The notes under the pieces are model-generated. The model worked only from the letters and a program-made list of their open reading frames with translations, was not told the DNA's origin and ran no database searches. From contig NZ_FWFL01000006.1 in NCBI RefSeq assembly GCF_900172295.1, forward strand, positions 1 through 64,000: DNA of 64,000 bases, read 5' to 3'. Of the stretch, positions 1 through 64,000 are shown piece after piece (the first letter of the stretch is position 1; each line of letters opens with the position of its first letter). The position numbers and the translations under genes are program-made. The DNA comes from Roseovarius litorisediminis (lineage in GTDB: Bacteria > Pseudomonadota > Alphaproteobacteria > Rhodobacterales > Rhodobacteraceae).

Positions 1-59
1 AAACCCGCACATTCCCGCGCTGGACTGGCAAGTAGGGCTGGATCAGCGCGTATTGATTT

Positions 60-82
60 TCTGTTATCTCATTCATAACAGA
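60..82. promoter_or_regulatory. 8-bp inverted repeat upstream of yceI
   Basis: TCTGTTAT and ATAACAGA form a perfect 8-bp inverted repeat around a 7-base loop, about 70 bp before the yceI start. It could be an operator or a weak hairpin. The first 149 bases hold no gene I can support. Confidence 0.35.
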
Positions 83-149
83 TACTTAGCATCAAACAGC
101 ACTACGTAATAGTGTTAACAGGCCCTAATACAACCCTCGAGGATTCAGC

Positions 150-704
150 ATGCGCAGCCTGACCATCATCTTATGCTTGGTTGCTTCTCTGGCCGACGCC
201 AAGCCACAACAATACCGGCTTGATACTGCTCGCTCGCAGGTCGGCTTCAGCTATATCTTTGGCGGTACTCCCAAGGACGGAACCATGCCGGTGAAATCCG
301 CCAACATGATGATAGATTTAGATAATGTCCCTGACAGCCAGGTATCCGTAGCGCTGGATGCCCGTGCGACCCGGGCGGGGTTTTTCTTTGCCACACAGGC
401 AGTGAAAAGCCCTGAGGTTCTTTTTACTGACCGATTCCCCGAAATTCGTTTCCGCTCAACCCGGATCACCGGCGACCTGTCAGGCGCAACTGTTGTCGGG
501 CAACTCACAGTGCGTGGCGTTACCCGGCCGGTCACACTTCAGGCAGGGCTCTATCGTCAGCGTGGCACAGAACTGGGCGACCGCAGCCGTCTGACGATAC
601 TTCTGACCGGATCAATCAGCCGCGCGGCCTTTGGCGCAGGCGGGTATGGCAGATACGTCGATGACCAGATAGACCTGCGTATTCTGGCCCGGATCCAGAA
701 ATAA
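150..704 (+). CDS. YceI family periplasmic protein
   Basis: A 184-residue exported protein of the YceI family, lipocalin-like beta barrels that bind isoprenoid or other amphipathic ligands; no enzymatic role is established. A Sec signal peptide covers about residues 1-17 and the rest fits one YceI domain. This includes the opening pattern YRLDTARSQVGFSY and the central LTVRGVTRPVTL strand pair, where the family usually reads LTIRGVTKPV. The start is supported by GAGGA seven bases upstream. It stands alone in front of an MFS gene on the same strand, 79 bp downstream. Family assignment is firm; the ligand is unknown. Confidence 0.85.
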   Translation: MRSLTIILCLVASLADAKPQQYRLDTARSQVGFSYIFGGTPKDGTMPVKSANMMIDLDNVPDSQVSVALDARATRAGFFFATQAVKSPEVLFTDRFPEIRFRSTRITGDLSGATVVGQLTVRGVTRPVTLQAGLYRQRGTELGDRSRLTILLTGSISRAAFGAGGYGRYVDDQIDLRILARIQK

Positions 705-783
705 ATTCCAGACGCGGAAAACGACACAGAATTGTCGATTATGCACAGGCCTTCGCAGGCAAGCCTGCGATGCTTGGGGCAAT

Positions 784-2007
784 ATGCGCTTATTGATCTC
801 CTTTGCGGCCCTCTTTTTGTCGGTCATCCTCTTGCAGCTTTCGTCAGGTGGCGTTGGCCCGCTGGATGCCATTTCAGGTTTGGCGCTGTCGTTTGACACC
901 GAACAGATCGGCCTTTTGGGATCGGCTCATTTCATGGGTTTTTTCATTGGTTGCTGGTGGGCGCCACGCCTGATGGGCAGCGTCGGCCATTCGCGTGCTT
1001 TTGCGGCTTTCACCTCGGCAGGGGCCATCGGATTGCTGGCCCACATGATGGTGGTCAATCCCTATGCCTGGGCGCTGATGCGCGTAGCGTCTGGTCTGTG
1101 TGTTGCGGGTTGCTATACGGTAATCGAGGCCTGGTTGCAGGCCAAGGTCACCAACGAAACCCGCGGTCGCACGATGGGCGCGTACCGGGTGGCAGACATG
1201 GGCGCATCGCTGGTGGCACAAATGCTGATCTCGGTGCTGGAGCCCGCCTCGTACGTATCTTACAACCTTTTGGCTATCCTGTGCTGCGCTGCCCTTTTGC
1301 CGCTGACGCTCACCCGGGCCAGCCAACCCGAGACACCCGACGCCCCGCGCCTTCGCCCCCGGCTGGCCATCCAATGTTCACCCCTGGCTGCAGCGGGTGT
1401 GGTTGTTGCCGCGCTTTCCAGCGCCAGCTTTCGCATGGTCGGGCCAATCTATGGCCAACAGGTTGGGCTTGCCGTGGATCAGATCGCCTGGTTTCTCGCC
1501 GCCTTTGTACTGGGCGGGGCGCTGGCCCAATATCCGGCGGGCTGGCTGGCTGACCGGTTTGACCGCCGCTGGGTGCTGATCGGCCTGTCGGTTGCAGCGA
1601 TTTTCAGCAGCGCCCTGACCGCTATGTCACACGACCTAAGCGAAAATGGCATCCTGCTGACCGCATTCTTTTTCGGGCTTACAACCTTTCCCATCTACTC
1701 AGTCTCGGCCGCGCACGCCCATGATTTTGCCGACCACAGTCAGCGGGTCGAATTGTCGGCGGCGCTGATGTTTTTCTACGCGCTTGGCGCCATTGCCGCA
1801 CCTCTTGTCGCTTCGTGGTTAATGGATGCCTATGGACCCGGCGCCATGTTTGCAATGATCGCCGTGGGTCACGCTGTTCTGGTCATATTCGGCCTTAGTC
1901 GGATGCGCGCGCGGCCCACCCTGCGCGACCGCACACCCTATGTCTGGTCACCACGTACCAGCTTTATGATCGGACGCCTGACAGGGCGTAGCCGAGACAA
2001 ACGCTAG
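784..2007 (+). CDS. MFS transporter
   Basis: A 407-residue inner-membrane transporter of the major facilitator superfamily. It is almost wholly hydrophobic, with about twelve predicted membrane spans. The loop-2/3 type motif of the N-terminal half is loose, and the loop-8/9 equivalent reads GWLADRFDRRWV near residue 255. The shape and length resemble the YcaD-like (UMF-type) MFS proteins common in Rhodobacterales, which often sit near housekeeping genes. A GGGG stretch a few bases before the ATG serves as ribosome-binding site. The substrate cannot be told from the sequence. It is followed by metG on the same strand. Confidence 0.85.
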   Translation: MRLLISFAALFLSVILLQLSSGGVGPLDAISGLALSFDTEQIGLLGSAHFMGFFIGCWWAPRLMGSVGHSRAFAAFTSAGAIGLLAHMMVVNPYAWALMRVASGLCVAGCYTVIEAWLQAKVTNETRGRTMGAYRVADMGASLVAQMLISVLEPASYVSYNLLAILCCAALLPLTLTRASQPETPDAPRLRPRLAIQCSPLAAAGVVVAALSSASFRMVGPIYGQQVGLAVDQIAWFLAAFVLGGALAQYPAGWLADRFDRRWVLIGLSVAAIFSSALTAMSHDLSENGILLTAFFFGLTTFPIYSVSAAHAHDFADHSQRVELSAALMFFYALGAIAAPLVASWLMDAYGPGAMFAMIAVGHAVLVIFGLSRMRARPTLRDRTPYVWSPRTSFMIGRLTGRSRDKR

Positions 2008-2063
2008 AACTGCCCGACAAGCTGCGCTAAAGGAAGCACAAAGCGGTAAAGGGTACGATCCAA

Positions 2064-3782
2064 ATGGCACGACATCTGATCACTTCGGCAATCCCATACA
2101 TCAACGGGATCAAGCATCTGGGCAATCTTGTCGGCAGTCAGCTACCCGCCGACCTTTATGCCCGTTACCTGCGTAGTCGTGGCCACGAAGTGCTGTTTCT
2201 TTGCGCAACGGATGAACACGGCACCCCGGCAGAACTGGCTGCGGCCAAGACGGGAGAAGCCGTTGCCGACTATTGCGCACGCATGCACGACGTTCAGTCC
2301 GAGATTGCCAAAGGCTTTCGCCTGTCTTTTGACCATTTTGGCCGCTCCTCCAGCCCACAAAACCACAGGCTGACACAACATATGGCCGGGCAGCTCTACA
2401 AGGCTGGCCTGATTGACGAAATTATTGAAAAACAGGTCTATTCCAATGCCGATGGACGGTTTTTGCCGGATCGCTATATCGAAGGCACCTGCCCCAACTG
2501 CGGCTATGACAGGGCCCGCGGCGACCAGTGCGAGAACTGCACCAAACAGCTGGACCCGACCGATCTTATTGATCCACGCAGCGCGATTTCCGGATCGACC
2601 GATCTGGAGGTTCGTGAGACCAAACACCTCTATCTGAAACAAAGCGTCATGCGCGCCCAGCTGAACGCCTGGATCGACAGCAAAAAAGACTGGCCCATTC
2701 TGACGACATCAATTGCCAGGAAATGGCTGAACGACGGTGACGGTCTTCGGGACCGGGGTATTACGCGCGATCTGGATTGGGGCATTCCCGTGAAACGTGG
2801 CGACGAAGACTGGCCAGGCATGGAAGGCAAGGTTTTCTACGTCTGGTTCGATGCCCCCATCGAATACATCGCCTGCGGGGCCGAATGGGCCGAGGCAAAC
2901 GGGCTGGACGATGCCGCATGGGAACGCTGGTGGCGCACGGAAAAAGGTGCCGACGACGTGACTTATACCCAGTTCATGGGCAAGGATAATGTGCCCTTTC
3001 ACACGCTTTCCTTCCCCGCGACGATCCTTGGTTCAGGCGAAGACTGGAAGCTGGTAGACTATATTAAGTCCTTTAATTACCTCAACTATGATGGCGGGCA
3101 GTTCAGCACCAGCCAGGGGCGCGGCGTGTTCATGGATCAGGCACTGGATATCCTGCCGCCCGATTACTGGCGCTGGTGGCTGCTGAGTCATGCCCCCGAA
3201 AGCAGTGACAGCGAGTTTACGTGGGAAAACTTCCAAGTTTCGGTAAACAAGGATCTGGCTGATGTGCTGGGTAATTTCGTCAGCCGTGTCACCAAATTCT
3301 GCCGCTCGAAATTCGACGAAAAAGTACCAGAAGGCGGCAATTTGGGTGAGGCCGAAATTGCCCTGATTGATCGTCTCACGGCCCGTATCCGCGCCTATGA
3401 AGGTCATATGGAGGCAATGGAGGTGCGCAAATCGGCGCAGGAGCTGCGTGCGATCTGGGTGGAAGGCAACGAATACCTGCAATCGGCGGCCCCCTGGGCC
3501 ACCTTCAAGGAAAACCCTGAAACCGCCGCGATGCAGATACGTCTGGCCCTGAACCTGATCCGGCTGTATGCGATTTTGTCGGAGCCCTTTATCCCCGATG
3601 CAACGGCATCGATGCTCAAAGCAATGCAAACGAACGACAACGACTGGCCTGATGACGTAAGTGCTGCGCTCCATTCACTTGCGCCGGGCCATGGCTTTAC
3701 CGTACCCGAGGTTTTGTTCGCCAAAATCACCGACGAGCAACGTGAAGACTGGCTATCACGGTTTTCAGGCTCAGGAGACTGA
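2064..3782 (+). CDS. metG: Methionyl-tRNA synthetase
   Basis: Charges tRNA-Met with methionine in the cytosol (class I synthetase, 572 residues). The HIGH-equivalent is HLGN at residues 18-21. A zinc knuckle starts near residue 143 with CPNC and ends in CENC. The KMSKS-equivalent loop is the STSQGRG variant near residue 348, typical of the alphaproteobacterial and archaeal-like MetG1 group. The anticodon-binding helical domain fills the C-terminal third. There is no C-terminal tRNA-binding (EMAP/Trbp111-like) extension, so this is the short form. AAGGG lies about ten bases before the start. It is the only aminoacyl-tRNA synthetase in the window. Confidence 0.95.
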
Positions 3783-3841
3783 TTGACCTAATAGCCGGCT
3801 TGAATTCCCACTGCCAGCCCGCTGTCCAAGACAGGAAAGAC

Positions 3842-4237
3842 ATGACCAATCCCGAAACCCCGCGCCCCCGACCAGAACGTGTAAACGGTGTGGCTCATTT
3901 TTTCGCCGCTGCCGGCTACTCGCTTGCAGGCCTCAAACGCCTCTGGCGGGAAGCGGCCTTTCGGCACGAAGTCCTGGCGGCCTGTCTGTTGTTCATCCTG
4001 CTTTATTTCGTCGGTGCATCGTTGCAACAGTTTGTCGTCATGGCGGTGTTGGTCCTGATGACAATTGTGGTAGAAGCACTGAATACGGCGATTGAGTGTA
4101 TTGTGGACTATATTTCACCCGATTGGTCCGAACCTGCAAAACACGCCAAAGATCTGGGATCACTGGCCGTGATGTGTATGCTGATAGCAACGGGCCTGTA
4201 CGCGGGCATCACAGTATGTTCGATCATTTTCCAATGA
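3842..4237 (+). CDS. dgkA: Diacylglycerol kinase (prokaryotic DgkA type)
   Basis: Phosphorylates diacylglycerol (or undecaprenol) with ATP at the inner membrane, recycling lipids to phosphatidate. The protein has 131 residues, the usual size, with a cytosolic N-terminal amphipathic stretch and three membrane spans. The family motif is [15 protein letters not shown] frame extension back to 3800 exists, but AGGAAAG directly before the ATG at 3842 marks the real start. It leads a short phospholipid block with psd and pssA (20 bp to psd), which makes a lipid role very likely. Diacylglycerol versus undecaprenol specificity cannot be decided here. Confidence 0.88.
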
Positions 4238-4256
4238 CAAAAAACCGGATCCACAC

Positions 4257-4949
4257 ATGAACATGATAAAAATCGTCGCGGTGCCAATGCACAAAGAAGG
4301 GCGCAAGTTTGTTGCGATCTTTGCGGTCATCGCCATTTTGCTGGGCCTTTTGTGGAAACCGCTTTTCTGGATAGGCGCCGCGCTCACCGTTTGGTGCTAT
4401 TATTTTTTTCGAAATCCCGTGCGCAGCGTGCCGCAAAAACCCGGGTTGGTCCTGTCACCGGCGGATGGCATCATCTCCTTGATTTCAGATGTTATTCCAC
4501 CTGCGGATATGGATCTCGGGACGCAGCCCCTGACCCGCGTTTCGGTTTTCATGAACGTCTTTAACTGCCATGTAAACCGCGCCTGCATTCCCGGAACCGT
4601 ATCAAAGATCGTCTACCACAAAGGCCGCTTCGTAAACGCGTCACTAGATAAAGCCAGCGAACATAACGAGCGCAATTCCCTTACCATCACGGGTGACGAT
4701 GGCATAAAAATCGGCATTGTTCAGATCGCGGGGCTGGTCGCCCGAAGGATTGTATGTTTCACTTCTGTAGGTGAAAAACTGGATGCAGGTGAACGGTTCG
4801 GACTGATCCGTTTCGGTAGCCGACTTGATATTTATCTGCCACCAGGTGTTCCTCCTCGCGTCAGCGTAGGCCAAACGGCCGTCGCAGGTGAAACAATTCT
4901 GGCTGACCTGAACCTGCCTGCGGAAAACTGGCAAGGAAAGCTGATATGA
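4257..4949 (+). CDS. psd: Phosphatidylserine decarboxylase proenzyme
   Basis: Converts phosphatidylserine to phosphatidylethanolamine. The 230-residue protein is of the short, archaeal-type Psd class common in alphaproteobacteria. An N-terminal hydrophobic hairpin (residues about 20-55) anchors it. The self-cleavage site that makes the pyruvoyl prosthetic group is Gly187-Ser188 in RFGSRLD near the C-terminus. The stop overlaps the pssA start (ATGA), so the two are translationally coupled, matching their consecutive pathway steps. The ribosome-binding site is weak. Confidence 0.92.
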
Positions 4950-5680
4950 AACACCAGCCCAGAGTGTCCTCAGGCGTGCCACTGCGCGGCTTGATTCCGA
5001 ATATGATAACGATATTTGGTATCTGCGTCGGCCTAACCGCTGTCCGGATGGCACTTCAGGGCAACTTGAAAACAGCGTTGACGCTGCTTGTGCTGGCAAT
5101 GATTATTGATGCAGCAGACGGCAAGGTTGCCCGATTTTTACAAAGCCAAAGCAAGATGGGAGCCGAACTTGATACGCTTTCAGATTTTTTCAATTTTGGT
5201 ATCGCGCCCGCACTGATCCTGTATTTTTCGATCTTTGCCGGCTCGGAACACGCAAATTTCGGCTGGTTTACTTCGCTTGCTCTGGCCACTTGTTGCGCCT
5301 TCCGTCTGGCGCGTTTCAATGTCGGGCTGCAGGTCGAGGAAGAGGTGATCAAATCTAAGGATTATTTTGTCGGCGTGCCTGCTCCAGCCCTCGCGGGTCT
5401 TGCCTTTGCGCCGCTGTTCATGCGGATGCAGGGGTTTGACGTCGGCTCGGCCTATCCAATCGCCACAGCAATTTACATCCTGTTTTGCGGTGGTCTGGCC
5501 ATTGGTACATTTCGAACCGTTTCACTGAAATACGTCGTGATCCCGCCCCGCTTCCAATATGCCGTGATGCTTGTCGCCACCGCGACGATCATGTCCCTTA
5601 TCGTTTATCCTTGGATCACGATTTTATTCATATGCGCGGTTTATCTGGCCACTATCCCCATTTTTGCATTCAAGCGATAG
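4946..5680 (+). CDS. pssA: CDP-diacylglycerol-serine O-phosphatidyltransferase
   Basis: Makes phosphatidylserine from CDP-diacylglycerol and L-serine at the membrane, directly supplying Psd. The CDP-alcohol phosphotransferase signature DG-x2-AR-x8-G-x3-D-x3-D is intact, starting with DGKVAR near residue 55. The 244-residue protein has about six to eight membrane spans, as expected of the type II (integral membrane) PssA. It starts inside the psd stop codon and ends nine bases from the convergent gspF stop. Confidence 0.93.
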
Positions 5681-5689
5681 ATACGGGCC

Positions 5690-6895
5690 TTAACCGACAG
5701 CGGCCTGCAAATCAAAAATTGGCAGCAAAATTGCCAGCACGATCACCAGGACCATCCCGCCAACAAGCATCATCAGCAAGGGATCCAAAAGGGCTGCAAC
5801 GCGCTTTCGCTCGTTGGTCAGCCAAGTCTCGACCAGAACGGCCGAACGTTCGGTCATCTTTCCCAAACGTGCTGATTTTTCCCCTGCATCAATCAACTGA
5901 CGGCATACAGGTGGAATCAACGACATCCGGGTCAGTCCCTGACTCAGGCTTTCGCCTGAGCGTACCGCCTCGGCCAAGGCCTGTGCTTCATTGCGGAAAC
6001 GGGTGATAACAAGAACGTCACTTGCGCTGGTGACGGCATCAACAACAGTCTGGCGGCTGGATATGACCAGCGCCAGTGTGCGCAAATATTGTGCCGCCGC
6101 CGACAGGCGCAACAACCGCCCGATTACCGGCAGCGCAAGCGCCACATTGTGCCAACGGTCCCGAATACGCGGCACCCTCAGGGCCATGACAATCCCGGAA
6201 ATACCGCAAACCAGCCCAACCAGCAACGCGATCCAATGTGCCTGAATCCAGTCACTGATGGCCATGACAAACTGCGTCAGTTGCGGCAATTCACGGCCTG
6301 AAACCTCAAACATAGCGGCAATTTCAGGGGCAACATTGACCATCAATATTCCGCAAACCAGCAGCGATACACCTGCCACAAATGCCGGATAAATCAGCGC
6401 AGTTGCCAGTTGCGCCTTGTCGCTGCCGACACTTTCCAGGTAATCAGCCAGCCCTTCGAACACGGCAGAAACGTCGCCCGAAACTTCGCCGGCGCGCACA
6501 GCAGCCACATAGAACCGCGGGAACCCGGCATCGGCACTTTCCAGAGATTCCGATAACGACTGGCCATCCAGCAGTGCGGCCTTGGCCTGAGCCGCAGCAG
6601 CCTCGATCGCCGGGGATGTACCCGAACTTCGAACCGTTTCAAGGGCGACTTCGGCAGACAGATCCGAGGACAAAAGCACTGCCATCTGACGGGTAAAAAC
6701 GGCTCTCATATCTGCATTAAGCCTTTGCCGGCGTCCCCTTACGGAACTGCGGCTTTGGCCTTTGGCGGAAATTTCTTCGGCAAACAGCCCCTGCGATCTC
6801 AGAATTTCCGAGGCCTGCACCTCGCTTTCGGCCACAAGTGTGCCCTTTTTACGCTGGCCGTTGGCATTAAAGGCTGTGTATGCGAATGCCTTCAC
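5690..6895 (-). CDS. gspF: Type II secretion inner-membrane platform protein GspF
   Basis: Multi-span platform protein of the type II secretion system, which couples the GspE ATPase to pseudopilus assembly. The 401-residue length is standard. Two tandem T2SSF domains (about residues 70-190 and 270-395) each end in membrane spans near 170, 220 and 375. The N-terminal opening FAYTAFNANGQRKKGTL is the usual GspF/PilC start. It begins inside the gspE stop (ATGA overlap) and is the last gene of the gspD-E-F unit. Confidence 0.94.
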   Translation of the reverse strand: MKAFAYTAFNANGQRKKGTLVAESEVQASEILRSQGLFAEEISAKGQSRSSVRGRRQRLNADMRAVFTRQMAVLLSSDLSAEVALETVRSSGTSPAIEAAAAQAKAALLDGQSLSESLESADAGFPRFYVAAVRAGEVSGDVSAVFEGLADYLESVGSDKAQLATALIYPAFVAGVSLLVCGILMVNVAPEIAAMFEVSGRELPQLTQFVMAISDWIQAHWIALLVGLVCGISGIVMALRVPRIRDRWHNVALALPVIGRLLRLSAAAQYLRTLALVISSRQTVVDAVTSASDVLVITRFRNEAQALAEAVRSGESLSQGLTRMSLIPPVCRQLIDAGEKSARLGKMTERSAVLVETWLTNERKRVAALLDPLLMMLVGGMVLVIVLAILLPIFDLQAAVG

Positions 6896-8343
6896 AGCGC
6901 GTCGCCTACCACTCGCAGTGCTTCGGCCAGGCTGGTTTTACCTTCAGCCACCTGATACAGCGCCTGACCAAACAACGTTTGATCCGGCGCCAGCGCTTTT
7001 TCCTTCATCTGAAGCTCGGACTTGCCCTGATCAATGGCATCACGCAACGTGTCGCTAACCTCGAGTATCTCAAAGATACCGATACGGCCTGCATAACCGG
7101 TATTCAGGCAGGTGCTGCAGCCTTTTGCGTGGGCAATCGTGGGTGGTACATCCATGCCCGCATCGGTGAAATGTCGGCTCTCTTCAACGGTGGGCGGCGC
7201 CATTTCGCAGCATTCCGTACAAAGTTTTCGCAGCAAACGCTGGGCAATCACCCCGCGCAAAGTGGCTGCAATCAGAAAATCATCTAGCCCCAGATCACGC
7301 AGCCTGACCACCGCCCCAACAGACCCATTCGCGTGCAGCGATGAAAACACCAGATGTCCCGTCAACGAAGCCTGCGCGGCCACGCTGGCAGTTTCATGGT
7401 CACGGATTTCGCCAACCAGTATAATATCAGGATCTTGTCGCAGGGCGGCTCTAAGGCCAGCGGCAAAGGTCATGCCGATCTCGGCATTGATCTGACTTTG
7501 GGATATCCCCGGCAGATCGTATTCAATCGGATCTTCAGCCGTCAGAATGTTGCGAATCTCATCATTGGCCAGTTGCAGAAGCGAATAAAGCGTCGTCGTC
7601 TTGCCACTGCCTGTAGGTCCTGTGGCCAGGATAATTCCGTTTGGCTTTGAGGCGAGCCGCTCCAGTATAACCACCTGATCAGGGCGCAGACCCAACTGAT
7701 CAAGCGGCAGCAGCCCGGCCGAGCGGTCGAGCACCCGCATAACCACCCTTTCACCGTAATTTCCCGGCAAGGTCGAAACCCGCACATCTATGGCACGACC
7801 GCCCAGCCGAAGGGCGATATGGCCATCCTGCGGCAGACGGGTTTCTGAAATATCCAGACCCGCCATGACTTTCAGTCGCGATACAACACGGCGCACGGGG
7901 ACATCCTGCCGGTCCATGACCGATTGGAGCATCCCGTCCACCCGCATCCTTGCCCGCAAACCGTTTTCATTTGGCTCTACATGCAGGTCTGATGCCCCGG
8001 CCCGCACGGCACGGCGCAAAAGTTGGTTCACCAATTGGATTACCGGGGCCTCTTCCCCATCCTCCAGAAGATCCCGTGGGCCCCGGGCACTACTGCGCTC
8101 TTCCAGATCAAAGGTCAGTTCGCCATCGACCTCATCCGCACCGCCACCGCCCTGATAAAGAGAAGCAAGGCGCGCCTCAAAGTCCTCGGTTGTCAGTTTA
8201 TTCACGTCCAGCGGTGTCCCTGCCCGGCGACGCGCTTCGCGCAGACCGAACATTGTGGCAGCTGGCCCAATCAGCAGTTTGTCGCCCTCGACCAGCACCT
8301 GCTGGTCACGTGCAAGGGTAAACGGAAGGACCGGCGCCGCCAT
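6892..8343 (-). CDS. gspE: Type II secretion ATPase GspE
   Basis: Cytosolic hexameric ATPase that drives pseudopilus extension. Walker A is GPTGSGKTTT near residue 242. The Walker B/Asp-box region includes ILVGEIRDHETA, followed by the His box SSLHANGSV. A C-terminal zinc-binding module has two cysteine pairs (CTEC, then CSTC about 35 residues later), as in true GspE proteins. At 483 residues it is slightly short because the N-terminal N1E domain is reduced. It lies 2 bp after gspD and overlaps gspF by 4 bp. Confidence 0.95.
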   Translation of the reverse strand: MAAPVLPFTLARDQQVLVEGDKLLIGPAATMFGLREARRRAGTPLDVNKLTTEDFEARLASLYQGGGGADEVDGELTFDLEERSSARGPRDLLEDGEEAPVIQLVNQLLRRAVRAGASDLHVEPNENGLRARMRVDGMLQSVMDRQDVPVRRVVSRLKVMAGLDISETRLPQDGHIALRLGGRAIDVRVSTLPGNYGERVVMRVLDRSAGLLPLDQLGLRPDQVVILERLASKPNGIILATGPTGSGKTTTLYSLLQLANDEIRNILTAEDPIEYDLPGISQSQINAEIGMTFAAGLRAALRQDPDIILVGEIRDHETASVAAQASLTGHLVFSSLHANGSVGAVVRLRDLGLDDFLIAATLRGVIAQRLLRKLCTECCEMAPPTVEESRHFTDAGMDVPPTIAHAKGCSTCLNTGYAGRIGIFEILEVSDTLRDAIDQGKSELQMKEKALAPDQTLFGQALYQVAEGKTSLAEALRVVGDAL

Positions 8344-8345
8344 CG

Positions 8346-10286
8346 CTATCTTTCCCCGAATTGCAACCGTGATGGCAACGGAGGATAACGGCGAGTTTGC
8401 GCCATTTCGTCAATAAATCCGGCGTCAAAGGGCTGGTCCAGGTTTGCTCCGTCAAACGGGAAGCTTAAACTTGGAACGCGAGGGTAGCTGCCATCGTCTA
8501 TCGGGGCGATTGCCTCACTTGCACGTTTCGCCTCGCGTGCCAGCCGCTGGGTCAAACGACGCGCCTCTGAGTCCGAGCTCAATATGCGTGGCCGTAACAT
8601 AATCAACAGGATGCGCTGCGTCTGCGACACGCTGCGCCCACGGAACAGCTTGCCCAGCAGTGGCACCTCACTCAGGCCCGGTACGCGCTGGCCTATCGAA
8701 TCCGAACTATCTTCCAGCAAGCCACCCAACATAATAACATGACCATCCCGTACCAGAACATTGGTCGAAAGCTGGCGCGTGGCGGTAATTTCACCGCCCG
8801 CCGCAGAGGCTGAACTGGTCAGGTTCGAAACCTCCTGATCGATCGACAGGCGTACGGTGTTATCCCGCGTGATCTGTGGCGTGACGCGCAAGGACAAACC
8901 TACATCCTGCCTTTCGATGGTCTGAAAAGGCTGCTCGGGTACGGCACTGTCGCCGACCGTGGAAAAGCTGCCGGTGACGAACGGCACATTCTGCGCTACG
9001 ACAATCTCGGCCTCTTCGTTGTTCAGGGTCAGAATCGAAGGCGTCGACAACAAACGAGTAGACGTCTTTGTCGCCAAAGCTGCCAGAAATCCGCCAAAGC
9101 CCTGCTTGTCAAACGCGGCAAGGGTTCCCCCACTTCCTCCGCCGGTCGGCGAATTACCTGCAAGAACCGTTCCGACCAGACCGGTCAGCGTGGGGCGTCC
9201 CTCAAAGGCAAACTCTACCCCCCCGACAACGGCGTCTTCAAGAACCCCGCCGAATTGAACAGACAGCTCCGAGAAACTATCGACGGAAAGTTCAAAAATC
9301 ACGGCCTCGATCAGAACCTGGCTGGGACGTTGATCCAATCCTTTGATGGCGTCCACAATCGGGCCGATGCGATCAGATGGCGCCGAAACGATAATGGCAT
9401 TCTGCTGCGGCTCGGGGACAATCGTGATAGCGCTGTTTCCGCTGACCTGGCCTTCGGCATTGGTGGCTTGCCCGCCAAAAGACTGACGCACTACATCGGA
9501 AAGTTCTGCGGCATCCGCATAGTTCAGTCGCACGACACGGGTGGCGAAATTTCGCTGTGGCTTGTCCAGCTGATTTACAACCTGACGTATGCGGTTCCGA
9601 AATTCTGGCGTGCCAGACACAAGCAGCGCATTCGATCTCGCATCGGCAGACAGACTGGAGCCCGGGGGTGTAATCGCCAGCGTATTGATGACCGACAACA
9701 TCTCAGCGGCGCTACCATTTCGCAGCGGGATTGTTTCAATGGCATTTCGCGTCGGTGTATCCAGACGGTCGATCAGTTGCACGATACGCTGGAAGTTCTC
9801 GCGCCGGTCCGAAAGGATCATCAACCCGGAATCCGGCACTGTCGACATGACGGCCTCGGCGGGCAAAAGTGGTCGTATAACTTCAGCGATTTCATCCACT
9901 GAACTGTTTCGCACAGCAATGACGCGGGTTTCGTAATCGCCACCCAACCTTGATCTGTTTTGTCCCGGCGCCAGTTCGCGTGCGATATCAACCGGAACAA
10001 TCCTGTCTGACTCGTCTCCTTCGACGATGGTCAGCCGGTTAAGCTCCAGAACGTTCAGGAAAATCTCATAGACCGCCGTACTGGACACCTCGTTCGGCGC
10101 CACCACGGTCACCGTGCCCTGAACGCGCTCGTCCAGAACAAAATTTCGGCCTGTTGACTGAGCCACGATCTGCACGAAATCCCGCAAACTTGCGTCACGC
10201 AGATCCAGAGAAAGCTGTGCCTGCCCCTGAAACGTCGTAAGAAACAGAACAACGGCCGACAGGGCCCACGCTCTAAAAAACAGCAT
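8346..10286 (-). CDS. gspD: Type II secretion outer-membrane secretin GspD
   Basis: Outer-membrane secretin channel (646 residues). A Sec signal peptide covers about residues 1-23. The periplasmic N0 domain follows (DLRDASLRDFVQIVAQSTG), then three N1-N3 KH-like repeats to about residue 340, and the C-terminal secretin beta-barrel domain, including the VPLLGKLFRG motif near residue 545. The last 70 residues look like the S-domain region used by pilotins. First gene of the leftward gspD-E-F unit, divergent from a TPR lipoprotein gene. Confidence 0.95.
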   Translation of the reverse strand: MLFFRAWALSAVVLFLTTFQGQAQLSLDLRDASLRDFVQIVAQSTGRNFVLDERVQGTVTVVAPNEVSSTAVYEIFLNVLELNRLTIVEGDESDRIVPVDIARELAPGQNRSRLGGDYETRVIAVRNSSVDEIAEVIRPLLPAEAVMSTVPDSGLMILSDRRENFQRIVQLIDRLDTPTRNAIETIPLRNGSAAEMLSVINTLAITPPGSSLSADARSNALLVSGTPEFRNRIRQVVNQLDKPQRNFATRVVRLNYADAAELSDVVRQSFGGQATNAEGQVSGNSAITIVPEPQQNAIIVSAPSDRIGPIVDAIKGLDQRPSQVLIEAVIFELSVDSFSELSVQFGGVLEDAVVGGVEFAFEGRPTLTGLVGTVLAGNSPTGGGSGGTLAAFDKQGFGGFLAALATKTSTRLLSTPSILTLNNEEAEIVVAQNVPFVTGSFSTVGDSAVPEQPFQTIERQDVGLSLRVTPQITRDNTVRLSIDQEVSNLTSSASAAGGEITATRQLSTNVLVRDGHVIMLGGLLEDSSDSIGQRVPGLSEVPLLGKLFRGRSVSQTQRILLIMLRPRILSSDSEARRLTQRLAREAKRASEAIAPIDDGSYPRVPSLSFPFDGANLDQPFDAGFIDEMAQTRRYPPLPSRLQFGER

Positions 10287-10698
10287 TTTGAAATACCAAG
10301 GACGTCATATCCTGACTCCGCTCGCCTATGTGCCTCTCAGGGAATTACCATCGCGCGTTTCGTCACACGGGCCTCCCTCTCATATTATTAAAAAGCAGTA
10401 TAACCACAAAAAGTTAGCGATTCTATCATTAATGCCAGAGGGCAGCCGACCAACACACAGTGTATCCAAACTGCCGCGCCGACCGATATTAAGGTCTTGG
10501 AAATAAAGCCATAAAGACTTTCCAAGCCTGCGCTTGGCAGTAGAAATTGCCTTTGATTTCAACGGCACAGCGCGGATCATTAATGTGACCATTTCGCCGA
10601 AAACGTAAATTCTTTTCTAAAAATCACTTCTGTTTGTATGCGACATGGGAAACTCCGTGTTAAAGCTAAAAATAAAAATATAGAGGCAGGAAACAAAG
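10287..10698. promoter_or_regulatory. Divergent intergenic region gspD / TPR lipoprotein
   Basis: About 410 bp without a supportable gene, AT-richer than its surroundings, between the divergent starts of gspD and the lipoprotein gene. It must hold the promoters of both. I see no convincing sigma-70 pair or operator. Confidence 0.4.
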
Positions 10699-11229
10699 AT
10701 GCGCATTCAATTTGAGTGCCGTTCATTGACCGTTTTTGGGCTGGTCTTTGCATTGGCCGCGTGTGAGCCGGGTGTCGTAAGCAAAGGCAGCAGCTTTCAG
10801 CGCAATTACAGTATTGCCCGAAAAGCGCTTGAAACAGGCAACTACGACATGGCAATCAAAGGCTATGGCGCCATGATCCCCGAGGCAGGGCCGTTTGAAC
10901 CGCGACTGCGGCTGGAATATGCCCATGCCCTGTTGCGCGCAGGCCGCTTTGATGAAGCATCAAGCGTATCAGGTGCGCTGGCACAGACCCTTAAAGGCTC
11001 GGATCGCGCTGCTGCTCTGGCCGTCAAGGGGGCTGCTGAACATGAAAAAGCCATTCTGGCGATGAACAATGGCGATTTTGGCAGCGGGACAGCAAACAGC
11101 CTGCACGCCGCCAGCAGCGCCATTGATGAGATGCTGAAAATTGATCCCGAAATGGACCCAATGGGCGCCATGGCGTCGCGCCGCAGTGACATCCGCGAAG
11201 AGTTATCGCGCGTCAACAAAAGCGGTTAA
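10699..11229 (+). CDS. TPR-like lipoprotein in the type II secretion locus
   Basis: A 176-residue lipoprotein. The lipobox LAAC ends at Cys22 after a short hydrophobic stretch. The mature part is helical, with a TPR-like pair (NYSIARKALETGNYDMAIKGY, then the YAHALLRAGRFDEA repeat) resembling TadD/PilF-type proteins. It is encoded alone on the plus strand between the gspD-E-F and gspG-N units. Because TPR lipoproteins act as pilotins for some secretins (PilF/PilW in type IV pili), it may help place GspD in the outer membrane. That role is inferred from location only. GGAAACAAAG precedes the ATG. Confidence 0.7.
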   Translation: MRIQFECRSLTVFGLVFALAACEPGVVSKGSSFQRNYSIARKALETGNYDMAIKGYGAMIPEAGPFEPRLRLEYAHALLRAGRFDEASSVSGALAQTLKGSDRAAALAVKGAAEHEKAILAMNNGDFGSGTANSLHAASSAIDEMLKIDPEMDPMGAMASRRSDIREELSRVNKSG

Positions 11230-11289
11230 CAGCCTGTTGCGTGTCGCCGCAACCTGCAGAAATTCAGGTCGGCCTGCCAGAAAACGCTT

Positions 11290-12057
11290 TCAGAATACTG
11301 GCCAGCCTGTGGCCAGGTTAAGTTCCCGCGTTAACACCCAACCGTTTTCGCCGCGCGTCACCTGCCTGCTTAGCGTCTGCTTCCACTCCAAAGGCATTGC
11401 GCCAGCGTCTTCGATTGTCACGTCAAGCTGAACAACGCTCAGGCCAAACCGACCTTGCATTTGGCCTCTGACAACCACGACATCGCCCGAGATTTCGAAC
11501 GGCGCCCGCCAGCCGCCATTCTGATCAGACACCAGAGAAAGCGCGCCCTCGCCAATATCGAAACCATCAATCTGCGCACCCAACCATCGCGCCGTACCGT
11601 GCAGTTCGGCAATACGCCCGTCGGGATAATCAAACCTTGCATCAAAATCCCTGAAAGACAGGATGCCGCCCACCTTGGCGCCGCCCGCGATAGCGGGTAA
11701 CTGATCCAGTGCAATCTCACCTCTTGCATCGGTCAGTTGGGCGGTTCCGGTCAGCTGAGGCACTGCAAGATATCCAGAACCTTCAACCCCGGCGGCCTGA
11801 AAGCCTACTTTCCAGACCGGGCCTTGCAGTTCCAATCGCTCAAATGACCAGTCCAACGTTGTGGTTACAGGCAACCCGGGCACCTGAAATCCCGTGGCTT
11901 CGCCCCGCAGAATACCTGAGGCATCTGTCACATTTGCGGTCCATTGCGGCAAAGCCGACGGTGCAAATTTGCGTAAATGCACAACGCGGCCCTCGGTGAC
12001 TGCCACAGCACCTAACCCCAAAATCAAGCCCAGTATCACCAGCAGGAAACGCATCAT
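11290..12057 (-). CDS. gspN: Type II secretion protein GspN
   Basis: A 255-residue GspN-like protein with one N-terminal membrane anchor (residues about 4-22) and a periplasmic beta-rich domain. GspN is an accessory T2SS protein present in only some systems; its exact role is unsettled. Called from its position as the last gene after gspM and from the general TWxAxVTxxxGxLRG opening, which resembles the GspN fold. Starts in the last bases of gspM (4-bp overlap). The sequence is divergent, so the name rests partly on synteny. Confidence 0.75.
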   Translation of the reverse strand: MMRFLLVILGLILGLGAVAVTEGRVVHLRKFAPSALPQWTANVTDASGILRGEATGFQVPGLPVTTTLDWSFERLELQGPVWKVGFQAAGVEGSGYLAVPQLTGTAQLTDARGEIALDQLPAIAGGAKVGGILSFRDFDARFDYPDGRIAELHGTARWLGAQIDGFDIGEGALSLVSDQNGGWRAPFEISGDVVVVRGQMQGRFGLSVVQLDVTIEDAGAMPLEWKQTLSRQVTRGENGWVLTRELNLATGWPVF

Positions 12058-12578
12058 TGCGCAGGTACCAGATTAAGCTCAGCCGCGACAACATCCGGTT
12101 CCTTGCCGCGTTCAAAGGTGAAGGAAGTCAGATCATATCCCCAGACGCCAGCACTTGCCGTCAACCACTCTGAAATCGCTGTGAAGCGGACAGTTTCAAA
12201 CCGTAAGGTGATACCACCTGCGGCATTGTTAGCCAGCTGCGCGACATCCTTGCGCAGACCCGCCGATACCAGGCTTTCTTCGATACCACTGATGCCAACC
12301 GGCGCGCCCTGCGTCGTGGCTTTCTGACCTGTTGCCCCCTTCATCGCCATGAAAACAGCTGCCTGATCCCCAACCCAGGCCTCAACCGCCTGAGCGTCGG
12401 CGACTTCGCGACGGGCGGCGTCTCGGGCATCGGACAAGGGCAATACAACGCCATAGAACAGACCGACGGGTAGCACTGCAAATACCAGCAACAGCATCAG
12501 CCACCTCTCCCGTTGGCTTAACCCCGCCAGATACTGGATCACCCTATCCCACATGTTGGCCTCGGTCCTTCTTGTCAC
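12054..12578 (-). CDS. gspM: Type II secretion protein GspM
   Basis: Inner-membrane assembly protein (174 residues) that pairs with GspL. It has a short cytosolic N-terminus, one membrane span (residues about 25-45, ERWLMLLLVFAVLPVGLFYG) and a periplasmic ferredoxin-like domain ending in the FTFERGKEPDVVAAEL strand. Size and topology are those of GspM. It overlaps gspL and gspN by 4 bp each, so the three are translationally coupled. Confidence 0.85.
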   Translation of the reverse strand: MTRRTEANMWDRVIQYLAGLSQRERWLMLLLVFAVLPVGLFYGVVLPLSDARDAARREVADAQAVEAWVGDQAAVFMAMKGATGQKATTQGAPVGISGIEESLVSAGLRKDVAQLANNAAGGITLRFETVRFTAISEWLTASAGVWGYDLTSFTFERGKEPDVVAAELNLVPAQ

Positions 12579-13777
12579 TGTGATCCACGCCGCACCTCCA
12601 GCCCAAGCGCCAATGTCGCCCCGACACCTTCGTTCTCGCGTGTGCCCGATTGGGCGACATTCAGGTTGATCCCTGTTTCCCTGAGATTCAGAACCAACTC
12701 GTCCAGGCTGGCAAAATCTGCGACCTGAAGATCAATGAGCAAACCGCCGTTCGATTGATATCCGACACGTGTCACCCGAACGTCATCACCACTGAGAATA
12801 CCACCTGCAGCCGCCAGAACATCCAATGGCCGGTTCTCATTGCTTTTGGAGGCCTCACTTTGACGGCGATCATCCATCAGTTTGGTCACCTGCGCACGGA
12901 TATCCAGGATCGGCCCTGCTGGGATCATGGTTTCGCGCAGAATACTTTCGGCGTTGCGGCGATAAGTCAGCGCCTGTTCACGGAGCTCGCGCGTTTCCAA
13001 AATGACACTGCCAGACCAGAGCGCCAACGCCAGCAAACCCATCACCGCCGTCAAGCGGTAGGGGCGTAAGGCATTGCGAAGTGCCGCAGCATCAGCACCC
13101 GGTTCGCGCGACAGATCCAGTGACATTTCGCCATGCGCCAGCGCCAAGGGTTTTGGAAGGCCCATTGCGGCAATCTTGTCGGGGCTGTCCGCCAGCTTTA
13201 GATTCCGTTCGGATATGAAGCCATCAATTAACGGAGAATAGGCCCCCAGACGCAAGACCACGTTCGGAGGTTCAACGCGATATGCCACTTCCAACATTGA
13301 AAGCGCCAAATCGGGTTCGGCAGCAAACCCATCTTCGGGACCCAGCCGCGCGCGGATAACGCCATCCGAGGCCTCAAGCGTCCAGCACCCGACAGCTGTC
13401 GGCAAGGCCAGATAATCGGGCAAAATCGCACGGCACAAACCATCAGCCGACTTCACTTCGTCACACCAGGCCTGCCTGTCGCGTCCGGCAGCCACTAAGC
13501 CTCGGCTAGTGAGCTTTTTGGTCCCTGCCAAATCCGCAAGGCGTATTTCAGCCCCGCCCGCTGAACCACCGTAAGCATCAGTCAACTGTCGTTTTGCAAC
13601 CCGTTCGCGGGTCTGCCCTTTCAAACCAGGCGGCAAATCCAGCGGCAATAGCGGCGCATTGGCACCAGGGGCCAGGGCCACAAACTCTGACCGGGGCAAT
13701 TCGGCACCTGTGCCCAGGATATGAAACAGCGTCATATCCTTGCGTTGAGCTGTGTCAGACTTTCCAAAAAAACTCAT
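12575..13777 (-). CDS. gspL: Type II secretion protein GspL
   Basis: Bitopic inner-membrane protein whose cytosolic actin-like domain (residues about 15-225) recruits GspE. A membrane span lies near residues 240-260, followed by a periplasmic ferredoxin-like domain that contacts GspM. The 400-residue length is normal. The conserved LPDYLALP stretch near residue 120 is typical of GspL. Overlaps gspK and gspM by 4 bp. Confidence 0.88.
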   Translation of the reverse strand: MSFFGKSDTAQRKDMTLFHILGTGAELPRSEFVALAPGANAPLLPLDLPPGLKGQTRERVAKRQLTDAYGGSAGGAEIRLADLAGTKKLTSRGLVAAGRDRQAWCDEVKSADGLCRAILPDYLALPTAVGCWTLEASDGVIRARLGPEDGFAAEPDLALSMLEVAYRVEPPNVVLRLGAYSPLIDGFISERNLKLADSPDKIAAMGLPKPLALAHGEMSLDLSREPGADAAALRNALRPYRLTAVMGLLALALWSGSVILETRELREQALTYRRNAESILRETMIPAGPILDIRAQVTKLMDDRRQSEASKSNENRPLDVLAAAGGILSGDDVRVTRVGYQSNGGLLIDLQVADFASLDELVLNLRETGINLNVAQSGTRENEGVGATLALGLEVRRGSQ

Positions 13778-14700
13778 GGTAAAACCGCGGAACGATAGGT
13801 TAGTTCAGTTTTGCCAGTCAGGCTCGAACGCTCGACAATCAACTGACGTGCCGTTGTTGTATCGTCCAATTGAGCCGTAAATTCAGCCTGAAACCAATTG
13901 CTTTTTACCGACACCCCCCCCAGCGGAAAATGCGATTGCTCAATCACACGTCCATGGATCAGTTTTTCTGCCCGTTCCCGAAAATCCCCGCTGCTGGAAA
14001 ATGGCAGGCGGTCACGCTCTTCCAGCAACTTATCAAGGCCCCCGGGATTGGCTGTTGGCAACAGCGCCGCCAGAACCAGGCGCGGCGCGGTATTCATATT
14101 GATTGCACTACAGCCACTCAAAGCGCTGACATAGGGACGCAGCCGCAGATACGCTTGTTCCGTCATCCCCTGTATAAGTCGCAATTCTTCAACCGTTTGA
14201 ACCGGGCCATTCGGCGGGCGAACGGGCAATTCACGTTGCGTGTATAACTCTAAATTCACCGGCCCTCTGGCTTGTACAAACGAGGCTGTTTCACGCGCCA
14301 GTACCACAGGTACATCCAGACTGCGCAACAGTCTATCGAACGCCTGCAATGCTTGAACATCGGCCGGATCGCTTAGGCAATTGATATTGAAAAGACCTTG
14401 CAGGTCCTGAAGCTTTCCCGAGATTTGGCCGCGATCAATATCGGCCTCAAAAGTTTCTGTGGCCCAACTTTCCCTCAGGTGGTCAATGCTCTGGTCCTGC
14501 GCCCAGTCCGCCTGCAAAACCGGCTCGACCAATAACTCGGCCGCATCAAGATACAGCCCCGCCTGATCGGCAGCGCGCATCTCAAACAGGTTGGTTCGGC
14601 TGGTTTCTGCGCGCAGCATCAGCCCCGATGCCACGGCCGAAATTGCAGCGACCATCACAAGCGCATTCAAAAGAGCTATGCCGCGCTGCCCGTCCATCAA
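13774..14700 (-). CDS. gspK: Minor pseudopilin GspK
   Basis: Largest minor pseudopilin (308 residues), predicted to cap the pseudopilus tip with GspI and GspJ. The leader MMDGQRG is cut before IALLNALVMV. Glu at mature position 5 is replaced, as is normal for GspK and unlike the other pseudopilins here. The inserted alpha domain and the DLQGLFNINCLSDP segment near residue 100 are family features. Processing would be done by the gspO product. Overlaps gspJ and gspL by 4 bp. Confidence 0.92.
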   Translation of the reverse strand: MMDGQRGIALLNALVMVAAISAVASGLMLRAETSRTNLFEMRAADQAGLYLDAAELLVEPVLQADWAQDQSIDHLRESWATETFEADIDRGQISGKLQDLQGLFNINCLSDPADVQALQAFDRLLRSLDVPVVLARETASFVQARGPVNLELYTQRELPVRPPNGPVQTVEELRLIQGMTEQAYLRLRPYVSALSGCSAINMNTAPRLVLAALLPTANPGGLDKLLEERDRLPFSSSGDFRERAEKLIHGRVIEQSHFPLGGVSVKSNWFQAEFTAQLDDTTTARQLIVERSSLTGKTELTYRSAVLP

Positions 14701-15311
14701 AAACTCACCACCACTCTCAAAGCTCCGTAAAGCCTGGATTCCAAACGAATGTCCACTGCCTGGGGAAGCGGTGGAACTTCAATATCCTGGTCCAGCCCGT
14801 AATCTCTGACCCATCCCTCACTTTCGCCCGTATAGGACCTAACGTCGAGGTCAATAATGCCTTCCAGCATAACCACTTCGGGCGACAGCGCCCGAACCGC
14901 GGCAGGGCGCAGCACCGGCCAGACCTGCCGCGTCAGATACCCTTCATCGCGATCATAGCGCCAAATCACCCGGCTTTGACCTGCGGCCTGGACCCCGGGC
15001 AGCACCTGCTGACCCGTGATCGAAAAGGTAACAACCCCTTCGTTGGCCGACAAATCCATAAATGCAGGTTCAGCTTCATCGGCACCCGGGGGCATAAACT
15101 CCCTTGCGGCCGCCGCCCTCAGATCACTTCGCATGATCGTCAGGGCACGGGCCAGTTCGGCGGTTCTGTCGTCGACCTCTATCAGCCGATCCTGCGCCCG
15201 CATTGTGCCACTCAATGCCTGCAACCCCATGACGGCCACGAGCGCAAACAGCGACAGGACAACAACCAGCTCAAGAAGAGTCAGCCCCTTATCCCCTGCA
15301 CAGCCTCTCAT
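14697..15311 (-). CDS. gspJ: Minor pseudopilin GspJ
   Basis: Minor pseudopilin (204 residues). The prepilin leader ends at Gly9 and the mature protein starts LTLLELVVVLSLFALVAV, with Glu5 present. The C-terminal part is beta-rich, as in GspJ. It overlaps gspI and gspK by 4 bp. GspJ forms the tip complex with GspI and GspK. Confidence 0.92.
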   Translation of the reverse strand: MRGCAGDKGLTLLELVVVLSLFALVAVMGLQALSGTMRAQDRLIEVDDRTAELARALTIMRSDLRAAAAREFMPPGADEAEPAFMDLSANEGVVTFSITGQQVLPGVQAAGQSRVIWRYDRDEGYLTRQVWPVLRPAAVRALSPEVVMLEGIIDLDVRSYTGESEGWVRDYGLDQDIEVPPLPQAVDIRLESRLYGALRVVVSF

Positions 15312-15682
15312 CCGCCTTCTCCGGATTTCGCAATCACCACGGCCTGCCCCCCCGGCTGACCCGGCGACCGGGTGGTCACGGTTGCCTCAACAAACCCGGC
15401 GCGCGTTTCCTCTTCGTCGACGTTGATGCTCCAGCTGTAAGGGCCGTAATCGATATTCACGGGTAAGGCGCGCGCGCGCGTCATCCCAAGCAATTTGATT
15501 TCCTCGGCCCTGTTCAATGCCGCCTGTGCTGCGAAAATTCTTGCCGCCGCTCCGCCGATGTTGCGCTGTGCATGGTCGACACTTCGTAACGCAGCGACTG
15601 TTCCGATCGACAATACAAAAATGGCGATGACCAGTTCCAAAAGTGTCACACCTTTCGTACTGTTCATGCGCTCTGACATCAC
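15308..15682 (-). CDS. gspI: Minor pseudopilin GspI
   Basis: Minor pseudopilin of 124 residues. The leader ends in STKG and the mature protein starts VTLLELVIAIFVLSIG, with the conserved Glu5. The SWSINVDEEETRAGFVEATVTT region matches the GspI beta sheet. GspI starts pseudopilus assembly with GspJ and GspK. An internal ATG at residue 6 is an equally possible start. Overlaps both neighbours by 4 bp. Confidence 0.92.
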   Translation of the reverse strand: MMSERMNSTKGVTLLELVIAIFVLSIGTVAALRSVDHAQRNIGGAAARIFAAQAALNRAEEIKLLGMTRARALPVNIDYGPYSWSINVDEEETRAGFVEATVTTRSPGQPGGQAVVIAKSGEGG

Positions 15683-16170
15683 TGTCCCTCACAGCTCAGG
15701 CCAGACCAGCCTGACCCGACGCAGCGCGTCACCAGACCCGCCGAGATGAAGCTGACGTCAAAAGGGGTGGCCTGACCGTCCGGCAGAAAAACGACATCCG
15801 GTAAAAGCTCTTTTTCATCGAAATCCGCGCTTAATGGGTCCTTCAAACCCTGAAATCGCACTTCACCTCCGTATCTCTGCGCTTTGTTTACGGGTTGCCA
15901 GGGCGATTCCCCGTCATCTTTGAAATGGTACTCCAGCTCCTGAAAACCTTTCTGCCTCAGGGCCATCGCTCTGGGTTTGTGCGACATGATTGCGGCGTGG
16001 CGCAGACGATCATAGCTGGCTTTGAAACGCTGCGTATCGCTTTGGGAAGGGCCGGCAGACCGGCCAACTGAAAACACAGCCGTGATCGACAAAAGCGCAA
16101 CGACCGCAACTACAATCACAAGCTCCAGCAGGGTAAACCCCTGATCGGCTGGCGCTATTCTTCGGTCCAT
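15679..16170 (-). CDS. gspH: Minor pseudopilin GspH
   Basis: Minor pseudopilin of 163 residues linking the GspG fibre to the tip complex. The leader MDRRIAPADQG precedes FTLLELVIVVAVVALLSI, with Glu5 present. The C-terminal domain keeps the GspH pattern around residues 115-150 (DVVFLPDGQATPFDVSF). The start lies 16 bp inside the end of gspG, a longer overlap than the 4-bp overlaps further along the operon. Confidence 0.9.
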   Translation of the reverse strand: MDRRIAPADQGFTLLELVIVVAVVALLSITAVFSVGRSAGPSQSDTQRFKASYDRLRHAAIMSHKPRAMALRQKGFQELEYHFKDDGESPWQPVNKAQRYGGEVRFQGLKDPLSADFDEKELLPDVVFLPDGQATPFDVSFISAGLVTRCVGSGWSGLSCEGQ

Positions 16171-16622
16171 GTCCCGATATCCGCGTCCAGCCCGGTGCCG
16201 CCCGAAACGCCATCAGCCCCCAAGGTAAAAATATCAACCTGGTCATGTACGCCTGGCTGCAGGTATTGATAGTCATTACCCCAGGGGTCTTTGGGCAGAC
16301 GATCAATATAGCCGTTCTGCGCCCAGTTCTTTGGCACAGGTTCGGTTGTCGGCGCCTCGACCAGCGCCATCAGTCCCTGTTCGGTTGTCGGATAGCGGTA
16401 GTTGTCCAGCTTATACAGCTTGACCGCACTGTTCAGAACAGCAAGGTCCGACTTGACCCGCGCCACGCGTGCCTGGTCCGGACGGTCTATGATCCTTGGC
16501 ATGACAACAAGTGCCAAGATTGACATGATAACTACGACAACCATCAGTTCCAGCAGAGAAAATCCTTCATCTTCGCTGCTCTGCGATTGGGTCTGAAGGT
16601 TACGTGACGCATTGATTTGCAT
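16155..16622 (-). CDS. gspG: Major pseudopilin GspG
   Basis: Major pseudopilin of the secretion system. From the ATG at 16622 the protein has 155 residues. The leader is unusually long (about 20 residues) and ends EDEG before FSLLELMVVVVIMSILAL. The GspG signature follows, with NYRYPTTEQGL near residue 75 and the calcium-site C-terminus (LGADGVSGGTGLDADIGTW). GGAA lies ten bases before the chosen start; an in-frame extension to 16691 lacks a ribosome-binding site. First gene of the gspG-N operon. Confidence 0.93.
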   Translation of the reverse strand: MQINASRNLQTQSQSSEDEGFSLLELMVVVVIMSILALVVMPRIIDRPDQARVARVKSDLAVLNSAVKLYKLDNYRYPTTEQGLMALVEAPTTEPVPKNWAQNGYIDRLPKDPWGNDYQYLQPGVHDQVDIFTLGADGVSGGTGLDADIGTWTEE

Positions 16623-16737
16623 GGTAAAATCGTTCCGGAATTCATAAAGTTTTTCAGATGGAATCATATCGCACGAGCGACACTTATACAATCTCGGCGT
16701 TTGCCGGTCTGCGGCAATGCAGGGATTTTAATACGTC

Positions 16738-17484
16738 ATGACGCATCCATTACCGCTGGCTGTTTTTCTGATCCTGATCGGCCCCGCTGTCGGTTCGTTC
16801 ATGGCCCTTCTGGCCGACCGCCTTCCGTTGGGCGAAAACGTTATGACCCATCCATCGCAATGCCGGACGTGCGGTAAAGGTATTGCATGGCGCGACAAGA
16901 TACCTGTGTTTTCCTATCTGTCGCTTGGGGGAAAATGCCGCCATTGCGGTCAGGCCATTCCTGCACGGCTATTTTACGCGGAAATCACCGGTGCGGTTCT
17001 GGCAATCCTGGCTGTGTCTGTCGCCTTTGGGCCGACACACATGGTTCTGGGGGCGGCATTTTTGTGGACTCTTTTTGGATTGGCCCTGTGTGATCTCGCC
17101 GCTTTCCGTCTACCCAATGCATTGACCAGTTTGCTGTTTCTGATCGGAATGGCGCTGGTGTGGGAGGACCCCTCACGCCATATCAACCAAGGCGTTCTCG
17201 CCGCTGCCGCCGGGGCCGGTTCATTCTGGCTGATACGGATCGTCTACAAATCACTTCGCAGGCGCGAAGGGCTGGGATTGGGCGATGTCAAGTTAATGGC
17301 CGGTATCGGTGCAGCCTTGGGGATCAGCGCAATCCCGGTAGTGACGCTTGTTGCGGCCCTGCTGGCACTTTTGGTCACAGCCATAAACGCGCGGCGACAT
17401 GAGCAACCTTTGGAAGGTGAAATGGCGATCCCGTTTGGCGCTTTTTTGTCTGCGGCCGCAGCCTTGGTATTTGTGGTGGGATAA
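16738..17484 (+). CDS. gspO: Prepilin peptidase / N-methyltransferase GspO
   Basis: Inner-membrane aspartyl protease that cleaves and N-methylates the pseudopilins encoded opposite (gspG-K). Length is 248 residues with about seven spans. The cytosolic zinc loop has CRTC and CRHC near residues 41 and 65. Catalytic aspartates are in LCDLAAFRLPN (near residue 120) and GLGLGDVKLMAG (near 183). It is divergent from gspG across about 115 bp, which should carry both promoters. Confidence 0.95.
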   Translation: MTHPLPLAVFLILIGPAVGSFMALLADRLPLGENVMTHPSQCRTCGKGIAWRDKIPVFSYLSLGGKCRHCGQAIPARLFYAEITGAVLAILAVSVAFGPTHMVLGAAFLWTLFGLALCDLAAFRLPNALTSLLFLIGMALVWEDPSRHINQGVLAAAAGAGSFWLIRIVYKSLRRREGLGLGDVKLMAGIGAALGISAIPVVTLVAALLALLVTAINARRHEQPLEGEMAIPFGAFLSAAAALVFVVG

Positions 17485-17518
17485 AAAGACGTGGGCGGCA
17501 GGTTACCCTACCGCCCAC
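17485..17518 (-). terminator. Terminator of the oxidase operon
   Basis: GTGGGCGG (17491-17498) pairs with CCGCCCAC (17511-17518). Read leftward, the hairpin is followed by GTCTTTTTAT, so it looks like a rho-independent terminator for the minus-strand operon that ends at 17548. It lies just after the convergent gspO stop. Confidence 0.7.
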
Positions 17519-17547
17519 TCGTACCCAAAGGCCCATTACTCAAAACC

Positions 17548-19230
17548 CTAGGGTACGATCCAGTCACTGATCACACGGTATCCGACCCGTTCCTCAGGGG
17601 CCAACTTGGCAATGAAAGCGCCTTTGGACGCAAATCTTTGCCCAGGCCCCAGTCCCAGTTCGGGGTGTGTGCCAGGATTCAATTCATTCTCGGCCTCATG
17701 CTCGATAATTTCCATCAGATAGTCACGATGAAAATCGTTGATCGCGTGCAACAGCCCATATTGCATCATCGTCAGCGCATAATATGTCTGCAATTGGAGT
17801 CTTGGATGTGTCACATTCAGCCGACGCGTGTGCATCCAGGCGCGGATGCGATATTTCCGCGGATGGTACGAATCGGGCTTATCGTACGGCCACACAACCA
17901 GGGTTCGATCGATCAGGTCTTTCGACAATCCGGCAGCTGCTTCATCCTTGGTGGCCGATGGCAATACAATCATCTTTGAAGGCGGATTAATATCGGCCAA
18001 AGCATCCACTGCGGCCTCTGGATCATCCGGCCAAACGACAAGTACTTCGGCGTCAGCATGTTTGGCCAGTGCCGCCCGCAAACTGTCAGCATCCTCATAG
18101 GTAACCGTTTGCACATCGGTATTTTCCATCATCATCGCTACTGCGTCTGAAAGGGCATTGGCCGGGCGCTCGCCACTCGGCCCTGCGGCTCTTATCTGGA
18201 CAATCTGGTTTGGTACAGTTTCGCTGTCTGCCAGATACATTGCCAATACTTCAGCCTCAAGCGGCAAGCCCCGGTTGAAGAATACAGAATAGCCATACCG
18301 GCCTTCGCCCGGCGTAGGCAGTTCGGTATTTGGCAGGATGCAGGGCAAGCGTTTGTCATCACAGAACTTACCAATTTCATCCCAGGGTCCGGGAACCAGC
18401 CCGCCTACCGTGGCAAAAACAGGTTGCTCTGCGTATTTGGCCTCTAACTGTGCACGCCAGGTTTCGGGCGGCCCTTCCAGTTCCCACACATGCAGGTTCC
18501 AATAGCGGTAAGCCTTGATGAACTCTGACCTGTACCGGGGCGAAAACGTGGGTTTGCTGGTATCACCTTCGGTGTCTTTATTCATCCATGTCGTGAACAG
18601 GTTCATCGTGTCCAGGATTGCTTTTTTCTCGTCAGGATCCGCATCTGGTCCGATGATCGTGGCAAGGTGGATCTCTGTTTCGCCAACACCCTGTGATATT
18701 TCGGCGGAAAGTGTTTTTAGGAACGCATCCAGATTGGAAACGTCGTCCTTGGACAATTCATACCGTGGCATGATTGGATCCAGCGGGCGGCCGGCAGCAT
18801 CCAGGCCTTCTTTCAGTGCGCGCGCCAGCAAGGGCTGATCATAGGCTGGCCTGATCCGGGGTTGACGCACCCGTGCCCAGAAACCAGGAGGCTGTACTTC
18901 CTGGTAAAGCTCTTTGAACATACGATTCCGGTTGGGTGTACGCTTTTCATAAAGCACCGGCCCGATGATCGGAGGAACATAGTTGCCCCCTTCCGAGGTA
19001 CCAAAGCCACTTGGGCGGTGGCAGTTCACACAGGAAAATTGCGCGCCCGACACCGGCACGTCGCCTTGTGTCTTGCCATGCACGGGCATACCGTCCGCTC
19101 CGATACCTTCCCAATAAAGCTTGCGCCCCAACTCGGCATCACCTCCGGCGAAGGCCACCAGCGGTGTAACGGCCAATATTACGCCAGCCATCGCGCCCTG
19201 CAGGGTCGCGACCACACGGTTATGTACCAT
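17548..19230 (-). CDS. Cytochrome c fused to a periplasmic-binding-protein-like domain (ioxE-like)
   Basis: An exported 560-residue protein. A Sec signal peptide covers about residues 1-28. A cytochrome c domain has one haem site, CVNCH at 67-71. Residues from about 190 to 520 look like a type I periplasmic binding fold of the Leu/Ile/Val or receptor kind (strands ATVGGLVPGPW, VLVVWPDDPEAA, MIVLPSATKDEA). It would pass electrons in the periplasm, probably away from the oxidase upstream. Its start overlaps the stop of the SCO gene (TAATG), so the two are coupled. A similar cytochrome gene is, as I recall, part of the iodide oxidase cluster; the correspondence is unverified. Confidence 0.75.
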   Translation of the reverse strand: MVHNRVVATLQGAMAGVILAVTPLVAFAGGDAELGRKLYWEGIGADGMPVHGKTQGDVPVSGAQFSCVNCHRPSGFGTSEGGNYVPPIIGPVLYEKRTPNRNRMFKELYQEVQPPGFWARVRQPRIRPAYDQPLLARALKEGLDAAGRPLDPIMPRYELSKDDVSNLDAFLKTLSAEISQGVGETEIHLATIIGPDADPDEKKAILDTMNLFTTWMNKDTEGDTSKPTFSPRYRSEFIKAYRYWNLHVWELEGPPETWRAQLEAKYAEQPVFATVGGLVPGPWDEIGKFCDDKRLPCILPNTELPTPGEGRYGYSVFFNRGLPLEAEVLAMYLADSETVPNQIVQIRAAGPSGERPANALSDAVAMMMENTDVQTVTYEDADSLRAALAKHADAEVLVVWPDDPEAAVDALADINPPSKMIVLPSATKDEAAAGLSKDLIDRTLVVWPYDKPDSYHPRKYRIRAWMHTRRLNVTHPRLQLQTYYALTMMQYGLLHAINDFHRDYLMEIIEHEAENELNPGTHPELGLGPGQRFASKGAFIAKLAPEERVGYRVISDWIVP

Positions 19231-19997
19231 TAATTGACCTCCGGATTTACCAGTTCGGTATATTCGGCGGCAAGTTCAGCCGATGAAAGCAGGCCTTCCA
19301 AACGCAGCCACTTCGCATCAGGACCTTCACGCAGGAATGTCAGCGGCCGGTGATACATCTTGTTCTCACCTTTATATATGGCGTCAAAGGCGCGAACGAC
19401 CTGGAAAATATCGTCAAATTGTCCTGTGAGCAGCACCCAGTTGTCATGCGCGTCATGCAGTTTCGCATATTCCCGCAGCCTGCGGGGGGTATCATATTCC
19501 GGGTCGATCGAGATCGACACCATGAGATAGTTTTCGTCAATTGCCTTAAGCTCATCCTGAGTCTGCCCAAAGGTCGCACTCATCACCGGGCAAATCGTGG
19601 CGCAGCTTGTAAAAATAAAATTCAGCAGCACCGGGCCGTCATATTCCATTAATTCCGCAACATTCACCTTACGGGCGCGACTGTCGCGCAGGGTGACATC
19701 GGGCATCTCATAGGCATTGCGGCTGCGCTGATATTGAAACCCGTCCGGGCGCGCGGCCAGTTCGACTGCATTGCCATCGTCCATGCCAATATGTGTGGGC
19801 ATCCGGTGATCACTGGCGCCGTGATCATGGGCCTCCATATCGTGGCCTTCAGCGTTCTCGTGACCCATCATTGTGTGGCCATCGCCATGCGCAGAGTGGT
19901 CCATTTCGGTATCGCTTGCGGCCAGGGCAAATCCCGACGCCGCGACCATCAAGGCAAAGGCGGATACGGCGGTTGCCAAACCTTCAAAGTGTTTCAT
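19230..19997 (-). CDS. SCO1/SenC family copper protein with His-rich N-terminus (ioxD-like)
   Basis: Copper chaperone or thiol reductase of the SCO family, exported to the periplasm (255 residues). The signal peptide covers residues 1-27. A His/Met/Asp-rich linker follows (about 30-75, with many histidines), likely to bind copper. The thioredoxin-fold domain carries the ligand motif CATICP and the distal His in MYHRPLTFL. The start at 19997 is set by GGAGA seven bases before; the frame runs open further upstream without a better site. It probably loads copper into the multicopper oxidase of the same operon, inferred from family and context. Confidence 0.88.
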   Translation of the reverse strand: MKHFEGLATAVSAFALMVAASGFALAASDTEMDHSAHGDGHTMMGHENAEGHDMEAHDHGASDHRMPTHIGMDDGNAVELAARPDGFQYQRSRNAYEMPDVTLRDSRARKVNVAELMEYDGPVLLNFIFTSCATICPVMSATFGQTQDELKAIDENYLMVSISIDPEYDTPRRLREYAKLHDAHDNWVLLTGQFDDIFQVVRAFDAIYKGENKMYHRPLTFLREGPDAKWLRLEGLLSSAELAAEYTELVNPEVN

Positions 19998-20037
19998 TTC
20001 AAGTCTCCATTGAGAGAGTAATGTCTCAAAATAAGTA

Positions 20038-20063
20038 GCACCGGCAACTATTGTTGCCGGTGC
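20038..20063 (-). terminator. Intra-operon hairpin between the large oxidase subunit and the SCO gene
   Basis: GCACCGGCAAC and GTTGCCGGTGC form a perfect 11-bp stem with a 4-base loop in the 82-bp gap before the SCO gene. Read leftward it is followed by TACTTATTTTGAG, only a weak U-tract. It may protect the upstream message or partly terminate it, giving more of the first three products than of the last two. Confidence 0.6.
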
Positions 20064-20079
20064 CAATCTTATACCGGTC

Positions 20080-22044
20080 CTAGTGTACAGACCAGACGGC
20101 CACGTCGTGATGAAGCGCGTCGAACTGATACATCCGCAGACGGCGTGATGGTTCGTAGTTAAAGTTTACGATCACCTTGTGTTCGCCAATGCCTTCAGCT
20201 GTTGTGTAGCCATCCACTGGCATCATCAGACCACCCCAGGAGCTGTGCTCGTTGTTGCCACGTCCGTGAGCGTTGCCATTGTGACCACGCATGTACTTGT
20301 GGCCATGAGCCTCGGCGTAGGATGCATGCGGTGTAACAACAGGCTCTGTCGGGCGCACCGCAGGCGGCACAGGGATCGGGCCATTACCAGCGATGTTGAT
20401 CCAGAAGTAGTTGCGCCCGAAGGTGAACAATGGTCCAGCACCACCGATAGGCAGCGTGTTGTGGAAGGTGTTTTCCCATCCACGCACACCACCGAAGTCA
20501 ACCAGAACATAGGCGTGGACAAAGTAGTCGCCGTTCAGCAGTTGCACGTTCACAGTGTCACCACGGTTCAGCCACATATCGTCGGTCAGAGCGACCTGCG
20601 CTTCACCATCATGCCCACGCACCTGACCATAGATCGTGTTGTTCAGGAACAGCACGGTCATGTCCGCCCAGTCCGCCATTTCGTAACCGGTAGGAAGTTG
20701 GTTACGGTTCGACCAGTCATAGAAAGCCTGACGGATCAACGGCATCAGAACGTCCAGACTGCGCGGGTGACCTTGGCCATCGGCAATCTCTTTGAACATC
20801 CGCCACATCCGCTTGGACGGGGCCGTGTCGCCAATCATAGCGATTGCGGCCAGCTTGGCTTCTTCGCTGGCAAGCGGGTTTTCACCAAACACACCAACTT
20901 CGGCAGCGTTTCGCGGCGCACCGTTTGCAAGCGGCACATTGCGGTTCTCGACGACCTGAACGCGTGGCGGGTGAACCCTCCAGCCCCAGTGATAGCTGAG
21001 GTTCCACATGCGTGCCGGGGGCATCTTCATGTTGAGCGTGTACTGCTGGCCTTCCTCCATCGGGAAGAATGTCTGGTCAAGACCAACGTTGGGGATGTTC
21101 CGGCCCTGAAGGTTCGGGCAGGTGATCGGCCCCATCGGCGTCTGACATGTCTCGTTCGAGAAATCCAATTCATTCGGATCGTCGAACACCATCATGTAAG
21201 GCGCAAAGTCCTCGTGACCGCGATTCAGGATCTTCACGTTATAGGTGATGGTCCACTCATCGTTCTGAACGTCATCGGTGTTCAGATAGTTGGCATCGGC
21301 CTCAATGTGGCTGTCATACCAGATCTGGTTGATCACAACGTTCTTGGTCACACCATCAACTTTTTTGGTCTTCAGACCGCCAAAGTAGTGCAGGATCGGA
21401 AAGCCTTCGTATTCACGGTCTTTGAATTGACCGCTCAGAGGCACACCTTCGATGATATCGACCGCATGTTGCGCCAGACTACGTGCATTGGAAGTTCTGC
21501 CTGATTGCATCTCTTCCAGACGGTCCATGATCCAATCCAGATCATCTGTGGGCGACGTTTTATCGATTTGCGTCACCACCGGGTCGTCATGCAGGTTATA
21601 GGGGTTGTCCGGTGTCGAGGGCAGCGTATTGGGGATTGGAGTGCCCCGGCAGGTTTCTGCGTCCTCGTACTTGGTCGGAATCACGTTGGTCGGATTTGCC
21701 CCAAACGTTCCCATTGGCCCCGTGGGAGGCGGGAATATCGATGCCGCAGTATTGAGTTCGGTAATCGTTGCACCACGTACAACGTTACCATCTGCATCAA
21801 CTACCAGATTACCATCTGCATCCCTTAACGCGTTGTCCCTGCGGTTCTCGAAAGAAACGCGCGGTTGCTGGTTCGAGCCGTACTTGTCAATGCAAAGCTG
21901 GTTCAACACCGCCAGGTTCCCCGGGTTGGGGGGAACGGGCCCGAGGGTGTCAGTGTCTGCGAAAGCAGCACCCCCCCCAAGTGTGTGTACGGCTGGCAAG
22001 GCCATCACCGCAACTACTCTTATAGATTTGCGAAACATTTTCAT
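20080..22044 (-). CDS. Large exported histidine-rich protein, ioxC-like
   Basis: A 654-residue exported protein. A Sec-type signal peptide ends near residue 29. The mature N-terminus has tandem DADGN repeats near residue 75 that resemble calcium loops. A cysteine pair (ETCQTPMGPITC) lies near residue 295. Histidine-rich segments occur around NLSYHWGWRVHPP and in a tail near residues 575-605 (HGHKYMRGHNGNAHGRG); the C-terminus ends HHDVAVWSVH. I see no canonical HxH/HCH multicopper motifs, so it is not a standard oxidase. Its position between two SCO-type genes downstream of a multicopper oxidase matches ioxC, the second component required for iodide oxidase as I remember it. No catalytic function can be assigned from sequence. 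Confidence 0.65.
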   Translation of the reverse strand: MKMFRKSIRVVAVMALPAVHTLGGGAAFADTDTLGPVPPNPGNLAVLNQLCIDKYGSNQQPRVSFENRRDNALRDADGNLVVDADGNVVRGATITELNTAASIFPPPTGPMGTFGANPTNVIPTKYEDAETCRGTPIPNTLPSTPDNPYNLHDDPVVTQIDKTSPTDDLDWIMDRLEEMQSGRTSNARSLAQHAVDIIEGVPLSGQFKDREYEGFPILHYFGGLKTKKVDGVTKNVVINQIWYDSHIEADANYLNTDDVQNDEWTITYNVKILNRGHEDFAPYMMVFDDPNELDFSNETCQTPMGPITCPNLQGRNIPNVGLDQTFFPMEEGQQYTLNMKMPPARMWNLSYHWGWRVHPPRVQVVENRNVPLANGAPRNAAEVGVFGENPLASEEAKLAAIAMIGDTAPSKRMWRMFKEIADGQGHPRSLDVLMPLIRQAFYDWSNRNQLPTGYEMADWADMTVLFLNNTIYGQVRGHDGEAQVALTDDMWLNRGDTVNVQLLNGDYFVHAYVLVDFGGVRGWENTFHNTLPIGGAGPLFTFGRNYFWINIAGNGPIPVPPAVRPTEPVVTPHASYAEAHGHKYMRGHNGNAHGRGNNEHSSWGGLMMPVDGYTTAEGIGEHKVIVNFNYEPSRRLRMYQFDALHHDVAVWSVH

Positions 22045-22098
22045 TTTCTCCGTTTCAATGCTGTGCTGGTTCCCCGGTGTCTCCCGGGGTCCAGAAAC

Positions 22099-22884
22099 TC
22101 AGACTTCGCGGTTGTGATTGCGGGTGTCGTTCATATCGAACACACGAGGTCCGGCGCGACGCATCTTGCCATCAACTGGCAATTCTTGCGGCATCACCCA
22201 GGACACACGGCTCGCAGCGTCATCCGCCTGGATGCCGTGCGGGAAGGCGCCCCAAAGACCGGCAGCGCCGTTACCGTAAAACACAACATCGACCTTACGC
22301 TTGCCCGGAAGGGTGCTGTGACCCATCCGATACATCCGGAAGGCAAGGTCCGCGCAATGCTGTTTGGTCCCTGTCAGGAACTGCCAGCCCTTGGGGGCGT
22401 TCAGTTCTTTGGCATAGGCCGACAGACGCGAGGGTGTGTCATGTTCGGGATCACGTGTAATCGAATAGACCTGCACATCACGGCCAACTTTGTCGCCAAG
22501 CTCGGCCACAACATCGCCCACGAAGCGGGTGATCGGGAAATGTTCTTCATCCCGAAGGCTCATGAAATGCATCATGACAACCTTGTTCTCGATAAAGCCC
22601 TCGTAGAACGACATGCCCAGACCGTCATGATTGACCATCATGACATTTGGAAACGCGTCGCGCATCGAGGTGTCGATCACCCCACCACTATTGATAGGAT
22701 TACATACCACCGGCAGATCATTGGGGCCGATAGCTTTTTGCGCAGCGAGACGGTTTGCTGCAGCTTGCTGCGCCGCGAGACGTTCGGCAGCAGCCCTTTC
22801 GGACGAACTGCCCGCTGTGGTCGAAAAGCCCACCGCCGCGGCAGCGACCGGAATTCCGGTCAGGAATTGACGTCTATTTGTCAT
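22099..22884 (-). CDS. SCO-like protein without the CxxxC copper site, TAT-exported (ioxB-like)
   Basis: A 261-residue protein of the SCO/thioredoxin fold. A TAT signal starts it (NRRQFLTG, then an Ala-rich hydrophobic stretch). A short AERLAAQ-type coiled segment follows, then the thioredoxin-like domain with the family pattern VQVYSITRDPEHDTPSRL. Where SCO proteins have TSCATICP this one reads FMSLRDEEHFP, so both copper cysteines are missing, and the distal His is not evident. It therefore is unlikely to be an ordinary copper chaperone. It may be a TAT escort or structural partner for the neighbouring oxidase. Gaps of 45 and 55 bp to its neighbours indicate one operon. Confidence 0.75.
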   Translation of the reverse strand: MTNRRQFLTGIPVAAAAVGFSTTAGSSSERAAAERLAAQQAAANRLAAQKAIGPNDLPVVCNPINSGGVIDTSMRDAFPNVMMVNHDGLGMSFYEGFIENKVVMMHFMSLRDEEHFPITRFVGDVVAELGDKVGRDVQVYSITRDPEHDTPSRLSAYAKELNAPKGWQFLTGTKQHCADLAFRMYRMGHSTLPGKRKVDVVFYGNGAAGLWGAFPHGIQADDAASRVSWVMPQELPVDGKMRRAGPRVFDMNDTRNHNREV

Positions 22885-22929
22885 CTTAATATCCTCTCTT
22901 TCTCAGAGATTTCCTTGAACGGTGGAAAA

Positions 22930-24837
22930 TCAGTCGCCCTGACCGACCGGGACGATATCCCAACGGATCATCATGGCGTGGTCTTCGTGCACAACGTTGT
23001 GACAGTGCATCACGTGTTTGCCGAAGAAATCGCGCCAGCGGCTAAAGAATGTCACCTCGTCTCCGGGCCCAAGCGAGACCACGTCTTTACGCGACGTCTC
23101 AAACGGGCTTGGCGGACGACCATTGACCTCAAGGATCTGGAACTCTTCAAAGTGCGTGTGAACCGGGTGCGCCCAGTTTGAACCCTCGTTGCGGAAAGTC
23201 CAGATTTCGGCAGAACCCTGCTCAATCTTGACGTCCACACGGTTGGGATCCATCAAGCGGCCGTTAACTGTCCAAAGACCGTTGTCATAGTCAAAGACAA
23301 AAAGACGCTTACGGCGAACTTCCGACATGCGGATTTTCGGCAGTTTGCGCATTTTGGCCGGAACTTTTGACGGGTCAGCAACTTCACCGGGTTTACAGTT
23401 GAACTGAATAACCGGCATCAGATTATCACCTTCCAGCGTGTAACCCGTCGGGCCAGCGCCATCGGGACGGATCTCCATCTGGTTCATGACCTGAATCTTG
23501 TCGCCCTCTGCATACTTCGAAAAGTCGACAATGACGTCATTCCGGTTTGCAACCCAGATTTCCAGCATCGGTTCTTGGATCGGCTCTTCAAGCAGGTTGC
23601 CGTCGTTCGAAAGAACGGTCCAGTCGTCGAAATACGGATCGCTGCCATCCGCCGGTACAATTCTAAGCACCAGTTGATACAGACGCGAGGGGCCACCGTT
23701 CAGGAAGCGGAAGCGGTACTTGCGGCGATCCACATCCAGATAGGGCTGAATGATCCGGTTAACAGTAATTTTGTCACCGGTCATGCCGTTCGTGGTGTAT
23801 TGACGACGCAGCGGTTCGAAGGTGTCAGGACGACCGTCAAGGTTACCAACATCGTGCGGAGCTTTGGTCGCCGGAGAGGGTGTAAAGAAGTCCCAGATCA
23901 CCTGACCTTCCGGTGTGAACTGCACGTCGTGCATGATCAGCGGAATGTCATAATCGCCCGATGGCAGGTTGAAGGCCAGCGGGTTGGGATCGGTCTCATC
24001 GCCCGAGTCACGCTCGTCGAAGATCAGATAGAAGCCTGAGAAACCCGCATACACGTTGGTCGCGGTGAAATCCAGACGGTGGTCGTGGTACCACAGCGTG
24101 TTCATGATCTCGCGGTTATGCGGCCCATGCCCATTCGGCGAACCCGCCGGGAAGTTGGCATAGTGATGATCCCAGAATTCACCAGGGTTGAAAAAGTCCT
24201 GCGGGATACCATCTGATTCAGACGCGGTATGCGCGTTGTGCAGGTGGATCGTGGGCGACGGCAGTGCAAAGTTCACATGGCCAGAGCCAACCGGCGGAAG
24301 CTCGTTGTTGCGACGCAGGAAGACCGGCTCGCCATAACGTGCATGATACGTTTCGCCCGGGGTGATGCCGTTGAAACCCCAATGCCAGGAACCAACGTTC
24401 GGGTCACCACCCTTGCCGACGACACCAGGTGTGCCATCGCCATACGGGGGCTGCCAGTGATACTTCCAGCGGAATTCTCCCAGCACCTCTTCGTAGTATT
24501 TCTGAGGCGGGAAATCGTCGAACCGCTGGTGACGCGCCGGCTCAACTGGATCACCGTACAAAAAATCCGGTTCACCCGTCGCTGGGTTGATGTCAAGCGG
24601 CTGTGCAACCGGCATAATGTTGAGTGGTGCCGTAAACGGCTCAACAGCAGGGCTTGGTGACGCCTTGATGCTCGGTTCAAAGTTGTCAGGGAAAACAAGG
24701 CCCGATTGCGTGGGGTTTGTGCCCCACTGGTCGATAATCTCCCTGTTGTCATCAACAACATCTGCACCGGCCTGGCTGGCCACTAGGCCAGCACCAGCAG
24801 TGCCCAAGCCTAGTTTTAATGCTTCTCTTCGTTTCAT
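22930..24837 (-). CDS. TAT-exported multicopper oxidase, iodide-oxidase-like (ioxA-like)
   Basis: A 635-residue multicopper oxidase that would couple one-electron substrate oxidation to reduction of O2 to water. The TAT signal is KRREALKLGLG. All four copper-binding motifs are present: HLHNAH (about 198-203), WYHDH (248-252), HPVHTH (556-561) and HCHNVVHEDHAMM (about 611-623), with the type 1 axial Met. The start at 24837 is fixed by GGAGG seven bases upstream. The long, CotA/bilirubin-oxidase-like architecture and the operon order point to an iodide-oxidase-type enzyme. Phenol or Mn(II) oxidation are alternatives. First gene of the five-gene operon. Confidence 0.88.
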   Translation of the reverse strand: MKRREALKLGLGTAGAGLVASQAGADVVDDNREIIDQWGTNPTQSGLVFPDNFEPSIKASPSPAVEPFTAPLNIMPVAQPLDINPATGEPDFLYGDPVEPARHQRFDDFPPQKYYEEVLGEFRWKYHWQPPYGDGTPGVVGKGGDPNVGSWHWGFNGITPGETYHARYGEPVFLRRNNELPPVGSGHVNFALPSPTIHLHNAHTASESDGIPQDFFNPGEFWDHHYANFPAGSPNGHGPHNREIMNTLWYHDHRLDFTATNVYAGFSGFYLIFDERDSGDETDPNPLAFNLPSGDYDIPLIMHDVQFTPEGQVIWDFFTPSPATKAPHDVGNLDGRPDTFEPLRRQYTTNGMTGDKITVNRIIQPYLDVDRRKYRFRFLNGGPSRLYQLVLRIVPADGSDPYFDDWTVLSNDGNLLEEPIQEPMLEIWVANRNDVIVDFSKYAEGDKIQVMNQMEIRPDGAGPTGYTLEGDNLMPVIQFNCKPGEVADPSKVPAKMRKLPKIRMSEVRRKRLFVFDYDNGLWTVNGRLMDPNRVDVKIEQGSAEIWTFRNEGSNWAHPVHTHFEEFQILEVNGRPPSPFETSRKDVVSLGPGDEVTFFSRWRDFFGKHVMHCHNVVHEDHAMMIRWDIVPVGQGD

Positions 24838-25509
24838 GCTTAGTCCTCCAGCAGAAAAAGCTCGCGAAAATAGTTTCAATAGTACGCCAAACATGGCGCG
24901 ACGGGTAACGCGCCACGAGTGCCGCGAGTCAGGAAGGCCCAAACGGACCTCAAGATAGAAGAAGTCAAAAGACCTCTTTAGGTTTCGGGTTCAGTACCCG
25001 ATGACTATGTGATGTCAGGCCGATGAGTTGAGTAATGTGGTTGGCCCGGGCGGATCTGTGATACGCCAATTTTTTAAAATGCTCTGGGGGTAAACACCCC
25101 ATACCATGCACAACGGCAGCATGGCCTTGCCATTAGTTCCCCAGTTGGAAAACCGGTGTTGTGGCCGGTCAACTAACGCTTTTGATCACAACATGAAAAA
25201 CTCCGTATAACAATCATAACTTTATCGTGATCTGGCGAAATACTTCTTTTTTCACCGCTGATAAAAACCGATATCCAGTTAAAACCCTGAATTCAAATAT
25301 TTTTAAAAGTTCTTCCCTAGCGTAAACAAATATTCACTTGGTTGATCCGGGATGTTTCAACCCCCAAAAATCGTTAACAAATGTAGGGCTTATGCGAACA
25401 ATCTCTGCTTTTTTCGGGCAATGTTTTCCAAAAATACACAACAGATAGCAGCGCCGTGATCGACTCGAATTAGACAACAACCGCAGGCAGGCAAGAAAAT
25501 GGCCTGCAC
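24838..25509. promoter_or_regulatory. Long AT-rich leader region upstream of the oxidase operon
   Basis: About 670 bp without a supportable gene between gspC and the multicopper oxidase, both transcribed leftward. It is clearly AT-richer than its flanks in its right half (25200-25480). A small hairpin GGGGT-AAAC-ACCCC lies near 25088-25101. It must hold the oxidase operon promoter and a long 5-prime leader or regulator sites. I cannot place the promoter. Confidence 0.5.
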
Positions 25510-26448
25510 TCAACCCCTGCCTGATACTTTCACGTTGATTGTCTGGCGCTGCCCACCGCGCAAAATCTCGACCACAAACTTGTCTGCGCTGCTCAGAATT
25601 GTGCTTGCGTTTTCCAACGTATCAAGATCGCCAACAGAATACCCATTGACCCTCAAAACCAAGTCTCCCCTGCGTAGTCCGATGAGATCGTAAAGCTGCC
25701 CTTCGCGCACCCACAGAATTTCGGGAAACTTGTCGCCATTGCCCCCGCGCGGCGCAACCATACGGACACTTCCGGCACGCCCCAGCACCCTGCGCATATC
25801 ACGGCCGGAAAATGCTGAAATGGGAACTTCCGCAGTTTTCGGCTTCAAGGGATCGGATGACACCAGGCGCGAATATGTCTCGGCGGGCGTCTCCTCAAAG
25901 CCCACCACCTCTTTGGCGCCGTCTTTTTCGATCCAGACCCCTTCGGCATCTATGCCGCGAACAACCTCTCCACCGGGCAAGGTATCACCAACACTGACAA
26001 GGGCATTGCCCTGTGAGGAGGTGACCATTGCCCACGCTTGGTCGCCTCCGGCCATCAGCCCTAGCAGTTCGTAATTCTCACTTGGCTTGGGCGCGGCGGC
26101 AGTTACGGTTTGGTTCGGCGTGAAAACCCCAAATATCGGCGGCCAACCACGAGCATCGTCCGGCAGATCACTGTCACCAGCGGCACTATTACCCTGCTCG
26201 AGTACAATCGGGGCAACCCGACGCAAATCAGATGCCGTCAGTGTCAACGCAAGCTGCCCAGTGCCATATCCCAATGCGATGGCCGCCAGAAACGTCATGC
26301 TGCCCGATCGCCACGCCATATCAGCCAACCGAAACACTGCCATGGAAACAAGCTGCGCCGGACGTTCCCAAAAATATTCTTTCAGTCGGCAAAACAGGTA
26401 ACTCCAGTCGAAAAAAAAGACGTGACCACGTGAAAAGGCACTCAACAC
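25510..26448 (-). CDS. gspC: Type II secretion protein GspC
   Basis: Inner-membrane connector that binds the secretin and helps select substrates. From the upstream GTG at 26448 it has 312 residues. It has a cytosolic N-terminus, one membrane span near residues 50-70, the periplasmic homology region (YELLGLMAGGDQAWAMV, near 128) and a C-terminal PDZ domain (LYDLIGLRRGDLVLRVNGYS, near 258). The real start may be an internal ATG at 26343; neither has a good ribosome-binding site. It is separated from the other gsp genes by the whole oxidase operon. Confidence 0.88.
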   Translation of the reverse strand: MLSAFSRGHVFFFDWSYLFCRLKEYFWERPAQLVSMAVFRLADMAWRSGSMTFLAAIALGYGTGQLALTLTASDLRRVAPIVLEQGNSAAGDSDLPDDARGWPPIFGVFTPNQTVTAAAPKPSENYELLGLMAGGDQAWAMVTSSQGNALVSVGDTLPGGEVVRGIDAEGVWIEKDGAKEVVGFEETPAETYSRLVSSDPLKPKTAEVPISAFSGRDMRRVLGRAGSVRMVAPRGGNGDKFPEILWVREGQLYDLIGLRRGDLVLRVNGYSVGDLDTLENASTILSSADKFVVEILRGGQRQTINVKVSGRG

Positions 26449-26603
26449 CAGCCAACAATAAGGCCAATTCTGTAATTGAACAACGTGTCATCTGACAGTC
26501 ATCGCGCGGCTGTGCCAAAGGGCACATCTTTTGAGTTCAATATACCCAACCCTGCGAGCGATGCGTTGTGTCGCCCAGCAACCTGGATCACGGGAGGGTG
26601 CGT

Positions 26604-27488
26604 TCACCGTACCTGTGGTCCCGGTAAATCAATGGGCCAATGCGCCGTCGCTTTTGCTTCCTGCGCAGGCCGGGCCAGAAAAAGCTGCGCATGAAAATGG
26701 CCTGTGCTTTCTACACCATCTGTCTCATGCCCGGCTGCGCGCGCGTTTTCTATGGCCCGCGCCTGTTCATCCTCGCCTTCAAATCGACGGTGCCGGAACG
26801 GCCCGCCCAGAACTTCCACTTCAAGCCCATGGTCACGCATCACTTCAAGCGCTTGCGCCCGTTCATTCCCCCGGATGGGCGAAGTGACGATCCACGGCTT
26901 TTCACCCCCTGCCATAGACAGCATCTTGTCCAGAATGTCGGGCATCAGATATGCGACACTACCGCATTCGACGATCATATCACATGCCCCCAACGCCGCC
27001 TGTAACCCGGCCGATGCGTGGGCGGCGCCCAGATCTTCTGCATAGCCTTCATCAAGCAGCCCAACATCAACCGCGTAGGCCACCGCGTTCTTGGCCACAT
27101 CAATTCCGGTAAAATGCGCCGTCACATCCGGCCGTCTGTTCCCGGCCAGCCATTCGCGATCCCATTTTATGACCTCCTCGGGCACAGCCGTGTCAAACCG
27201 TGGCTCCCGATACCGCGCGAACATGTCCTGCAGGCTGACTTCATGCCGCATCAGTGCTGTGACAACCCCATAGCTGCAGGCAAAGTCGATCACCCGAGCG
27301 GAACCCCGCACGCCCCTGACACGTTCCATTTCTTTCAACGCAGCCCGGAAAACAGCAGTCGCATGATGCTGGTTGCGATAATCAAGATCATCCATCATGC
27401 GGAAATAGGCGCGGCAGTCGGGCTGATTATATGTGTCGTCGAAAATCGTTACAAAATCTTCATTCTGGGGGGCTGCAGCGTCGGTCAT
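26604..27488 (-). CDS. SAM-dependent methyltransferase-like protein
   Basis: A 294-residue soluble protein with a class I methyltransferase layout. Motif I is VIDFACSYGVVTALM near residue 68. An acidic second strand follows (FTGIDVAKNAVAYA, near 127), and a later strand CDMIVECGSVAYLMP matches motif IV. GGAG eight bases before the ATG at 27488 sets the start; the frame is open further upstream without support. It is divergent from an EamA-type transporter and close to a glycosyltransferase. The substrate is not recognisable. Confidence 0.65.
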   Translation of the reverse strand: MTDAAAPQNEDFVTIFDDTYNQPDCRAYFRMMDDLDYRNQHHATAVFRAALKEMERVRGVRGSARVIDFACSYGVVTALMRHEVSLQDMFARYREPRFDTAVPEEVIKWDREWLAGNRRPDVTAHFTGIDVAKNAVAYAVDVGLLDEGYAEDLGAAHASAGLQAALGACDMIVECGSVAYLMPDILDKMLSMAGGEKPWIVTSPIRGNERAQALEVMRDHGLEVEVLGGPFRHRRFEGEDEQARAIENARAAGHETDGVESTGHFHAQLFLARPAQEAKATAHWPIDLPGPQVR

Positions 27489-27750
27489 GTCGTTATCTCC
27501 GGATAAATATAGCACGCGGATCATGTGCAACTGGCCCGGTCTAACTTGGTAAAATGTTAACATACAACCATAAATCACTCCGGTCTTTTCACACTCCGCC
27601 ACGCCAGCGTTACCGATTAACGCAATCTGAAACAATATTTCCGCCCATGTCGGCAACGTGATTAAAACGTGACAACACAACCATTGATATAGCTGCAGCA
27701 TCAGACAACATCATCCTTACTAGCCTAAACTTTATTGTAGGACCCGATTT

Positions 27751-28800
27751 ATGAGCCTCGCAAAAACAGACATCGCGCCAGACGTGTCCAAGGTAATGAT
27801 GGGGGCCATTTTCGCCTGGGCGGCGGTGCTGATCTATGCCTCGTCCAATTCCATCGTGTCACTGCTGGCCGACATCGGGGCGCAGCACAAGGTTTATGGT
27901 CGCAATGCCATTACCTATTGCAACCTCCTTTTTGTCGGCTCGCTAATGTCAATCGTGCCAATGGCGTTCATGTTCTGGCGCGAATGGACGCTTGAAAACC
28001 TGCGCAAACTCAAACCTCATCATTGGCTGATCCTGACCGTGTCGGCGTTCCTGTCTTCGGCGCTGACACCGGGGTTATTCTTTTACGCATTGGAACGAAC
28101 CACCGTGACCAACGTGGTTCTGGTCGGTCGGATCGAACCGCCACTATTCATCCTCGCCACCTTTCTGATCCTGCGTGAAGAGTTCGAACCCTGGGCATTC
28201 GTCGCCGGTCTAGTAGCCCTTGGGGGCGCGGTGGTGATGATCCTGATGAACAATGGTGAAAACCAGTTCACCTTCGGCAAGGGCGAGATCGGCGCAGCAC
28301 TGGCCACCCTGTCCTACATTGCCTCAACATTGGTGGCGCGTACCGGGCTCAGGGGCATTCCAATGGGGATATTTGCGATCTACAGAACAGTGATCGGCAC
28401 CATATTCTATTTCTTTCTGGCAATATACCTGTTCGGGCCGAAACATTTTCAAGACGTTCTGGCGCCCGTCGTCTGGCAATGGGTCTGGATCTATGCGCTG
28501 ATCGTGGTGGTTCTGGGCCAGTTCGCTTGGGCGATCGGCCTGAAATATGCGCGCTCGGGTGACGTATCGCTGGCAACGTCCTTCTCGCCCCTTGCCGCCA
28601 TCATAATTGCCATGGTGATGCTGGGCGAAGACCCCGGCCCCGGCCTTGTCCCAGGCGGTGCGATAATCCTTCTGGCCATAGGTATTGGCCAATATGGCCG
28701 CATCCGCAGAAACCGCGCCGAAGGCATTGCCGAGGAAATGCGCCTTGGGCAGGAAGATGCGTTGGAACACGAGGGCCGGATCAACTTCAAGGGAACCTAA
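27751..28800 (+). CDS. DMT superfamily (EamA-type) transporter
   Basis: A 349-residue inner-membrane transporter with two EamA repeats of five spans each (about residues 20-160 and 175-310). It has the usual mid-protein ALERTTVTNVVLVGRIEPPLF segment at the end of the first repeat. The C-terminal tail is charged and cytosolic. The family exports amino acids, metabolites or sugars; the substrate is unknown here. It is divergent from the methyltransferase gene across about 260 bp and convergent with the glycosyltransferase gene. Confidence 0.85.
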   Translation: MSLAKTDIAPDVSKVMMGAIFAWAAVLIYASSNSIVSLLADIGAQHKVYGRNAITYCNLLFVGSLMSIVPMAFMFWREWTLENLRKLKPHHWLILTVSAFLSSALTPGLFFYALERTTVTNVVLVGRIEPPLFILATFLILREEFEPWAFVAGLVALGGAVVMILMNNGENQFTFGKGEIGAALATLSYIASTLVARTGLRGIPMGIFAIYRTVIGTIFYFFLAIYLFGPKHFQDVLAPVVWQWVWIYALIVVVLGQFAWAIGLKYARSGDVSLATSFSPLAAIIIAMVMLGEDPGPGLVPGGAIILLAIGIGQYGRIRRNRAEGIAEEMRLGQEDALEHEGRINFKGT

Positions 28801-28844
28801 GCCTGGAATTCACGCCCTGAGGGCCAGGTAAACGAAAGTCGGGA

Positions 28845-30071
28845 TTACATATTCCCGGCGTCGGCGCAGTTAGATGCGGGCAAGAGTTGCGATTTTAGCG
28901 CATCAGGCAACGACTGGTAGCTCTGAAACAATTCTCGTGGGCTCTGCTCTTTGCTCGCAGCGCCTATTTCAGCTGCAATCTTTTCAAGCATCTGTGCCTT
29001 GATCCGTGAACCACTGCCGGTCTCAATTGCCATGTCCGCTTTGAAACCATCGACCACAACACGTTCCGGCCTGTTCGGCATCAGAAAAAGATCATGCTCG
29101 GGCCTTCCAAATGCCTGCGCGATCCGCAGGGCTTCATTTATCGGGCCCTCTTCGTTGACCACGGGGTAGGACGCAATGACGCGCAAATCCGCCGGAACAT
29201 GCCGGGGTTTGAAGCCGCCCGCCTTGTCCAGGGATTGCACAGACGCCGTTGGAAAGGGTGAAAGGGCATTGCTCAGAACGCGTGCGCTATCGGTGTCGTA
29301 TTGCGCCAGAAACACCGTTACAACAGCACCATATTTTGAACGTGCCGCCAAAACGCCAAGACTGTTGCAGATCACCTGCTCTGCCGTCTGTGCCAGCACC
29401 ACGGTTTCCTTCAAAATCTGTTTTTCATGCTGCTCCAGAAAGAAGCCCATGATTATCTCGGCCATATTGTTGTAATGCTGAATGTCCCGGGAATCGTGTA
29501 CGATCCGGCCGATATCAACCTCGACCACCTCGGCGCCCGACGCGTGCACCCGCAGCATAACATCCAGATCAACCGCATAGTCGCCCGTCATCTCCTCAAT
29601 GGCGATCAGGGACTGGTCAAATAGATAAATCCCCGAATTCGGGGCGCGCAGCTTGCCCAAATACGGGAACATCTGCCGGATCGCCGGCATCACCAGCAAA
29701 CGGGTCATTGGCATATTGTCTTTGGGGTCGTTCCAGGCGCCTTTGACCAGGCCAACACCACTGGTACGCGCCTCGGACATGCGCGCGAACAGACGGGTAT
29801 CAAACTTGTCCAGATCGGCATCGACCTTCATTACCCAATTGTGGCTGGCGGCGGCAAATCCTGCTTTGGCCGCGTGGCCCATGCCCGGGGTGGATTCAGC
29901 GACAACACGCGCGCCTGCAGCCAGTGCGATGCGCCCGGTGTCATCTGATGATCCGTTGTCAACAACGATCACTTCGGTCACGCTGTCCATTCCCAACAAG
30001 GTTTCAACCACCTTGCGGATCGTGGCCGCCTCGTCGCGGGCGGGGACAATGACCGAAACAGGATCTGACAT
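28845..30071 (-). CDS. Family 2 glycosyltransferase
   Basis: A 408-residue soluble glycosyltransferase with a GT-A fold. The nucleotide-sugar-binding opening is VSVIVPARDEAATI. A conserved VIVVDNGSSDDTG follows (about 34-46), and the metal-binding VDADLDKFD sits near residue 84, in place of a classical DxD. The first 230 residues fit GT2. The PGMGHAAKAG loop recalls glucosyl-3-phosphoglycerate synthase-like enzymes, but this is a weak resemblance. The C-terminal 170 residues form an extra domain I do not recognise. No membrane span is evident. The acceptor is unknown. Confidence 0.75.
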   Translation of the reverse strand: MSDPVSVIVPARDEAATIRKVVETLLGMDSVTEVIVVDNGSSDDTGRIALAAGARVVAESTPGMGHAAKAGFAAASHNWVMKVDADLDKFDTRLFARMSEARTSGVGLVKGAWNDPKDNMPMTRLLVMPAIRQMFPYLGKLRAPNSGIYLFDQSLIAIEEMTGDYAVDLDVMLRVHASGAEVVEVDIGRIVHDSRDIQHYNNMAEIIMGFFLEQHEKQILKETVVLAQTAEQVICNSLGVLAARSKYGAVVTVFLAQYDTDSARVLSNALSPFPTASVQSLDKAGGFKPRHVPADLRVIASYPVVNEEGPINEALRIAQAFGRPEHDLFLMPNRPERVVVDGFKADMAIETGSGSRIKAQMLEKIAAEIGAASKEQSPRELFQSYQSLPDALKSQLLPASNCADAGNM

Positions 30072-30253
30072 CGGGGCTCCCTATACAGCGCCGTATTGAC
30101 ACCGCACTTCGATACGTAACGCCCAAAGCCTTTCACAACAAGGTGTTGCGCCAGACAGTTGCCCAAATCTTTCGTGAGAAATGCCAATAACTAGCAAACG
30201 TTTGTTAAATCACTCTAAAACACAGGCTGCCAAGCACGGGTTCAAATCAGCAC

Positions 30254-31741
30254 TCAGAACGTCAGCGTCGCCGCCACCGCCCTTTTCCAGGCATCGTATT
30301 TGCGCTTGCGTTCGGCCCTGTCCATCGCCGGCGTGAATTGCTTTTCCAAGGCCCAGGTTTGGGCGAATTCGTCCGCTTGGGGGTATAGTCCAATCCGCAT
30401 CCCGGCCAGCCACGCCGCCCCAAGCGCCGTGGTTTCCAGAACCTTCGGCCGATCCACAGGCGCATCAATGATGTCAGACAAAAACTGCATCGTCCAATCG
30501 CTGGCACTCATGCCGCCATCCACCCGCAGTACCGCCTCAGCACCATGACCGGCCCAGTCGTCGCGCATAGCTTCCAGCAGATCGCGGGTCTGAAAGCCCA
30601 CGCTTTCCAGTGCAGCACGGGCAAATTCCTCGGGGCGCGAATTGCGGGTCAGGCCAAACATCGCGCCACGGCAATCTGCATTCCAATATGGGGCGCCAAG
30701 ACCGGTAAAAGCCGGCACCAGAACCACGTTCTGCGACGGATCGACGCTTTCGGCCAGCGGTTGCGTCTCGCCCGCGCCCCCGATGATTTTCAATCCGTCG
30801 CGCAGCCATTGCACTACCGCCCCGGCCACAAAGATCGATCCTTCCAGCGCATAGGTCGGTTTGCCGTCCAGCTGATAGGCGATTGTCGTCAGCAACCGGT
30901 TTTTGGACGTCACCGGCGTATCCCCGGTATTGAGCAGCGCAAAGCACCCAGTGCCATAGGTCGATTTCAGCATACCTGGTTGAAAACAAGCCTGTCCCAC
31001 CGTCGCCGCCTGCTGATCGCCCGCCACCCCGCGGATAGGCACCTCGCGGCCCAACAGATCGGCACTTGCCATGCCAAAATCATCGGCGCTGTTGCGTACT
31101 TCGGGCAACATCCGGATCGGGATTTCCAGCAGGTCACAGATCGTCTGACTCCACCGCCCTTTGCGAATATCATACAGCAACGTGCGCGCCGCATTTGTAG
31201 CATCAGTGGCATGCACCCGGCCGCCCGTCAGTTTCCAGATCAGATAGCTGTCGACTGTACCGAACAGCAAATCGCCATTTTCCGCCCTTGCCCGCGCCCC
31301 GTCGACATTTTCCAGCACCCAACGCAGTTTTGTGCCCGAAAAATACGGGTCCAGCAGCAGGCCTGTGCGGTTGCTGACCATCGGCTCGTGTCCGGCCTCC
31401 CGCAGGCTGCGGCAGTAATTGGCTGTGCGCCGATCCTGCCAGACAATCGCATTATGCACCGCCTCGCCGGTGGTACGATCCCAGACAACCGTGGTTTCGC
31501 GCTGATTGGTAATGCCGATCGCGGCCACATCCGCAGCACTTAGGCCCGCCTTTTCAATTACCGCGCGACAGGTATCCACCGTGGTCGTCCACAAATCCTT
31601 TGCCACATGCTCAACCCAACCTGAATCGGGGAAATGCTGGCGGAACTCTTCCTGCGCCGTAGCCACCAGCCGCATCTTTGCGTCAAACAGAATGGCCCGG
31701 CTTGAGGTGGTGCCCTGATCAATGGCCAGGATATGAGTCAT
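30254..31741 (-). CDS. glpK: Glycerol kinase
   Basis: Phosphorylates glycerol to sn-glycerol-3-phosphate with ATP (495 residues, normal length). FGGY-family signatures are intact: the N-terminal phosphate loop [14 protein letters not shown], the [12 protein letters not shown] segment near residue 263 and the C-terminal [12 protein letters not shown]. It ends the glp operon, downstream of the glycerol-3-phosphate binding protein and separated from it by a strong hairpin. AAAAGGG precedes the start. Confidence 0.95.
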
Positions 31742-31764
31742 GGGTTTGGTCCCTTTTAAAAGAC

Positions 31765-31793
31765 GTCATCCCCGGGCTAGGCCCGGGGATGAC
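31765..31793. repeat. Perfect 13-bp palindromic hairpin between glpV and glpK
   Basis: GTCATCCCCGGGC and GCCCGGGGATGAC pair perfectly around TAG. Similar GTCATCCCCGGG palindromes occur as scattered intergenic elements in alphaproteobacterial genomes, to my knowledge. In this position it likely stabilises the 3-prime end of the binding-protein message. The following GTCTTTTAAAAGGG also allows partial termination before glpK. Confidence 0.75.
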
Positions 31794-31804
31794 AGGAGCA
31801 ACGC

Positions 31805-33523
31805 TTACTGCCAGGACTTGATCAGCTCGTCATAGGCCACGGTGACCGGCTCTTCGTCCTCGTTGGCCAGCTTGGCCTTGGGCGATCCGGGCTGGCTCAG
31901 CCAATGCTCGGGGTCCATCTCATCGTTCAGTTTGGGGCCAAACTCACCCTGCACGCCAGCACGTTCCAGACGGCTCAGCACCTTTTCCTGATCGGCACAC
32001 AGGCTATCCAGCGCTTCTTGCGGTGTCTTGGCACCTGACATCGCATCACCGATGTTCTGCCACCACAACTGCGCCAGTTTGGGATAATCCGGCACGTTGG
32101 TCCCCGTGGGCGACCACTGTACGCGGGCGGGTGAGCGGTAGAACTCGACCAGACCACCCAGCTTGTCGGCACGCTCGGTAAAGCTGTCATGCTGAATGGT
32201 CGACTCGCGGATGAAGGTCAGGCCAACGTGGCTTTTCTTCACATCCACAGTTTTCGAGGTGATGAACTGTGCATAAAGCCAGGCCGCCTTGGCCCGGTCC
32301 ACCGGCGTCGATTTCATCAGCGTCCAGGATCCTGCATCCTGGTAGCCAATCTTGGTACCCTCACTCCAGTATACCCCGTGCGGGCTGGGGGCCATACGCC
32401 ACTTGGGCGTGCCGTCCTCGTTCATCACCGGCAGGTCAGGTTTGACCGTGGCCGCCGTGAACGCGGTGTACCAGAACATCTGCTGCGCCACATTCCCCTG
32501 CGCCGGAATTGGCCCGGCCTCTGAGAATGTCATGCCCTGTGCGGCGGGCGGTGAGTATTTCTGCAGCCACTCAATCGCCTTGGTCACGGCATAAACCGCC
32601 GCCGGGCCATTGGTTGCCCCGCCGCGCGCCACGCAAGAGCCCACGGGCTGCGAATTGTCATTCACCCGAATGCCCCATTCATCGACCGGCAGGCCATTGG
32701 GCTCGCCTTTATCGCCCATGCCGGCCATGGACATCCACGCGTCGGTATAGCGCCAGCCAAGGCTTGGGTCTTTCTTGCCGTAATCCATGTTGCCAAAGAC
32801 TTCGCCTTCAACACCCAAATGGCTCAGATCGCGCCCGGTGAAAAATTCTGCGATATCCTCATAGGCGGACCAGTTGACCGGAACACCCAGATCATAGCCA
32901 TACTTGGCCTTGAAATCCGCCTTGTTCTTGTCGTCGTTGAACCAGTCGTAACGGAACCAATAAAGGTTCGCGAATTGCTGGTCGGGAAGCTGATAGACCT
33001 TGCCATCGGGGCCGGTGGTAAACGACAGCCCGATAAAATCCTGAAGGTCGAGATTGGGGTTGGTCACATCCGCCCCCTCGCCCGCCATCCAGTCGGTCAG
33101 GTTGCGCGCCTGCTGATAGCGCCAGTGGGTGCCAATGAGGTCAGAGTCGTTGATATAGGCGTCATAGATGTTTTCGCCCGATTGCATCTGGGTTTGCAGC
33201 TTTTCAACCACGTCGCCTTCGCCAATCAGGTCATGGGTGATCTTGATGCCGGTAATCGCGGTAAAGGCCGGGGCCAGAACCTTGGATTCATAGGAATGGG
33301 TATCAATGGTTTCCGATACCACCTTGATCTCCATGCCCGCCATAGGTTTGGCAGCGTCGACAAACCATTGCATTTCGGCTTCCTGATCGGCACGGCTCAG
33401 CGTCGACAGGTCTCCGATCTCGCTATCGAGAAACGCCTTCGCGCTCTCCATATCCGCCAGCGCAGGACCGGCCGCCAGGGCCAGCGCTGCCAGCGCGGTT
33501 GAGGTTGTCAGTCGAAAGTTCAT
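31805..33523 (-). CDS. glpV: Glycerol-3-phosphate/glycerol ABC transporter binding protein GlpV-like
   Basis: Periplasmic binding protein of the GlpSTPQUV glycerol uptake system described in Rhizobium. The signal peptide covers residues 1-23. The 572-residue mature fold is a large family 1 type extracellular solute-binding protein, bigger than most. Its place directly after glpU and before glpK, and the full set of transporter genes upstream, support the name. A strong GGGAGG lies a few bases before the ATG. It is the subunit needed in highest amount, consistent with the hairpin after it. Confidence 0.9.
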   Translation of the reverse strand: MNFRLTTSTALAALALAAGPALADMESAKAFLDSEIGDLSTLSRADQEAEMQWFVDAAKPMAGMEIKVVSETIDTHSYESKVLAPAFTAITGIKITHDLIGEGDVVEKLQTQMQSGENIYDAYINDSDLIGTHWRYQQARNLTDWMAGEGADVTNPNLDLQDFIGLSFTTGPDGKVYQLPDQQFANLYWFRYDWFNDDKNKADFKAKYGYDLGVPVNWSAYEDIAEFFTGRDLSHLGVEGEVFGNMDYGKKDPSLGWRYTDAWMSMAGMGDKGEPNGLPVDEWGIRVNDNSQPVGSCVARGGATNGPAAVYAVTKAIEWLQKYSPPAAQGMTFSEAGPIPAQGNVAQQMFWYTAFTAATVKPDLPVMNEDGTPKWRMAPSPHGVYWSEGTKIGYQDAGSWTLMKSTPVDRAKAAWLYAQFITSKTVDVKKSHVGLTFIRESTIQHDSFTERADKLGGLVEFYRSPARVQWSPTGTNVPDYPKLAQLWWQNIGDAMSGAKTPQEALDSLCADQEKVLSRLERAGVQGEFGPKLNDEMDPEHWLSQPGSPKAKLANEDEEPVTVAYDELIKSWQ

Positions 33524-33603
33524 TTTGGTTCCTCCCTAATCGAACTTCTTTGATTATGTGCTCCGGGCCGCGCCTTTGCCGCCCGAAGGTCGTGCATTGC
33601 CAA

Positions 33604-33876
33604 TCACACCCAGCGAAACACCGCTGCGGCGTAGATCAGACAGACAATCAGCGCGAACGGCTGGTTCGCACCGACAATTCCAAGCCAGGCCAGATTGATA
33701 AAGGCCGAGCCCAAAAGCGTAATAAACAGACGATCCCCCCGCGTCGTTTCAATCCTGAGCACACCCACGCGCGGCGTCTCGGGGAACTTGATCGCGAGGA
33801 TCGTGAAGGTGATCAGCAGACAGGCGATCACTACGAAGAAGATTGCTGTGGGTAAGGTCCATGCCATCCAGGCCAT
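33604..33876 (-). CDS. glpU: Small membrane protein GlpU-like (DUF2160)
   Basis: A 90-residue inner-membrane protein with two or three spans, of the DUF2160 family found in glpSTPQUV operons; its role in glycerol uptake is not known. The start at 33876 is supported by GGAG and shares a base with the upstream stop (TAATG); a longer frame has no ribosome-binding site. The opening MAWMAWTLPTAIFF is typical for the family. Confidence 0.85.
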   Translation of the reverse strand: MAWMAWTLPTAIFFVVIACLLITFTILAIKFPETPRVGVLRIETTRGDRLFITLLGSAFINLAWLGIVGANQPFALIVCLIYAAAVFRWV

Positions 33877-34364
33877 TACTCTTTCTCCTTTCTTTTTTGC
33901 GGAACAATCCAATGGGAGAACTCTCTATTTGTCCCTCGCGCTAATGCCGTAACTTTAATCCAGTGCTTGTCGGGTCGATACTCACTAATAGGGTGTGCCA
34001 TTCCGTGAATTTCGTCACCGGGCTGAATTACATTGGGTTCCCGTTTACTTGTGTTTGGCTTTCCGTCGACGGGTACATCTTTAGTTGCCGGGTTGAATCG
34101 TGTTGAGTGATCAAAAATCGCTTCACCAAGCTTCCCTGTTGAGGCACCTTTTCCTTCGAAGAACTCCACTTTTACTTTTCTCACAATTGTTGCGCGCCTA
34201 CCTGAGTTGGCAATTGCGAAAGCAAAAGCATCTGATCCCAACCAATTCTCAAATTGGTGTATTCCATGGACTGTCAGATATATCTCTCGCATCCACCAAT
34301 TCCATAGACCTACTATCGCCAAGAAAGTAGAAAGCACCGCGCCGTATACTGCGATCACATCCAT
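33876..34364 (-). CDS. Unrecognised single-span protein inserted in the glp operon
   Basis: A 162-residue protein of unknown function between glpQ and glpU. One N-terminal membrane span (residues about 5-25) is followed by a soluble, probably beta-rich domain (GSDAFAFAIANSGRRATIV onward) and a very basic C-terminus. Its DNA is visibly AT-richer than its neighbours, and it is not part of the glpSTPQUV set as I know it. Its stop overlaps the glpU start (TAATG), so it is nevertheless translationally coupled into the operon. Likely an acquired gene. Confidence 0.7.
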   Translation of the reverse strand: MDVIAVYGAVLSTFLAIVGLWNWWMREIYLTVHGIHQFENWLGSDAFAFAIANSGRRATIVRKVKVEFFEGKGASTGKLGEAIFDHSTRFNPATKDVPVDGKPNTSKREPNVIQPGDEIHGMAHPISEYRPDKHWIKVTALARGTNREFSHWIVPQKRKEKE

Positions 34365-34386
34365 TTAGTGCAGACCTTCCCTCAAT

Positions 34387-35235
34387 TCACACCCTCCCCA
34401 GGGCAAAGCCCTTGGCAATATAATTCCGCACGAAATAGATCACCAAGGCCCCCGGTACGATGGTCAGCACACCCGCCGCTGCCAGAACGCCCCAATCAAG
34501 GCCGCTGGCGGAAACCGTCCGTGTCATCGTGGCCGCAATCGGCTTGGCATCGACGCTTGTGAGCGTCCGGCTCAACAGCAGTTCCACCCATGAGAACATA
34601 AAGCAGAAGAACGCCGCAACCCCTACTCCTGATGCAATCAGCGGCATGAAAATCTTGATGAAAAACCGCCCGAAACTATAGCCGTCGATATAGGCGGTCT
34701 CGTCGATCTCTTTCGGCACGCCGCGCATGAACCCTTCCAGAATCCATACCGCCAACGGCACGTTGAACAGGCAATGCGCAAGGGCCACGGCGATATGCGT
34801 GTCAAACAAGCCCACCGACGAATACAGCTGAAAGAACGGCAGCGCGAACACCGCAGGCGGCGCCATCCGGTTGGTCAGCAGCCAGAAAAACAGGTGCTTG
34901 TCGCCCATAAAGTGATAGCGGCTGAACGCATAGGCAGCAGGCAGGGCCACGGTGATCGAAATCACCGTATTGACCACCACGTAGATTAATGAGTTTACGT
35001 ACCCCATGTACCAACTGGCATCGGTCAGAATGGTCGCATAATTGGCAAATGTCAGATCGCGCGGCCACAGGGTAAAGACGTTCAGGATCTCTTCATTGGT
35101 CTTCAGGCTCATGTTTACCAGCCAGTAAATCGGCAGCATCAGAAACAGCAGATAGAACGCCATCACCACCGCTTTGCCATTCACTTTCGGTATTGCCTTA
35201 CGGCGGGCAGATTGGCTTGCAGTCACATCAGTCAT
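34387..35235 (-). CDS. glpQ: Glycerol ABC transporter permease GlpQ
   Basis: Inner-membrane permease of the MalG type (282 residues, six spans). The cytosolic EAA loop is GVPKEIDETAYIDGYSFGRFF near residue 190, where it docks on GlpS/GlpT. Three bp after glpP. Together with GlpP it forms the transmembrane channel of the glycerol/glycerol-3-phosphate importer. Confidence 0.9.
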   Translation of the reverse strand: MTDVTASQSARRKAIPKVNGKAVVMAFYLLFLMLPIYWLVNMSLKTNEEILNVFTLWPRDLTFANYATILTDASWYMGYVNSLIYVVVNTVISITVALPAAYAFSRYHFMGDKHLFFWLLTNRMAPPAVFALPFFQLYSSVGLFDTHIAVALAHCLFNVPLAVWILEGFMRGVPKEIDETAYIDGYSFGRFFIKIFMPLIASGVGVAAFFCFMFSWVELLLSRTLTSVDAKPIAATMTRTVSASGLDWGVLAAAGVLTIVPGALVIYFVRNYIAKGFALGRV

Positions 35236-35238
35236 GCC

Positions 35239-36111
35239 TCAGCCCTCCCGCTTATCAAGGTTGGTCATTACGGTATAGAACACCCAGGAAATCAACAGGA
35301 TCACCAGAAAATACATGATCGAGAACGCCGCCGCAGGGCCCAGATCAAACTGACCAAGCGCCATTTTCACCAGATCAATCGACAGGAATGTCGTGGCATT
35401 GCCAGGCCCGCCACCGGTGACAACAAACGGCTCGGTGTAAATCATGAAACTGTCCATGAACCGCAGCAGAATGGCGATCATCAGCACGCCCATCATCTTG
35501 GGTAATTCGATGAAACGAAATACTTTCCAGCGGCTTGCCTGATCAATCTTGGCCGCCTGATAATAGGCGTCGGGAATAGATTGCAGCCCCGCATAGGCCA
35601 GCAAGGCCACCAGCGACGTCCAGTGCCACACGTCCATCACAATCAACGTGGCCCAGGCGGCAAAGAAATCCTGCGTGTAGTTGTAGGAAATTCCCAGCTT
35701 GTCCAGCGTATAGCCCAACAGGCCGATATCCACCCGACCGAAAATCTGCCAGATCGTGCCCACCACGTTCCACGGGATCAGCAGCGGCAGCGACATCAAT
35801 ACCAGACAGAGCGACGCCCAAAAGCCTTTCTTGGGCATATTCAGCGCCACAAATATTCCCAAAGGCACTTCAATCGCCAGAATGATCGCCGAAAACGCCA
35901 TCTGACGACCCAGGGCATCCCACATCCGGTCGCTGTCCAGCAGCTCACTGAACCATTCCAGCCCGGCCCAGAAGAACTGATTGTTGCCGAACGTGTCCTG
36001 CACTGAATAGTTGACCACGGTCATCAACGGAATCACCGCCGAAAACGCCACAAGCAACAGAACCGGCAGCACCAGAAACCACGCTTTTTGGTTAACAGTT
36101 TTTTCCATCAC
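35239..36111 (-). CDS. glpP: Glycerol ABC transporter permease GlpP
   Basis: Inner-membrane permease of the MalF/UgpA type (290 residues, six spans). The EAA-like loop SIPDAYYQAAKIDQASRWKV lies near residue 190. It starts inside the glpT stop (4-bp overlap) and is followed closely by glpQ. Partner of GlpQ in the heterodimeric channel. Confidence 0.9.
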   Translation of the reverse strand: MMEKTVNQKAWFLVLPVLLLVAFSAVIPLMTVVNYSVQDTFGNNQFFWAGLEWFSELLDSDRMWDALGRQMAFSAIILAIEVPLGIFVALNMPKKGFWASLCLVLMSLPLLIPWNVVGTIWQIFGRVDIGLLGYTLDKLGISYNYTQDFFAAWATLIVMDVWHWTSLVALLAYAGLQSIPDAYYQAAKIDQASRWKVFRFIELPKMMGVLMIAILLRFMDSFMIYTEPFVVTGGGPGNATTFLSIDLVKMALGQFDLGPAAAFSIMYFLVILLISWVFYTVMTNLDKREG

Positions 36112-37184
36112 GCGGCCTCCCCCTGCACACGCCAGTCATTGGCATAGACATTCACATGCGCCGGATCAAAATTGACCCGGTTCATGTCAGGGCCGATTTG
36201 CGCGCCCTCTTCTACTATGATGTTGATCTCGCTTCCGTAAAAATCGGCCCGCACGATCTTGTGGCGGCCTACGTCCTCAATCCGGCGGATTTTAACCGGC
36301 AGGCCTTCATCCTCGGACAGCCTTACAAATTCAGGCCGCACGCCGATCTCAACCTTACCATCAAGCTTGCCATACGTCTGCGCCAGCGGCACCTGTGAGC
36401 CGCTGACAATGGCCCGGTTGCCCTCGACCTGCGCCGGGATCACATTCATGCCGGGACTGCCGATAAAATAGCCGACAAAGGTATGTTCGGGCCGCTCAAA
36501 CAATTCCTGCGGCGTGCCAATCTGCACCACACGACCGTCAAACATCACAACCACCTTGTCGGCAAAAGTCAGCGCCTCAGTCTGGTCGTGGGTGACATAA
36601 ATCATCGTATGGCCAAACTGGTGGTGAAGCGATTTCAGCTGCGTGCGCAACTCCCATTTCATATGCGGGTCGATCACCGTCAGCGGTTCGTCGAACAGCA
36701 GCGCATTTACATCCTCACGCACCATGCCGCGCCCCAAACTGATCTTCTGCTTGGCATCCGCAGTCAGCCCGCGCGCCTTGCGGTCAAGTGTCTCTTCCAT
36801 GCCTATCATCCGGGCAATCTCTTGCACGCGCGCCGCCACATAGCCCGCATCTGCCCCGCGATTTTGCAGGGGGAACGCCAGGTTCTGGCGCACGGTCATA
36901 GTGTCGTAGACCACCGGAAACTGGAATACTTGCGCAATGTTCCGTTCGGCCGTCGGCGCATGGGTCACATCCACATCATTAAACAGAATTCGCCCCTGGC
37001 TGGGATGCAAAAGCCCCGAAATGATGTTCAGCAATGTCGACTTGCCGCACCCCGACGACCCCAGTAGCGCATAGGCCTCACCGTCCACCCAATCGTGGTT
37101 CAGTTCCTTCAGCGCAAAATCATCCTCTGATGCTGGATTGGGCAGATAGGAATGCGCCAGATTATCAAGCGTTATCTTTGCCAT
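36108..37184 (-). CDS. glpT: Glycerol ABC transporter ATPase GlpT
   Basis: One of two different ATPases in this importer (358 residues from the ATG at 37184; the frame is open upstream without a better site). Walker A is LGSSGCGKSTLL. The signature region is degenerate (TADAKQKISLGRGMV in place of LSGGQ). The Walker B region reads ALLFDEPLTVIDPHM. A TOBE-like C-terminal domain follows. The weakened signature fits a heteromeric ABC pair in which GlpS and GlpT differ. Confidence 0.9.
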   Translation of the reverse strand: MAKITLDNLAHSYLPNPASEDDFALKELNHDWVDGEAYALLGSSGCGKSTLLNIISGLLHPSQGRILFNDVDVTHAPTAERNIAQVFQFPVVYDTMTVRQNLAFPLQNRGADAGYVAARVQEIARMIGMEETLDRKARGLTADAKQKISLGRGMVREDVNALLFDEPLTVIDPHMKWELRTQLKSLHHQFGHTMIYVTHDQTEALTFADKVVVMFDGRVVQIGTPQELFERPEHTFVGYFIGSPGMNVIPAQVEGNRAIVSGSQVPLAQTYGKLDGKVEIGVRPEFVRLSEDEGLPVKIRRIEDVGRHKIVRADFYGSEINIIVEEGAQIGPDMNRVNFDPAHVNVYANDWRVQGEAA

Positions 37185-37195
37185 TCTCCTGCCCC

Positions 37196-38284
37196 TTAAG
37201 CCGCCAAAGCATAGGCTGCGGGCGCAATCAGCCCACCGTCTTCGCCGAAAATATAAACATGCGCAGGGTCCAGATAGACCTCCAGATCCTCCCCCAGTTT
37301 CAGGTCGTGCACACCGTGGATCAGCCCGACCCAACGTTCGCCCTGATGATCAAGATGTACAAATGTCTCTGATCCGGTCAGCTCGGTCACCATCAGCCGA
37401 GTGGTAAACACCACCGCCTCGGATGTGTGCTTTCCGATTTCAAGGTGATTGGGCCGGAACCCGGCAGCGTAGCGGCCATCGGGCAGGTCCGCCAGCACGC
37501 CGGTTGCCGGCGCATTCTGCCCGCCATCGAACATCAATTTGTTCCCGATCTTGGCGACTTTCAGGAAATTCATCGGCGGATCGCTGAACACCCGCGCTGT
37601 TGTGGCATCCACCGGTTGCCGGTACACCTGCGGCGTCAGGCCGAACTGCGTGACCCGGCCCTCCCATAACGTCGCTGTATTACCACCCAACAACAACGCC
37701 TCTTCCGGCTCAGTGGTTGCATAAACAAAGATGCTGCCCGCCTCTTCGAATATCTTGGGGATTTCGATCCGCAGTTCTTCGCGAAGCTTGTAATCCAGAT
37801 TGGCCAGCGGCTCGTCCAGCAGCACAAGCCCGGCATCCTTTACAAGCGCACGCGCCAGGGCGCAGCGCTGTTGCTGTCCGCCGGATAACTCCAGCGGTTT
37901 GCGGTGTAGCATCGGCGTCAACTGCATCAGGTCTGCGGATTTCTTCACCGCCGCGTCAATCTCGTCGCGCGACTTGCCCATCAGCTTTAGCGGCGAGGCG
38001 ATGTTGTCATAAACCGTCATCGACGGATAGTTGATGAACTGCTGATACACCATCGCCACCTTGCGGTCCTGCACGCGCATCCCCGTCACGTCCTGCCCGT
38101 TCCACAAAATCCGGCCCTTGGTCGGCGCATCCAGGCCCGCCATCAGCCGCATGATCGAGGTCTTGCCAGACAGCGTCGGCCCTAGCAGCACATTCATCGT
38201 ACCGTTTTCAAGGGTCAGGTCGGTGGGATGGATATGTACCCGTCCGTTGACCACCTTTGAAACCCCCTCCAGTGTCAGCGTCAT
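37196..38284 (-). CDS. glpS: Glycerol ABC transporter ATPase GlpS
   Basis: The second ATPase (362 residues). Walker A is degenerate: LGPTLSGKTSIM has Leu where a Gly-Ser run is usual. The signature [15 protein letters not shown] and the Walker B LVLLDEPLANLD are intact. It is complementary to GlpT, whose Walker A is canonical but whose signature is not, so each dimer may have one good composite site. A TOBE-like C-terminus follows. It lies between glpD and glpT. Confidence 0.9.
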   Translation of the reverse strand: MTLTLEGVSKVVNGRVHIHPTDLTLENGTMNVLLGPTLSGKTSIMRLMAGLDAPTKGRILWNGQDVTGMRVQDRKVAMVYQQFINYPSMTVYDNIASPLKLMGKSRDEIDAAVKKSADLMQLTPMLHRKPLELSGGQQQRCALARALVKDAGLVLLDEPLANLDYKLREELRIEIPKIFEEAGSIFVYATTEPEEALLLGGNTATLWEGRVTQFGLTPQVYRQPVDATTARVFSDPPMNFLKVAKIGNKLMFDGGQNAPATGVLADLPDGRYAAGFRPNHLEIGKHTSEAVVFTTRLMVTELTGSETFVHLDHQGERWVGLIHGVHDLKLGEDLEVYLDPAHVYIFGEDGGLIAPAAYALAA

Positions 38285-38300
38285 CTGACTGCCCTCTCCC

Positions 38301-39956
38301 TCATGTCGGCATAGCCGTGGATAAATCCACCGGCCCGCCGCCCTTGTGTTTCGTCATCCACACATCCAGCGCTTCAATCTCGGCTTTGCTCATCCGCAAA
38401 CCCAGCTTAGAGCGGCGCCAGACCACATCCTCGGCACGGCGCGCATATTCTTTGTCCATCAGCCAGTCGATCTCGCGCTCTGTAAGCGTAGCGCCGAACG
38501 ATTGCCCCAGGTCCTCCGCGCTTTTGGCCCCCCCCAGAATTACCGCGGCGTCAGTGCCATAGGCACGCACCAGTCGCTTGGCCCAGAAATCATCCAGGAA
38601 CGCATAATTCTCCTGCAAGTTGTCAACAAGTGTCGCCACGCCGTCAACTGCGAAATCCCCGCCCGGCAATGCCACGCCCGCTGTCCATTGCCCATCCGGC
38701 TTATCGAAATACGGCGCCAGCCTGGCCATCGCGGCCTCGGCCAGTTTGCGATAGGTGGTGATCTTGCCTCCAAAGACATTCAACAGCGGCGCAGGGCCTG
38801 ATGTTTCCAGCTTCAGCACATAATCCCGCGTCGCCGCCGTGGCCGATGTGGCCCCGTCATCATAAAGTGGCCGCACTCCGGAATAGGTCCAGATAATATC
38901 TTCCCTGGTCACCGGTTTCCGAAAATATTCCGAGGCGAAGTTGCACAGATAGTCGGCCTCTTGGGGCGTGCATTCAGGTTTGGCATTCGGGTCCTCGTGA
39001 TCGGAATCCGTGGTGCCGATCAGGGTGAAATCCGTCTCATAGGGAATGGCGAAAATGATCCGTCCATCCTGCCCCTGAAAGAAATAACACTTGCCGTGAT
39101 CAAACAACTTGCGGGTCACAATATGGCTACCCCGAACCAGCCGCACACCTTCGGTGGCGTTTACCCGCACGGTGTTGCGGATCACGTTTTCAACCCATGG
39201 ACCGCCGGCATTGACCAGCGCCCGGGCGTGGACCTTGCGCAGTTGCGCTGTGTCCTGATCCTCCAGCACGATCTGCCACAACGCGCCGTCACGCTCGGCG
39301 GACACAACCTTGGTGCGGGTATTGATAACAGCGCCACGGGCCTCGGCATCGCGGGCGTTCAGCGCGACCAGACGGCTGTCTTCAATCCAGCAGTCGGAAT
39401 ATTCATACGCCTTGCGGTATTTATCCTTTAGCGGCTTGCCCTCAGGGGCCATCGTCAGATCAACCGTGCTGGTCGCCGGCAAAATCTTGCGCCCGCCCAG
39501 ATGGTCATACAAAAACAACCCCAGCCGGATCAGCCAGGCCGGGCGTCGCCCGCGGGTCCATGGCATGATCACACTCAGCAGCTTTGACGTCGGTGTTTCC
39601 CCTTCAAACCGCATATCCTTATGATAAGGCAGAACAAATCGCATAGGCCAACTGATATGCGGCATTGCGCGCAACAGGGTCTCGCGCTCGATCAGCGCCT
39701 CGCGCACCAACCGCATTTCGAAATACTCCAGATAACGCAGCCCACCATGAAACAGCTTGGTTGACGCGGATGAGGTCGCCGAGGCCAGATCGTTCATCTC
39801 GGCCAATTCCACGCTCAGCCCACGACCTGCAGCATCGCGCGCAATCCCACAGCCGTTGATCCCGCCGCCGATCACAAACAGATCGACCGTATGTGTAGCC
39901 TTTGGCGTAGGCACCGACACCGCCCCCATTGTCAGATATGCCACCAAACGAACCAT
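38301..39956 (-). CDS. glpD: Aerobic glycerol-3-phosphate dehydrogenase
   Basis: FAD-dependent, membrane-associated enzyme that oxidises glycerol-3-phosphate to dihydroxyacetone phosphate and feeds quinone. Length is 551 residues. The FAD-binding motif is VIGGGINGCGIARDAAGRG near residue 28. The C-terminal helical domain is present. First gene of the leftward glp operon, divergent from glpR. An alternative ATG at 39929 would shorten it by nine residues; neither site has a strong ribosome-binding site. Confidence 0.94.
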   Translation of the reverse strand: MVRLVAYLTMGAVSVPTPKATHTVDLFVIGGGINGCGIARDAAGRGLSVELAEMNDLASATSSASTKLFHGGLRYLEYFEMRLVREALIERETLLRAMPHISWPMRFVLPYHKDMRFEGETPTSKLLSVIMPWTRGRRPAWLIRLGLFLYDHLGGRKILPATSTVDLTMAPEGKPLKDKYRKAYEYSDCWIEDSRLVALNARDAEARGAVINTRTKVVSAERDGALWQIVLEDQDTAQLRKVHARALVNAGGPWVENVIRNTVRVNATEGVRLVRGSHIVTRKLFDHGKCYFFQGQDGRIIFAIPYETDFTLIGTTDSDHEDPNAKPECTPQEADYLCNFASEYFRKPVTREDIIWTYSGVRPLYDDGATSATAATRDYVLKLETSGPAPLLNVFGGKITTYRKLAEAAMARLAPYFDKPDGQWTAGVALPGGDFAVDGVATLVDNLQENYAFLDDFWAKRLVRAYGTDAAVILGGAKSAEDLGQSFGATLTEREIDWLMDKEYARRAEDVVWRRSKLGLRMSKAEIEALDVWMTKHKGGGPVDLSTAMPT

Positions 39957-39982
39957 GATTCCGTATGTATCGTCAATAATAG

Positions 39983-39992
39983 AATGTTCGTT
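39983..39992. promoter_or_regulatory. GlpR operator half-site upstream of glpD
   Basis: AATGTTCGTT matches the half-site WATKTTCGWT of GlpR-type DeoR regulators. It is followed by a looser TTTCGATT. It lies 27 bp before the glpD start, in the glpD/glpR divergent gap. Confidence 0.55.
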
Positions 39993-40177
39993 TCATTTCG
40001 ATTTCCCTCGAAAACGTGCTTTCCAACTGGAATTCTCCTTTTAATCCAAGTGAGCCGGGAGCGAGCACTGTAAACCTTTCCATAATTAATTGGCCAAATC
40101 GCCCACACTTTAATTAAAACACTCGATTATTGGACCCATCCAGGAAATTTTGGCGCTGCCCTTGCGCAAACCGCAAA

Positions 40178-40198
40178 AACGAACATAATCGAACAATT
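40178..40198. promoter_or_regulatory. GlpR operator upstream of glpR
   Basis: AACGAACATA followed directly by ATCGAACAATT gives two tandem half-sites of the GlpR type in the same orientation, 20 bp before the glpR start. This suggests autoregulation plus control of the divergent glp operon. Confidence 0.6.
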
Positions 40199-40217
40199 AT
40201 CAGGCAGGACCCGCCCT

Positions 40218-40979
40218 ATGTCCCAGACTTTCCGACAGCCCGACATCCTTGAAATCGCCCGCGCCGAGGGCAAGGTCACGGTCGAAGATCTGGCTGAGCG
40301 GTTCGACGTGACCGTTCAGACCATCCGCCGCGACCTAACTGAACTTGCCAACGCCGGCAAACTTGAGCGCGTCCATGGCGGCGCCATCCTGCCCTCGGGC
40401 GTGACCAACATTCTCTACGACGAACGCCGCCGCCTGAATGAGGCAGGCAAGGCGGCCATTGCGCGCGCCTGCGCGCGGGCCATCCCAGATGGGGCCTCGC
40501 TGTTTCTTGATATCGGCACCACAACCGAGGCCGTCGCTCATGAACTGCTGGATCACCGCAATCTGATGGTTATGACCAATAACATGAACGTGGCCCAAAT
40601 CCTGTTGGCCAACAAGGAATGCGACATCGTCGTCGCCGGTGGCGCACTGCGCCGGGCCGATAACGGGCTGGTCGGCAACCTGACCGCACGCAATATCGAG
40701 AATTTCAAATTCGACTACGCAATCCTGGGCTGCTCGGCTTTGGACGACGACGGCGATCTGCTGGATTTCGACATTCAGGAGGTAGTGGTCAGCCAGAAAT
40801 TGCTACAATGCTCCCGTTCTACGTTTCTGGTTGCTGATCATTCGAAATTTCAACGCTCTGCACCGATGCGTATCGGCTCACTGCGCGACATCGACCAGTT
40901 CTTCACAGACCGGCCGTTACCTGCTGCCCTGTCCGAAAGTTGTTCTGCCTGGGACACCTCTGTTCATGTCACAGGCTGA
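40218..40979 (+). CDS. glpR: DeoR-family repressor GlpR
   Basis: Transcriptional repressor of glycerol catabolism (253 residues). An N-terminal winged helix-turn-helix (about residues 6-60, TVEDLAERFDVTVQTIRRDL) is followed by a sugar-phosphate isomerase-like sensor domain with DIGTTTEAVAHEL (near residue 97), which binds glycerol-3-phosphate. It is divergent from the glpDSTPQ-UVK operon, and two GlpR-like sites lie between them. Confidence 0.93.
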   Translation: MSQTFRQPDILEIARAEGKVTVEDLAERFDVTVQTIRRDLTELANAGKLERVHGGAILPSGVTNILYDERRRLNEAGKAAIARACARAIPDGASLFLDIGTTTEAVAHELLDHRNLMVMTNNMNVAQILLANKECDIVVAGGALRRADNGLVGNLTARNIENFKFDYAILGCSALDDDGDLLDFDIQEVVVSQKLLQCSRSTFLVADHSKFQRSAPMRIGSLRDIDQFFTDRPLPAALSESCSAWDTSVHVTG

Positions 40980-41104
40980 ATGCCTACGGGCTTGGCTATG
41001 CGCGGCAAGCAAAGAATAGCTATAGCCAAAATCATGACCAATGGCGGCCTTGTTGAGATACGGTTTAAAAAGCACGGGCTTTGAGTAAAGCTACCGAATT
41101 GGTC

Positions 41105-43114
41105 TTACAGCTCGTTCAGTGGAATATGACATCGGACCACATGGCCGTCCGCACCTGTCTGTGAGGGCGGTGTGTCCGTTTCACAGACGGAATCCAGTTT
41201 GCGTGGACAGCGGCGTTGGAAGGGACAGCCGCAGGCGGGCGGTGCCAACTCAACTACATCTTCGGCCATAAGCTTTGGCGCAACGTCTGGGTCAGGCTCC
41301 AGCACTGCGTTCAGCAGGATATCGGTATAGGGGTGCGATGGACTGCCATAGACGGCCGCCGCCGGGCCAACTTCGCAGATGCGGCCCTGATATAGCACCG
41401 CTACCCGATCGGACAGCGCGCGCACCACCGTCAGGTCATGGCTGACAAAGATATAGGTGGTATCCATGGATTTCTTCAGGTCGTTGAGCAGTTCCAGCAC
41501 CGCCGCCTGCACCGAGACATCAAGCGCCGAAGTAATCTCGTCACACAGAACAATCTCGGGATTGGCGGCAAAGGCGCGGGCCACAGCGACGCGTTGTTTT
41601 TCACCACCCGACAATTGCTCGGGACGCCGGTCAAGGTAATGCGAACCAAGGCGGACGGTTTCCAGCAATTCCACCGCGCGATCCTGCAGCGCCCGGCCGC
41701 GCAGATTGAAATAAAGCCGCAGCGGCTGGGACAGAATTTCAAGCACCGACTGACGGGGATTAAGGCTTTCGTCAGGATTCTGAAAAACCATCTGAATGCA
41801 ACGCAGTTGATCCGGGCGACGGCGTTCGACATTGGGTGTCAGAGGTGTGTCCGCTCCCATCAGGATTTGCCCGCCCGAGGGCGGTAAAAGCCCGGCGATA
41901 GATTTCAGGATGGTGGATTTTCCGCTGCCGGATTCACCCACCAACCCCAGGGTTTCGCCTTTGGCCAGGATGATGGAGATCCCATCAACCGTGGGCACCG
42001 TGGGAACAGCCGGTGGAAACAGCCGTTCGATCAGGCCAGAACGGGCATAGCTGATCGACAGATCCCTGAGCGTCAATGCGGTGTCGCCGCAGGCATCATG
42101 GTGCACCGGGTCGGTACCCGACCCGATGGTCGCAATCTGCCCCGTCTTTTCGGGATAAAAACAGCGGGTCACTTCGCCATGGGCGCTTGTGATCAGCGGT
42201 GGACGTTTGCTGCGGCACTGATCGTTCGCCAGCACGCAGCGCGGCGCAAAGGCGCAACCTGATCCGGTTTTGCCCGGGGTCGGTGGGCGCCCGTCCAGCG
42301 CGACGGGCAGATGGGTCTCCCCCAACCGTGGGATAGAGGCCAGCAACCCGCGTGCGTACGGGTGCAGCGGGTCAGTCAACACATGTCGCGTTGGCCCCTC
42401 CAGTACCACCTCGCCAGCATAAAGAACCTGCACCTTTTCGCAGACCCGGGCAATTACCCCCAAATCGTGGCTGACATAGACCATGGCCATGTTCCGCGTT
42501 CGGGCCAGCTCGCGCAGCAGCTCAAGGATATGGGCCTGTGTGGTGACATCAAGACCTGTAGTCGGCTCGTCCAGCAACAGCGCATCAGGCTCTCCGGCCA
42601 GGGCCATTGCGATCGCCACCCGCTGCTGCTGTCCACCGGACAATTCATGTGGATAACGCTGCATAATTGTCGACGGGTCAGGCAGGCGTACCTGCGATAA
42701 AAGGTTGATTACGCGGGCCTCATGCTCGGCCTCTGGTAGAGTGCAATGAAGGCGCAACGCCTCGCGCATCTGAGTCCCGATACGCAAGGTCGGCGTCAGC
42801 GACTGGCCCGAGTTCTGCGGCACCACACCCAGTTGCCCGCCGCGGATGGCCTCAAGCTGCTTGCGGGTGCGGTCGAACATGTCATCGCCGTTGAACAGAA
42901 CCTGCCCACCCATCCGCTGCAATCCACGCTTGAGAAAGCCCATCGCAGCCAGCGCCAGCGTGCTTTTGCCCGAGCCGCTTTCGCCGACAATGCCCAGACT
43001 TTCACCGCGACAGACCTGCAGGTCGACGTTGCGCAGCACCGGCAGCAGTGCGCCTGATCTGGCCCTGAAGCCTACTGTCAGGTTGCGGATATCAATCAGC
43101 GCAGGCTCGGCCAT
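41105..43114 (-). CDS. Peptide-type ABC transporter, fused double ATPase
   Basis: A 669-residue fusion of the two nucleotide-binding proteins of a dipeptide/oligopeptide importer (DppD-DppF or GsiA type). The first ATPase has [12 protein letters not shown] and [15 protein letters not shown]. The second has [12 protein letters not shown] and [15 protein letters not shown]. Both end in the cysteine-containing oligopeptide C-terminal motif ([14 protein letters not shown] and [15 protein letters not shown]). The start at 43114 overlaps the upstream permease's stop region. With the two permeases it makes a complete importer except for a binding protein. Confidence 0.9.
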
Positions 43115-43115
43115 C

Positions 43116-44009
43116 TCAGACAACCGCCTTTCGGCTGCGATCCAGCCCGAGGGTTTTGGCAAGTGCGTCAGCGGTCAAGTTGATCCCGATGATCAGCGAT
43201 GATAGGGCAACCACTGGCCCCAGCACACCCCAGGGCGCCAGCGACATGTAGACCCGCGCGTCAGCGATCATCAGCCCCCAGTCGGGCGTGGGCGGCGAAA
43301 CGCCAAAGCCCAGAAAAGACAGCGCTGAAAACCCCAGCAGCATCCAGGACCAGCGCATCGCGCCTTCGACCATCATCGTATCCAGCACATTGGGCATCAG
43401 TTCGCGCCGGACAATAGTCAACTGGCTGTGGCCACGCGCTCGGGCCGCCGAGATAAAATCACGTGCTACGACCTCATGTGTTGCCGCCCGTGCCACCCGT
43501 ATCACCGGAATGCCAAAGAAAAACGCAAGTGTCGGGATCAGAACATCGTTGCCAGTGCCGAACACCGTGACCAGCACCAACAGCGGCAGCACCCCCGGCA
43601 AGGCCAGAAACGCATCGACAAGGCGCATTACCACCTCGTCCAGCCAACCACCGCGCAAGCCCAGCAAAACACCGGTCAGCCCGCCCCAGATCAGCGCGGC
43701 CGGGGTGGCGATACCGGTCACGATCAGCGCCTCGCGCCCGCCCAGCAAAACCCGGGTCATCACGTCACGGCCCAAATGGTCTGTGCCCAGCCAATGGGCA
43801 GCAGAAGGATCGGCCAGGATGATGGCCGAATTCATTTCCTTGAAGTCATATGGCACGATCAGCGGGCTGATCAGCGCCAGCACAATATGCAGCGTCACCA
43901 GCGTCAGGCCGATACTGCCTGAGGGTAGCCGCACGACTTCTTGCAGGGTTGTCAAAACCCGCTGAAGGCGCGATTGAGCCGGTGCAGTGATGGGGGAAAC
44001 CTCGGTCAT
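43116..44009 (-). CDS. Peptide-type ABC transporter permease (DppC-like)
   Basis: A 297-residue inner-membrane permease with six spans. The N-terminal OppC-like region precedes the conserved LGTDHLGRDVMTRVLLGGREAL. The cytosolic EAA loop SAARARGHSQLTIVRRELMPN is near residue 190. It overlaps the upstream DppB-like permease by 4 bp. Confidence 0.9.
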   Translation of the reverse strand: MTEVSPITAPAQSRLQRVLTTLQEVVRLPSGSIGLTLVTLHIVLALISPLIVPYDFKEMNSAIILADPSAAHWLGTDHLGRDVMTRVLLGGREALIVTGIATPAALIWGGLTGVLLGLRGGWLDEVVMRLVDAFLALPGVLPLLVLVTVFGTGNDVLIPTLAFFFGIPVIRVARAATHEVVARDFISAARARGHSQLTIVRRELMPNVLDTMMVEGAMRWSWMLLGFSALSFLGFGVSPPTPDWGLMIADARVYMSLAPWGVLGPVVALSSLIIGINLTADALAKTLGLDRSRKAVV

Positions 44010-44965
44010 TGGCGCCTCGTCTGGTGGGTTCTGAGGCGCGGGTTCAGCATCATCGCCAGAATGTCTGCCACTAGGTTCACACCCACATAGGTGGCGGCCA
44101 CGATCAGGGTAATCGCCTGAATGACAGGCAGGTCACGGTCCGAGACCGCATCAACCAGCATCCGGCCAAGCCCAGGATAATTAAAGACAACTTCGACCAC
44201 AACCACCCCACCCAGAAGCCACGCGATGGTCAGGGCTATCACGTTGATGGCGGGCAACAAAGCGTTGGGCAGTGCGTGTGTCAGAACGATGCGCCAGTAG
44301 GGTACGCCTTTCAGCGTGGCCATCTGGACGTAGTCTGTGGCCATGACTTCGATCACCGAGGATCGCACCATGCGCATGATATGGGCGATCATGACAAGGG
44401 TCAGAACCACCGCGGCAAGCACGAATTCGGGGAAGAAATCAAGCGGCGGCGCATCGGCCGGTGTGATAACAATTGCAGGCACCCAGCCCAGCCAGATGGC
44501 GAAAATCAGAATGAGGATCGTGGCCGAGACAAAATCAGGTATCGTCATGGCAAAGATGGCGCCGGTGGAAAACAACAGGTCAATCGGCTTGTCCCGCCAC
44601 AGGCCGGCCACGGTGCCCAGAAAAATTGCCAAAGGAATTCCGACGCTTAGCGCACCTGCCGCCAGTAAAAGAGAATTGCGCACCCGGTAGCCCACCAGTT
44701 CGGAAATGCTTTGCAGGCCATTGGCAGACATGCCGAAATCGCCGTGCAGAACACCAACGGCCCAATCGGCGTAACGGGTTAACGCGGGTGCGTTCAGCCC
44801 CAGATCGTCGCGGCATTTGGCCAGCACCTCGCCCTGGGCATCGCGTTCCAGCACGGCGGTGCAGGCATCGCCCGGCAATGCCTCGACCCCGAGGAAGATA
44901 ATAACTGAAACAATCCAGATAGTTACCAGACCAAGCGCAAGGCGGCGAAGGAGCAATGAGGTCAT
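44006..44965 (-). CDS. Peptide-type ABC transporter permease (DppB-like)
   Basis: A 319-residue permease with six spans. The opening MTSLLLRRLALGLVTIWIVS is the usual DppB start. The EAA loop YVQMATLKGVPYWRIVLTHALPN is near residue 200. The frame is open back to 45136, but that extension has no family similarity and overlaps the palindrome cluster upstream. First gene of this three-gene operon; no binding protein gene is adjacent. Confidence 0.88.
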   Translation of the reverse strand: MTSLLLRRLALGLVTIWIVSVIIFLGVEALPGDACTAVLERDAQGEVLAKCRDDLGLNAPALTRYADWAVGVLHGDFGMSANGLQSISELVGYRVRNSLLLAAGALSVGIPLAIFLGTVAGLWRDKPIDLLFSTGAIFAMTIPDFVSATILILIFAIWLGWVPAIVITPADAPPLDFFPEFVLAAVVLTLVMIAHIMRMVRSSVIEVMATDYVQMATLKGVPYWRIVLTHALPNALLPAINVIALTIAWLLGGVVVVEVVFNYPGLGRMLVDAVSDRDLPVIQAITLIVAATYVGVNLVADILAMMLNPRLRTHQTRRQ

Positions 44966-45071
44966 GTCAGCCGGGCCTGTCCTTGTAAGTGCGGGGTCCG
45001 ACTCGGAGCCTAGCCCAAGCTTAATACCTTCGTCGAGCCCCTTGTCCGGATGGGGCGTGTGAACCATCGGA

Positions 45072-45155
45072 TTTCGTACGATGCGTACGAAACGTACGTG
45101 GATTTCGTACGCTGTTCGCAAGGCGTTCAGAAACAAGCGTACGTTTTGTACGAAA
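45072..45155. promoter_or_regulatory. Cluster of CGTACG palindromes
   Basis: Five CGTACG cores (45075, 45084, 45093, 45106, 45138) and one TGTACG (45147) lie within 80 bp. The first pair forms a perfect 9-bp inverted repeat, TTTCGTACG-ATG-CGTACGAAA (45072-45092). Spacings are 9, 9, 13, 32 and 9. The cluster lies between the stop of the large repeat-protein gene and the start of the peptide ABC operon, where an operator array would be expected. Confidence 0.65.
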
Positions 45156-45175
45156 TGAGCGGTAGGGGGGAGGTT

Positions 45176-47191
45176 TCATCCAGCCAATGCGCTAAGTCGG
45201 GACTTGATATAGTCGCGGATTTGGATGGCGTTTTGGTGATCATTGGGCATAGCTTTTTTGGTGAAAATGCTTAGCGCGCGCTCGATACTTCTGAGAGCAC
45301 CCTTCAGGTGGATTTCAGGTTCTTGCGTATTATTGTGTTCTGCACGATTGATCCTCATGAGTGCAAAGTTTGCGTGGGTCTCCGCCAGTAGCCTAGGGTT
45401 GTCGGAGTTTGACAGGATTTTAATTACCTCTTCATAATCCTTTAATGCATGATCAATATGTTCAGTTCCTCTATTGCCCTCAACCATTTGACCTAAGCAA
45501 ACCCTTGCCGAAGCGCGGTCCCGGCGAATCTCAACGTTCTTATTAAAATCCTTTTCGCGCGTTATGACTGTAAGTGCGTCGTCGAAGGCTTCCAGTGCTT
45601 CGAAAAGAAATTTTTCTTGATCGTGATTCCCGAATAATACCGCATAATTCTTTCTCGCATTTGCGTAATTGTTTCGTGCTCCAGCCCATTTCTCCATGTC
45701 TTCAACGCTACGAAAATAGTCCACTGCGGAAGATAAATGCCACAACGCCAATTCCATTAGATGAACATCTTCTATGGGCTGAGCGTTTGCACGGTTAGCT
45801 GCGGTATTTCTTCTAACAAGTGTATTGAGAGCACGGCCAAGGCTATTTTCGACTGTTGCGGCGTCTTCCTTATGCCCAACATGCATATAAGTTGCCAAAA
45901 GCGGAAGGTACTCCATGATGACCTCTTTGAGCAAATGGGATGCACTAGTGTCATCCATCCTGTTGCTCTTTTCCACCAAGGTTTGAAGGCGACTGTGTTC
46001 TGAACGCAAGGCCTTGTTATCTTTAAGTTTATTGTAACTTTGCGTAGCGGCCTCAAGGATTTTTACAGCAAAATCAAAGCCCTCTCCACCAAACCTGTCT
46101 CCATGGCTTCTCAGGCGTTGGTGATATGCGAACCTTTTTTCCGCCGTTTCTAGCGGATCGATGCCAGCAAAACTGTCAGCGGCACGCGAAAGATAATCGT
46201 ACGCGTCTTCGACCCGGTTTTCGATTAACGCTAGGTCAGCTTTTCCTTCAAGAGCAAATGCCGCTTCCTCTAATCGCCGATTTAATTCGCCGTCACGCCC
46301 CATCTCGAGGATACCATCAAATAGTTTTTGGACTTCTGCATAGCGACGCTCCCGCAGAAGGCGGGCGATCTCGCTTCGTGCATTAGCGTTGCCATCCTCA
46401 GGAGAAGTTTGTTCGTAGCGGGTAATCGTTGCCTGCAGTTGCTGAACTTTGTTGGTAATATAAACGATCAGGTCTTGCCAATTTTCGCGATGAGGTTTGG
46501 GGTGGTTAAGTTCAATTGCGATATCACGCAAATCGGCAAGTGCGGCTTCCGGGTCATTCTTGTGTTGTTCTTGCAAGCGGCGGAAGTTGCTTTGAATATC
46601 CTGCAAACTTTCCTTGATTTCGTTTTGGCCAGCCTCGATCTTCTCGGTCCGTTTTTCCACCCGATCAACCGTGGTGGTGAGGCCATCGGTTTTGCGAGCG
46701 ATATCGATCAAGGTTTCTTCGTTGAGTTGCGCGCGGAAGTCCTTGTCGTCGTAGCAGGAGCGCATTGCGGCGGTGAGGGCATGGCGCAGGAGCGTTTTGA
46801 TCTGATTGGTGTCACCGTCAAAAGGGATGGTGGCGTGCAAGAGCTCTACCAGAGCGGCGATACGTGCTTCTTTGGCGCCATGTTTATACGCAGCGATCAG
46901 ATGTCCGGAGTTGAGGGTTGTGTGCTCCTGCCGGTCTTGCAGAAGGGCATTGGCGCGCTCAAGGTTAACCCCGTCGAACTCGGGTGTGTCGCGCAGGGCC
47001 ACAATGGTGGCTTGGATGGCGTTTTCGCGAGCACGTTTGGCGCAGTTTTTGCGCAGGGCTATACCGACGGCGGCCAGCCCGCCCAACCCGGTGGCAACAA
47101 CAATACCACCCGAGGGGTCGCCCAAAGCGAAAGCCAAGGCACCGACGCAAATCGTGCTACTTTTGTCGGCGATCTTTTCAAATGTACTCAT
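45176..47191 (-). CDS. Large helical-repeat (TPR-like) protein of unknown function
   Basis: A 671-residue protein I do not recognise. Residues about 15-60 are hydrophobic and Gly-rich (VGALAFALGDPSGGIVVATG), perhaps a membrane hairpin. A long coiled coil follows near 190-260 (VEKRTEKIEAGQNEIKESL). The C-terminal half consists of TPR-like helical repeats (for example AVDYFRSVEDMEKWAGARNNYAN and HIDHALKDYEEVIKIL). Similar N-terminal-membrane plus TPR proteins occur near signalling or defence genes, but nothing here confirms that. The DNA is AT-richer than its neighbours and the gene stands alone. GGGGAG about nine bases before the ATG sets the start. Confidence 0.75.
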   Translation of the reverse strand: MSTFEKIADKSSTICVGALAFALGDPSGGIVVATGLGGLAAVGIALRKNCAKRARENAIQATIVALRDTPEFDGVNLERANALLQDRQEHTTLNSGHLIAAYKHGAKEARIAALVELLHATIPFDGDTNQIKTLLRHALTAAMRSCYDDKDFRAQLNEETLIDIARKTDGLTTTVDRVEKRTEKIEAGQNEIKESLQDIQSNFRRLQEQHKNDPEAALADLRDIAIELNHPKPHRENWQDLIVYITNKVQQLQATITRYEQTSPEDGNANARSEIARLLRERRYAEVQKLFDGILEMGRDGELNRRLEEAAFALEGKADLALIENRVEDAYDYLSRAADSFAGIDPLETAEKRFAYHQRLRSHGDRFGGEGFDFAVKILEAATQSYNKLKDNKALRSEHSRLQTLVEKSNRMDDTSASHLLKEVIMEYLPLLATYMHVGHKEDAATVENSLGRALNTLVRRNTAANRANAQPIEDVHLMELALWHLSSAVDYFRSVEDMEKWAGARNNYANARKNYAVLFGNHDQEKFLFEALEAFDDALTVITREKDFNKNVEIRRDRASARVCLGQMVEGNRGTEHIDHALKDYEEVIKILSNSDNPRLLAETHANFALMRINRAEHNNTQEPEIHLKGALRSIERALSIFTKKAMPNDHQNAIQIRDYIKSRLSALAG

Positions 47192-47294
47192 ACAGGTTGC
47201 TCCCCCCCAGAAGAACCCAAGCAGGGTGGCCCAACCGGTGATTGAATGCAAGCGGAAGGAGTCTTGGCGTCAAGGCGCGTGGGATTTACCCTCC

Positions 47295-47771
47295 CTACCG
47301 GCGGATGCCGATCTTGCCGCCGACGCCCTCGGGCAAAGGCAATCGCGCGTCAGAGGCGGCCATGGCGCGGACACGGGTGAGGATGAAATCAGGCATGGCG
47401 GCCACGCGGGGACCGTCAAGATTGACATGCAGGGTCATGCATTCACCGGTGGCCGCCAGCCAGCCGTCTTCGTGGAAAAGTTCCTGAAAGGTGTGAAACC
47501 GCTTTTCATCGTGGTCAATGATCCGGAAAGACGAGCGTACCCGGTCGCCCAGTTTCAGCTCGCGCAGGTAGCGGACGTGAAACTCGGCCGCAAAGGTGGT
47601 GTGGTTGTGGGCGGCGATATAGTCGGGGCCGAAACCGAAGCCTTCGAACACCTGATCGGCAGCGCGGTCGAACAGCACGGTGTAATAGCCCATGTTCAGG
47701 TGGTTGTTATAGTCGATCCAGCCCGGCTCGATCTCAAGCAGGGTGGAAATGAAGGGCGTGTTTTCAGTCAT
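47295..47771 (-). CDS. Acyl-CoA thioesterase (4HBT hot-dog fold)
   Basis: A 158-residue hot-dog thioesterase. The opening WIDYNNHLNMGYYTVLFDRAAD carries the family's Asp/Asn active-site region near residues 20-30, and a long central helix follows. Relatives hydrolyse small acyl-CoAs, including betainyl-CoA in carnitine breakdown; the substrate here is not known. It is the last gene downstream of the LIV-type operon and the TPR gene, about 80 bp away, so co-expression is possible. Confidence 0.85.
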   Translation of the reverse strand: MTENTPFISTLLEIEPGWIDYNNHLNMGYYTVLFDRAADQVFEGFGFGPDYIAAHNHTTFAAEFHVRYLRELKLGDRVRSSFRIIDHDEKRFHTFQELFHEDGWLAATGECMTLHVNLDGPRVAAMPDFILTRVRAMAASDARLPLPEGVGGKIGIRR

Positions 47772-47852
47772 GCGGCGGGTCGTCCCTGGATTGGCGTTAC
47801 GCCAAGGTACGGTGTCTGCCGGGGGGGATGCAAAGCGATAATTCCAGGCCCT

Positions 47853-48458
47853 TCAGGCATCCACGATCAACAGGCAGGCACCCAGCAGTTTGCGGGTGTC
47901 GTCGTAGACATTGGGCCGCTCGCCCAGCCAGCGCGCATACATCCGGTGCGCAGGGGGCTGGCCGCCGGCAAGCGCGTCGATGACGGCCAGCGTTTCATCG
48001 GCGATCTTGCCGATGCGGTGGCGCATGTTGTCATGATAGGTATCGCGGTGGCGTGCCTCCATCCGCAGGTGGAAAAGCGAGCTGCGCGCGCGAGGCAGAA
48101 TTTGCATATTCTCAACTGAATCTTGAATATTTCCCCTCCAGATCGCGCGAGCCTTGTCAAAACGCGATAATGCCCGCCCTGCCCGGCCATTGGCCTGATC
48201 CAGCATGGCCAGATTGACCAGAACCGTGGCGCGGCGCGGGTCAGTTTTGGAAAAACGCAGTTTCGCCACCCAATGGGCGCGGGTGAAAAGCGTGGCAGCG
48301 CGGGATTGATCGCCCGATGCCCAGGCGGCATTACCGGCCTCCATCAGCCCTTCCCACAGGATATCGGCGCGGGTCCAGCCCGCGGCCCGGGCGATGCGCG
48401 CCTGGGCCGAGCCGAGGTCAAACCCCCAGATACGCGGCGCGAACATGTTCGTTGTCAT
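47853..48458 (-). CDS. TPR-like protein in the LIV operon
   Basis: A 201-residue soluble protein of helical, TPR-like character (EAGNAAWASGDQSRAATLFTRAHWV, then LVNLAMLDQANGRAGRALSRF). Function unknown; it is not a regular part of LIV transporters. Its 5-prime end overlaps livF by about 40 bp, so it belongs to the same transcript. The start is uncertain: ATG codons at 48458 and 48446 both have weak ribosome-binding sites. Confidence 0.65.
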   Translation of the reverse strand: MTTNMFAPRIWGFDLGSAQARIARAAGWTRADILWEGLMEAGNAAWASGDQSRAATLFTRAHWVAKLRFSKTDPRRATVLVNLAMLDQANGRAGRALSRFDKARAIWRGNIQDSVENMQILPRARSSLFHLRMEARHRDTYHDNMRHRIGKIADETLAVIDALAGGQPPAHRMYARWLGERPNVYDDTRKLLGACLLIVDA

Positions 48459-49125
48459 GGAGCTCATTTGCGGGGCCCTCCAAGGCCATGTTTCCGGTTT
48501 CCAGCACATAGGCGTGATCGGCCAGTTCCAGCGCCAGTTCGGCGTTTTGTTCGACCAGCACCACCGACAGGCCCTGGGCGTTTATCTCTTCGATGATCAC
48601 GGCGATTTCCTCGACAATCACCGGAGCCAGACCCATTGAGGGTTCGTCCATCAGCAGCAGTTTGGGCGCCGACATCAGGGCGCGGCCGATAGCCAGCATC
48701 TGCTGTTCGCCCCCCGACATGGTTTTTGCCATCTGGCGGCGGCGTTCCTTGAGGCGGGGAAAGCGGGTGAACACGCCTTCCAGATCATTTTCAACCGCCT
48801 CCTTGTCGCGGCGCAGGAACGCACCGGTGCGCAGGTTTTCCTCGACTGTCATGTCGGGGAAAATCCGCCGGCCTTCGGGGACATGGGCAATGCCGTGCGC
48901 GACAACCTTGTCCGAGAGAAGGCCGTCGATCCGTTTGCCGTTGAAATGGATCTCACCGCCCGCCAGCGGCACCATGCCCGACATCGCGCGCAGGGTGGTG
49001 GTTTTGCCCGCCCCGTTGCCGCCGATGATGGTCACGATTTTTCCGTCGGGCACCGAAATCGAGATGTTACGCACGGCGGATACCTTGCCGTAATTGACCG
49101 AGATATCCTTCATCTCAAGCAACAT
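48418..49125 (-). CDS. livF: LIV-type ABC transporter ATPase LivF
   Basis: One of two ATPases of a branched-chain-amino-acid family importer (235 residues). Walker A is GGNGAGKTTTLRAM, the signature MSGGEQQMLAIGRAL, and Walker B LLLMDEPSMGLAP. It starts inside the end of livG (11-bp overlap). The symbol marks the family position; the substrate is probably not a branched-chain amino acid. Confidence 0.92.
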   Translation of the reverse strand: MLLEMKDISVNYGKVSAVRNISISVPDGKIVTIIGGNGAGKTTTLRAMSGMVPLAGGEIHFNGKRIDGLLSDKVVAHGIAHVPEGRRIFPDMTVEENLRTGAFLRRDKEAVENDLEGVFTRFPRLKERRRQMAKTMSGGEQQMLAIGRALMSAPKLLLMDEPSMGLAPVIVEEIAVIIEEINAQGLSVVLVEQNAELALELADHAYVLETGNMALEGPANELHDNEHVRAAYLGV

Positions 49126-49882
49126 GGCGCGCGCCTCCCAGATAGGCCTCGATCACCGCCGGGTGATGGCGGATTTCCTCGGCGTTGCCTTCGGCGAGGA
49201 ACTTGCCGAAACTCATGCAGGTGATGGTATCGCACAGGCCCATTATGGCCTGCATATCGTGTTCGACCAGAAGGATGGTGATGCCATCGTCGCGCAGCTT
49301 GCGCATCAGGCCCATCATCTGGCGGGTTTCCTCGGGGTTCATGCCGGTAAAGGGTTCGTCCAGCAGCATCACGTCGGGGTGGCTGGCATAGGCCACGGCC
49401 ATGCCTAGCGCACGCTGGTGGCCATGGCTGAGATCGCCGGCCAGATCGTTTTTCAGGTGATCCAGACCGAAGAATTCCAGCGCCTCGTTCGCGCGGGCCT
49501 GCGCCCCGTGGCGATCCTCTTTGTCCCAGCCGATGATGGCCGCAAAGATATTGGGGCGAAACGGCATGTGGGTGCCGACAAGGGCGTTGTCCATCACCGT
49601 GAGTTCGGCAAACAGCGTCGAGTGCTGAAAGGTGCGCACCACGCCGCGGCGTGCAACCTCGTGCATCTTGAGGCCTGAAATGTTTTCGCCGCGCAGGCGC
49701 ACCTGCCCCTCGGTCGGTTTGTAAAAGCCCGAGATCATGTTGAAGGTGGTGGTCTTGCCCGCGCCGTTGGGCCCGATCAGCCCGTGAATTTCGCCGTGAT
49801 TGACCTTGAACGACAGCCCGTCCACCGCCGTCAGACCGCCAAAACGCATGGTCAGATTGTCGACTTCGAGAAACTGGGTCAT
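49115..49882 (-). CDS. livG: LIV-type ABC transporter ATPase LivG
   Basis: The second ATPase (255 residues). Walker A is GPNGAGKTTTFNMI. The signature is unusual, DLSHGHQRALGMAVA in place of LSGGQ-type. Walker B is VMLLDEPFTGMNPEE. The family-specific C-terminal extension is present. It overlaps livM by 4 bp and livF by 11 bp. Confidence 0.92.
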   Translation of the reverse strand: MTQFLEVDNLTMRFGGLTAVDGLSFKVNHGEIHGLIGPNGAGKTTTFNMISGFYKPTEGQVRLRGENISGLKMHEVARRGVVRTFQHSTLFAELTVMDNALVGTHMPFRPNIFAAIIGWDKEDRHGAQARANEALEFFGLDHLKNDLAGDLSHGHQRALGMAVAYASHPDVMLLDEPFTGMNPEETRQMMGLMRKLRDDGITILLVEHDMQAIMGLCDTITCMSFGKFLAEGNAEEIRHHPAVIEAYLGGARHVA

Positions 49883-50868
49883 TTCGCGGCCTCCTGTTTG
49901 GGGGCACCGTCCGGTGCCCGGCGGCTGAATATTTTCTGCACGACGCTTTCAAGGCCCTTGGGCATGAACAGGATCGACAGGATCATGATCGCGCCATAGA
50001 TCAGCGGGCGCATCTGTTCGAACCCCATTTCACGCAGAACGATTTCGTTCAGCACGGTCAGCACGACACAGCCAAGGATCGGGCCATAGAACGTGCCGGT
50101 GCCGCCGACGATGGCCCATGTCAGCACGAACACCATTACCTCGACGTCAAAAGAGTTGGGGTTGATCGTGCCGATGTAATGGGCGAGCAGCGCCCCGCCG
50201 ATACCGGCAAAGCCGCTGGCGATTGCAAAGGCCAGGGTGCGGTAGGCGCGCAGGTTGACGCCCGAAGCCTCGGCCAGTTTGTCCTGCCAGTGCACGGCGT
50301 GAAAGGTCAGCCCGACCGGGGATTTTTCAATCCGCCACAGAACCCACAGACAAAACGCCACTACTGCGCCGGACATGTAGTAATAGCTGACCGGCTCGAA
50401 AAAATCGAAATCATAGATGCCGATGGAAAAGTCCGGCATGGGGTCGATCCCCTTGATCCCCTTGGCCCCGCCAAAGGGATCGCGAAAGCGTTTCCACAAA
50501 AGGCGGATGATTTCACCGGCGGCAAAGCTGCCGATAAGAAAATAAAACCCCTTCATCCGGAACAGCGGGAAGGACAAAAGCACCGCCAGAAGGGCGGCGG
50601 TGATGCCCCCCAGTAAGATCGAGACGGGCACGTAAACGCCAAGCTTTTTTGAGAAAAGCGCCGAGGCATAAGCGCCCACGCCCATGATGACCACATGACC
50701 AAGCGACCATTCGCCGGTCAGGGTCAGCAGGCGATAAGACGAGACCAGAAGGATGTTTATGGTGAGGAAAACAAGGATTTCCTGTTGCGAAAACGACAAC
50801 CCGTGGGGCAGCGCGATAAACGCGGCAACGGCGGCAAGAAGGATGATCAGGTTACGCACGATCCGCAC
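49879..50868 (-). CDS. livM: LIV-type ABC transporter permease LivM
   Basis: Inner-membrane permease of 329 residues with about nine spans, LivM class by its AYRTLAFAIASGFAGIGGALLA segment near residue 210. It overlaps livH by 17 bp and livG by 4 bp. Confidence 0.9.
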   Translation of the reverse strand: MRIVRNLIILLAAVAAFIALPHGLSFSQQEILVFLTINILLVSSYRLLTLTGEWSLGHVVIMGVGAYASALFSKKLGVYVPVSILLGGITAALLAVLLSFPLFRMKGFYFLIGSFAAGEIIRLLWKRFRDPFGGAKGIKGIDPMPDFSIGIYDFDFFEPVSYYYMSGAVVAFCLWVLWRIEKSPVGLTFHAVHWQDKLAEASGVNLRAYRTLAFAIASGFAGIGGALLAHYIGTINPNSFDVEVMVFVLTWAIVGGTGTFYGPILGCVVLTVLNEIVLREMGFEQMRPLIYGAIMILSILFMPKGLESVVQKIFSRRAPDGAPKQEAAK

Positions 50869-51721
50869 TCCCGAACAATCCGGTGGGCTTGACGATCAGC
50901 ACCAGCAGCATCAGCGACAGGCCGGTGATATCGGCAATCACCCCGTCAAAGAAGGTGGTCACAAAGGTATGCACAAAGGCATAGGCAACCGAGGCAACAA
51001 TCGCCCCTTCAAGGCTGCCGACCCCGCCGACAATGATCACGATAAAGGCGGTCACAATGACCGAGTGGCCCATATGCGGGTTGACCGACACCAGCGGTGC
51101 GGTCAGCGCGCCCGCAATACCGGCCAGCCCCGCCCCGATGAACATTGCAATCCGTGCGGTCTGATTGATGGAAATCCCCTGAAGCGCAGCGGCCTCGGGG
51201 TCTTGGGCGGCGGCGCGCAGGGCCCAGCCAAAGCGGGTTTTCTTGAGAAACACCCACAGCATGCTAAGCAAAACAACCGCCGCGATGATTACATAAAGCC
51301 GCGCCAGCGGCAGGCGCACCCTGTCGGAAAACTCGATCACGTATTGGGTGACGGGGGGAATATTCTCCATCCGCACGCCAAAGCCCATCACCGCCAGTGC
51401 CTGCAGGATCATCAGAAACCCGATCGACGCCACAAGCCCGCCCAAAGGGTTATCCCTGAGCGGTCGAAACAGCGCCCGTTCCATCGCAAGCCCCAGAAAG
51501 CCGACAAATATCAGCCCGGCGGCCACGGCAATGAAAAACGGCAGCTGCCAGTCGGTGTATAGAAAGACAACCGAATAGGCGCCTGCCATATACAGCTCGC
51601 CATGGGCAAAGTTGATCACGCCCATCACCCCAAAGATCAGCACAAGGCCGACCGCAATGAGCGAGATGTAGGAAGCAGCATATATGGCGTTCAGGCCGGT
51701 CTGCGCGAGTAGGTCCAGCAT
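50852..51721 (-). CDS. livH: LIV-type ABC transporter permease LivH
   Basis: Inner-membrane permease of 289 residues, LivH class (LGLAMERALFRPLRDNPLGG near residue 90; seven or eight spans). The ATG at 51721 is chosen because the protein there starts like its family, MLDLLAQTGLNAIYAAS; the upstream extension is not conserved-looking. About 70 bp downstream of the binding-protein gene. Confidence 0.9.
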   Translation of the reverse strand: MLDLLAQTGLNAIYAASYISLIAVGLVLIFGVMGVINFAHGELYMAGAYSVVFLYTDWQLPFFIAVAAGLIFVGFLGLAMERALFRPLRDNPLGGLVASIGFLMILQALAVMGFGVRMENIPPVTQYVIEFSDRVRLPLARLYVIIAAVVLLSMLWVFLKKTRFGWALRAAAQDPEAAALQGISINQTARIAMFIGAGLAGIAGALTAPLVSVNPHMGHSVIVTAFIVIIVGGVGSLEGAIVASVAYAFVHTFVTTFFDGVIADITGLSLMLLVLIVKPTGLFGSADRA

Positions 51722-51789
51722 CGTTGGGTTTCTCTTATTAGAGGGAGTTGGGGCGGCACCCTTGCGCCGCCCCGAGCCAGTCTGAAAGG

Positions 51790-53082
51790 TTAGCCGCGCT
51801 GATCCCACATCTGGTCATAAGCCTTCATATGCTTGACCAGAAGATCGCCGTGCTTGTCATACCAGGCGGGAATACTGCGGAATTCCTTGATGGTGGCCTT
51901 GCCACCTTCGATCGCCACAACCGGCCAGTCGCCGACCAGCGCGTTGTCAATCCCGAACAGCTCGGTGCCCCACCACTTGGCGTCGCCAAAGGCGTGTTTG
52001 CCGGTTCCGCCTTCTTTCATAGCGGCGGCCACGGCGTCGGGCTCGGCCGAGCCGGCCTTTTCGGCGGCGGCCTTCCACAGGTCCATGATGCTGGCATATT
52101 CCCAGCTGACCGCGCCCCATTGGCCGGGGAAGCGTTTGTTGAATTCGGCATAGAATCCGTTGGGATCAGCAAAGTTGATCTGATCGGAATTCAGTGCTGC
52201 ATCGTCGAAATCGGGGAACTGGAAGATGAACCCTTCCATGAATTCTTCGGATGTTTTTGCGATCATCTGGTCGTAGAAATCGGCCGTGCAGCTGATGATC
52301 TGACCTTTGAAGCCTTGCTGGAACAGCTGTTCGGCGATGGGATGGACGTAATCGGAATAACAGGTATCCAGACAGACGATATCGGGATTGCCCGAAATCA
52401 GCTTCGTCACCACCGGCGCGAAATCGGTTGTGGCCGGGTCAAACAGCAGCGGATCGTCCAGCATTTCAATGCCAGCGGCCTCGAATGCGGCCAGATAGGT
52501 GGCAACCGACGGCAGGCCAAGGGCGTCGTCCTGCGCGCACATCACGGCTGTTTTCAGCTCGGGTTTGTTTTCGGCCAGCCATTCAACACCGGTGACGTTG
52601 TAAATCGGGTGCACCTCGGCCGGGGCTATCAGGGTTGTCGTATCGGGGGACAGATCGCTGGGAAGCAGGGTGGAAAACAGCATGCCGGTCTTGTCGGCCA
52701 CGGGTTGGACGCCGGGCCATGTATCGCCACCCAGCATCATGATGAAGCTCACGCCATCCTCGCGGATCAGCTTGGTCGCACCGGTGCGGGCCTTGGCGGG
52801 GTCATATTCGTTGTCATAGCCGACAAATTCGACCTGATAGTCACCATCGGCCAGCTTGATCCCGCCGGCGGCATTCACCCGCTCGGCCCAGATTTCGCAG
52901 CCATCAAGGCCGGGTTTGCCCCAGGCCGCAACCGGCCCGGTCAACGGCGCCAGAAAGCCGATCTTGATTACCTTGTCCGCTGCCAGCGCCACCCGGGGCA
53001 TGCTGGACGCGGCCGCCGCGGCGGCGGTCGATTGCAGAAAGGTCCGGCGCGTCAGGCCCGACTTCATGATCTTGGATAGCAT
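51790..53082 (-). CDS. LIV-type ABC binding protein, TAT-exported
   Basis: Periplasmic binding protein (430 residues) of the type I fold found in branched-chain amino acid, urea and short-chain amide transporters. The TAT signal is TRRTFLQ followed by an Ala-rich stretch ending near residue 34. The mature protein begins IKIGFLAPLTGPVAAWGKPG. The nearest relative in this window is the second binding protein at 56350-57651, which shares many blocks (LPSDLSPDT, ALGLPSVATY/GMGLPSLATY, FQFPDFDD, DNALVGDWPVV). The amide/urea-like subfamily suggests a small nitrogenous ligand rather than leucine. GGGAGA before the ATG sets the start. Confidence 0.88.
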   Translation of the reverse strand: MLSKIMKSGLTRRTFLQSTAAAAAASSMPRVALAADKVIKIGFLAPLTGPVAAWGKPGLDGCEIWAERVNAAGGIKLADGDYQVEFVGYDNEYDPAKARTGATKLIREDGVSFIMMLGGDTWPGVQPVADKTGMLFSTLLPSDLSPDTTTLIAPAEVHPIYNVTGVEWLAENKPELKTAVMCAQDDALGLPSVATYLAAFEAAGIEMLDDPLLFDPATTDFAPVVTKLISGNPDIVCLDTCYSDYVHPIAEQLFQQGFKGQIISCTADFYDQMIAKTSEEFMEGFIFQFPDFDDAALNSDQINFADPNGFYAEFNKRFPGQWGAVSWEYASIMDLWKAAAEKAGSAEPDAVAAAMKEGGTGKHAFGDAKWWGTELFGIDNALVGDWPVVAIEGGKATIKEFRSIPAWYDKHGDLLVKHMKAYDQMWDQRG

Positions 53083-53560
53083 TAGACTTCTCCCATGTTG
53101 GCACACCCGTTTTTCCGGGTAGATGTTTTTGGAAACCACCTACTTGCGTTCACTCACTGCCGAGCGTCGACATCTTAAGGTGTTACAATACCAGTTCGCG
53201 CAAATTGGTTTGGTCCCGTGAGAAAAAGCTAACAGACAACCGGGTATCTGCCAAGAAAATTGGTTCTTTTTTTGATGTATTTTTTGATTTTGGTACATTT
53301 TCGGTCTATATTTATTATAAAATTTGCACGAATATTCATATATTTCAGCAACTTGAACAAATCTTCTGCATCCGATCATGATGCGATCAAAAAAGTACCA
53401 ATTTGGGGGTATCTGCTCTATATTGGTTCAAAGTCGGCCAGAACGACACCGGCAGCCATAGGGGTTTATGGCGCTTTTCGCCGTGCATAGCGCGCTCTAT
53501 GGTATAAGACACGCCACTCAGGGGCCCGGCGCGGGGCCCGACAATTGCCCGGATGCCGAG
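53083..53560. promoter_or_regulatory. Divergent promoter region of the LIV operon and FadR-type regulator
   Basis: About 480 bp without a gene. It holds ATTGGTTC at 53259-53266 and 53422-53429, and the short palindrome ACCAATTTGG around 53397-53406. The same ATTGGTTC word occurs in the tmm promoter region. FadR-type regulators usually bind TGGT-Nx-ACCA palindromes, so these are probable operators. Confidence 0.6.
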
Positions 53561-54289
53561 ATGAACAAAAAGATTGATGAAACCGCCACCACCCTGATCA
53601 CCGGTCAGCCGGTCGGTGCCACGGTGCAGATTGTTGTGGACACGCTGTTTGCCCGGATCAAATCCGAAGAATACCCAACCGACACCCGGCTGCCATCCGA
53701 GCGCACGCTGGCCTCGGAGCTGGGCGTGGCGCGCAATACGGTCCGCGAGGCGCTGGATGTGCTGGAAACCCAGAAGGTCATCCGCCGGCGCGCCGGATCG
53801 GGCAGCTTTGTTACCTACAAATCCAGCACGCCCAGCAATACGCCGGAAAATTCGGTCGCCGATGACACCAGCCCGCTGGATCACCTGGTGGTGCGCGGCA
53901 TTCTGGAGCCCGAAATGGTACGCCTTGCGGTGATCAACATGACCCCGCGCCAGATTACCGAACTGTCCAAGACACTGTCACAGATCGAGGCGATCCTGAC
54001 GGATGTGGATGAATTCATCGGGTTTGAGGAAAAGATTTACATGCAGATCGCCGAGGGCACCGGCAACCCGCTGCTGGCGTCGTGTTATCGGTTGACGATT
54101 GAAACCTACCGCCAAAGCTTTCGCACCAAGCTGCGCCGCCGCAACCTGACGCCCAAGCGAATTCAGGACTATCAGAAGCGCTACAACACCCTATTCAACG
54201 CCATCGCCTCACGCGATGTGGCCTCGGCGGTGGAGTTCATCAAGCTGCATCTGGTGGAAGAGCAGAAACTGCTGTTACAGGAGTTTTGA
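53561..54289 (+). CDS. GntR/FadR-type transcriptional regulator
   Basis: A 242-residue regulator. An N-terminal winged helix of the GntR type (residues about 30-80, RLPSERTLASELGVARNTVRE) is followed by an all-helical FCD ligand-binding domain. It is divergent from the LIV-type binding protein and probably controls it and the tmm region. The ATG at 53561 is chosen; a longer frame back to 53468 adds residues without family likeness. Part of its C-terminus is duplicated as a broken copy at 55148. Confidence 0.88.
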   Translation: MNKKIDETATTLITGQPVGATVQIVVDTLFARIKSEEYPTDTRLPSERTLASELGVARNTVREALDVLETQKVIRRRAGSGSFVTYKSSTPSNTPENSVADDTSPLDHLVVRGILEPEMVRLAVINMTPRQITELSKTLSQIEAILTDVDEFIGFEEKIYMQIAEGTGNPLLASCYRLTIETYRQSFRTKLRRRNLTPKRIQDYQKRYNTLFNAIASRDVASAVEFIKLHLVEEQKLLLQEF

Positions 54290-54486
54290 GGGTGGGCAAT
54301 TCCGATGTTCGCTATGGAAAACGCAAAGCGGACCTTCAACTTGCAAGCTTTAGCTTCCATCAGCAGCGCCTTTACATCTCTTGGGGATCGGGTCAGAGGG
54401 AAATAACCTGATCACCGGCCCCACGCCCCAGAGCGCCGAAATTGGGGTACTCTGGGAAGCAAAGTGATGGCGCTGATTTCTCGGGG

Positions 54487-54903
54487 CTATTCTTGAACTG
54501 TCTCCAAGTAAAGTGCCACCGCCATAGCCCGGCCAGCAGCAATGGAAATGGAATCAGACTTGCTAACGCCGCGATCTTGCATTGCATCGGCGATAAATTC
54601 ATCACCCCAAACCGGCATCGCTGAAGGGCCGTGACCAGGTGCTTCCATACCTAGTATTATGACATTATAGACATCAGAAAACGGAAACTTTCCACCCGCA
54701 CGCTCGGAAAGTTTCGTTAAATCTTTTGGCTTTACCTGAAACAGGTCTGCGACCTCACCTCCGCCTTTGGCGTCGTCCCCATGGCACACTGAGCAAGTTT
54801 TGGTATAGGTCGATTTCCCTAATATGATAGTGGAATCCTCAGCTTGAGCCGCGCACGCAGAAAATAGTATTACTGCAGTTGCTAAAGTATTCTGAAGTGT
54901 CAT
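54487..54903 (-). CDS. Small periplasmic cytochrome c
   Basis: A 138-residue monohaem cytochrome c. The signal peptide covers residues 1-21. The haem site is CSVCH at 37-41. The probable axial methionine is in SAMPVWGDE. It resembles class I electron carriers that serve periplasmic dehydrogenases or oxidases. It faces away from the other cytochrome gene (55424), with a broken regulator remnant between them. Partner unknown. Confidence 0.85.
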   Translation of the reverse strand: MTLQNTLATAVILFSACAAQAEDSTIILGKSTYTKTCSVCHGDDAKGGGEVADLFQVKPKDLTKLSERAGGKFPFSDVYNVIILGMEAPGHGPSAMPVWGDEFIADAMQDRGVSKSDSISIAAGRAMAVALYLETVQE

Positions 54904-55423
54904 AGATCTTCTCCTTGCATATTGTTCTGCAGAAAGCTCCGCTTCCCCAAAAACCTTCGGACGGCCTCATTGACCCTGAGCCCGCACATTTGTCAGTCTA
55001 AGCTAGAACTCAGACTGACAAATTGATCTGTGTTAATCCTACTGGATATCGGATGTCAGAAAGGCCAAATGCAGCGGGCAGACGTTCGCTTTGATCTCTA
55101 AATGGCCACGCATCACACACTCTGTACGCCTCAATCCCCCGCGCACCGAGGGAACGGGCAGCACGCTGTGGGCGTTGCGTTACCAGCCGACGATTGAAAC
55201 CTGCCGCCGGAGTTTCCGCACCAAGCTGCGCCGCCACAACCTGACGCCCAAGCAAATTCAGGACTACCTGAAAGGCGACAACACCCCTTTCGGCGCCATC
55301 ACCTCACGCGATGGGGGGATCGTTAGCTTGTCCATGACCTGCGTCAACGACAGCATATTCGTCGTAAGCGCTTGATCAAGGACGTCCAGAGTATCCGGAT
55401 GACAAGGGGAGGAAGAACAAATA
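54904..55423. other. Intergenic region with gene debris between two cytochrome genes
   Basis: About 520 bp between divergent cytochrome genes. It contains the composite gene remnant at 55127-55312 and must hold the promoters of both cytochrome genes. Nothing else recognisable. Confidence 0.5.
55127..55312 (+). pseudogene. Remnant of a GntR/FadR-type regulator joined to a binding-protein 3-prime end
   Basis: Positions 55148-55312 (plus strand) encode 55 residues that align without gaps to 54053-54217 of the intact regulator; by hand 38 of 55 residues are identical (for example SFRTKLRR, NLTPK, IQDY). No DNA-binding domain precedes it. Directly before it, 55127-55150 on the minus strand encodes LGARGIEA, identical to the last eight residues of the binding protein at 56350-57651. 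The codons differ only at third positions, and the stop TAG has become TAC. So this is debris of an older, rearranged copy of the locus. Confidence 0.75.
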
Positions 55424-56191
55424 ATGCCAATCAATTCAAAAATCGTAGTGCTCACGACCTGTTTTGTAGCAGGAGCAGCAACTGCAAAAGACCGTGATGA
55501 AAGCTACCATGCCGACTTCGTTTTCGGCGCGCCTGCAGAAAGCACAGAAGCATGGGAAGTGACGCGCGGAGGACGACTCTATGACAACTGGTACGCCACT
55601 CAAGATATGGACAAGCCCGAAGACACGCATCCTGCGTGGCCAGCAAGCAATGTTAAGAAGTCCGGCGGTGTGACCACACGCTGCAAATCCTGCCATGGGT
55701 GGGACTATCGCGGGGCCGACGGCAAATACGGTTCGGGATCTTACCAGACCGGCATTGCTGGCGTAATGGGCTATTCCGGCGATGCAACGGCACTTGAGGC
55801 GCTTTTACGAGCCGAACCTCATGGTTACAGCGAAGACATGATTCCGAAAGACCACGCGCAGTATATTTCGACCTTCCTTGCCAAAGGGCTCGACGACATG
55901 AACACCGTGATCAACTTTGATACCGGCGAAGTAGCGGGCAACATTCAGAACGGCGCCGCTGTCTTTCAGACAACCTGTGCGTCTTGCCACGGTTTTGATG
56001 GTCGCGCGCTTGACTGGGGCGATGCCGATGAGCCGGGCTATGTCGGGACCGAGGCGAATGCAAACCCATGGGAAGTTCTGCACAAAATCCGTAATGGCCA
56101 CCCCGGCGTAGAGATGATCGCGTTGCGGGCATTTGATCTGCAGGTCGGTGTCGACGTACTGGCCTTTACGCGGACTTTGCCCGTGAAATAA
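55424..56191 (+). CDS. Dihaem periplasmic cytochrome c
   Basis: A 255-residue exported cytochrome with two haem sites, CKSCH (87-91) and CASCH (185-189), in two cytochrome c domains. The signal peptide covers about residues 1-21. The N-terminal domain has a WYATQDMDKPEDTHPAWP segment seen in dihaem electron-transfer proteins of periplasmic oxidoreductases. A strong GGGGAGGA precedes the ATG. It is the second cytochrome of this spot; together with the one at 54487 it may serve an unseen periplasmic dehydrogenase. Confidence 0.85.
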   Translation: MPINSKIVVLTTCFVAGAATAKDRDESYHADFVFGAPAESTEAWEVTRGGRLYDNWYATQDMDKPEDTHPAWPASNVKKSGGVTTRCKSCHGWDYRGADGKYGSGSYQTGIAGVMGYSGDATALEALLRAEPHGYSEDMIPKDHAQYISTFLAKGLDDMNTVINFDTGEVAGNIQNGAAVFQTTCASCHGFDGRALDWGDADEPGYVGTEANANPWEVLHKIRNGHPGVEMIALRAFDLQVGVDVLAFTRTLPVK

Positions 56192-56200
56192 AAGCCACTT

Positions 56201-56230
56201 GGCTGGGGGCTTCAAGAAACAAGCCCAGCC
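56201..56230 (+). terminator. Hairpin after the dihaem cytochrome gene
   Basis: GGCTGGGGGCTT pairs with AAGCCCAGCC (two-base bulge) ten bases after the stop. There is no clear T-run, so termination is only likely. Confidence 0.5.
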
Positions 56231-56247
56231 TAAACCGTAGATTCACA

Positions 56248-56278
56248 AAGCTCTCGGTGTAGCGATCACCGAGAGCTT
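56248..56278. terminator. Perfect 12-bp hairpin between convergent genes
   Basis: AAGCTCTCGGTG and CACCGAGAGCTT form a perfect stem with a 7-base loop between the convergent dihaem cytochrome and second binding-protein genes. It probably terminates transcription from both sides. Confidence 0.65.
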
Positions 56279-56349
56279 GCGGTTCATGCTGATCCTGCCC
56301 TGGCCCGGGGCGGCGGGCCTCGCCAACGCAGGCATCCGCCACGCAGGCC

Positions 56350-57651
56350 CTAGGCCTCGATCCCACGCGCGCCCAGTTCCGTGCCCTCATCCACCCGGCG
56401 CAGGCGTTGTTGCCACATCTGGCCAAGATCCTGCATCTCGATGCGCAGCAGGTCACTGTGATCGGTCAGCCATCCGGGGATCGATCCAAAGTCGACGATC
56501 CGCGCTTTGCCCTCTTGAATCGTCACCACCGGCCAGTCCCCCACCAGCGCGTTATCAATCCCGAAGATTTCGGTGCCCCACCACTCGGCCGGGCCAAAGG
56601 CGTGGGTCACATGGCCCAGTTGTTTCATCGCCGCCATGACAGACATCGGATTTACCGTATCAGCCTTTTCGACCGCAGCATGCCAGATATCGAGGATGGC
56701 AGCATATTCCCATGAAACCGCGCTCCAGCTGTTGGGGTAGCGGTTGTTGTATTCTTCAAAAAACACATTGGGCTGGTTAAAGAAAAATGCCTTTTCGCGC
56801 AGGGCCGGGTCATCGAAATCGGGGAACTGGAACACCACCCCTTCCATGAAGTCCGCGCTGGTCTTGGCCACCAGCGACTCGTACTGGTCCAGCGTGCAGG
56901 AAATGATCTGGCCTTTGAAGCCCTGGGTGTAGGCATATTCGGTCATTGCATGCACCATTGGCGTATAGCTGGTGCACCAGCACAGGATATCGGGGTTCTG
57001 ATCCAGCATCGGCTGCACAATCGCCGCCGCATCGCCGCCTTCGCCGGGATACTGCACCTCTTTGACGATATTTGTGCCCGCCGCCTTGAACGCGGCACGA
57101 TAGGTGGCCAGGGACGGCAGGCCCATGCCATCAGTCTGGCTGCACAGGGCGACGGTTTTCAGGGTCGGCCTTGTGCGGGTCAGCCAATCAACGCCGGTCA
57201 CAACATAAATCGGGTGCACTTCGCTGGGTGCGATAAGGTAGGGCGTGTCGGGACTGAGATCACTGGGCAAAAGAGTCGAGGTCAAGATCCGCCGCTCGCT
57301 CAGATAATCGGCGACGGGGGTAAAGGTATCGCCTCCCAGCATCATCATCAGCTTGACGTCATGATCCTGCACCAGTTGCATAGCGCCCTCGCGCGCTGCC
57401 TGAGCGTCATAGCCGCAGTCATAGGCATGGATTCTGATCGGATAGCGCCGCCCGCCAATCAGCAGACCACCGGCGTTATTCAGCCAGCGCTCCCATATCC
57501 GGCAGCCATGCAATCCGGGCAGCCCCCAGGATTCGACCTGGCCACTTAAAGGCGCCAGAAAGCCGATATTGACCGTGGACGCCATGCCAACTGACAGTCG
57601 CGGTAGCGCACCACTGATCGCCAGACGATGGGCAAAACTGGAAGATTCCAT
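56350..57651 (-). CDS. LIV/amide-type binding protein without a clear signal peptide
   Basis: A 433-residue paralogue of the binding protein at 51790. The full type I binding fold is present from STVNIGFLAPLSGQVESWG onward. The N-terminus (MESSSFAHRLAISGALPRLS) has no twin arginine and no long hydrophobic stretch; an Arg breaks the only one. It may have lost export, or act in the cytosol as a ligand sensor like AmiC of the Pseudomonas amidase operon. No permease or ATPase gene adjoins it. It is divergent from the tmm-like gene and shares its operator region. Confidence 0.8.
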   Translation of the reverse strand: MESSSFAHRLAISGALPRLSVGMASTVNIGFLAPLSGQVESWGLPGLHGCRIWERWLNNAGGLLIGGRRYPIRIHAYDCGYDAQAAREGAMQLVQDHDVKLMMMLGGDTFTPVADYLSERRILTSTLLPSDLSPDTPYLIAPSEVHPIYVVTGVDWLTRTRPTLKTVALCSQTDGMGLPSLATYRAAFKAAGTNIVKEVQYPGEGGDAAAIVQPMLDQNPDILCWCTSYTPMVHAMTEYAYTQGFKGQIISCTLDQYESLVAKTSADFMEGVVFQFPDFDDPALREKAFFFNQPNVFFEEYNNRYPNSWSAVSWEYAAILDIWHAAVEKADTVNPMSVMAAMKQLGHVTHAFGPAEWWGTEIFGIDNALVGDWPVVTIQEGKARIVDFGSIPGWLTDHSDLLRIEMQDLGQMWQQRLRRVDEGTELGARGIEA

Positions 57652-57724
57652 GTGTTATCAAGTTCCTGTTCAACTGGTTCCGGTCTAGTTGAGGGATGAA
57701 TTTCAGTCCAGTCAAGGATTGCTG

Positions 57725-57799
57725 TTGACAAATTGGTTCACAATTTGGCTTATTATAACGAACCAAAAGAACCAAAGCTGAATATTGGTTCATACCAAT
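57725..57799 (+). promoter_or_regulatory. tmm promoter with repeated ATTGGTTC operator elements
   Basis: TTGACA at 57725 is a good -35 candidate; the best -10 candidate (TATTAT, 57751) gives a long spacer. ATTGGTTC occurs at 57732 and 57784, and its reverse (GAACCAA) at 57760 and 57769. The 57784 copy is part of the perfect palindrome ATTGGT-TCAT-ACCAAT (57784-57799), a typical FadR-type operator shape, just before the ribosome-binding site GGGAG. Confidence 0.65.
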
Positions 57800-57816
57800 C
57801 CAGGGAGACAACACAC

Positions 57817-59160
57817 ATGGCAAAGAAAAAAGTAGCGATCATTGGCGCGGGTCCGTCAGGCCTTGCCCAGTTGCGCGCGTTTCAATCCGCAGCCAAGAAC
57901 GGCGAGGACATCCCCGAGATCGTCTGCTTTGAAAAGCAATCCGACTGGGGCGGCTTGTGGAACTACACCTGGCGCACCGGCGTCGATGCCTCGGGCGAAC
58001 CCTGCCATGGCTCGATGTATCGCTATCTTTGGTCGAACGGCCCCAAAGAAGGCCTGGAATTTGCCGATTACACATTCGACGAACATTTCGGCAAGGAAAT
58101 TGCCAGTTACCCGCCCCGCGCCGTACTGTTTGACTATATCAAGGGCCGCGTCGAAAAGGCTGGCGTGCGCGACTGGATCCGGTTCAACAACATCGTGCGC
58201 GACGTGCACTACAATGATGATACCGGTATGTTCACCGTCACCGCCCGCGACACGGTCAAAGATGCCGAAACTGTTGAGGACTATGACCACGTCATCGTTG
58301 CCTCGGGTCACTTCTCGACCCCGAATGTGCCCTATTACCCGGGGTTTGAATCCTTCAATGGCCGTGTCCTGCACGCCCATGACTTCCGAGATGCCCGCGA
58401 ATTTGCTGGCAAGGATATCCTGATCCTCGGCACATCCTATTCCGCCGAGGATATCGGCAGCCAGTGCTGGAAATACGGGGCCAAATCCATCACCGTTGCG
58501 CATCGCACAGCCCCGATGGGTTATGACTGGCCCGACAACTGGCAAGAGGTGCCGGCACTGGTCAAGGTCGAAGGCAAAACTGCATATTTCAAGGACGGCA
58601 CCAGCAAGGATGTCGATGCGATCATTCTGTGCACCGGCTATCGCCATCACTTCAACTTCCTGCCGGATGATCTGCGTCTGAAAACCGCCAACCGTCTGGC
58701 CGCGGCCGACCTTTACAAAGGCGTCGTGTGGACCAAAAATCCGAAGATGTTCTACCTTGGCATGCAGGACCAATGGTTCACTTTCAACATGTTCGACGCC
58801 CAGGCATGGTGGGTGCGTGATTGCATCATGGGCAAGATCGCCCTGCCCGATCAGGCCACGATGGAGGCCGATCCCAAACGCCGCGAGGCCGAGGAAGACG
58901 CGATCGAGGATGACTATGGCGCAATCCGCTATCAGGGGGCGTATGTGCAGGAGCTAATTGACGAAACCGACTATCCCAGCTTTGATGTCGAGGCCGCAAA
59001 TCAGGCTTTCTTTGAGTGGAAAAAGCACAAAAAGAAAAACATCATGGAATTCCGCAACCACGGCTATACCTCGCCGATGACCGGCAAAAAGGCCCCGCCG
59101 CACCACACCCCGTGGAAAGACGCGCTGGACGACAGCCTGGAATCCTATCTGCAAACCTGA
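57817..59160 (+). CDS. tmm: Flavin-containing trimethylamine monooxygenase-like enzyme
   Basis: NADPH- and FAD-dependent monooxygenase (447 residues) that N-oxidises trimethylamine to TMAO in marine bacteria. The FAD motif is GAGPSG at 10-15. The FMO fingerprint FxGxxxHxxxF is at 180-190 ([11 protein letters not shown]). The NADPH motif starts GTSYSA at 205. The segment [12 protein letters not shown] near residue 70 matches the substrate-site region of known Tmm proteins, as does [19 protein letters not shown] ten bases before the ATG at 57817 sets the start. The usual neighbours (TMAO demethylase, tmoXWV) are absent; instead amide-type transport genes adjoin, so related tertiary amines or sulfides could be substrates. 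Confidence 0.88.
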
Positions 59161-59212
59161 AACCGGGCCAAACGCCTGGCATAAAGTCGCTCCGGCCGCG
59201 CTTTATCTCCCC

Positions 59213-59277
59213 AGTGGCCGGGGCGGTGATCGGTTTGATCCCCAAACTGCCCCGGCCACTGTGCCGGGCTTTTTTTT
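59213..59277 (+). terminator. Strong rho-independent terminator of tmm
   Basis: AGTGGCCGGGGC (59213-59224) pairs perfectly with GCCCCGGCCACT (59249-59260), with a smaller inner hairpin. A run of eight T follows shortly (59270-59277). Confidence 0.85.
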
Positions 59278-59395
59278 AAAAAATATCCGGGCTGTGTTCA
59301 GCTTTGGTCTTCTTTGACCGATTGACGTATTCCGCCCGCGTCAGACCAGCCTGGCTGGAATACCGGCGGTGGCGATCAAGGCCGCAGAACAACCG
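59276..59395 (-). pseudogene. Possible C-terminal fragment of an IS3-type transposase
   Basis: On the minus strand the last 39 codons of a short frame read with RHRRYSSQAGLTRAEYVNRS, which resembles the end of IS3-family transposases (HSSLGGLTPAEYAN pattern). No catalytic residues, no upstream part and no terminal repeats are seen. The surrounding 59278-59524 stretch holds nothing else I can support. Confidence 0.35.
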
Positions 59396-59524
59396 CGCCA
59401 AAGCTTTCTGGGTCTCCATTATCGCCAAACCGTCGCCTACCGGCATTTGTTGGTGACAATATTTGGGGCGGAAACCGACACATAATGTCATCCACATGCA
59501 TCAAAACACGGATTGCCGATGCTT

Positions 59525-60208
59525 CTATTTCAGGGAATAGGCCCCAATTTTAGATGTTTTAAGCCGGTTGTTCACCAGCGCTTCTGCAAAGGTGACCCCC
59601 GCTGCAACACCATCAATCACAGGCAGGCCGAATTCTTCGCTGAGCTGCGCCATAAGGTCGGCCATTCCGGCACATCCCAGAACAATGGCTTCTGCGTGGT
59701 CCTGAACGATTGCCTCACGGATTTCAGACCGTATCTTGAACAGTGTCGCCGGGTCACCCTCCTCCAGTTTAAGGACGGGAATGTCGGTTGCCCGCACGCG
59801 TACGCACTTTTGCGCAAGACCATAGCGCATCAGGTTGTTTTCAATACCTGGCACAGAACGGGACAACGTGGTGATAACGCTAAATTTCGTCGCGATCATG
59901 CTGGCGGCATGATAGGCGGCCTCGCCAATGCCCAGAACAGGAACCGAAACCGACGAGCGGACCGCGTCGAGGCCGGTATCGTCGAAACACGCGATGACGA
60001 TCGCGTCAACATCGGGATGTCTTGCGACCTCGTCCAGCAGTCCCGGCACACATATGGCGACGTCCAGAAATCCCTGAATGCTGGCGGGCCCATTTTGTGA
60101 ATTGGCCGCTACGATCTCTGTGTCCGGGCGGGCAACGGCGCGCGCTGCGACCGCGATTTTCTGGGTCATCGAGGCGGTGGTATTTGGGTTTATCACGAGG
60201 ATTTTCAT
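59525..60208 (-). CDS. Asp/Glu/hydantoin racemase family protein
   Basis: A 227-residue cofactor-independent racemase-fold enzyme of the HyuE/AroM-like group. The opening MKILVINPNTT is typical of hydantoin racemases. The two catalytic cysteines are Cys74 (IVIACFDDTGLD) and Cys179 (IVLGCAGMADL). It is 6 bp after livF of the second LIV-type operon and is its last gene. This suggests the transporter brings in a hydantoin, ureide or related amino-acid derivative. The precise substrate (racemase versus maleate/allantoin-type enzyme) is open. Confidence 0.85.
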   Translation of the reverse strand: MKILVINPNTTASMTQKIAVAARAVARPDTEIVAANSQNGPASIQGFLDVAICVPGLLDEVARHPDVDAIVIACFDDTGLDAVRSSVSVPVLGIGEAAYHAASMIATKFSVITTLSRSVPGIENNLMRYGLAQKCVRVRATDIPVLKLEEGDPATLFKIRSEIREAIVQDHAEAIVLGCAGMADLMAQLSEEFGLPVIDGVAAGVTFAEALVNNRLKTSKIGAYSLK

Positions 60209-60214
60209 GTCAGA

Positions 60215-60937
60215 TCAGACCTCTCCACCAAGATATGCAGCCTTGATCCGGTCATCGTGCAGCAATTCTTTCGATGGGCCTTCGATCATCACATTTCCCG
60301 TCGCCATGGCATAGGCACGATGCGAAATACTCAAAGCCATACGTGAGTTCTGCTCGACCAGAAGCACCGAAACACCTTCGTCCCGGTTGATCGCCACGAT
60401 AGAGCGCGCAATGTCCTGCACCAGTTTGGGGGCAATACCCAGGCTGGGTTCATCCAGCAGCAAAAGTTTGGGCTTGGCCATGAGCGCACGGCCGATCACC
60501 ATCATCTGCTGCTCGCCACCTGACAGGGTACCGGCAGCCTGACCATAGCGTTCTTTCAGGCGGGGAAAGCGCATCAGGATGCTGTCGAGCGTGTCTTGAA
60601 TGTCGGCCTTGTCGCTGCGGGTGAACGCCCCCATCATCAGGTTGTCCTTGACCGACATGAAAGGAAACACGCGGCGGCCCTCGGGTACCATCGCGATGCC
60701 GCGTTTGACGATGTCCGAGGGGTCAGTGCCGTCAACACGTGCACCTTCGAACGTCACAGACCCTTTGGCGGGTTTTGCCAGCCCGGTGATGGCGCGCAGG
60801 ATAGATGACTTGCCAGCCCCATTGGCCCCGATCAGCGCCACGGTTTCCCCCTGATTGACGCTTAGCGACACACCCTTCAGCGCATAAACGTGGTCGTAAT
60901 ACAATTCGACGTCTTTGAAATCCAACATGGCTGTCAT
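60215..60937 (-). CDS. livF: LIV-type ABC transporter ATPase LivF (second system)
   Basis: A 240-residue ATPase. Walker A is GANGAGKSSILRAI, the signature LSGGEQQMMVIGRAL, and Walker B LLLLDEPSLGIAP. It is 3 bp after livG and 6 bp before the racemase. Paralogue of the ATPase at 48418. Confidence 0.92.
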   Translation of the reverse strand: MTAMLDFKDVELYYDHVYALKGVSLSVNQGETVALIGANGAGKSSILRAITGLAKPAKGSVTFEGARVDGTDPSDIVKRGIAMVPEGRRVFPFMSVKDNLMMGAFTRSDKADIQDTLDSILMRFPRLKERYGQAAGTLSGGEQQMMVIGRALMAKPKLLLLDEPSLGIAPKLVQDIARSIVAINRDEGVSVLLVEQNSRMALSISHRAYAMATGNVMIEGPSKELLHDDRIKAAYLGGEV

Positions 60938-60940
60938 GGT

Positions 60941-61723
60941 CTACATCCCAATCTCATCGTCAGCGCTGCCCAGATAGGCCTCGATGACTTTTTCATTGTT
61001 CTGGATTTCAGACGGTGTGCCTTCGGCGATCTTTTCGCCAAAGTTCAGCACCACGATCCGGTCCGAGATGTTCATGACCGCCGGCATGTCGTGTTCGACC
61101 AGCATGACGGTCACCCTGCGTTCATCGCGCACCGAGCGCACAAGATCTACCATGCGCATGGTTTCATCATGGTTCATGCCCGCAAACGGTTCGTCCAACA
61201 GTAAAACCTTGGGGTCCGTGGCAAGGCCGATTGCGATGCCGAGCGCGCGCAGGCTGCCTTGCGGAAGGTTGCTGGCTTGTTCATTGCTGATCGCGGACAT
61301 GCCGAGAAACTCCAGCAGTTCGTCGGCATATTCGCCAAAGGCTGCAACATCTTCCTTTGCAGTTTTCGACCCCCAGAAATATCCGGCAAGCGATGCCTTG
61401 GCCCGCAGGTGCTGTGCCACCACAACGCTTTCGCGCACTGTCATGCTTTTGAAGATAGTGGTTTCCTGAAACGTCCTGACGACACCTTTGCGCGCGACAA
61501 TGTGCGGCTTGAGGTTCGAGATGCGCTCGCCTTGATAAAGCACTTCGCCGGAAGTGGTTGGCGTGAATGACGAGATCATCTTGAACAGGGTGGATTTGCC
61601 AGCCCCGTTTGGCCCGATCACCGACAGGATTTCGTTTTCGGCCACGTCAAAGCTGATGTCGTTATTCGCGGTCAGGCCACCGTATTTCTTGGTGACATTC
61701 TTGACCTCAAGCAGCGGACTCAT
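60941..61723 (-). CDS. livG: LIV-type ABC transporter ATPase LivG (second system)
   Basis: A 260-residue ATPase. Walker A is GPNGAGKSTLFKMI and Walker B VLLLDEPFAGMNHDE. The signature is loose (NLPQGSLRALGIAI in place of LSGGQ), as in the first system's LivG. It overlaps livM by 4 bp. Confidence 0.91.
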   Translation of the reverse strand: MSPLLEVKNVTKKYGGLTANNDISFDVAENEILSVIGPNGAGKSTLFKMISSFTPTTSGEVLYQGERISNLKPHIVARKGVVRTFQETTIFKSMTVRESVVVAQHLRAKASLAGYFWGSKTAKEDVAAFGEYADELLEFLGMSAISNEQASNLPQGSLRALGIAIGLATDPKVLLLDEPFAGMNHDETMRMVDLVRSVRDERRVTVMLVEHDMPAVMNISDRIVVLNFGEKIAEGTPSEIQNNEKVIEAYLGSADDEIGM

Positions 61724-62700
61724 TTGTCACCTCCTTTGCCGATGCGCAAACTGAGCAGGCCATTGGGCAGGAAGCGGATAATCAGGATCAGGAGCGTTGA
61801 GTAGATCAGCATCTGGTATTTGCCGAATTCAAACAGAAGGTCCCAACCGAAATAAAGAACCAATGTGCCAAGCATGGGGCCAAACACATAGCCCAAACCG
61901 CCGAGGAAACAGTTCAACATAAAGTTAACGGAATCCACGACCTGAAAGCTGGAGGGGTAGACCGACTGCGCGATAGAGCCGAACATGGCCCCGCCAATGC
62001 CGCCAAAGAAGCTTGAGATGGCGAAAATCACGATGCGAATGTAGGCGATGTTGACCCCGATCGAGCTGGCCAGTTCCTCGTTTTGCTGCATTGACCGACA
62101 TAGGTGGCCAAGGCGGGAATTTACCAGGCGATACAAGGCGGCATAGGTCACGATCATCAGGATGCACGCGGTATAGTAGAAGGCCAGCTTGGTGTTCTCC
62201 ATCCCGGCAAAGTCAGGCAGGAGGGGAATGCCAAACACAGATACACCTGATGGCAGCGGAATGGACGAAATCCCCTTGGCCCCGTTCGTGATTGGCAGGG
62301 CAAGCGCTGTGAGTGTGACAACCTGCGTCAAAACCAGTGTGATCATCGCGAAATAGACGCCGCGTAAACGCAGGATCGGCATGCCGATCAGGATTGCCAC
62401 CAGGGCGGCAAATATCCCGGCGGCAGGCAGCGATACCCAGAACGACCACCCGGCTTTGACGACCAGAATGGCCGAGACATAGGCCCCGATCAGGGCAAAT
62501 GCGCCCTGGCCGATGTTGATCCGGCCGATGTAGAATGTCAGCCACACCCCCGCACTTGCGATCGCCAAAAGCGCCACCGATGTCAGTGTAAAATAGAAAT
62601 CCCAGCGGCCGGTCGCGCCGATAACCAACGGCACGCCGACGAAGATGGCGAACAGGAAGACGCTGACGCCGACCAGTTGTCTTACGGAAAATCCCAGCAT
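61720..62700 (-). CDS. livM: LIV-type ABC transporter permease LivM (second system)
   Basis: A 326-residue permease with about nine spans. The LivM-type segment IRIVIFAISSFFGGIGGAMFG lies near residue 222. It is 4 bp downstream of livH. Confidence 0.9.
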   Translation of the reverse strand: MLGFSVRQLVGVSVFLFAIFVGVPLVIGATGRWDFYFTLTSVALLAIASAGVWLTFYIGRINIGQGAFALIGAYVSAILVVKAGWSFWVSLPAAGIFAALVAILIGMPILRLRGVYFAMITLVLTQVVTLTALALPITNGAKGISSIPLPSGVSVFGIPLLPDFAGMENTKLAFYYTACILMIVTYAALYRLVNSRLGHLCRSMQQNEELASSIGVNIAYIRIVIFAISSFFGGIGGAMFGSIAQSVYPSSFQVVDSVNFMLNCFLGGLGYVFGPMLGTLVLYFGWDLLFEFGKYQMLIYSTLLILIIRFLPNGLLSLRIGKGGDK

Positions 62701-62704
62701 CAGA

Positions 62705-63574
62705 TCAACCCCACGGCTTGCCCATCAGGCCCTGAGGCCGGATGGCGAGGAAAATCATCAGCGAGACAAAGATCAGCAGATAGGTGATATCGCCGTATTG
62801 CGACAGCACGGCAAGGCCGATGGCCTCCATGAAGCCAAGGATGATGCCGCCCCAGATCGCGCCGGAAATCACGCCGGCACCGCCGATCATCACCATCATG
62901 AAGGCCTTGATCGAGGTTGGCCCGCCCATGCCAAGGTTTACGCCCGTGATGGTGACCAGCAGCCCACCGACAAGCCCCGCCAGCATCGCGCCAAGGGCAA
63001 AGCCGATCATGGAATACCGGTCAACATTGACGCCCATCAACTGGGCCGCAGTCCGGTCCTGCGCAAGCGCGCGCAGGGCGCGGCCTGTTTTGGTGTACTG
63101 CATCAGCCCGATAAAGGCGACGATCGACAGGATTGCCAGAACACAGATCAGAATACGGTCGTATGGCATGATCAGGCGGAAATCGTAGTTGAACACGCCA
63201 TTGACGATCTTCGGAACACCGCGCTGCTTTTCCCCGAAAACAAGCAGGATTACCGCATCCAGAAAGAACGCGATACCTGCGGCCAGCAACATCGTGCTTT
63301 CTTCGCGGGCCGAGCCTTTTATCACCGGTGCAAACAGGAATTTTTCGATCAGGGCGCCCAGGATGGCCAGCGTCACACACGACATAACCAGCGCAAGAAC
63401 AAATGGTACGCCCCACTGGCCATAAAATGTATAGGTGACGAAACCGCCGATCACATACATCTGCCCATGGGCAAAGTTCAGGACATTCATCAGGGCAAAG
63501 ATCAGGGTCAGACCAAGCGCGATCATCGCATATTGGGACCCCAGATAGACGCCATTGGCAAGTATCTGTTCCAT
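62705..63574 (-). CDS. livH: LIV-type ABC transporter permease LivH (second system)
   Basis: A 289-residue permease of the LivH class (opening MEQILANGVYLGSQYAMIAL; seven or eight spans; the ALRALAQDRTAAQLMGVNVD cytosolic loop near residue 178). It is preceded by the binding-protein gene 85 bp upstream. Confidence 0.9.
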   Translation of the reverse strand: MEQILANGVYLGSQYAMIALGLTLIFALMNVLNFAHGQMYVIGGFVTYTFYGQWGVPFVLALVMSCVTLAILGALIEKFLFAPVIKGSAREESTMLLAAGIAFFLDAVILLVFGEKQRGVPKIVNGVFNYDFRLIMPYDRILICVLAILSIVAFIGLMQYTKTGRALRALAQDRTAAQLMGVNVDRYSMIGFALGAMLAGLVGGLLVTITGVNLGMGGPTSIKAFMMVMIGGAGVISGAIWGGIILGFMEAIGLAVLSQYGDITYLLIFVSLMIFLAIRPQGLMGKPWG

Positions 63575-63659
63575 GAGTGCTTTCTTTCAGGAAATGCCCC
63601 GGGCCAATATGGCCCAGGGAAGTTCTGCTTGGGACGAACCTGAAAACAGGCCGGAACGC

Positions 63660-64000
63660 TTAGTCGACTTCAGCGACGAACAGCGTCTCGAATGCACCGT
63701 CCTGATAGACATTGACCACAAGTGGCACAGCAACCTGACGCTTCTGTCCGAAGGATGACATGCCGACATAGCGCAGTTTCGCATCGCCGTTCATATACGG
63801 GTTTGGTGCTTCGAACGTGTCCATCGCCGCCTGAAATGCAGCCACATCGGTCATTGCCGCAGGATCGGCCTTGAGCGTTTCAAGGATGTATTCAAGCGCA
63901 TAGACCTTGGTGTTGGACTCGTCGTTGTATTCGCCAAACATCTTTGTGTAACGCTCGACGAATTCGTTCATCATCGGCGAGGCAAGCTCGGGTGTGGATG
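63660..64000 (-). CDS. LIV-type ABC binding protein, C-terminal part (cut by window edge)
   Basis: The last 112 codons of a periplasmic binding protein that reads out of the window to the right. The visible part carries a C-terminal lobe pattern of LIV-type proteins (KVYALEYILETLKADP, then QVAVPLVVNVYQDGAFETLF). An internal ATG at 63974 is not the start, since the frame stays open to the edge. It would be the first visible gene of the second LIV operon. Confidence 0.8.
   Translation of the reverse strand, partial: STPELASPMMNEFVERYTKMFGEYNDESNTKVYALEYILETLKADPAAMTDVAAFQAAMDTFEAPNPYMNGDAKLRYVGMSSFGQKRQVAVPLVVNVYQDGAFETLFVAEVD

What the first reader, a model, noticed from the sequence alone, without database searches (positions are those of the whole stretch)
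17548..24837. Five-gene redox operon that looks like an iodide oxidase (iox) cluster
Seen: a TAT multicopper oxidase with all four copper motifs, then an SCO-like protein, a 654-residue exported histidine-rich protein, a canonical SCO protein and a cytochrome c, in one leftward operon. Known, from memory: iodide-oxidising alphaproteobacteria carry ioxA (multicopper oxidase), ioxB (SCO), ioxC (large second component), ioxD (SCO) and further cytochrome genes in that order. Inference: this organism may oxidise iodide to I2, possibly as an antimicrobial weapon.
Basis: partly seen in the sequence, partly recalled or inferred. Interest (0 to 1): 0.75.

Follow-up and report, generated by a model that had tools for sequence, protein, structure and literature searches.

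The report
Iodide oxidase operon in Roseovarius
A bacterium of the Roseovarius group carries the genes for a secreted copper enzyme that turns iodide into iodine, set between the genes of the export machine that probably carries it out of the cell and behind a conserved stretch that is probably regulatory RNA.

Summary
All five products match those of Roseovarius sp. A-2, whose iodide oxidase is characterised, in the same order (A 74%, B 72%, C 59%, D 69%, E 71% identity), and those of strain Q-1 (60/41/38/40/40%). In a tree IoxA falls in a clade with A-2 and R. mucosus, far from CueO and FtsP. Beyond the finding: (1) The operon lies inside a type II secretion cluster. Of 84 genomes of the genus, the 14 with (nearly) full-length IoxA all have its GspG; 65 of the other 70 have no GspG match. 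A review calls the role of these genes unclear. (2) An ioxA leader of about 340 nt is conserved and covaries, is found in the same 14 genomes (plus one weak, chance-like hit) and has no Rfam match: probably a cis-regulatory RNA. (3) A-B-C-D-E order holds in 40 of 53 named loci, two Nitrosomonas included. Corrections: the 'cytochrome c' is a cytochrome c plus binding-protein-fold fusion; IoxB lacks the SCO copper cysteines; the 654-residue protein is not unusually histidine-rich. Iodide oxidation by this strain is inferred.

The parts
22930..24837 (-). ioxA: TAT-type exported multicopper oxidase, catalytic subunit of iodide oxidase
   Evidence: 74% to Roseovarius sp. A-2, 60% to Q-1; all four copper motifs
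22099..22884 (-). ioxB: SCO-fold protein with a TAT-like signal (TAT_signal_seq 13.9 of 16.7 bits), without copper-binding CxxxC
   Evidence: SCO1-SenC 29.3 bits; no CxxxC in 46 of 46 aligned rows
20080..22044 (-). ioxC: exported second subunit of iodide oxidase, no Pfam family; weak cupredoxin-like fold match
19230..20003 (-). ioxD: SCO copper chaperone with CxxxC and conserved His (ATG start at 19997)
17548..19230 (-). ioxE: cytochrome c stretch joined to a type-1 periplasmic-binding-protein fold
24855..25184 (-). ioxA leader: conserved, covarying, hairpin-rich, probably transcribed; model core 24966-25070 with invariant ACATTACTCA loop
25185..25230 (-). conserved promoter-like region: TCACG..GTTA box 25208-25230 that ends in a -35-like TTGTTA (25208-25213), and -10-like TGTGAT 25185-25190
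   Evidence: read by eye from the alignment, start site not mapped
25510..26448 (-). gspC, type II secretion
16738..17484 (+). gspO prepilin peptidase
   Evidence: Peptidase_A24
13774..16691 (-). gspG, H, I, J, K pseudopilins
11290..13777 (-). gspL (12575-13777), gspM (12054-12578) and a gspN-like gene (11290-12057, named by position only)
   Evidence: for L and M; no family match for 11290-12057
5690..10286 (-). gspD secretin (8346-10286), gspE ATPase (6892-8343), gspF (5690-6895)

Best explanation
This is the iodide oxidase (iox) operon of a Roseovarius species, set inside a type II secretion cluster. IoxA is translocated folded by Tat, IoxC, D and E by Sec; IoxD (canonical SCO), and perhaps IoxB and IoxE, supply and reduce copper for IoxA in the periplasm; IoxA and IoxC form the enzyme, which the Gsp machine exports. 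Outside, the type-1 copper of IoxA takes electrons from iodide and passes them to O2 at the trinuclear centre (4 I- + O2 + 4 H+ -> 2 I2 + 2 H2O). Transcription probably starts about 340 nt upstream of ioxA, and the structured leader probably regulates the operon, possibly by copper or iodide supply. Shown here: orthology, order, conserved ligands, linkage to secretion genes, conserved leader. Inferred: activity in this strain, export route, copper-loading roles, start site, leader function.
For: Gene-by-gene matches in the same order to the A-2 and Q-1 loci. IoxA in a 14-row clade (100/100) with A-2 and R. mucosus DSM 17069; R. mucosus forms triiodide in culture (PMC7696734, passages) and carries the same locus (L018). 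IoxA and IoxC were both found in the enzymes of Q-1 and A-2 (PMC9415286, passages). All copper ligands conserved. Secretion genes flank the operon on both sides here and in the 12 other Roseovarius-type loci whose DNA reaches both sides. In 84 genus genomes GspG is found in 14 of 14 with (nearly) full-length IoxA and in 5 of 70 without. The leader is found in the same 14.
Against: No activity data for this strain. In 29 of the 39 named loci that are not of the Roseovarius type no match to the gsp proteins tabulated was seen within the DNA held (at most 10 kb each side, many contigs short, and only the window's proteins were used), and G045 and G089 of the same genus carry a variant A-E cluster with a longer IoxA and no GspG match: type II secretion is not tied to every iox cluster. 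The co-occurrence may be one shared island, not independent events. IoxF, the third SCO of Iodidimonas, is missing. The Pfam scores in IoxE are under cut-off.
Confidence: 0.88

Rival explanations
1. The enzyme is an IoxA-family multicopper oxidase whose main natural substrate is not iodide but phenolics, Mn(II) or another donor; iodide oxidation is a side activity.
For: Purified IOX also oxidises ABTS, syringaldazine, 2,6-dimethoxyphenol and others (PMC9415286, passages). The family reaches methanotrophs, Nitrosomonas, Acidobacteriota and Nitrospirota, where no iodide oxidation is known to me.
Against: Reported catalytic efficiency for iodide is 2-5 orders above fungal laccases (PMC5928188, passages); the window IoxA is inside the clade with A-2 and R. 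mucosus.
Confidence: 0.1
2. The gsp genes next to iox are a general type II system and do not export IOX.
For: Four genus genomes (G003, G042, G084, G094) have a more divergent type II system without iox (GspG 62-66%), so such systems have other cargo; a review says it is unclear whether gsp genes are needed (PMC9415286).
Against: 14 of 14 IoxA genomes have GspG, 65 of 70 others have no match; the operon sits between gspC and gspO; in the three divergent systems seen at length (G042, G084, G003) the gspC-like piece lies beside gspD and other ORFs stand next to gspO.
Confidence: 0.15
3. The conserved leader is not an RNA element but a DNA-level regulatory region, a translated leader, or chance conservation near the start of ioxA.
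For: The MFE z-score of the leader (mean -2.3, 8 loci) is no better than that of a coding control (mean -2.34); the coding control also shows some excess of double changes; the helix with the invariant loop never covaries. ORFs beginning MLPL or MLSL recur in 10 of 13 loci, though they start inside the promoter-like box and then diverge.
Against: 13 of 39 pairs have changes on both sides against 5.4 in shuffles; RNAalifold energy -64.2 against -28.0 and -14.2 for the coding controls; the hairpins lie downstream of the promoter-like sites; an independent copy (G005, not in the model) scores 88.6 bits.
Confidence: 0.25

Closest known systems
iox cluster of Roseovarius sp. A-2 (L027; enzyme paper Shiroyama et al. 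2015 not read, known from PMC9415286 passages and reference lists)
   Same: All five genes in the same order, 59-74% identity; same gspC / gspO-GHIJKLMN surroundings; same leader (92.6 bits)
   Different: Sequence divergence only; no difference found in the gene content of the operon
iox cluster of strain Q-1 (L064, BAYV01000013) and Iodidimonas muriae (L038)
   Same: A-B-C-D-E in order, 38-60% identity; gspE- and gspF-like genes nearby
   Different: A sixth gene, an SCO-like ORF (ioxF by position), follows ioxE and is absent here; gsp genes arranged otherwise; no strong leader match (best 15.1 bits in L038, far from ioxA)
iox-like operons of Nitrosomonas sp. Nm51 (L050) and SJ634 (L057), Methylobacter, Methylocystis sp. 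Sn-Cys, Novosphingobium sediminis
   Same: A-B-C-D-E in order
   Different: IoxA 55-58%; no match to the gsp proteins tabulated but one weak GspG hit in L057; no strong leader match; function not tested as far as PMC12335899 tells for Nitrosomonas
Bilirubin oxidase / CotA / CueO multicopper oxidases
   Same: Same superfamily and copper motifs
   Different: Far under the CueO cut-off; CueO and FtsP outside the iox rows
Rhodobacter capsulatus cutFOG (PMC9973294, abstract and outline)
   Same: Alphaproteobacterial multicopper oxidase with RNA structure upstream that controls it by copper
   Different: That system needs translated CutF; no conserved small ORF downstream of the promoter-like site was evident in the iox leader

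Membership tests
iodide oxidase (iox) cluster | Multicopper oxidase with four copper motifs, similar over nearly full length to IoxA of Q-1 and A-2 | tested here: met
   (60% and 74%), for the motifs
iodide oxidase (iox) cluster | IoxC second subunit encoded in the same cluster | tested here: met
   38% to Q-1 (3-654), 59% to A-2 (2-654)
iodide oxidase (iox) cluster | Gene order A-B-C-D with SCO proteins B and D, then E | tested here: met
   the name E is by position after D
iodide oxidase (iox) cluster | Sixth gene ioxF (SCO), as in Iodidimonas | tested here: not met
   none after ioxE here; A-2 too has gspO there, so it is not shared by all characterised members
iodide oxidase (iox) cluster | Groups with characterised IoxA proteins in a tree | tested here: met
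   14-row clade 100/100 with A-2 and R. mucosus; outgroups were only CueO, part of FtsP and one own paralogue, on long branches
iodide oxidase (iox) cluster | Extracellular O2-dependent oxidation of iodide to I2 | not testable with these tools
   needs culture or purified enzyme
type II secretion system | Secretin, ATPase, inner-membrane protein, pseudopilins G-K, prepilin peptidase, C, L, M | tested here: met
   GspD, G, J, K above their NCBIfam cut-offs, GspE, F, H, I, C below but matched; L, M and the peptidase by Pfam; GspN not confirmed
CueO, PhsA, FtsP, CopA families | Score above the curated family cut-off | tested here: not met
   PhsA 131 of 950, CueO 123 of 525, FtsP 78 of 581, CopA 17 of 479 bits
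manganese oxidases (MoxA, MnxG, CumA; names recalled) | Closer to a Mn oxidase than to IoxA | not tested
   no Mn oxidase sequence was fetched
SCO copper chaperones | CxxxC and distal His | tested here: met
   for IoxD, 46 of 46 rows; IoxB fails it in 46 of 46 rows and is SCO-like only by its Pfam match
cupredoxin fold (for IoxC) | Clear structural match | tested here: inconclusive
known RNA families (Rfam 15) | Match to any of 4227 families in the leader | tested here: not met
   window 24700-25600, E up to 5: only CRISPR-DR10 at 25354-25431, 15.7 of 39 bits, outside the leader

The most novel reading that the evidence does not exclude
The ioxA leader is a new class of cis-regulatory RNA that senses a halide (iodide) or copper supply and gates expression of an extracellular iodine-producing enzyme; the invariant ACAUUACUCA loop would be part of its binding site.
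Probability: 0.08. Interest if true: 0.9.

Novelty: new member of a known kind. Interest (0 to 1): 0.5.

Why it matters
Bacterial iodide oxidation feeds the iodine cycle and makes a biocide. The review I read in part calls it unclear whether gsp genes are needed for secretion, and a 2025 paper says it is not known whether Nitrosomonas holds the whole operon. The linkage in the genus bears on the first; the second is answered for two Nitrosomonas genomes, where A-E are all present. The leader, if confirmed, gives a handle on how iodide oxidation is regulated.

Tried and rejected
IoxC by sequence: no Pfam family in any of 73 members, no credible PDB relative, no profile similarity to IoxA, so the idea that it is a degenerate copy of IoxA has no sequence support. 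Structure gives only weak, middling cupredoxin-like matches.

Leader by folding energy: z -3.1 for the window, but over 8 loci no better than a coding control, so energy was dropped as an argument. Covariation was compared with a coding control, where an excess is smaller but not absent. A translated leader of the CutF kind: ORFs starting MLPL/MLSL recur in 10 of 13 loci, but start in the promoter-like box and diverge. Leader elsewhere: three hits of 25.0-25.5 bits (G054, G214, G406); all lie over ORFs and lack the invariant loop (G054's ORF looks like an enoyl-CoA hydratase by eye), so they were taken as chance.

Foreign origin by G+C: operon 55.2%, 4-kb blocks of the window 53.8-59.8%, no signal. 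Empty-site test: the methyltransferase-like flank adjoins the locus in the 14 IoxA genomes but the tested gene on the other side does not, so it was not pursued. I first took G092 for a fifteenth complete case; one search shows that only the last 143 residues of ioxE stand beside gspO there, with unrelated DNA in front, so it is counted among the genomes without IoxA.
Full report
What is there. Five genes on the minus strand between 17548 and 24837 form a tight unit. In order: IoxA, a 635-residue multicopper oxidase with an RR signal; IoxB, SCO-like; IoxC, 654 residues with no Pfam match; IoxD, SCO; IoxE, 560 residues. The last protein is a cytochrome c stretch (CVNCH, conserved Met154) joined to a type-1 periplasmic-binding-protein fold (AlphaFold2 mean pLDDT 87.1; the best PDB matches are ABC-transporter substrate-binding proteins, E 4e-14, TM by query 0.48); both Pfam matches there are under their cut-offs. 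IoxC is no richer in histidine than IoxA. IoxB has no CxxxC at the SCO site in any of 46 aligned rows, while IoxD has it in 46 of 46 (of six loci whose ioxB and ioxD hits fell on one place, four were dropped from the B set and two from the D set).

Is it iox? The collection of named genomes gave 53 loci with an IoxC relative, among them Roseovarius sp. A-2 (L027) and strain Q-1 (L064, BAYV01000013; the Q-1 genome paper PMC4082002, whole text, gives accession BAYV00000000). Identity to A-2 for A, B, C, D, E is 74, 72, 59, 69, 71%, to Q-1 60, 41, 38, 40, 40%, to R. mucosus DSM 17069 77, 74, 59, 68, 70% (B and D of Q-1 matched over part of their length, 70-248 and 29-253). The review of Iodidimonas (PMC9415286, passages only) says that the enzymes of Q-1 and A-2 contain IoxA and IoxC and that the cluster is ioxA-F. 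R. mucosus DSM 17069 forms triiodide in culture (PMC7696734, passages). The 2012 AEM paper on Q-1 was not held. In a maximum-likelihood tree of 48 rows the window IoxA pairs with a Roseovarius MAG (100/99) inside a 14-row clade (100/100) that holds A-2 and R. mucosus; Q-1 and I. muriae lie in a five-row clade beside it (the fork that joins them has 94/79); CueO, part of FtsP and an own paralogue are outside on long branches. Search scores agree: A-2 IoxA 1104 bits, bilirubin oxidase 189, CueO family 123 against a cut-off of 525.

Organism. Genomes in the window's genus have contigs of exactly the length of named records: R. mucosus, R. marisflavi, R. lutimaris, R. gaetbuli, Roseovarius sp. 217 and A-2. 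The window's genome therefore belongs to the same GTDB genus as these; this is an inference from lengths.

The secretion system. The operon is enclosed by gspC (25510-26448) on one side and gspO, G, H, I, J, K, L, M, D, E, F on the other. Of 84 genus genomes, own included, 14 have full-length or nearly full-length IoxA at 76-100% (43 have some multicopper oxidase match). GspG is found in 19: those 14, plus G092, G042, G084, G003, G094 (in G066 the matched stretch holds two stops). GspD agrees for 13 of the 14 over nearly full length, with only end fragments in G074. G092, a 72% complete genome, has only the last 143 residues of ioxE beside gspO, with unrelated DNA in front of it: a reduced locus or a misassembly. 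G065, 73% complete, has ioxE, two ioxA fragments, gspE and pieces of gspD and gspF but no GspG match. G042, G084 and G003 have a divergent system, with a gspC-like piece next to gspD and other ORFs by gspO; G094 was seen on a short contig only. Fisher's test on 14/14 against 5/70 gives p = 4e-12, but the genomes are related and the island may have one origin. The review calls the role of gsp genes unclear. In the held library 'iodide oxidase' with 'type II secretion' found 0 papers, and Roseovarius, iodide and type II secretion 1 paper, on iodate reduction (listing only). A Tat-then-Gsp route fits a folded copper enzyme (general knowledge of these systems). Against it as a rule: G045 and G089 carry a variant A-E cluster, with IoxA ORFs of 946 and 945 residues and IoxC ORFs of 834 and 841, and no GspG match; and of the 39 named loci that are not of the Roseovarius type 29 showed no match to the gsp proteins tabulated.

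The leader. The 672-base gap between gspC and ioxA holds a promoter-like region (25185-25230) followed by about 340 bases up to ioxA. An alignment of 13 loci shows conserved hairpins, one with an invariant loop ACATTACTCA. RNAalifold finds 62 pairs, 18 with double changes. For six helices (39 pairs) drawn from it, 13 pairs and 26 cells have changes on both sides against 5.4 and 6.9 in shuffles, none of 500 as high; sliding the partners drops pairing from 95% to under 50%. The structure was derived from this alignment, which leans in its favour. In a like-for-like run the leader gives 17 of 51 pairs with double changes (7.3 in shuffles) and consensus energy -64.2; two stretches of coding ioxB give 10 of 47 (6.0) and 6 of 34 (3.2), at -28.0 and -14.2. 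So the signal is stronger than in the control, but shuffles overstate it. Single-sequence folding energy does not separate leader from control (8 of 13 loci). A further hairpin just behind the core folds in each of the 13 sequences, with differing stems. A covariance model of the core, built from the 13, finds the leader in the 14 IoxA genomes, once each, G005 being independent of the model (88.6 bits); among the other 70 it has one hit of 25.5 bits, over an ORF. Of the 53 named loci 12 match strongly, all used in the model; the other 41, some of them cut before the place where it would lie, give nothing above 15.1 bits. In a family sample of 394 genomes there is own plus two hits near 25 bits. 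The search of over 40 genomes uses stricter filters. Rfam has no match in the leader. A library search pairing iodide-oxidation with riboswitch and noncoding RNA terms held 1,210 papers; none of the 8 shown is about iodide (listing only), and 'iodide' with 'riboswitch' held 145, none of the 10 shown about iodide sensing (listing only). This does not prove that nothing is in print.

How widespread. A-B-C-D-E in order on one strand, partial hits counted, holds in 40 of 53 named loci. Of the 13 others ten touch a contig edge (two of these, L060 and L061, also show no D or E behind C), one is rearranged (L030), one has C before A (L036, a short contig), one shows only A and C (L054). The 40 include Nitrosomonas sp. 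Nm51 and SJ634, Methylobacter, Methylocystis, Methyloglobulus and Novosphingobium. [quoted passage not shown] in these two it is. Within the family the cluster is rare: IoxC in 2 of 394 sampled genomes, own included.

Mechanism. Inference from the families: Tat carries folded IoxA, IoxD delivers copper, IoxE and the ligand-less IoxB perhaps assist loading or electron supply, IoxA with IoxC leaves through Gsp, and iodide is oxidised with O2 outside. IoxC's role stays open; the structural hint of a cupredoxin-like sandwich is weak.

Noticed in passing
window 24855-25184 (model core 24966-25070), minus strand: Conserved covarying leader of ioxA with an invariant ACATTACTCA loop and no Rfam match; found in the 14 IoxA genomes of the genus.
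   Followed up: yes
L069:2160-10517 and L070:7444-15811 (G045, G089): Variant A-E cluster in the same genus: IoxA of 945-946 residues with about 210 residues between copper motifs 3 and 4 (54 in the window), larger IoxC, no type II GspG match.
   Followed up: partly
L087 (G065) 8307-16723: A reduced locus: gspD and gspF pieces, gspE, a gspC-like piece, ioxE and two ioxA fragments; no match to B, C, D or the pseudopilin genes. Genome 73% complete, so assembly error is possible.
   Followed up: partly
L072 (G092) 1-4813: The last 143 residues of ioxE beside gspO-GHIJ, with unrelated DNA in front: rearrangement or misassembly.
   Followed up: partly
L066:7985-9268, L068:542-4317 and 7538-8872: Near gspO in type II systems without iox, exported ORFs of about 400-440 residues that look alike by eye (GxxCxGxxC near the N terminus): perhaps another cargo.
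   Followed up: no
L050:7122-14338 and L057:7052-14293: A-B-C-D-E operon complete in two Nitrosomonas genomes.
   Followed up: partly
L030:10001-18149 (Ferruginivarius sediminum): Order C-D-E-A-B; searches list two IoxC and two IoxA homologues from a contig of the same length, which suggests a tandem duplication.
   Followed up: no
window 26604-27701: Methyltransferase-like gene (by eye, no Pfam hit) next to the locus in the IoxA genomes of the genus; the copy in G074 holds four stops.
   Followed up: partly
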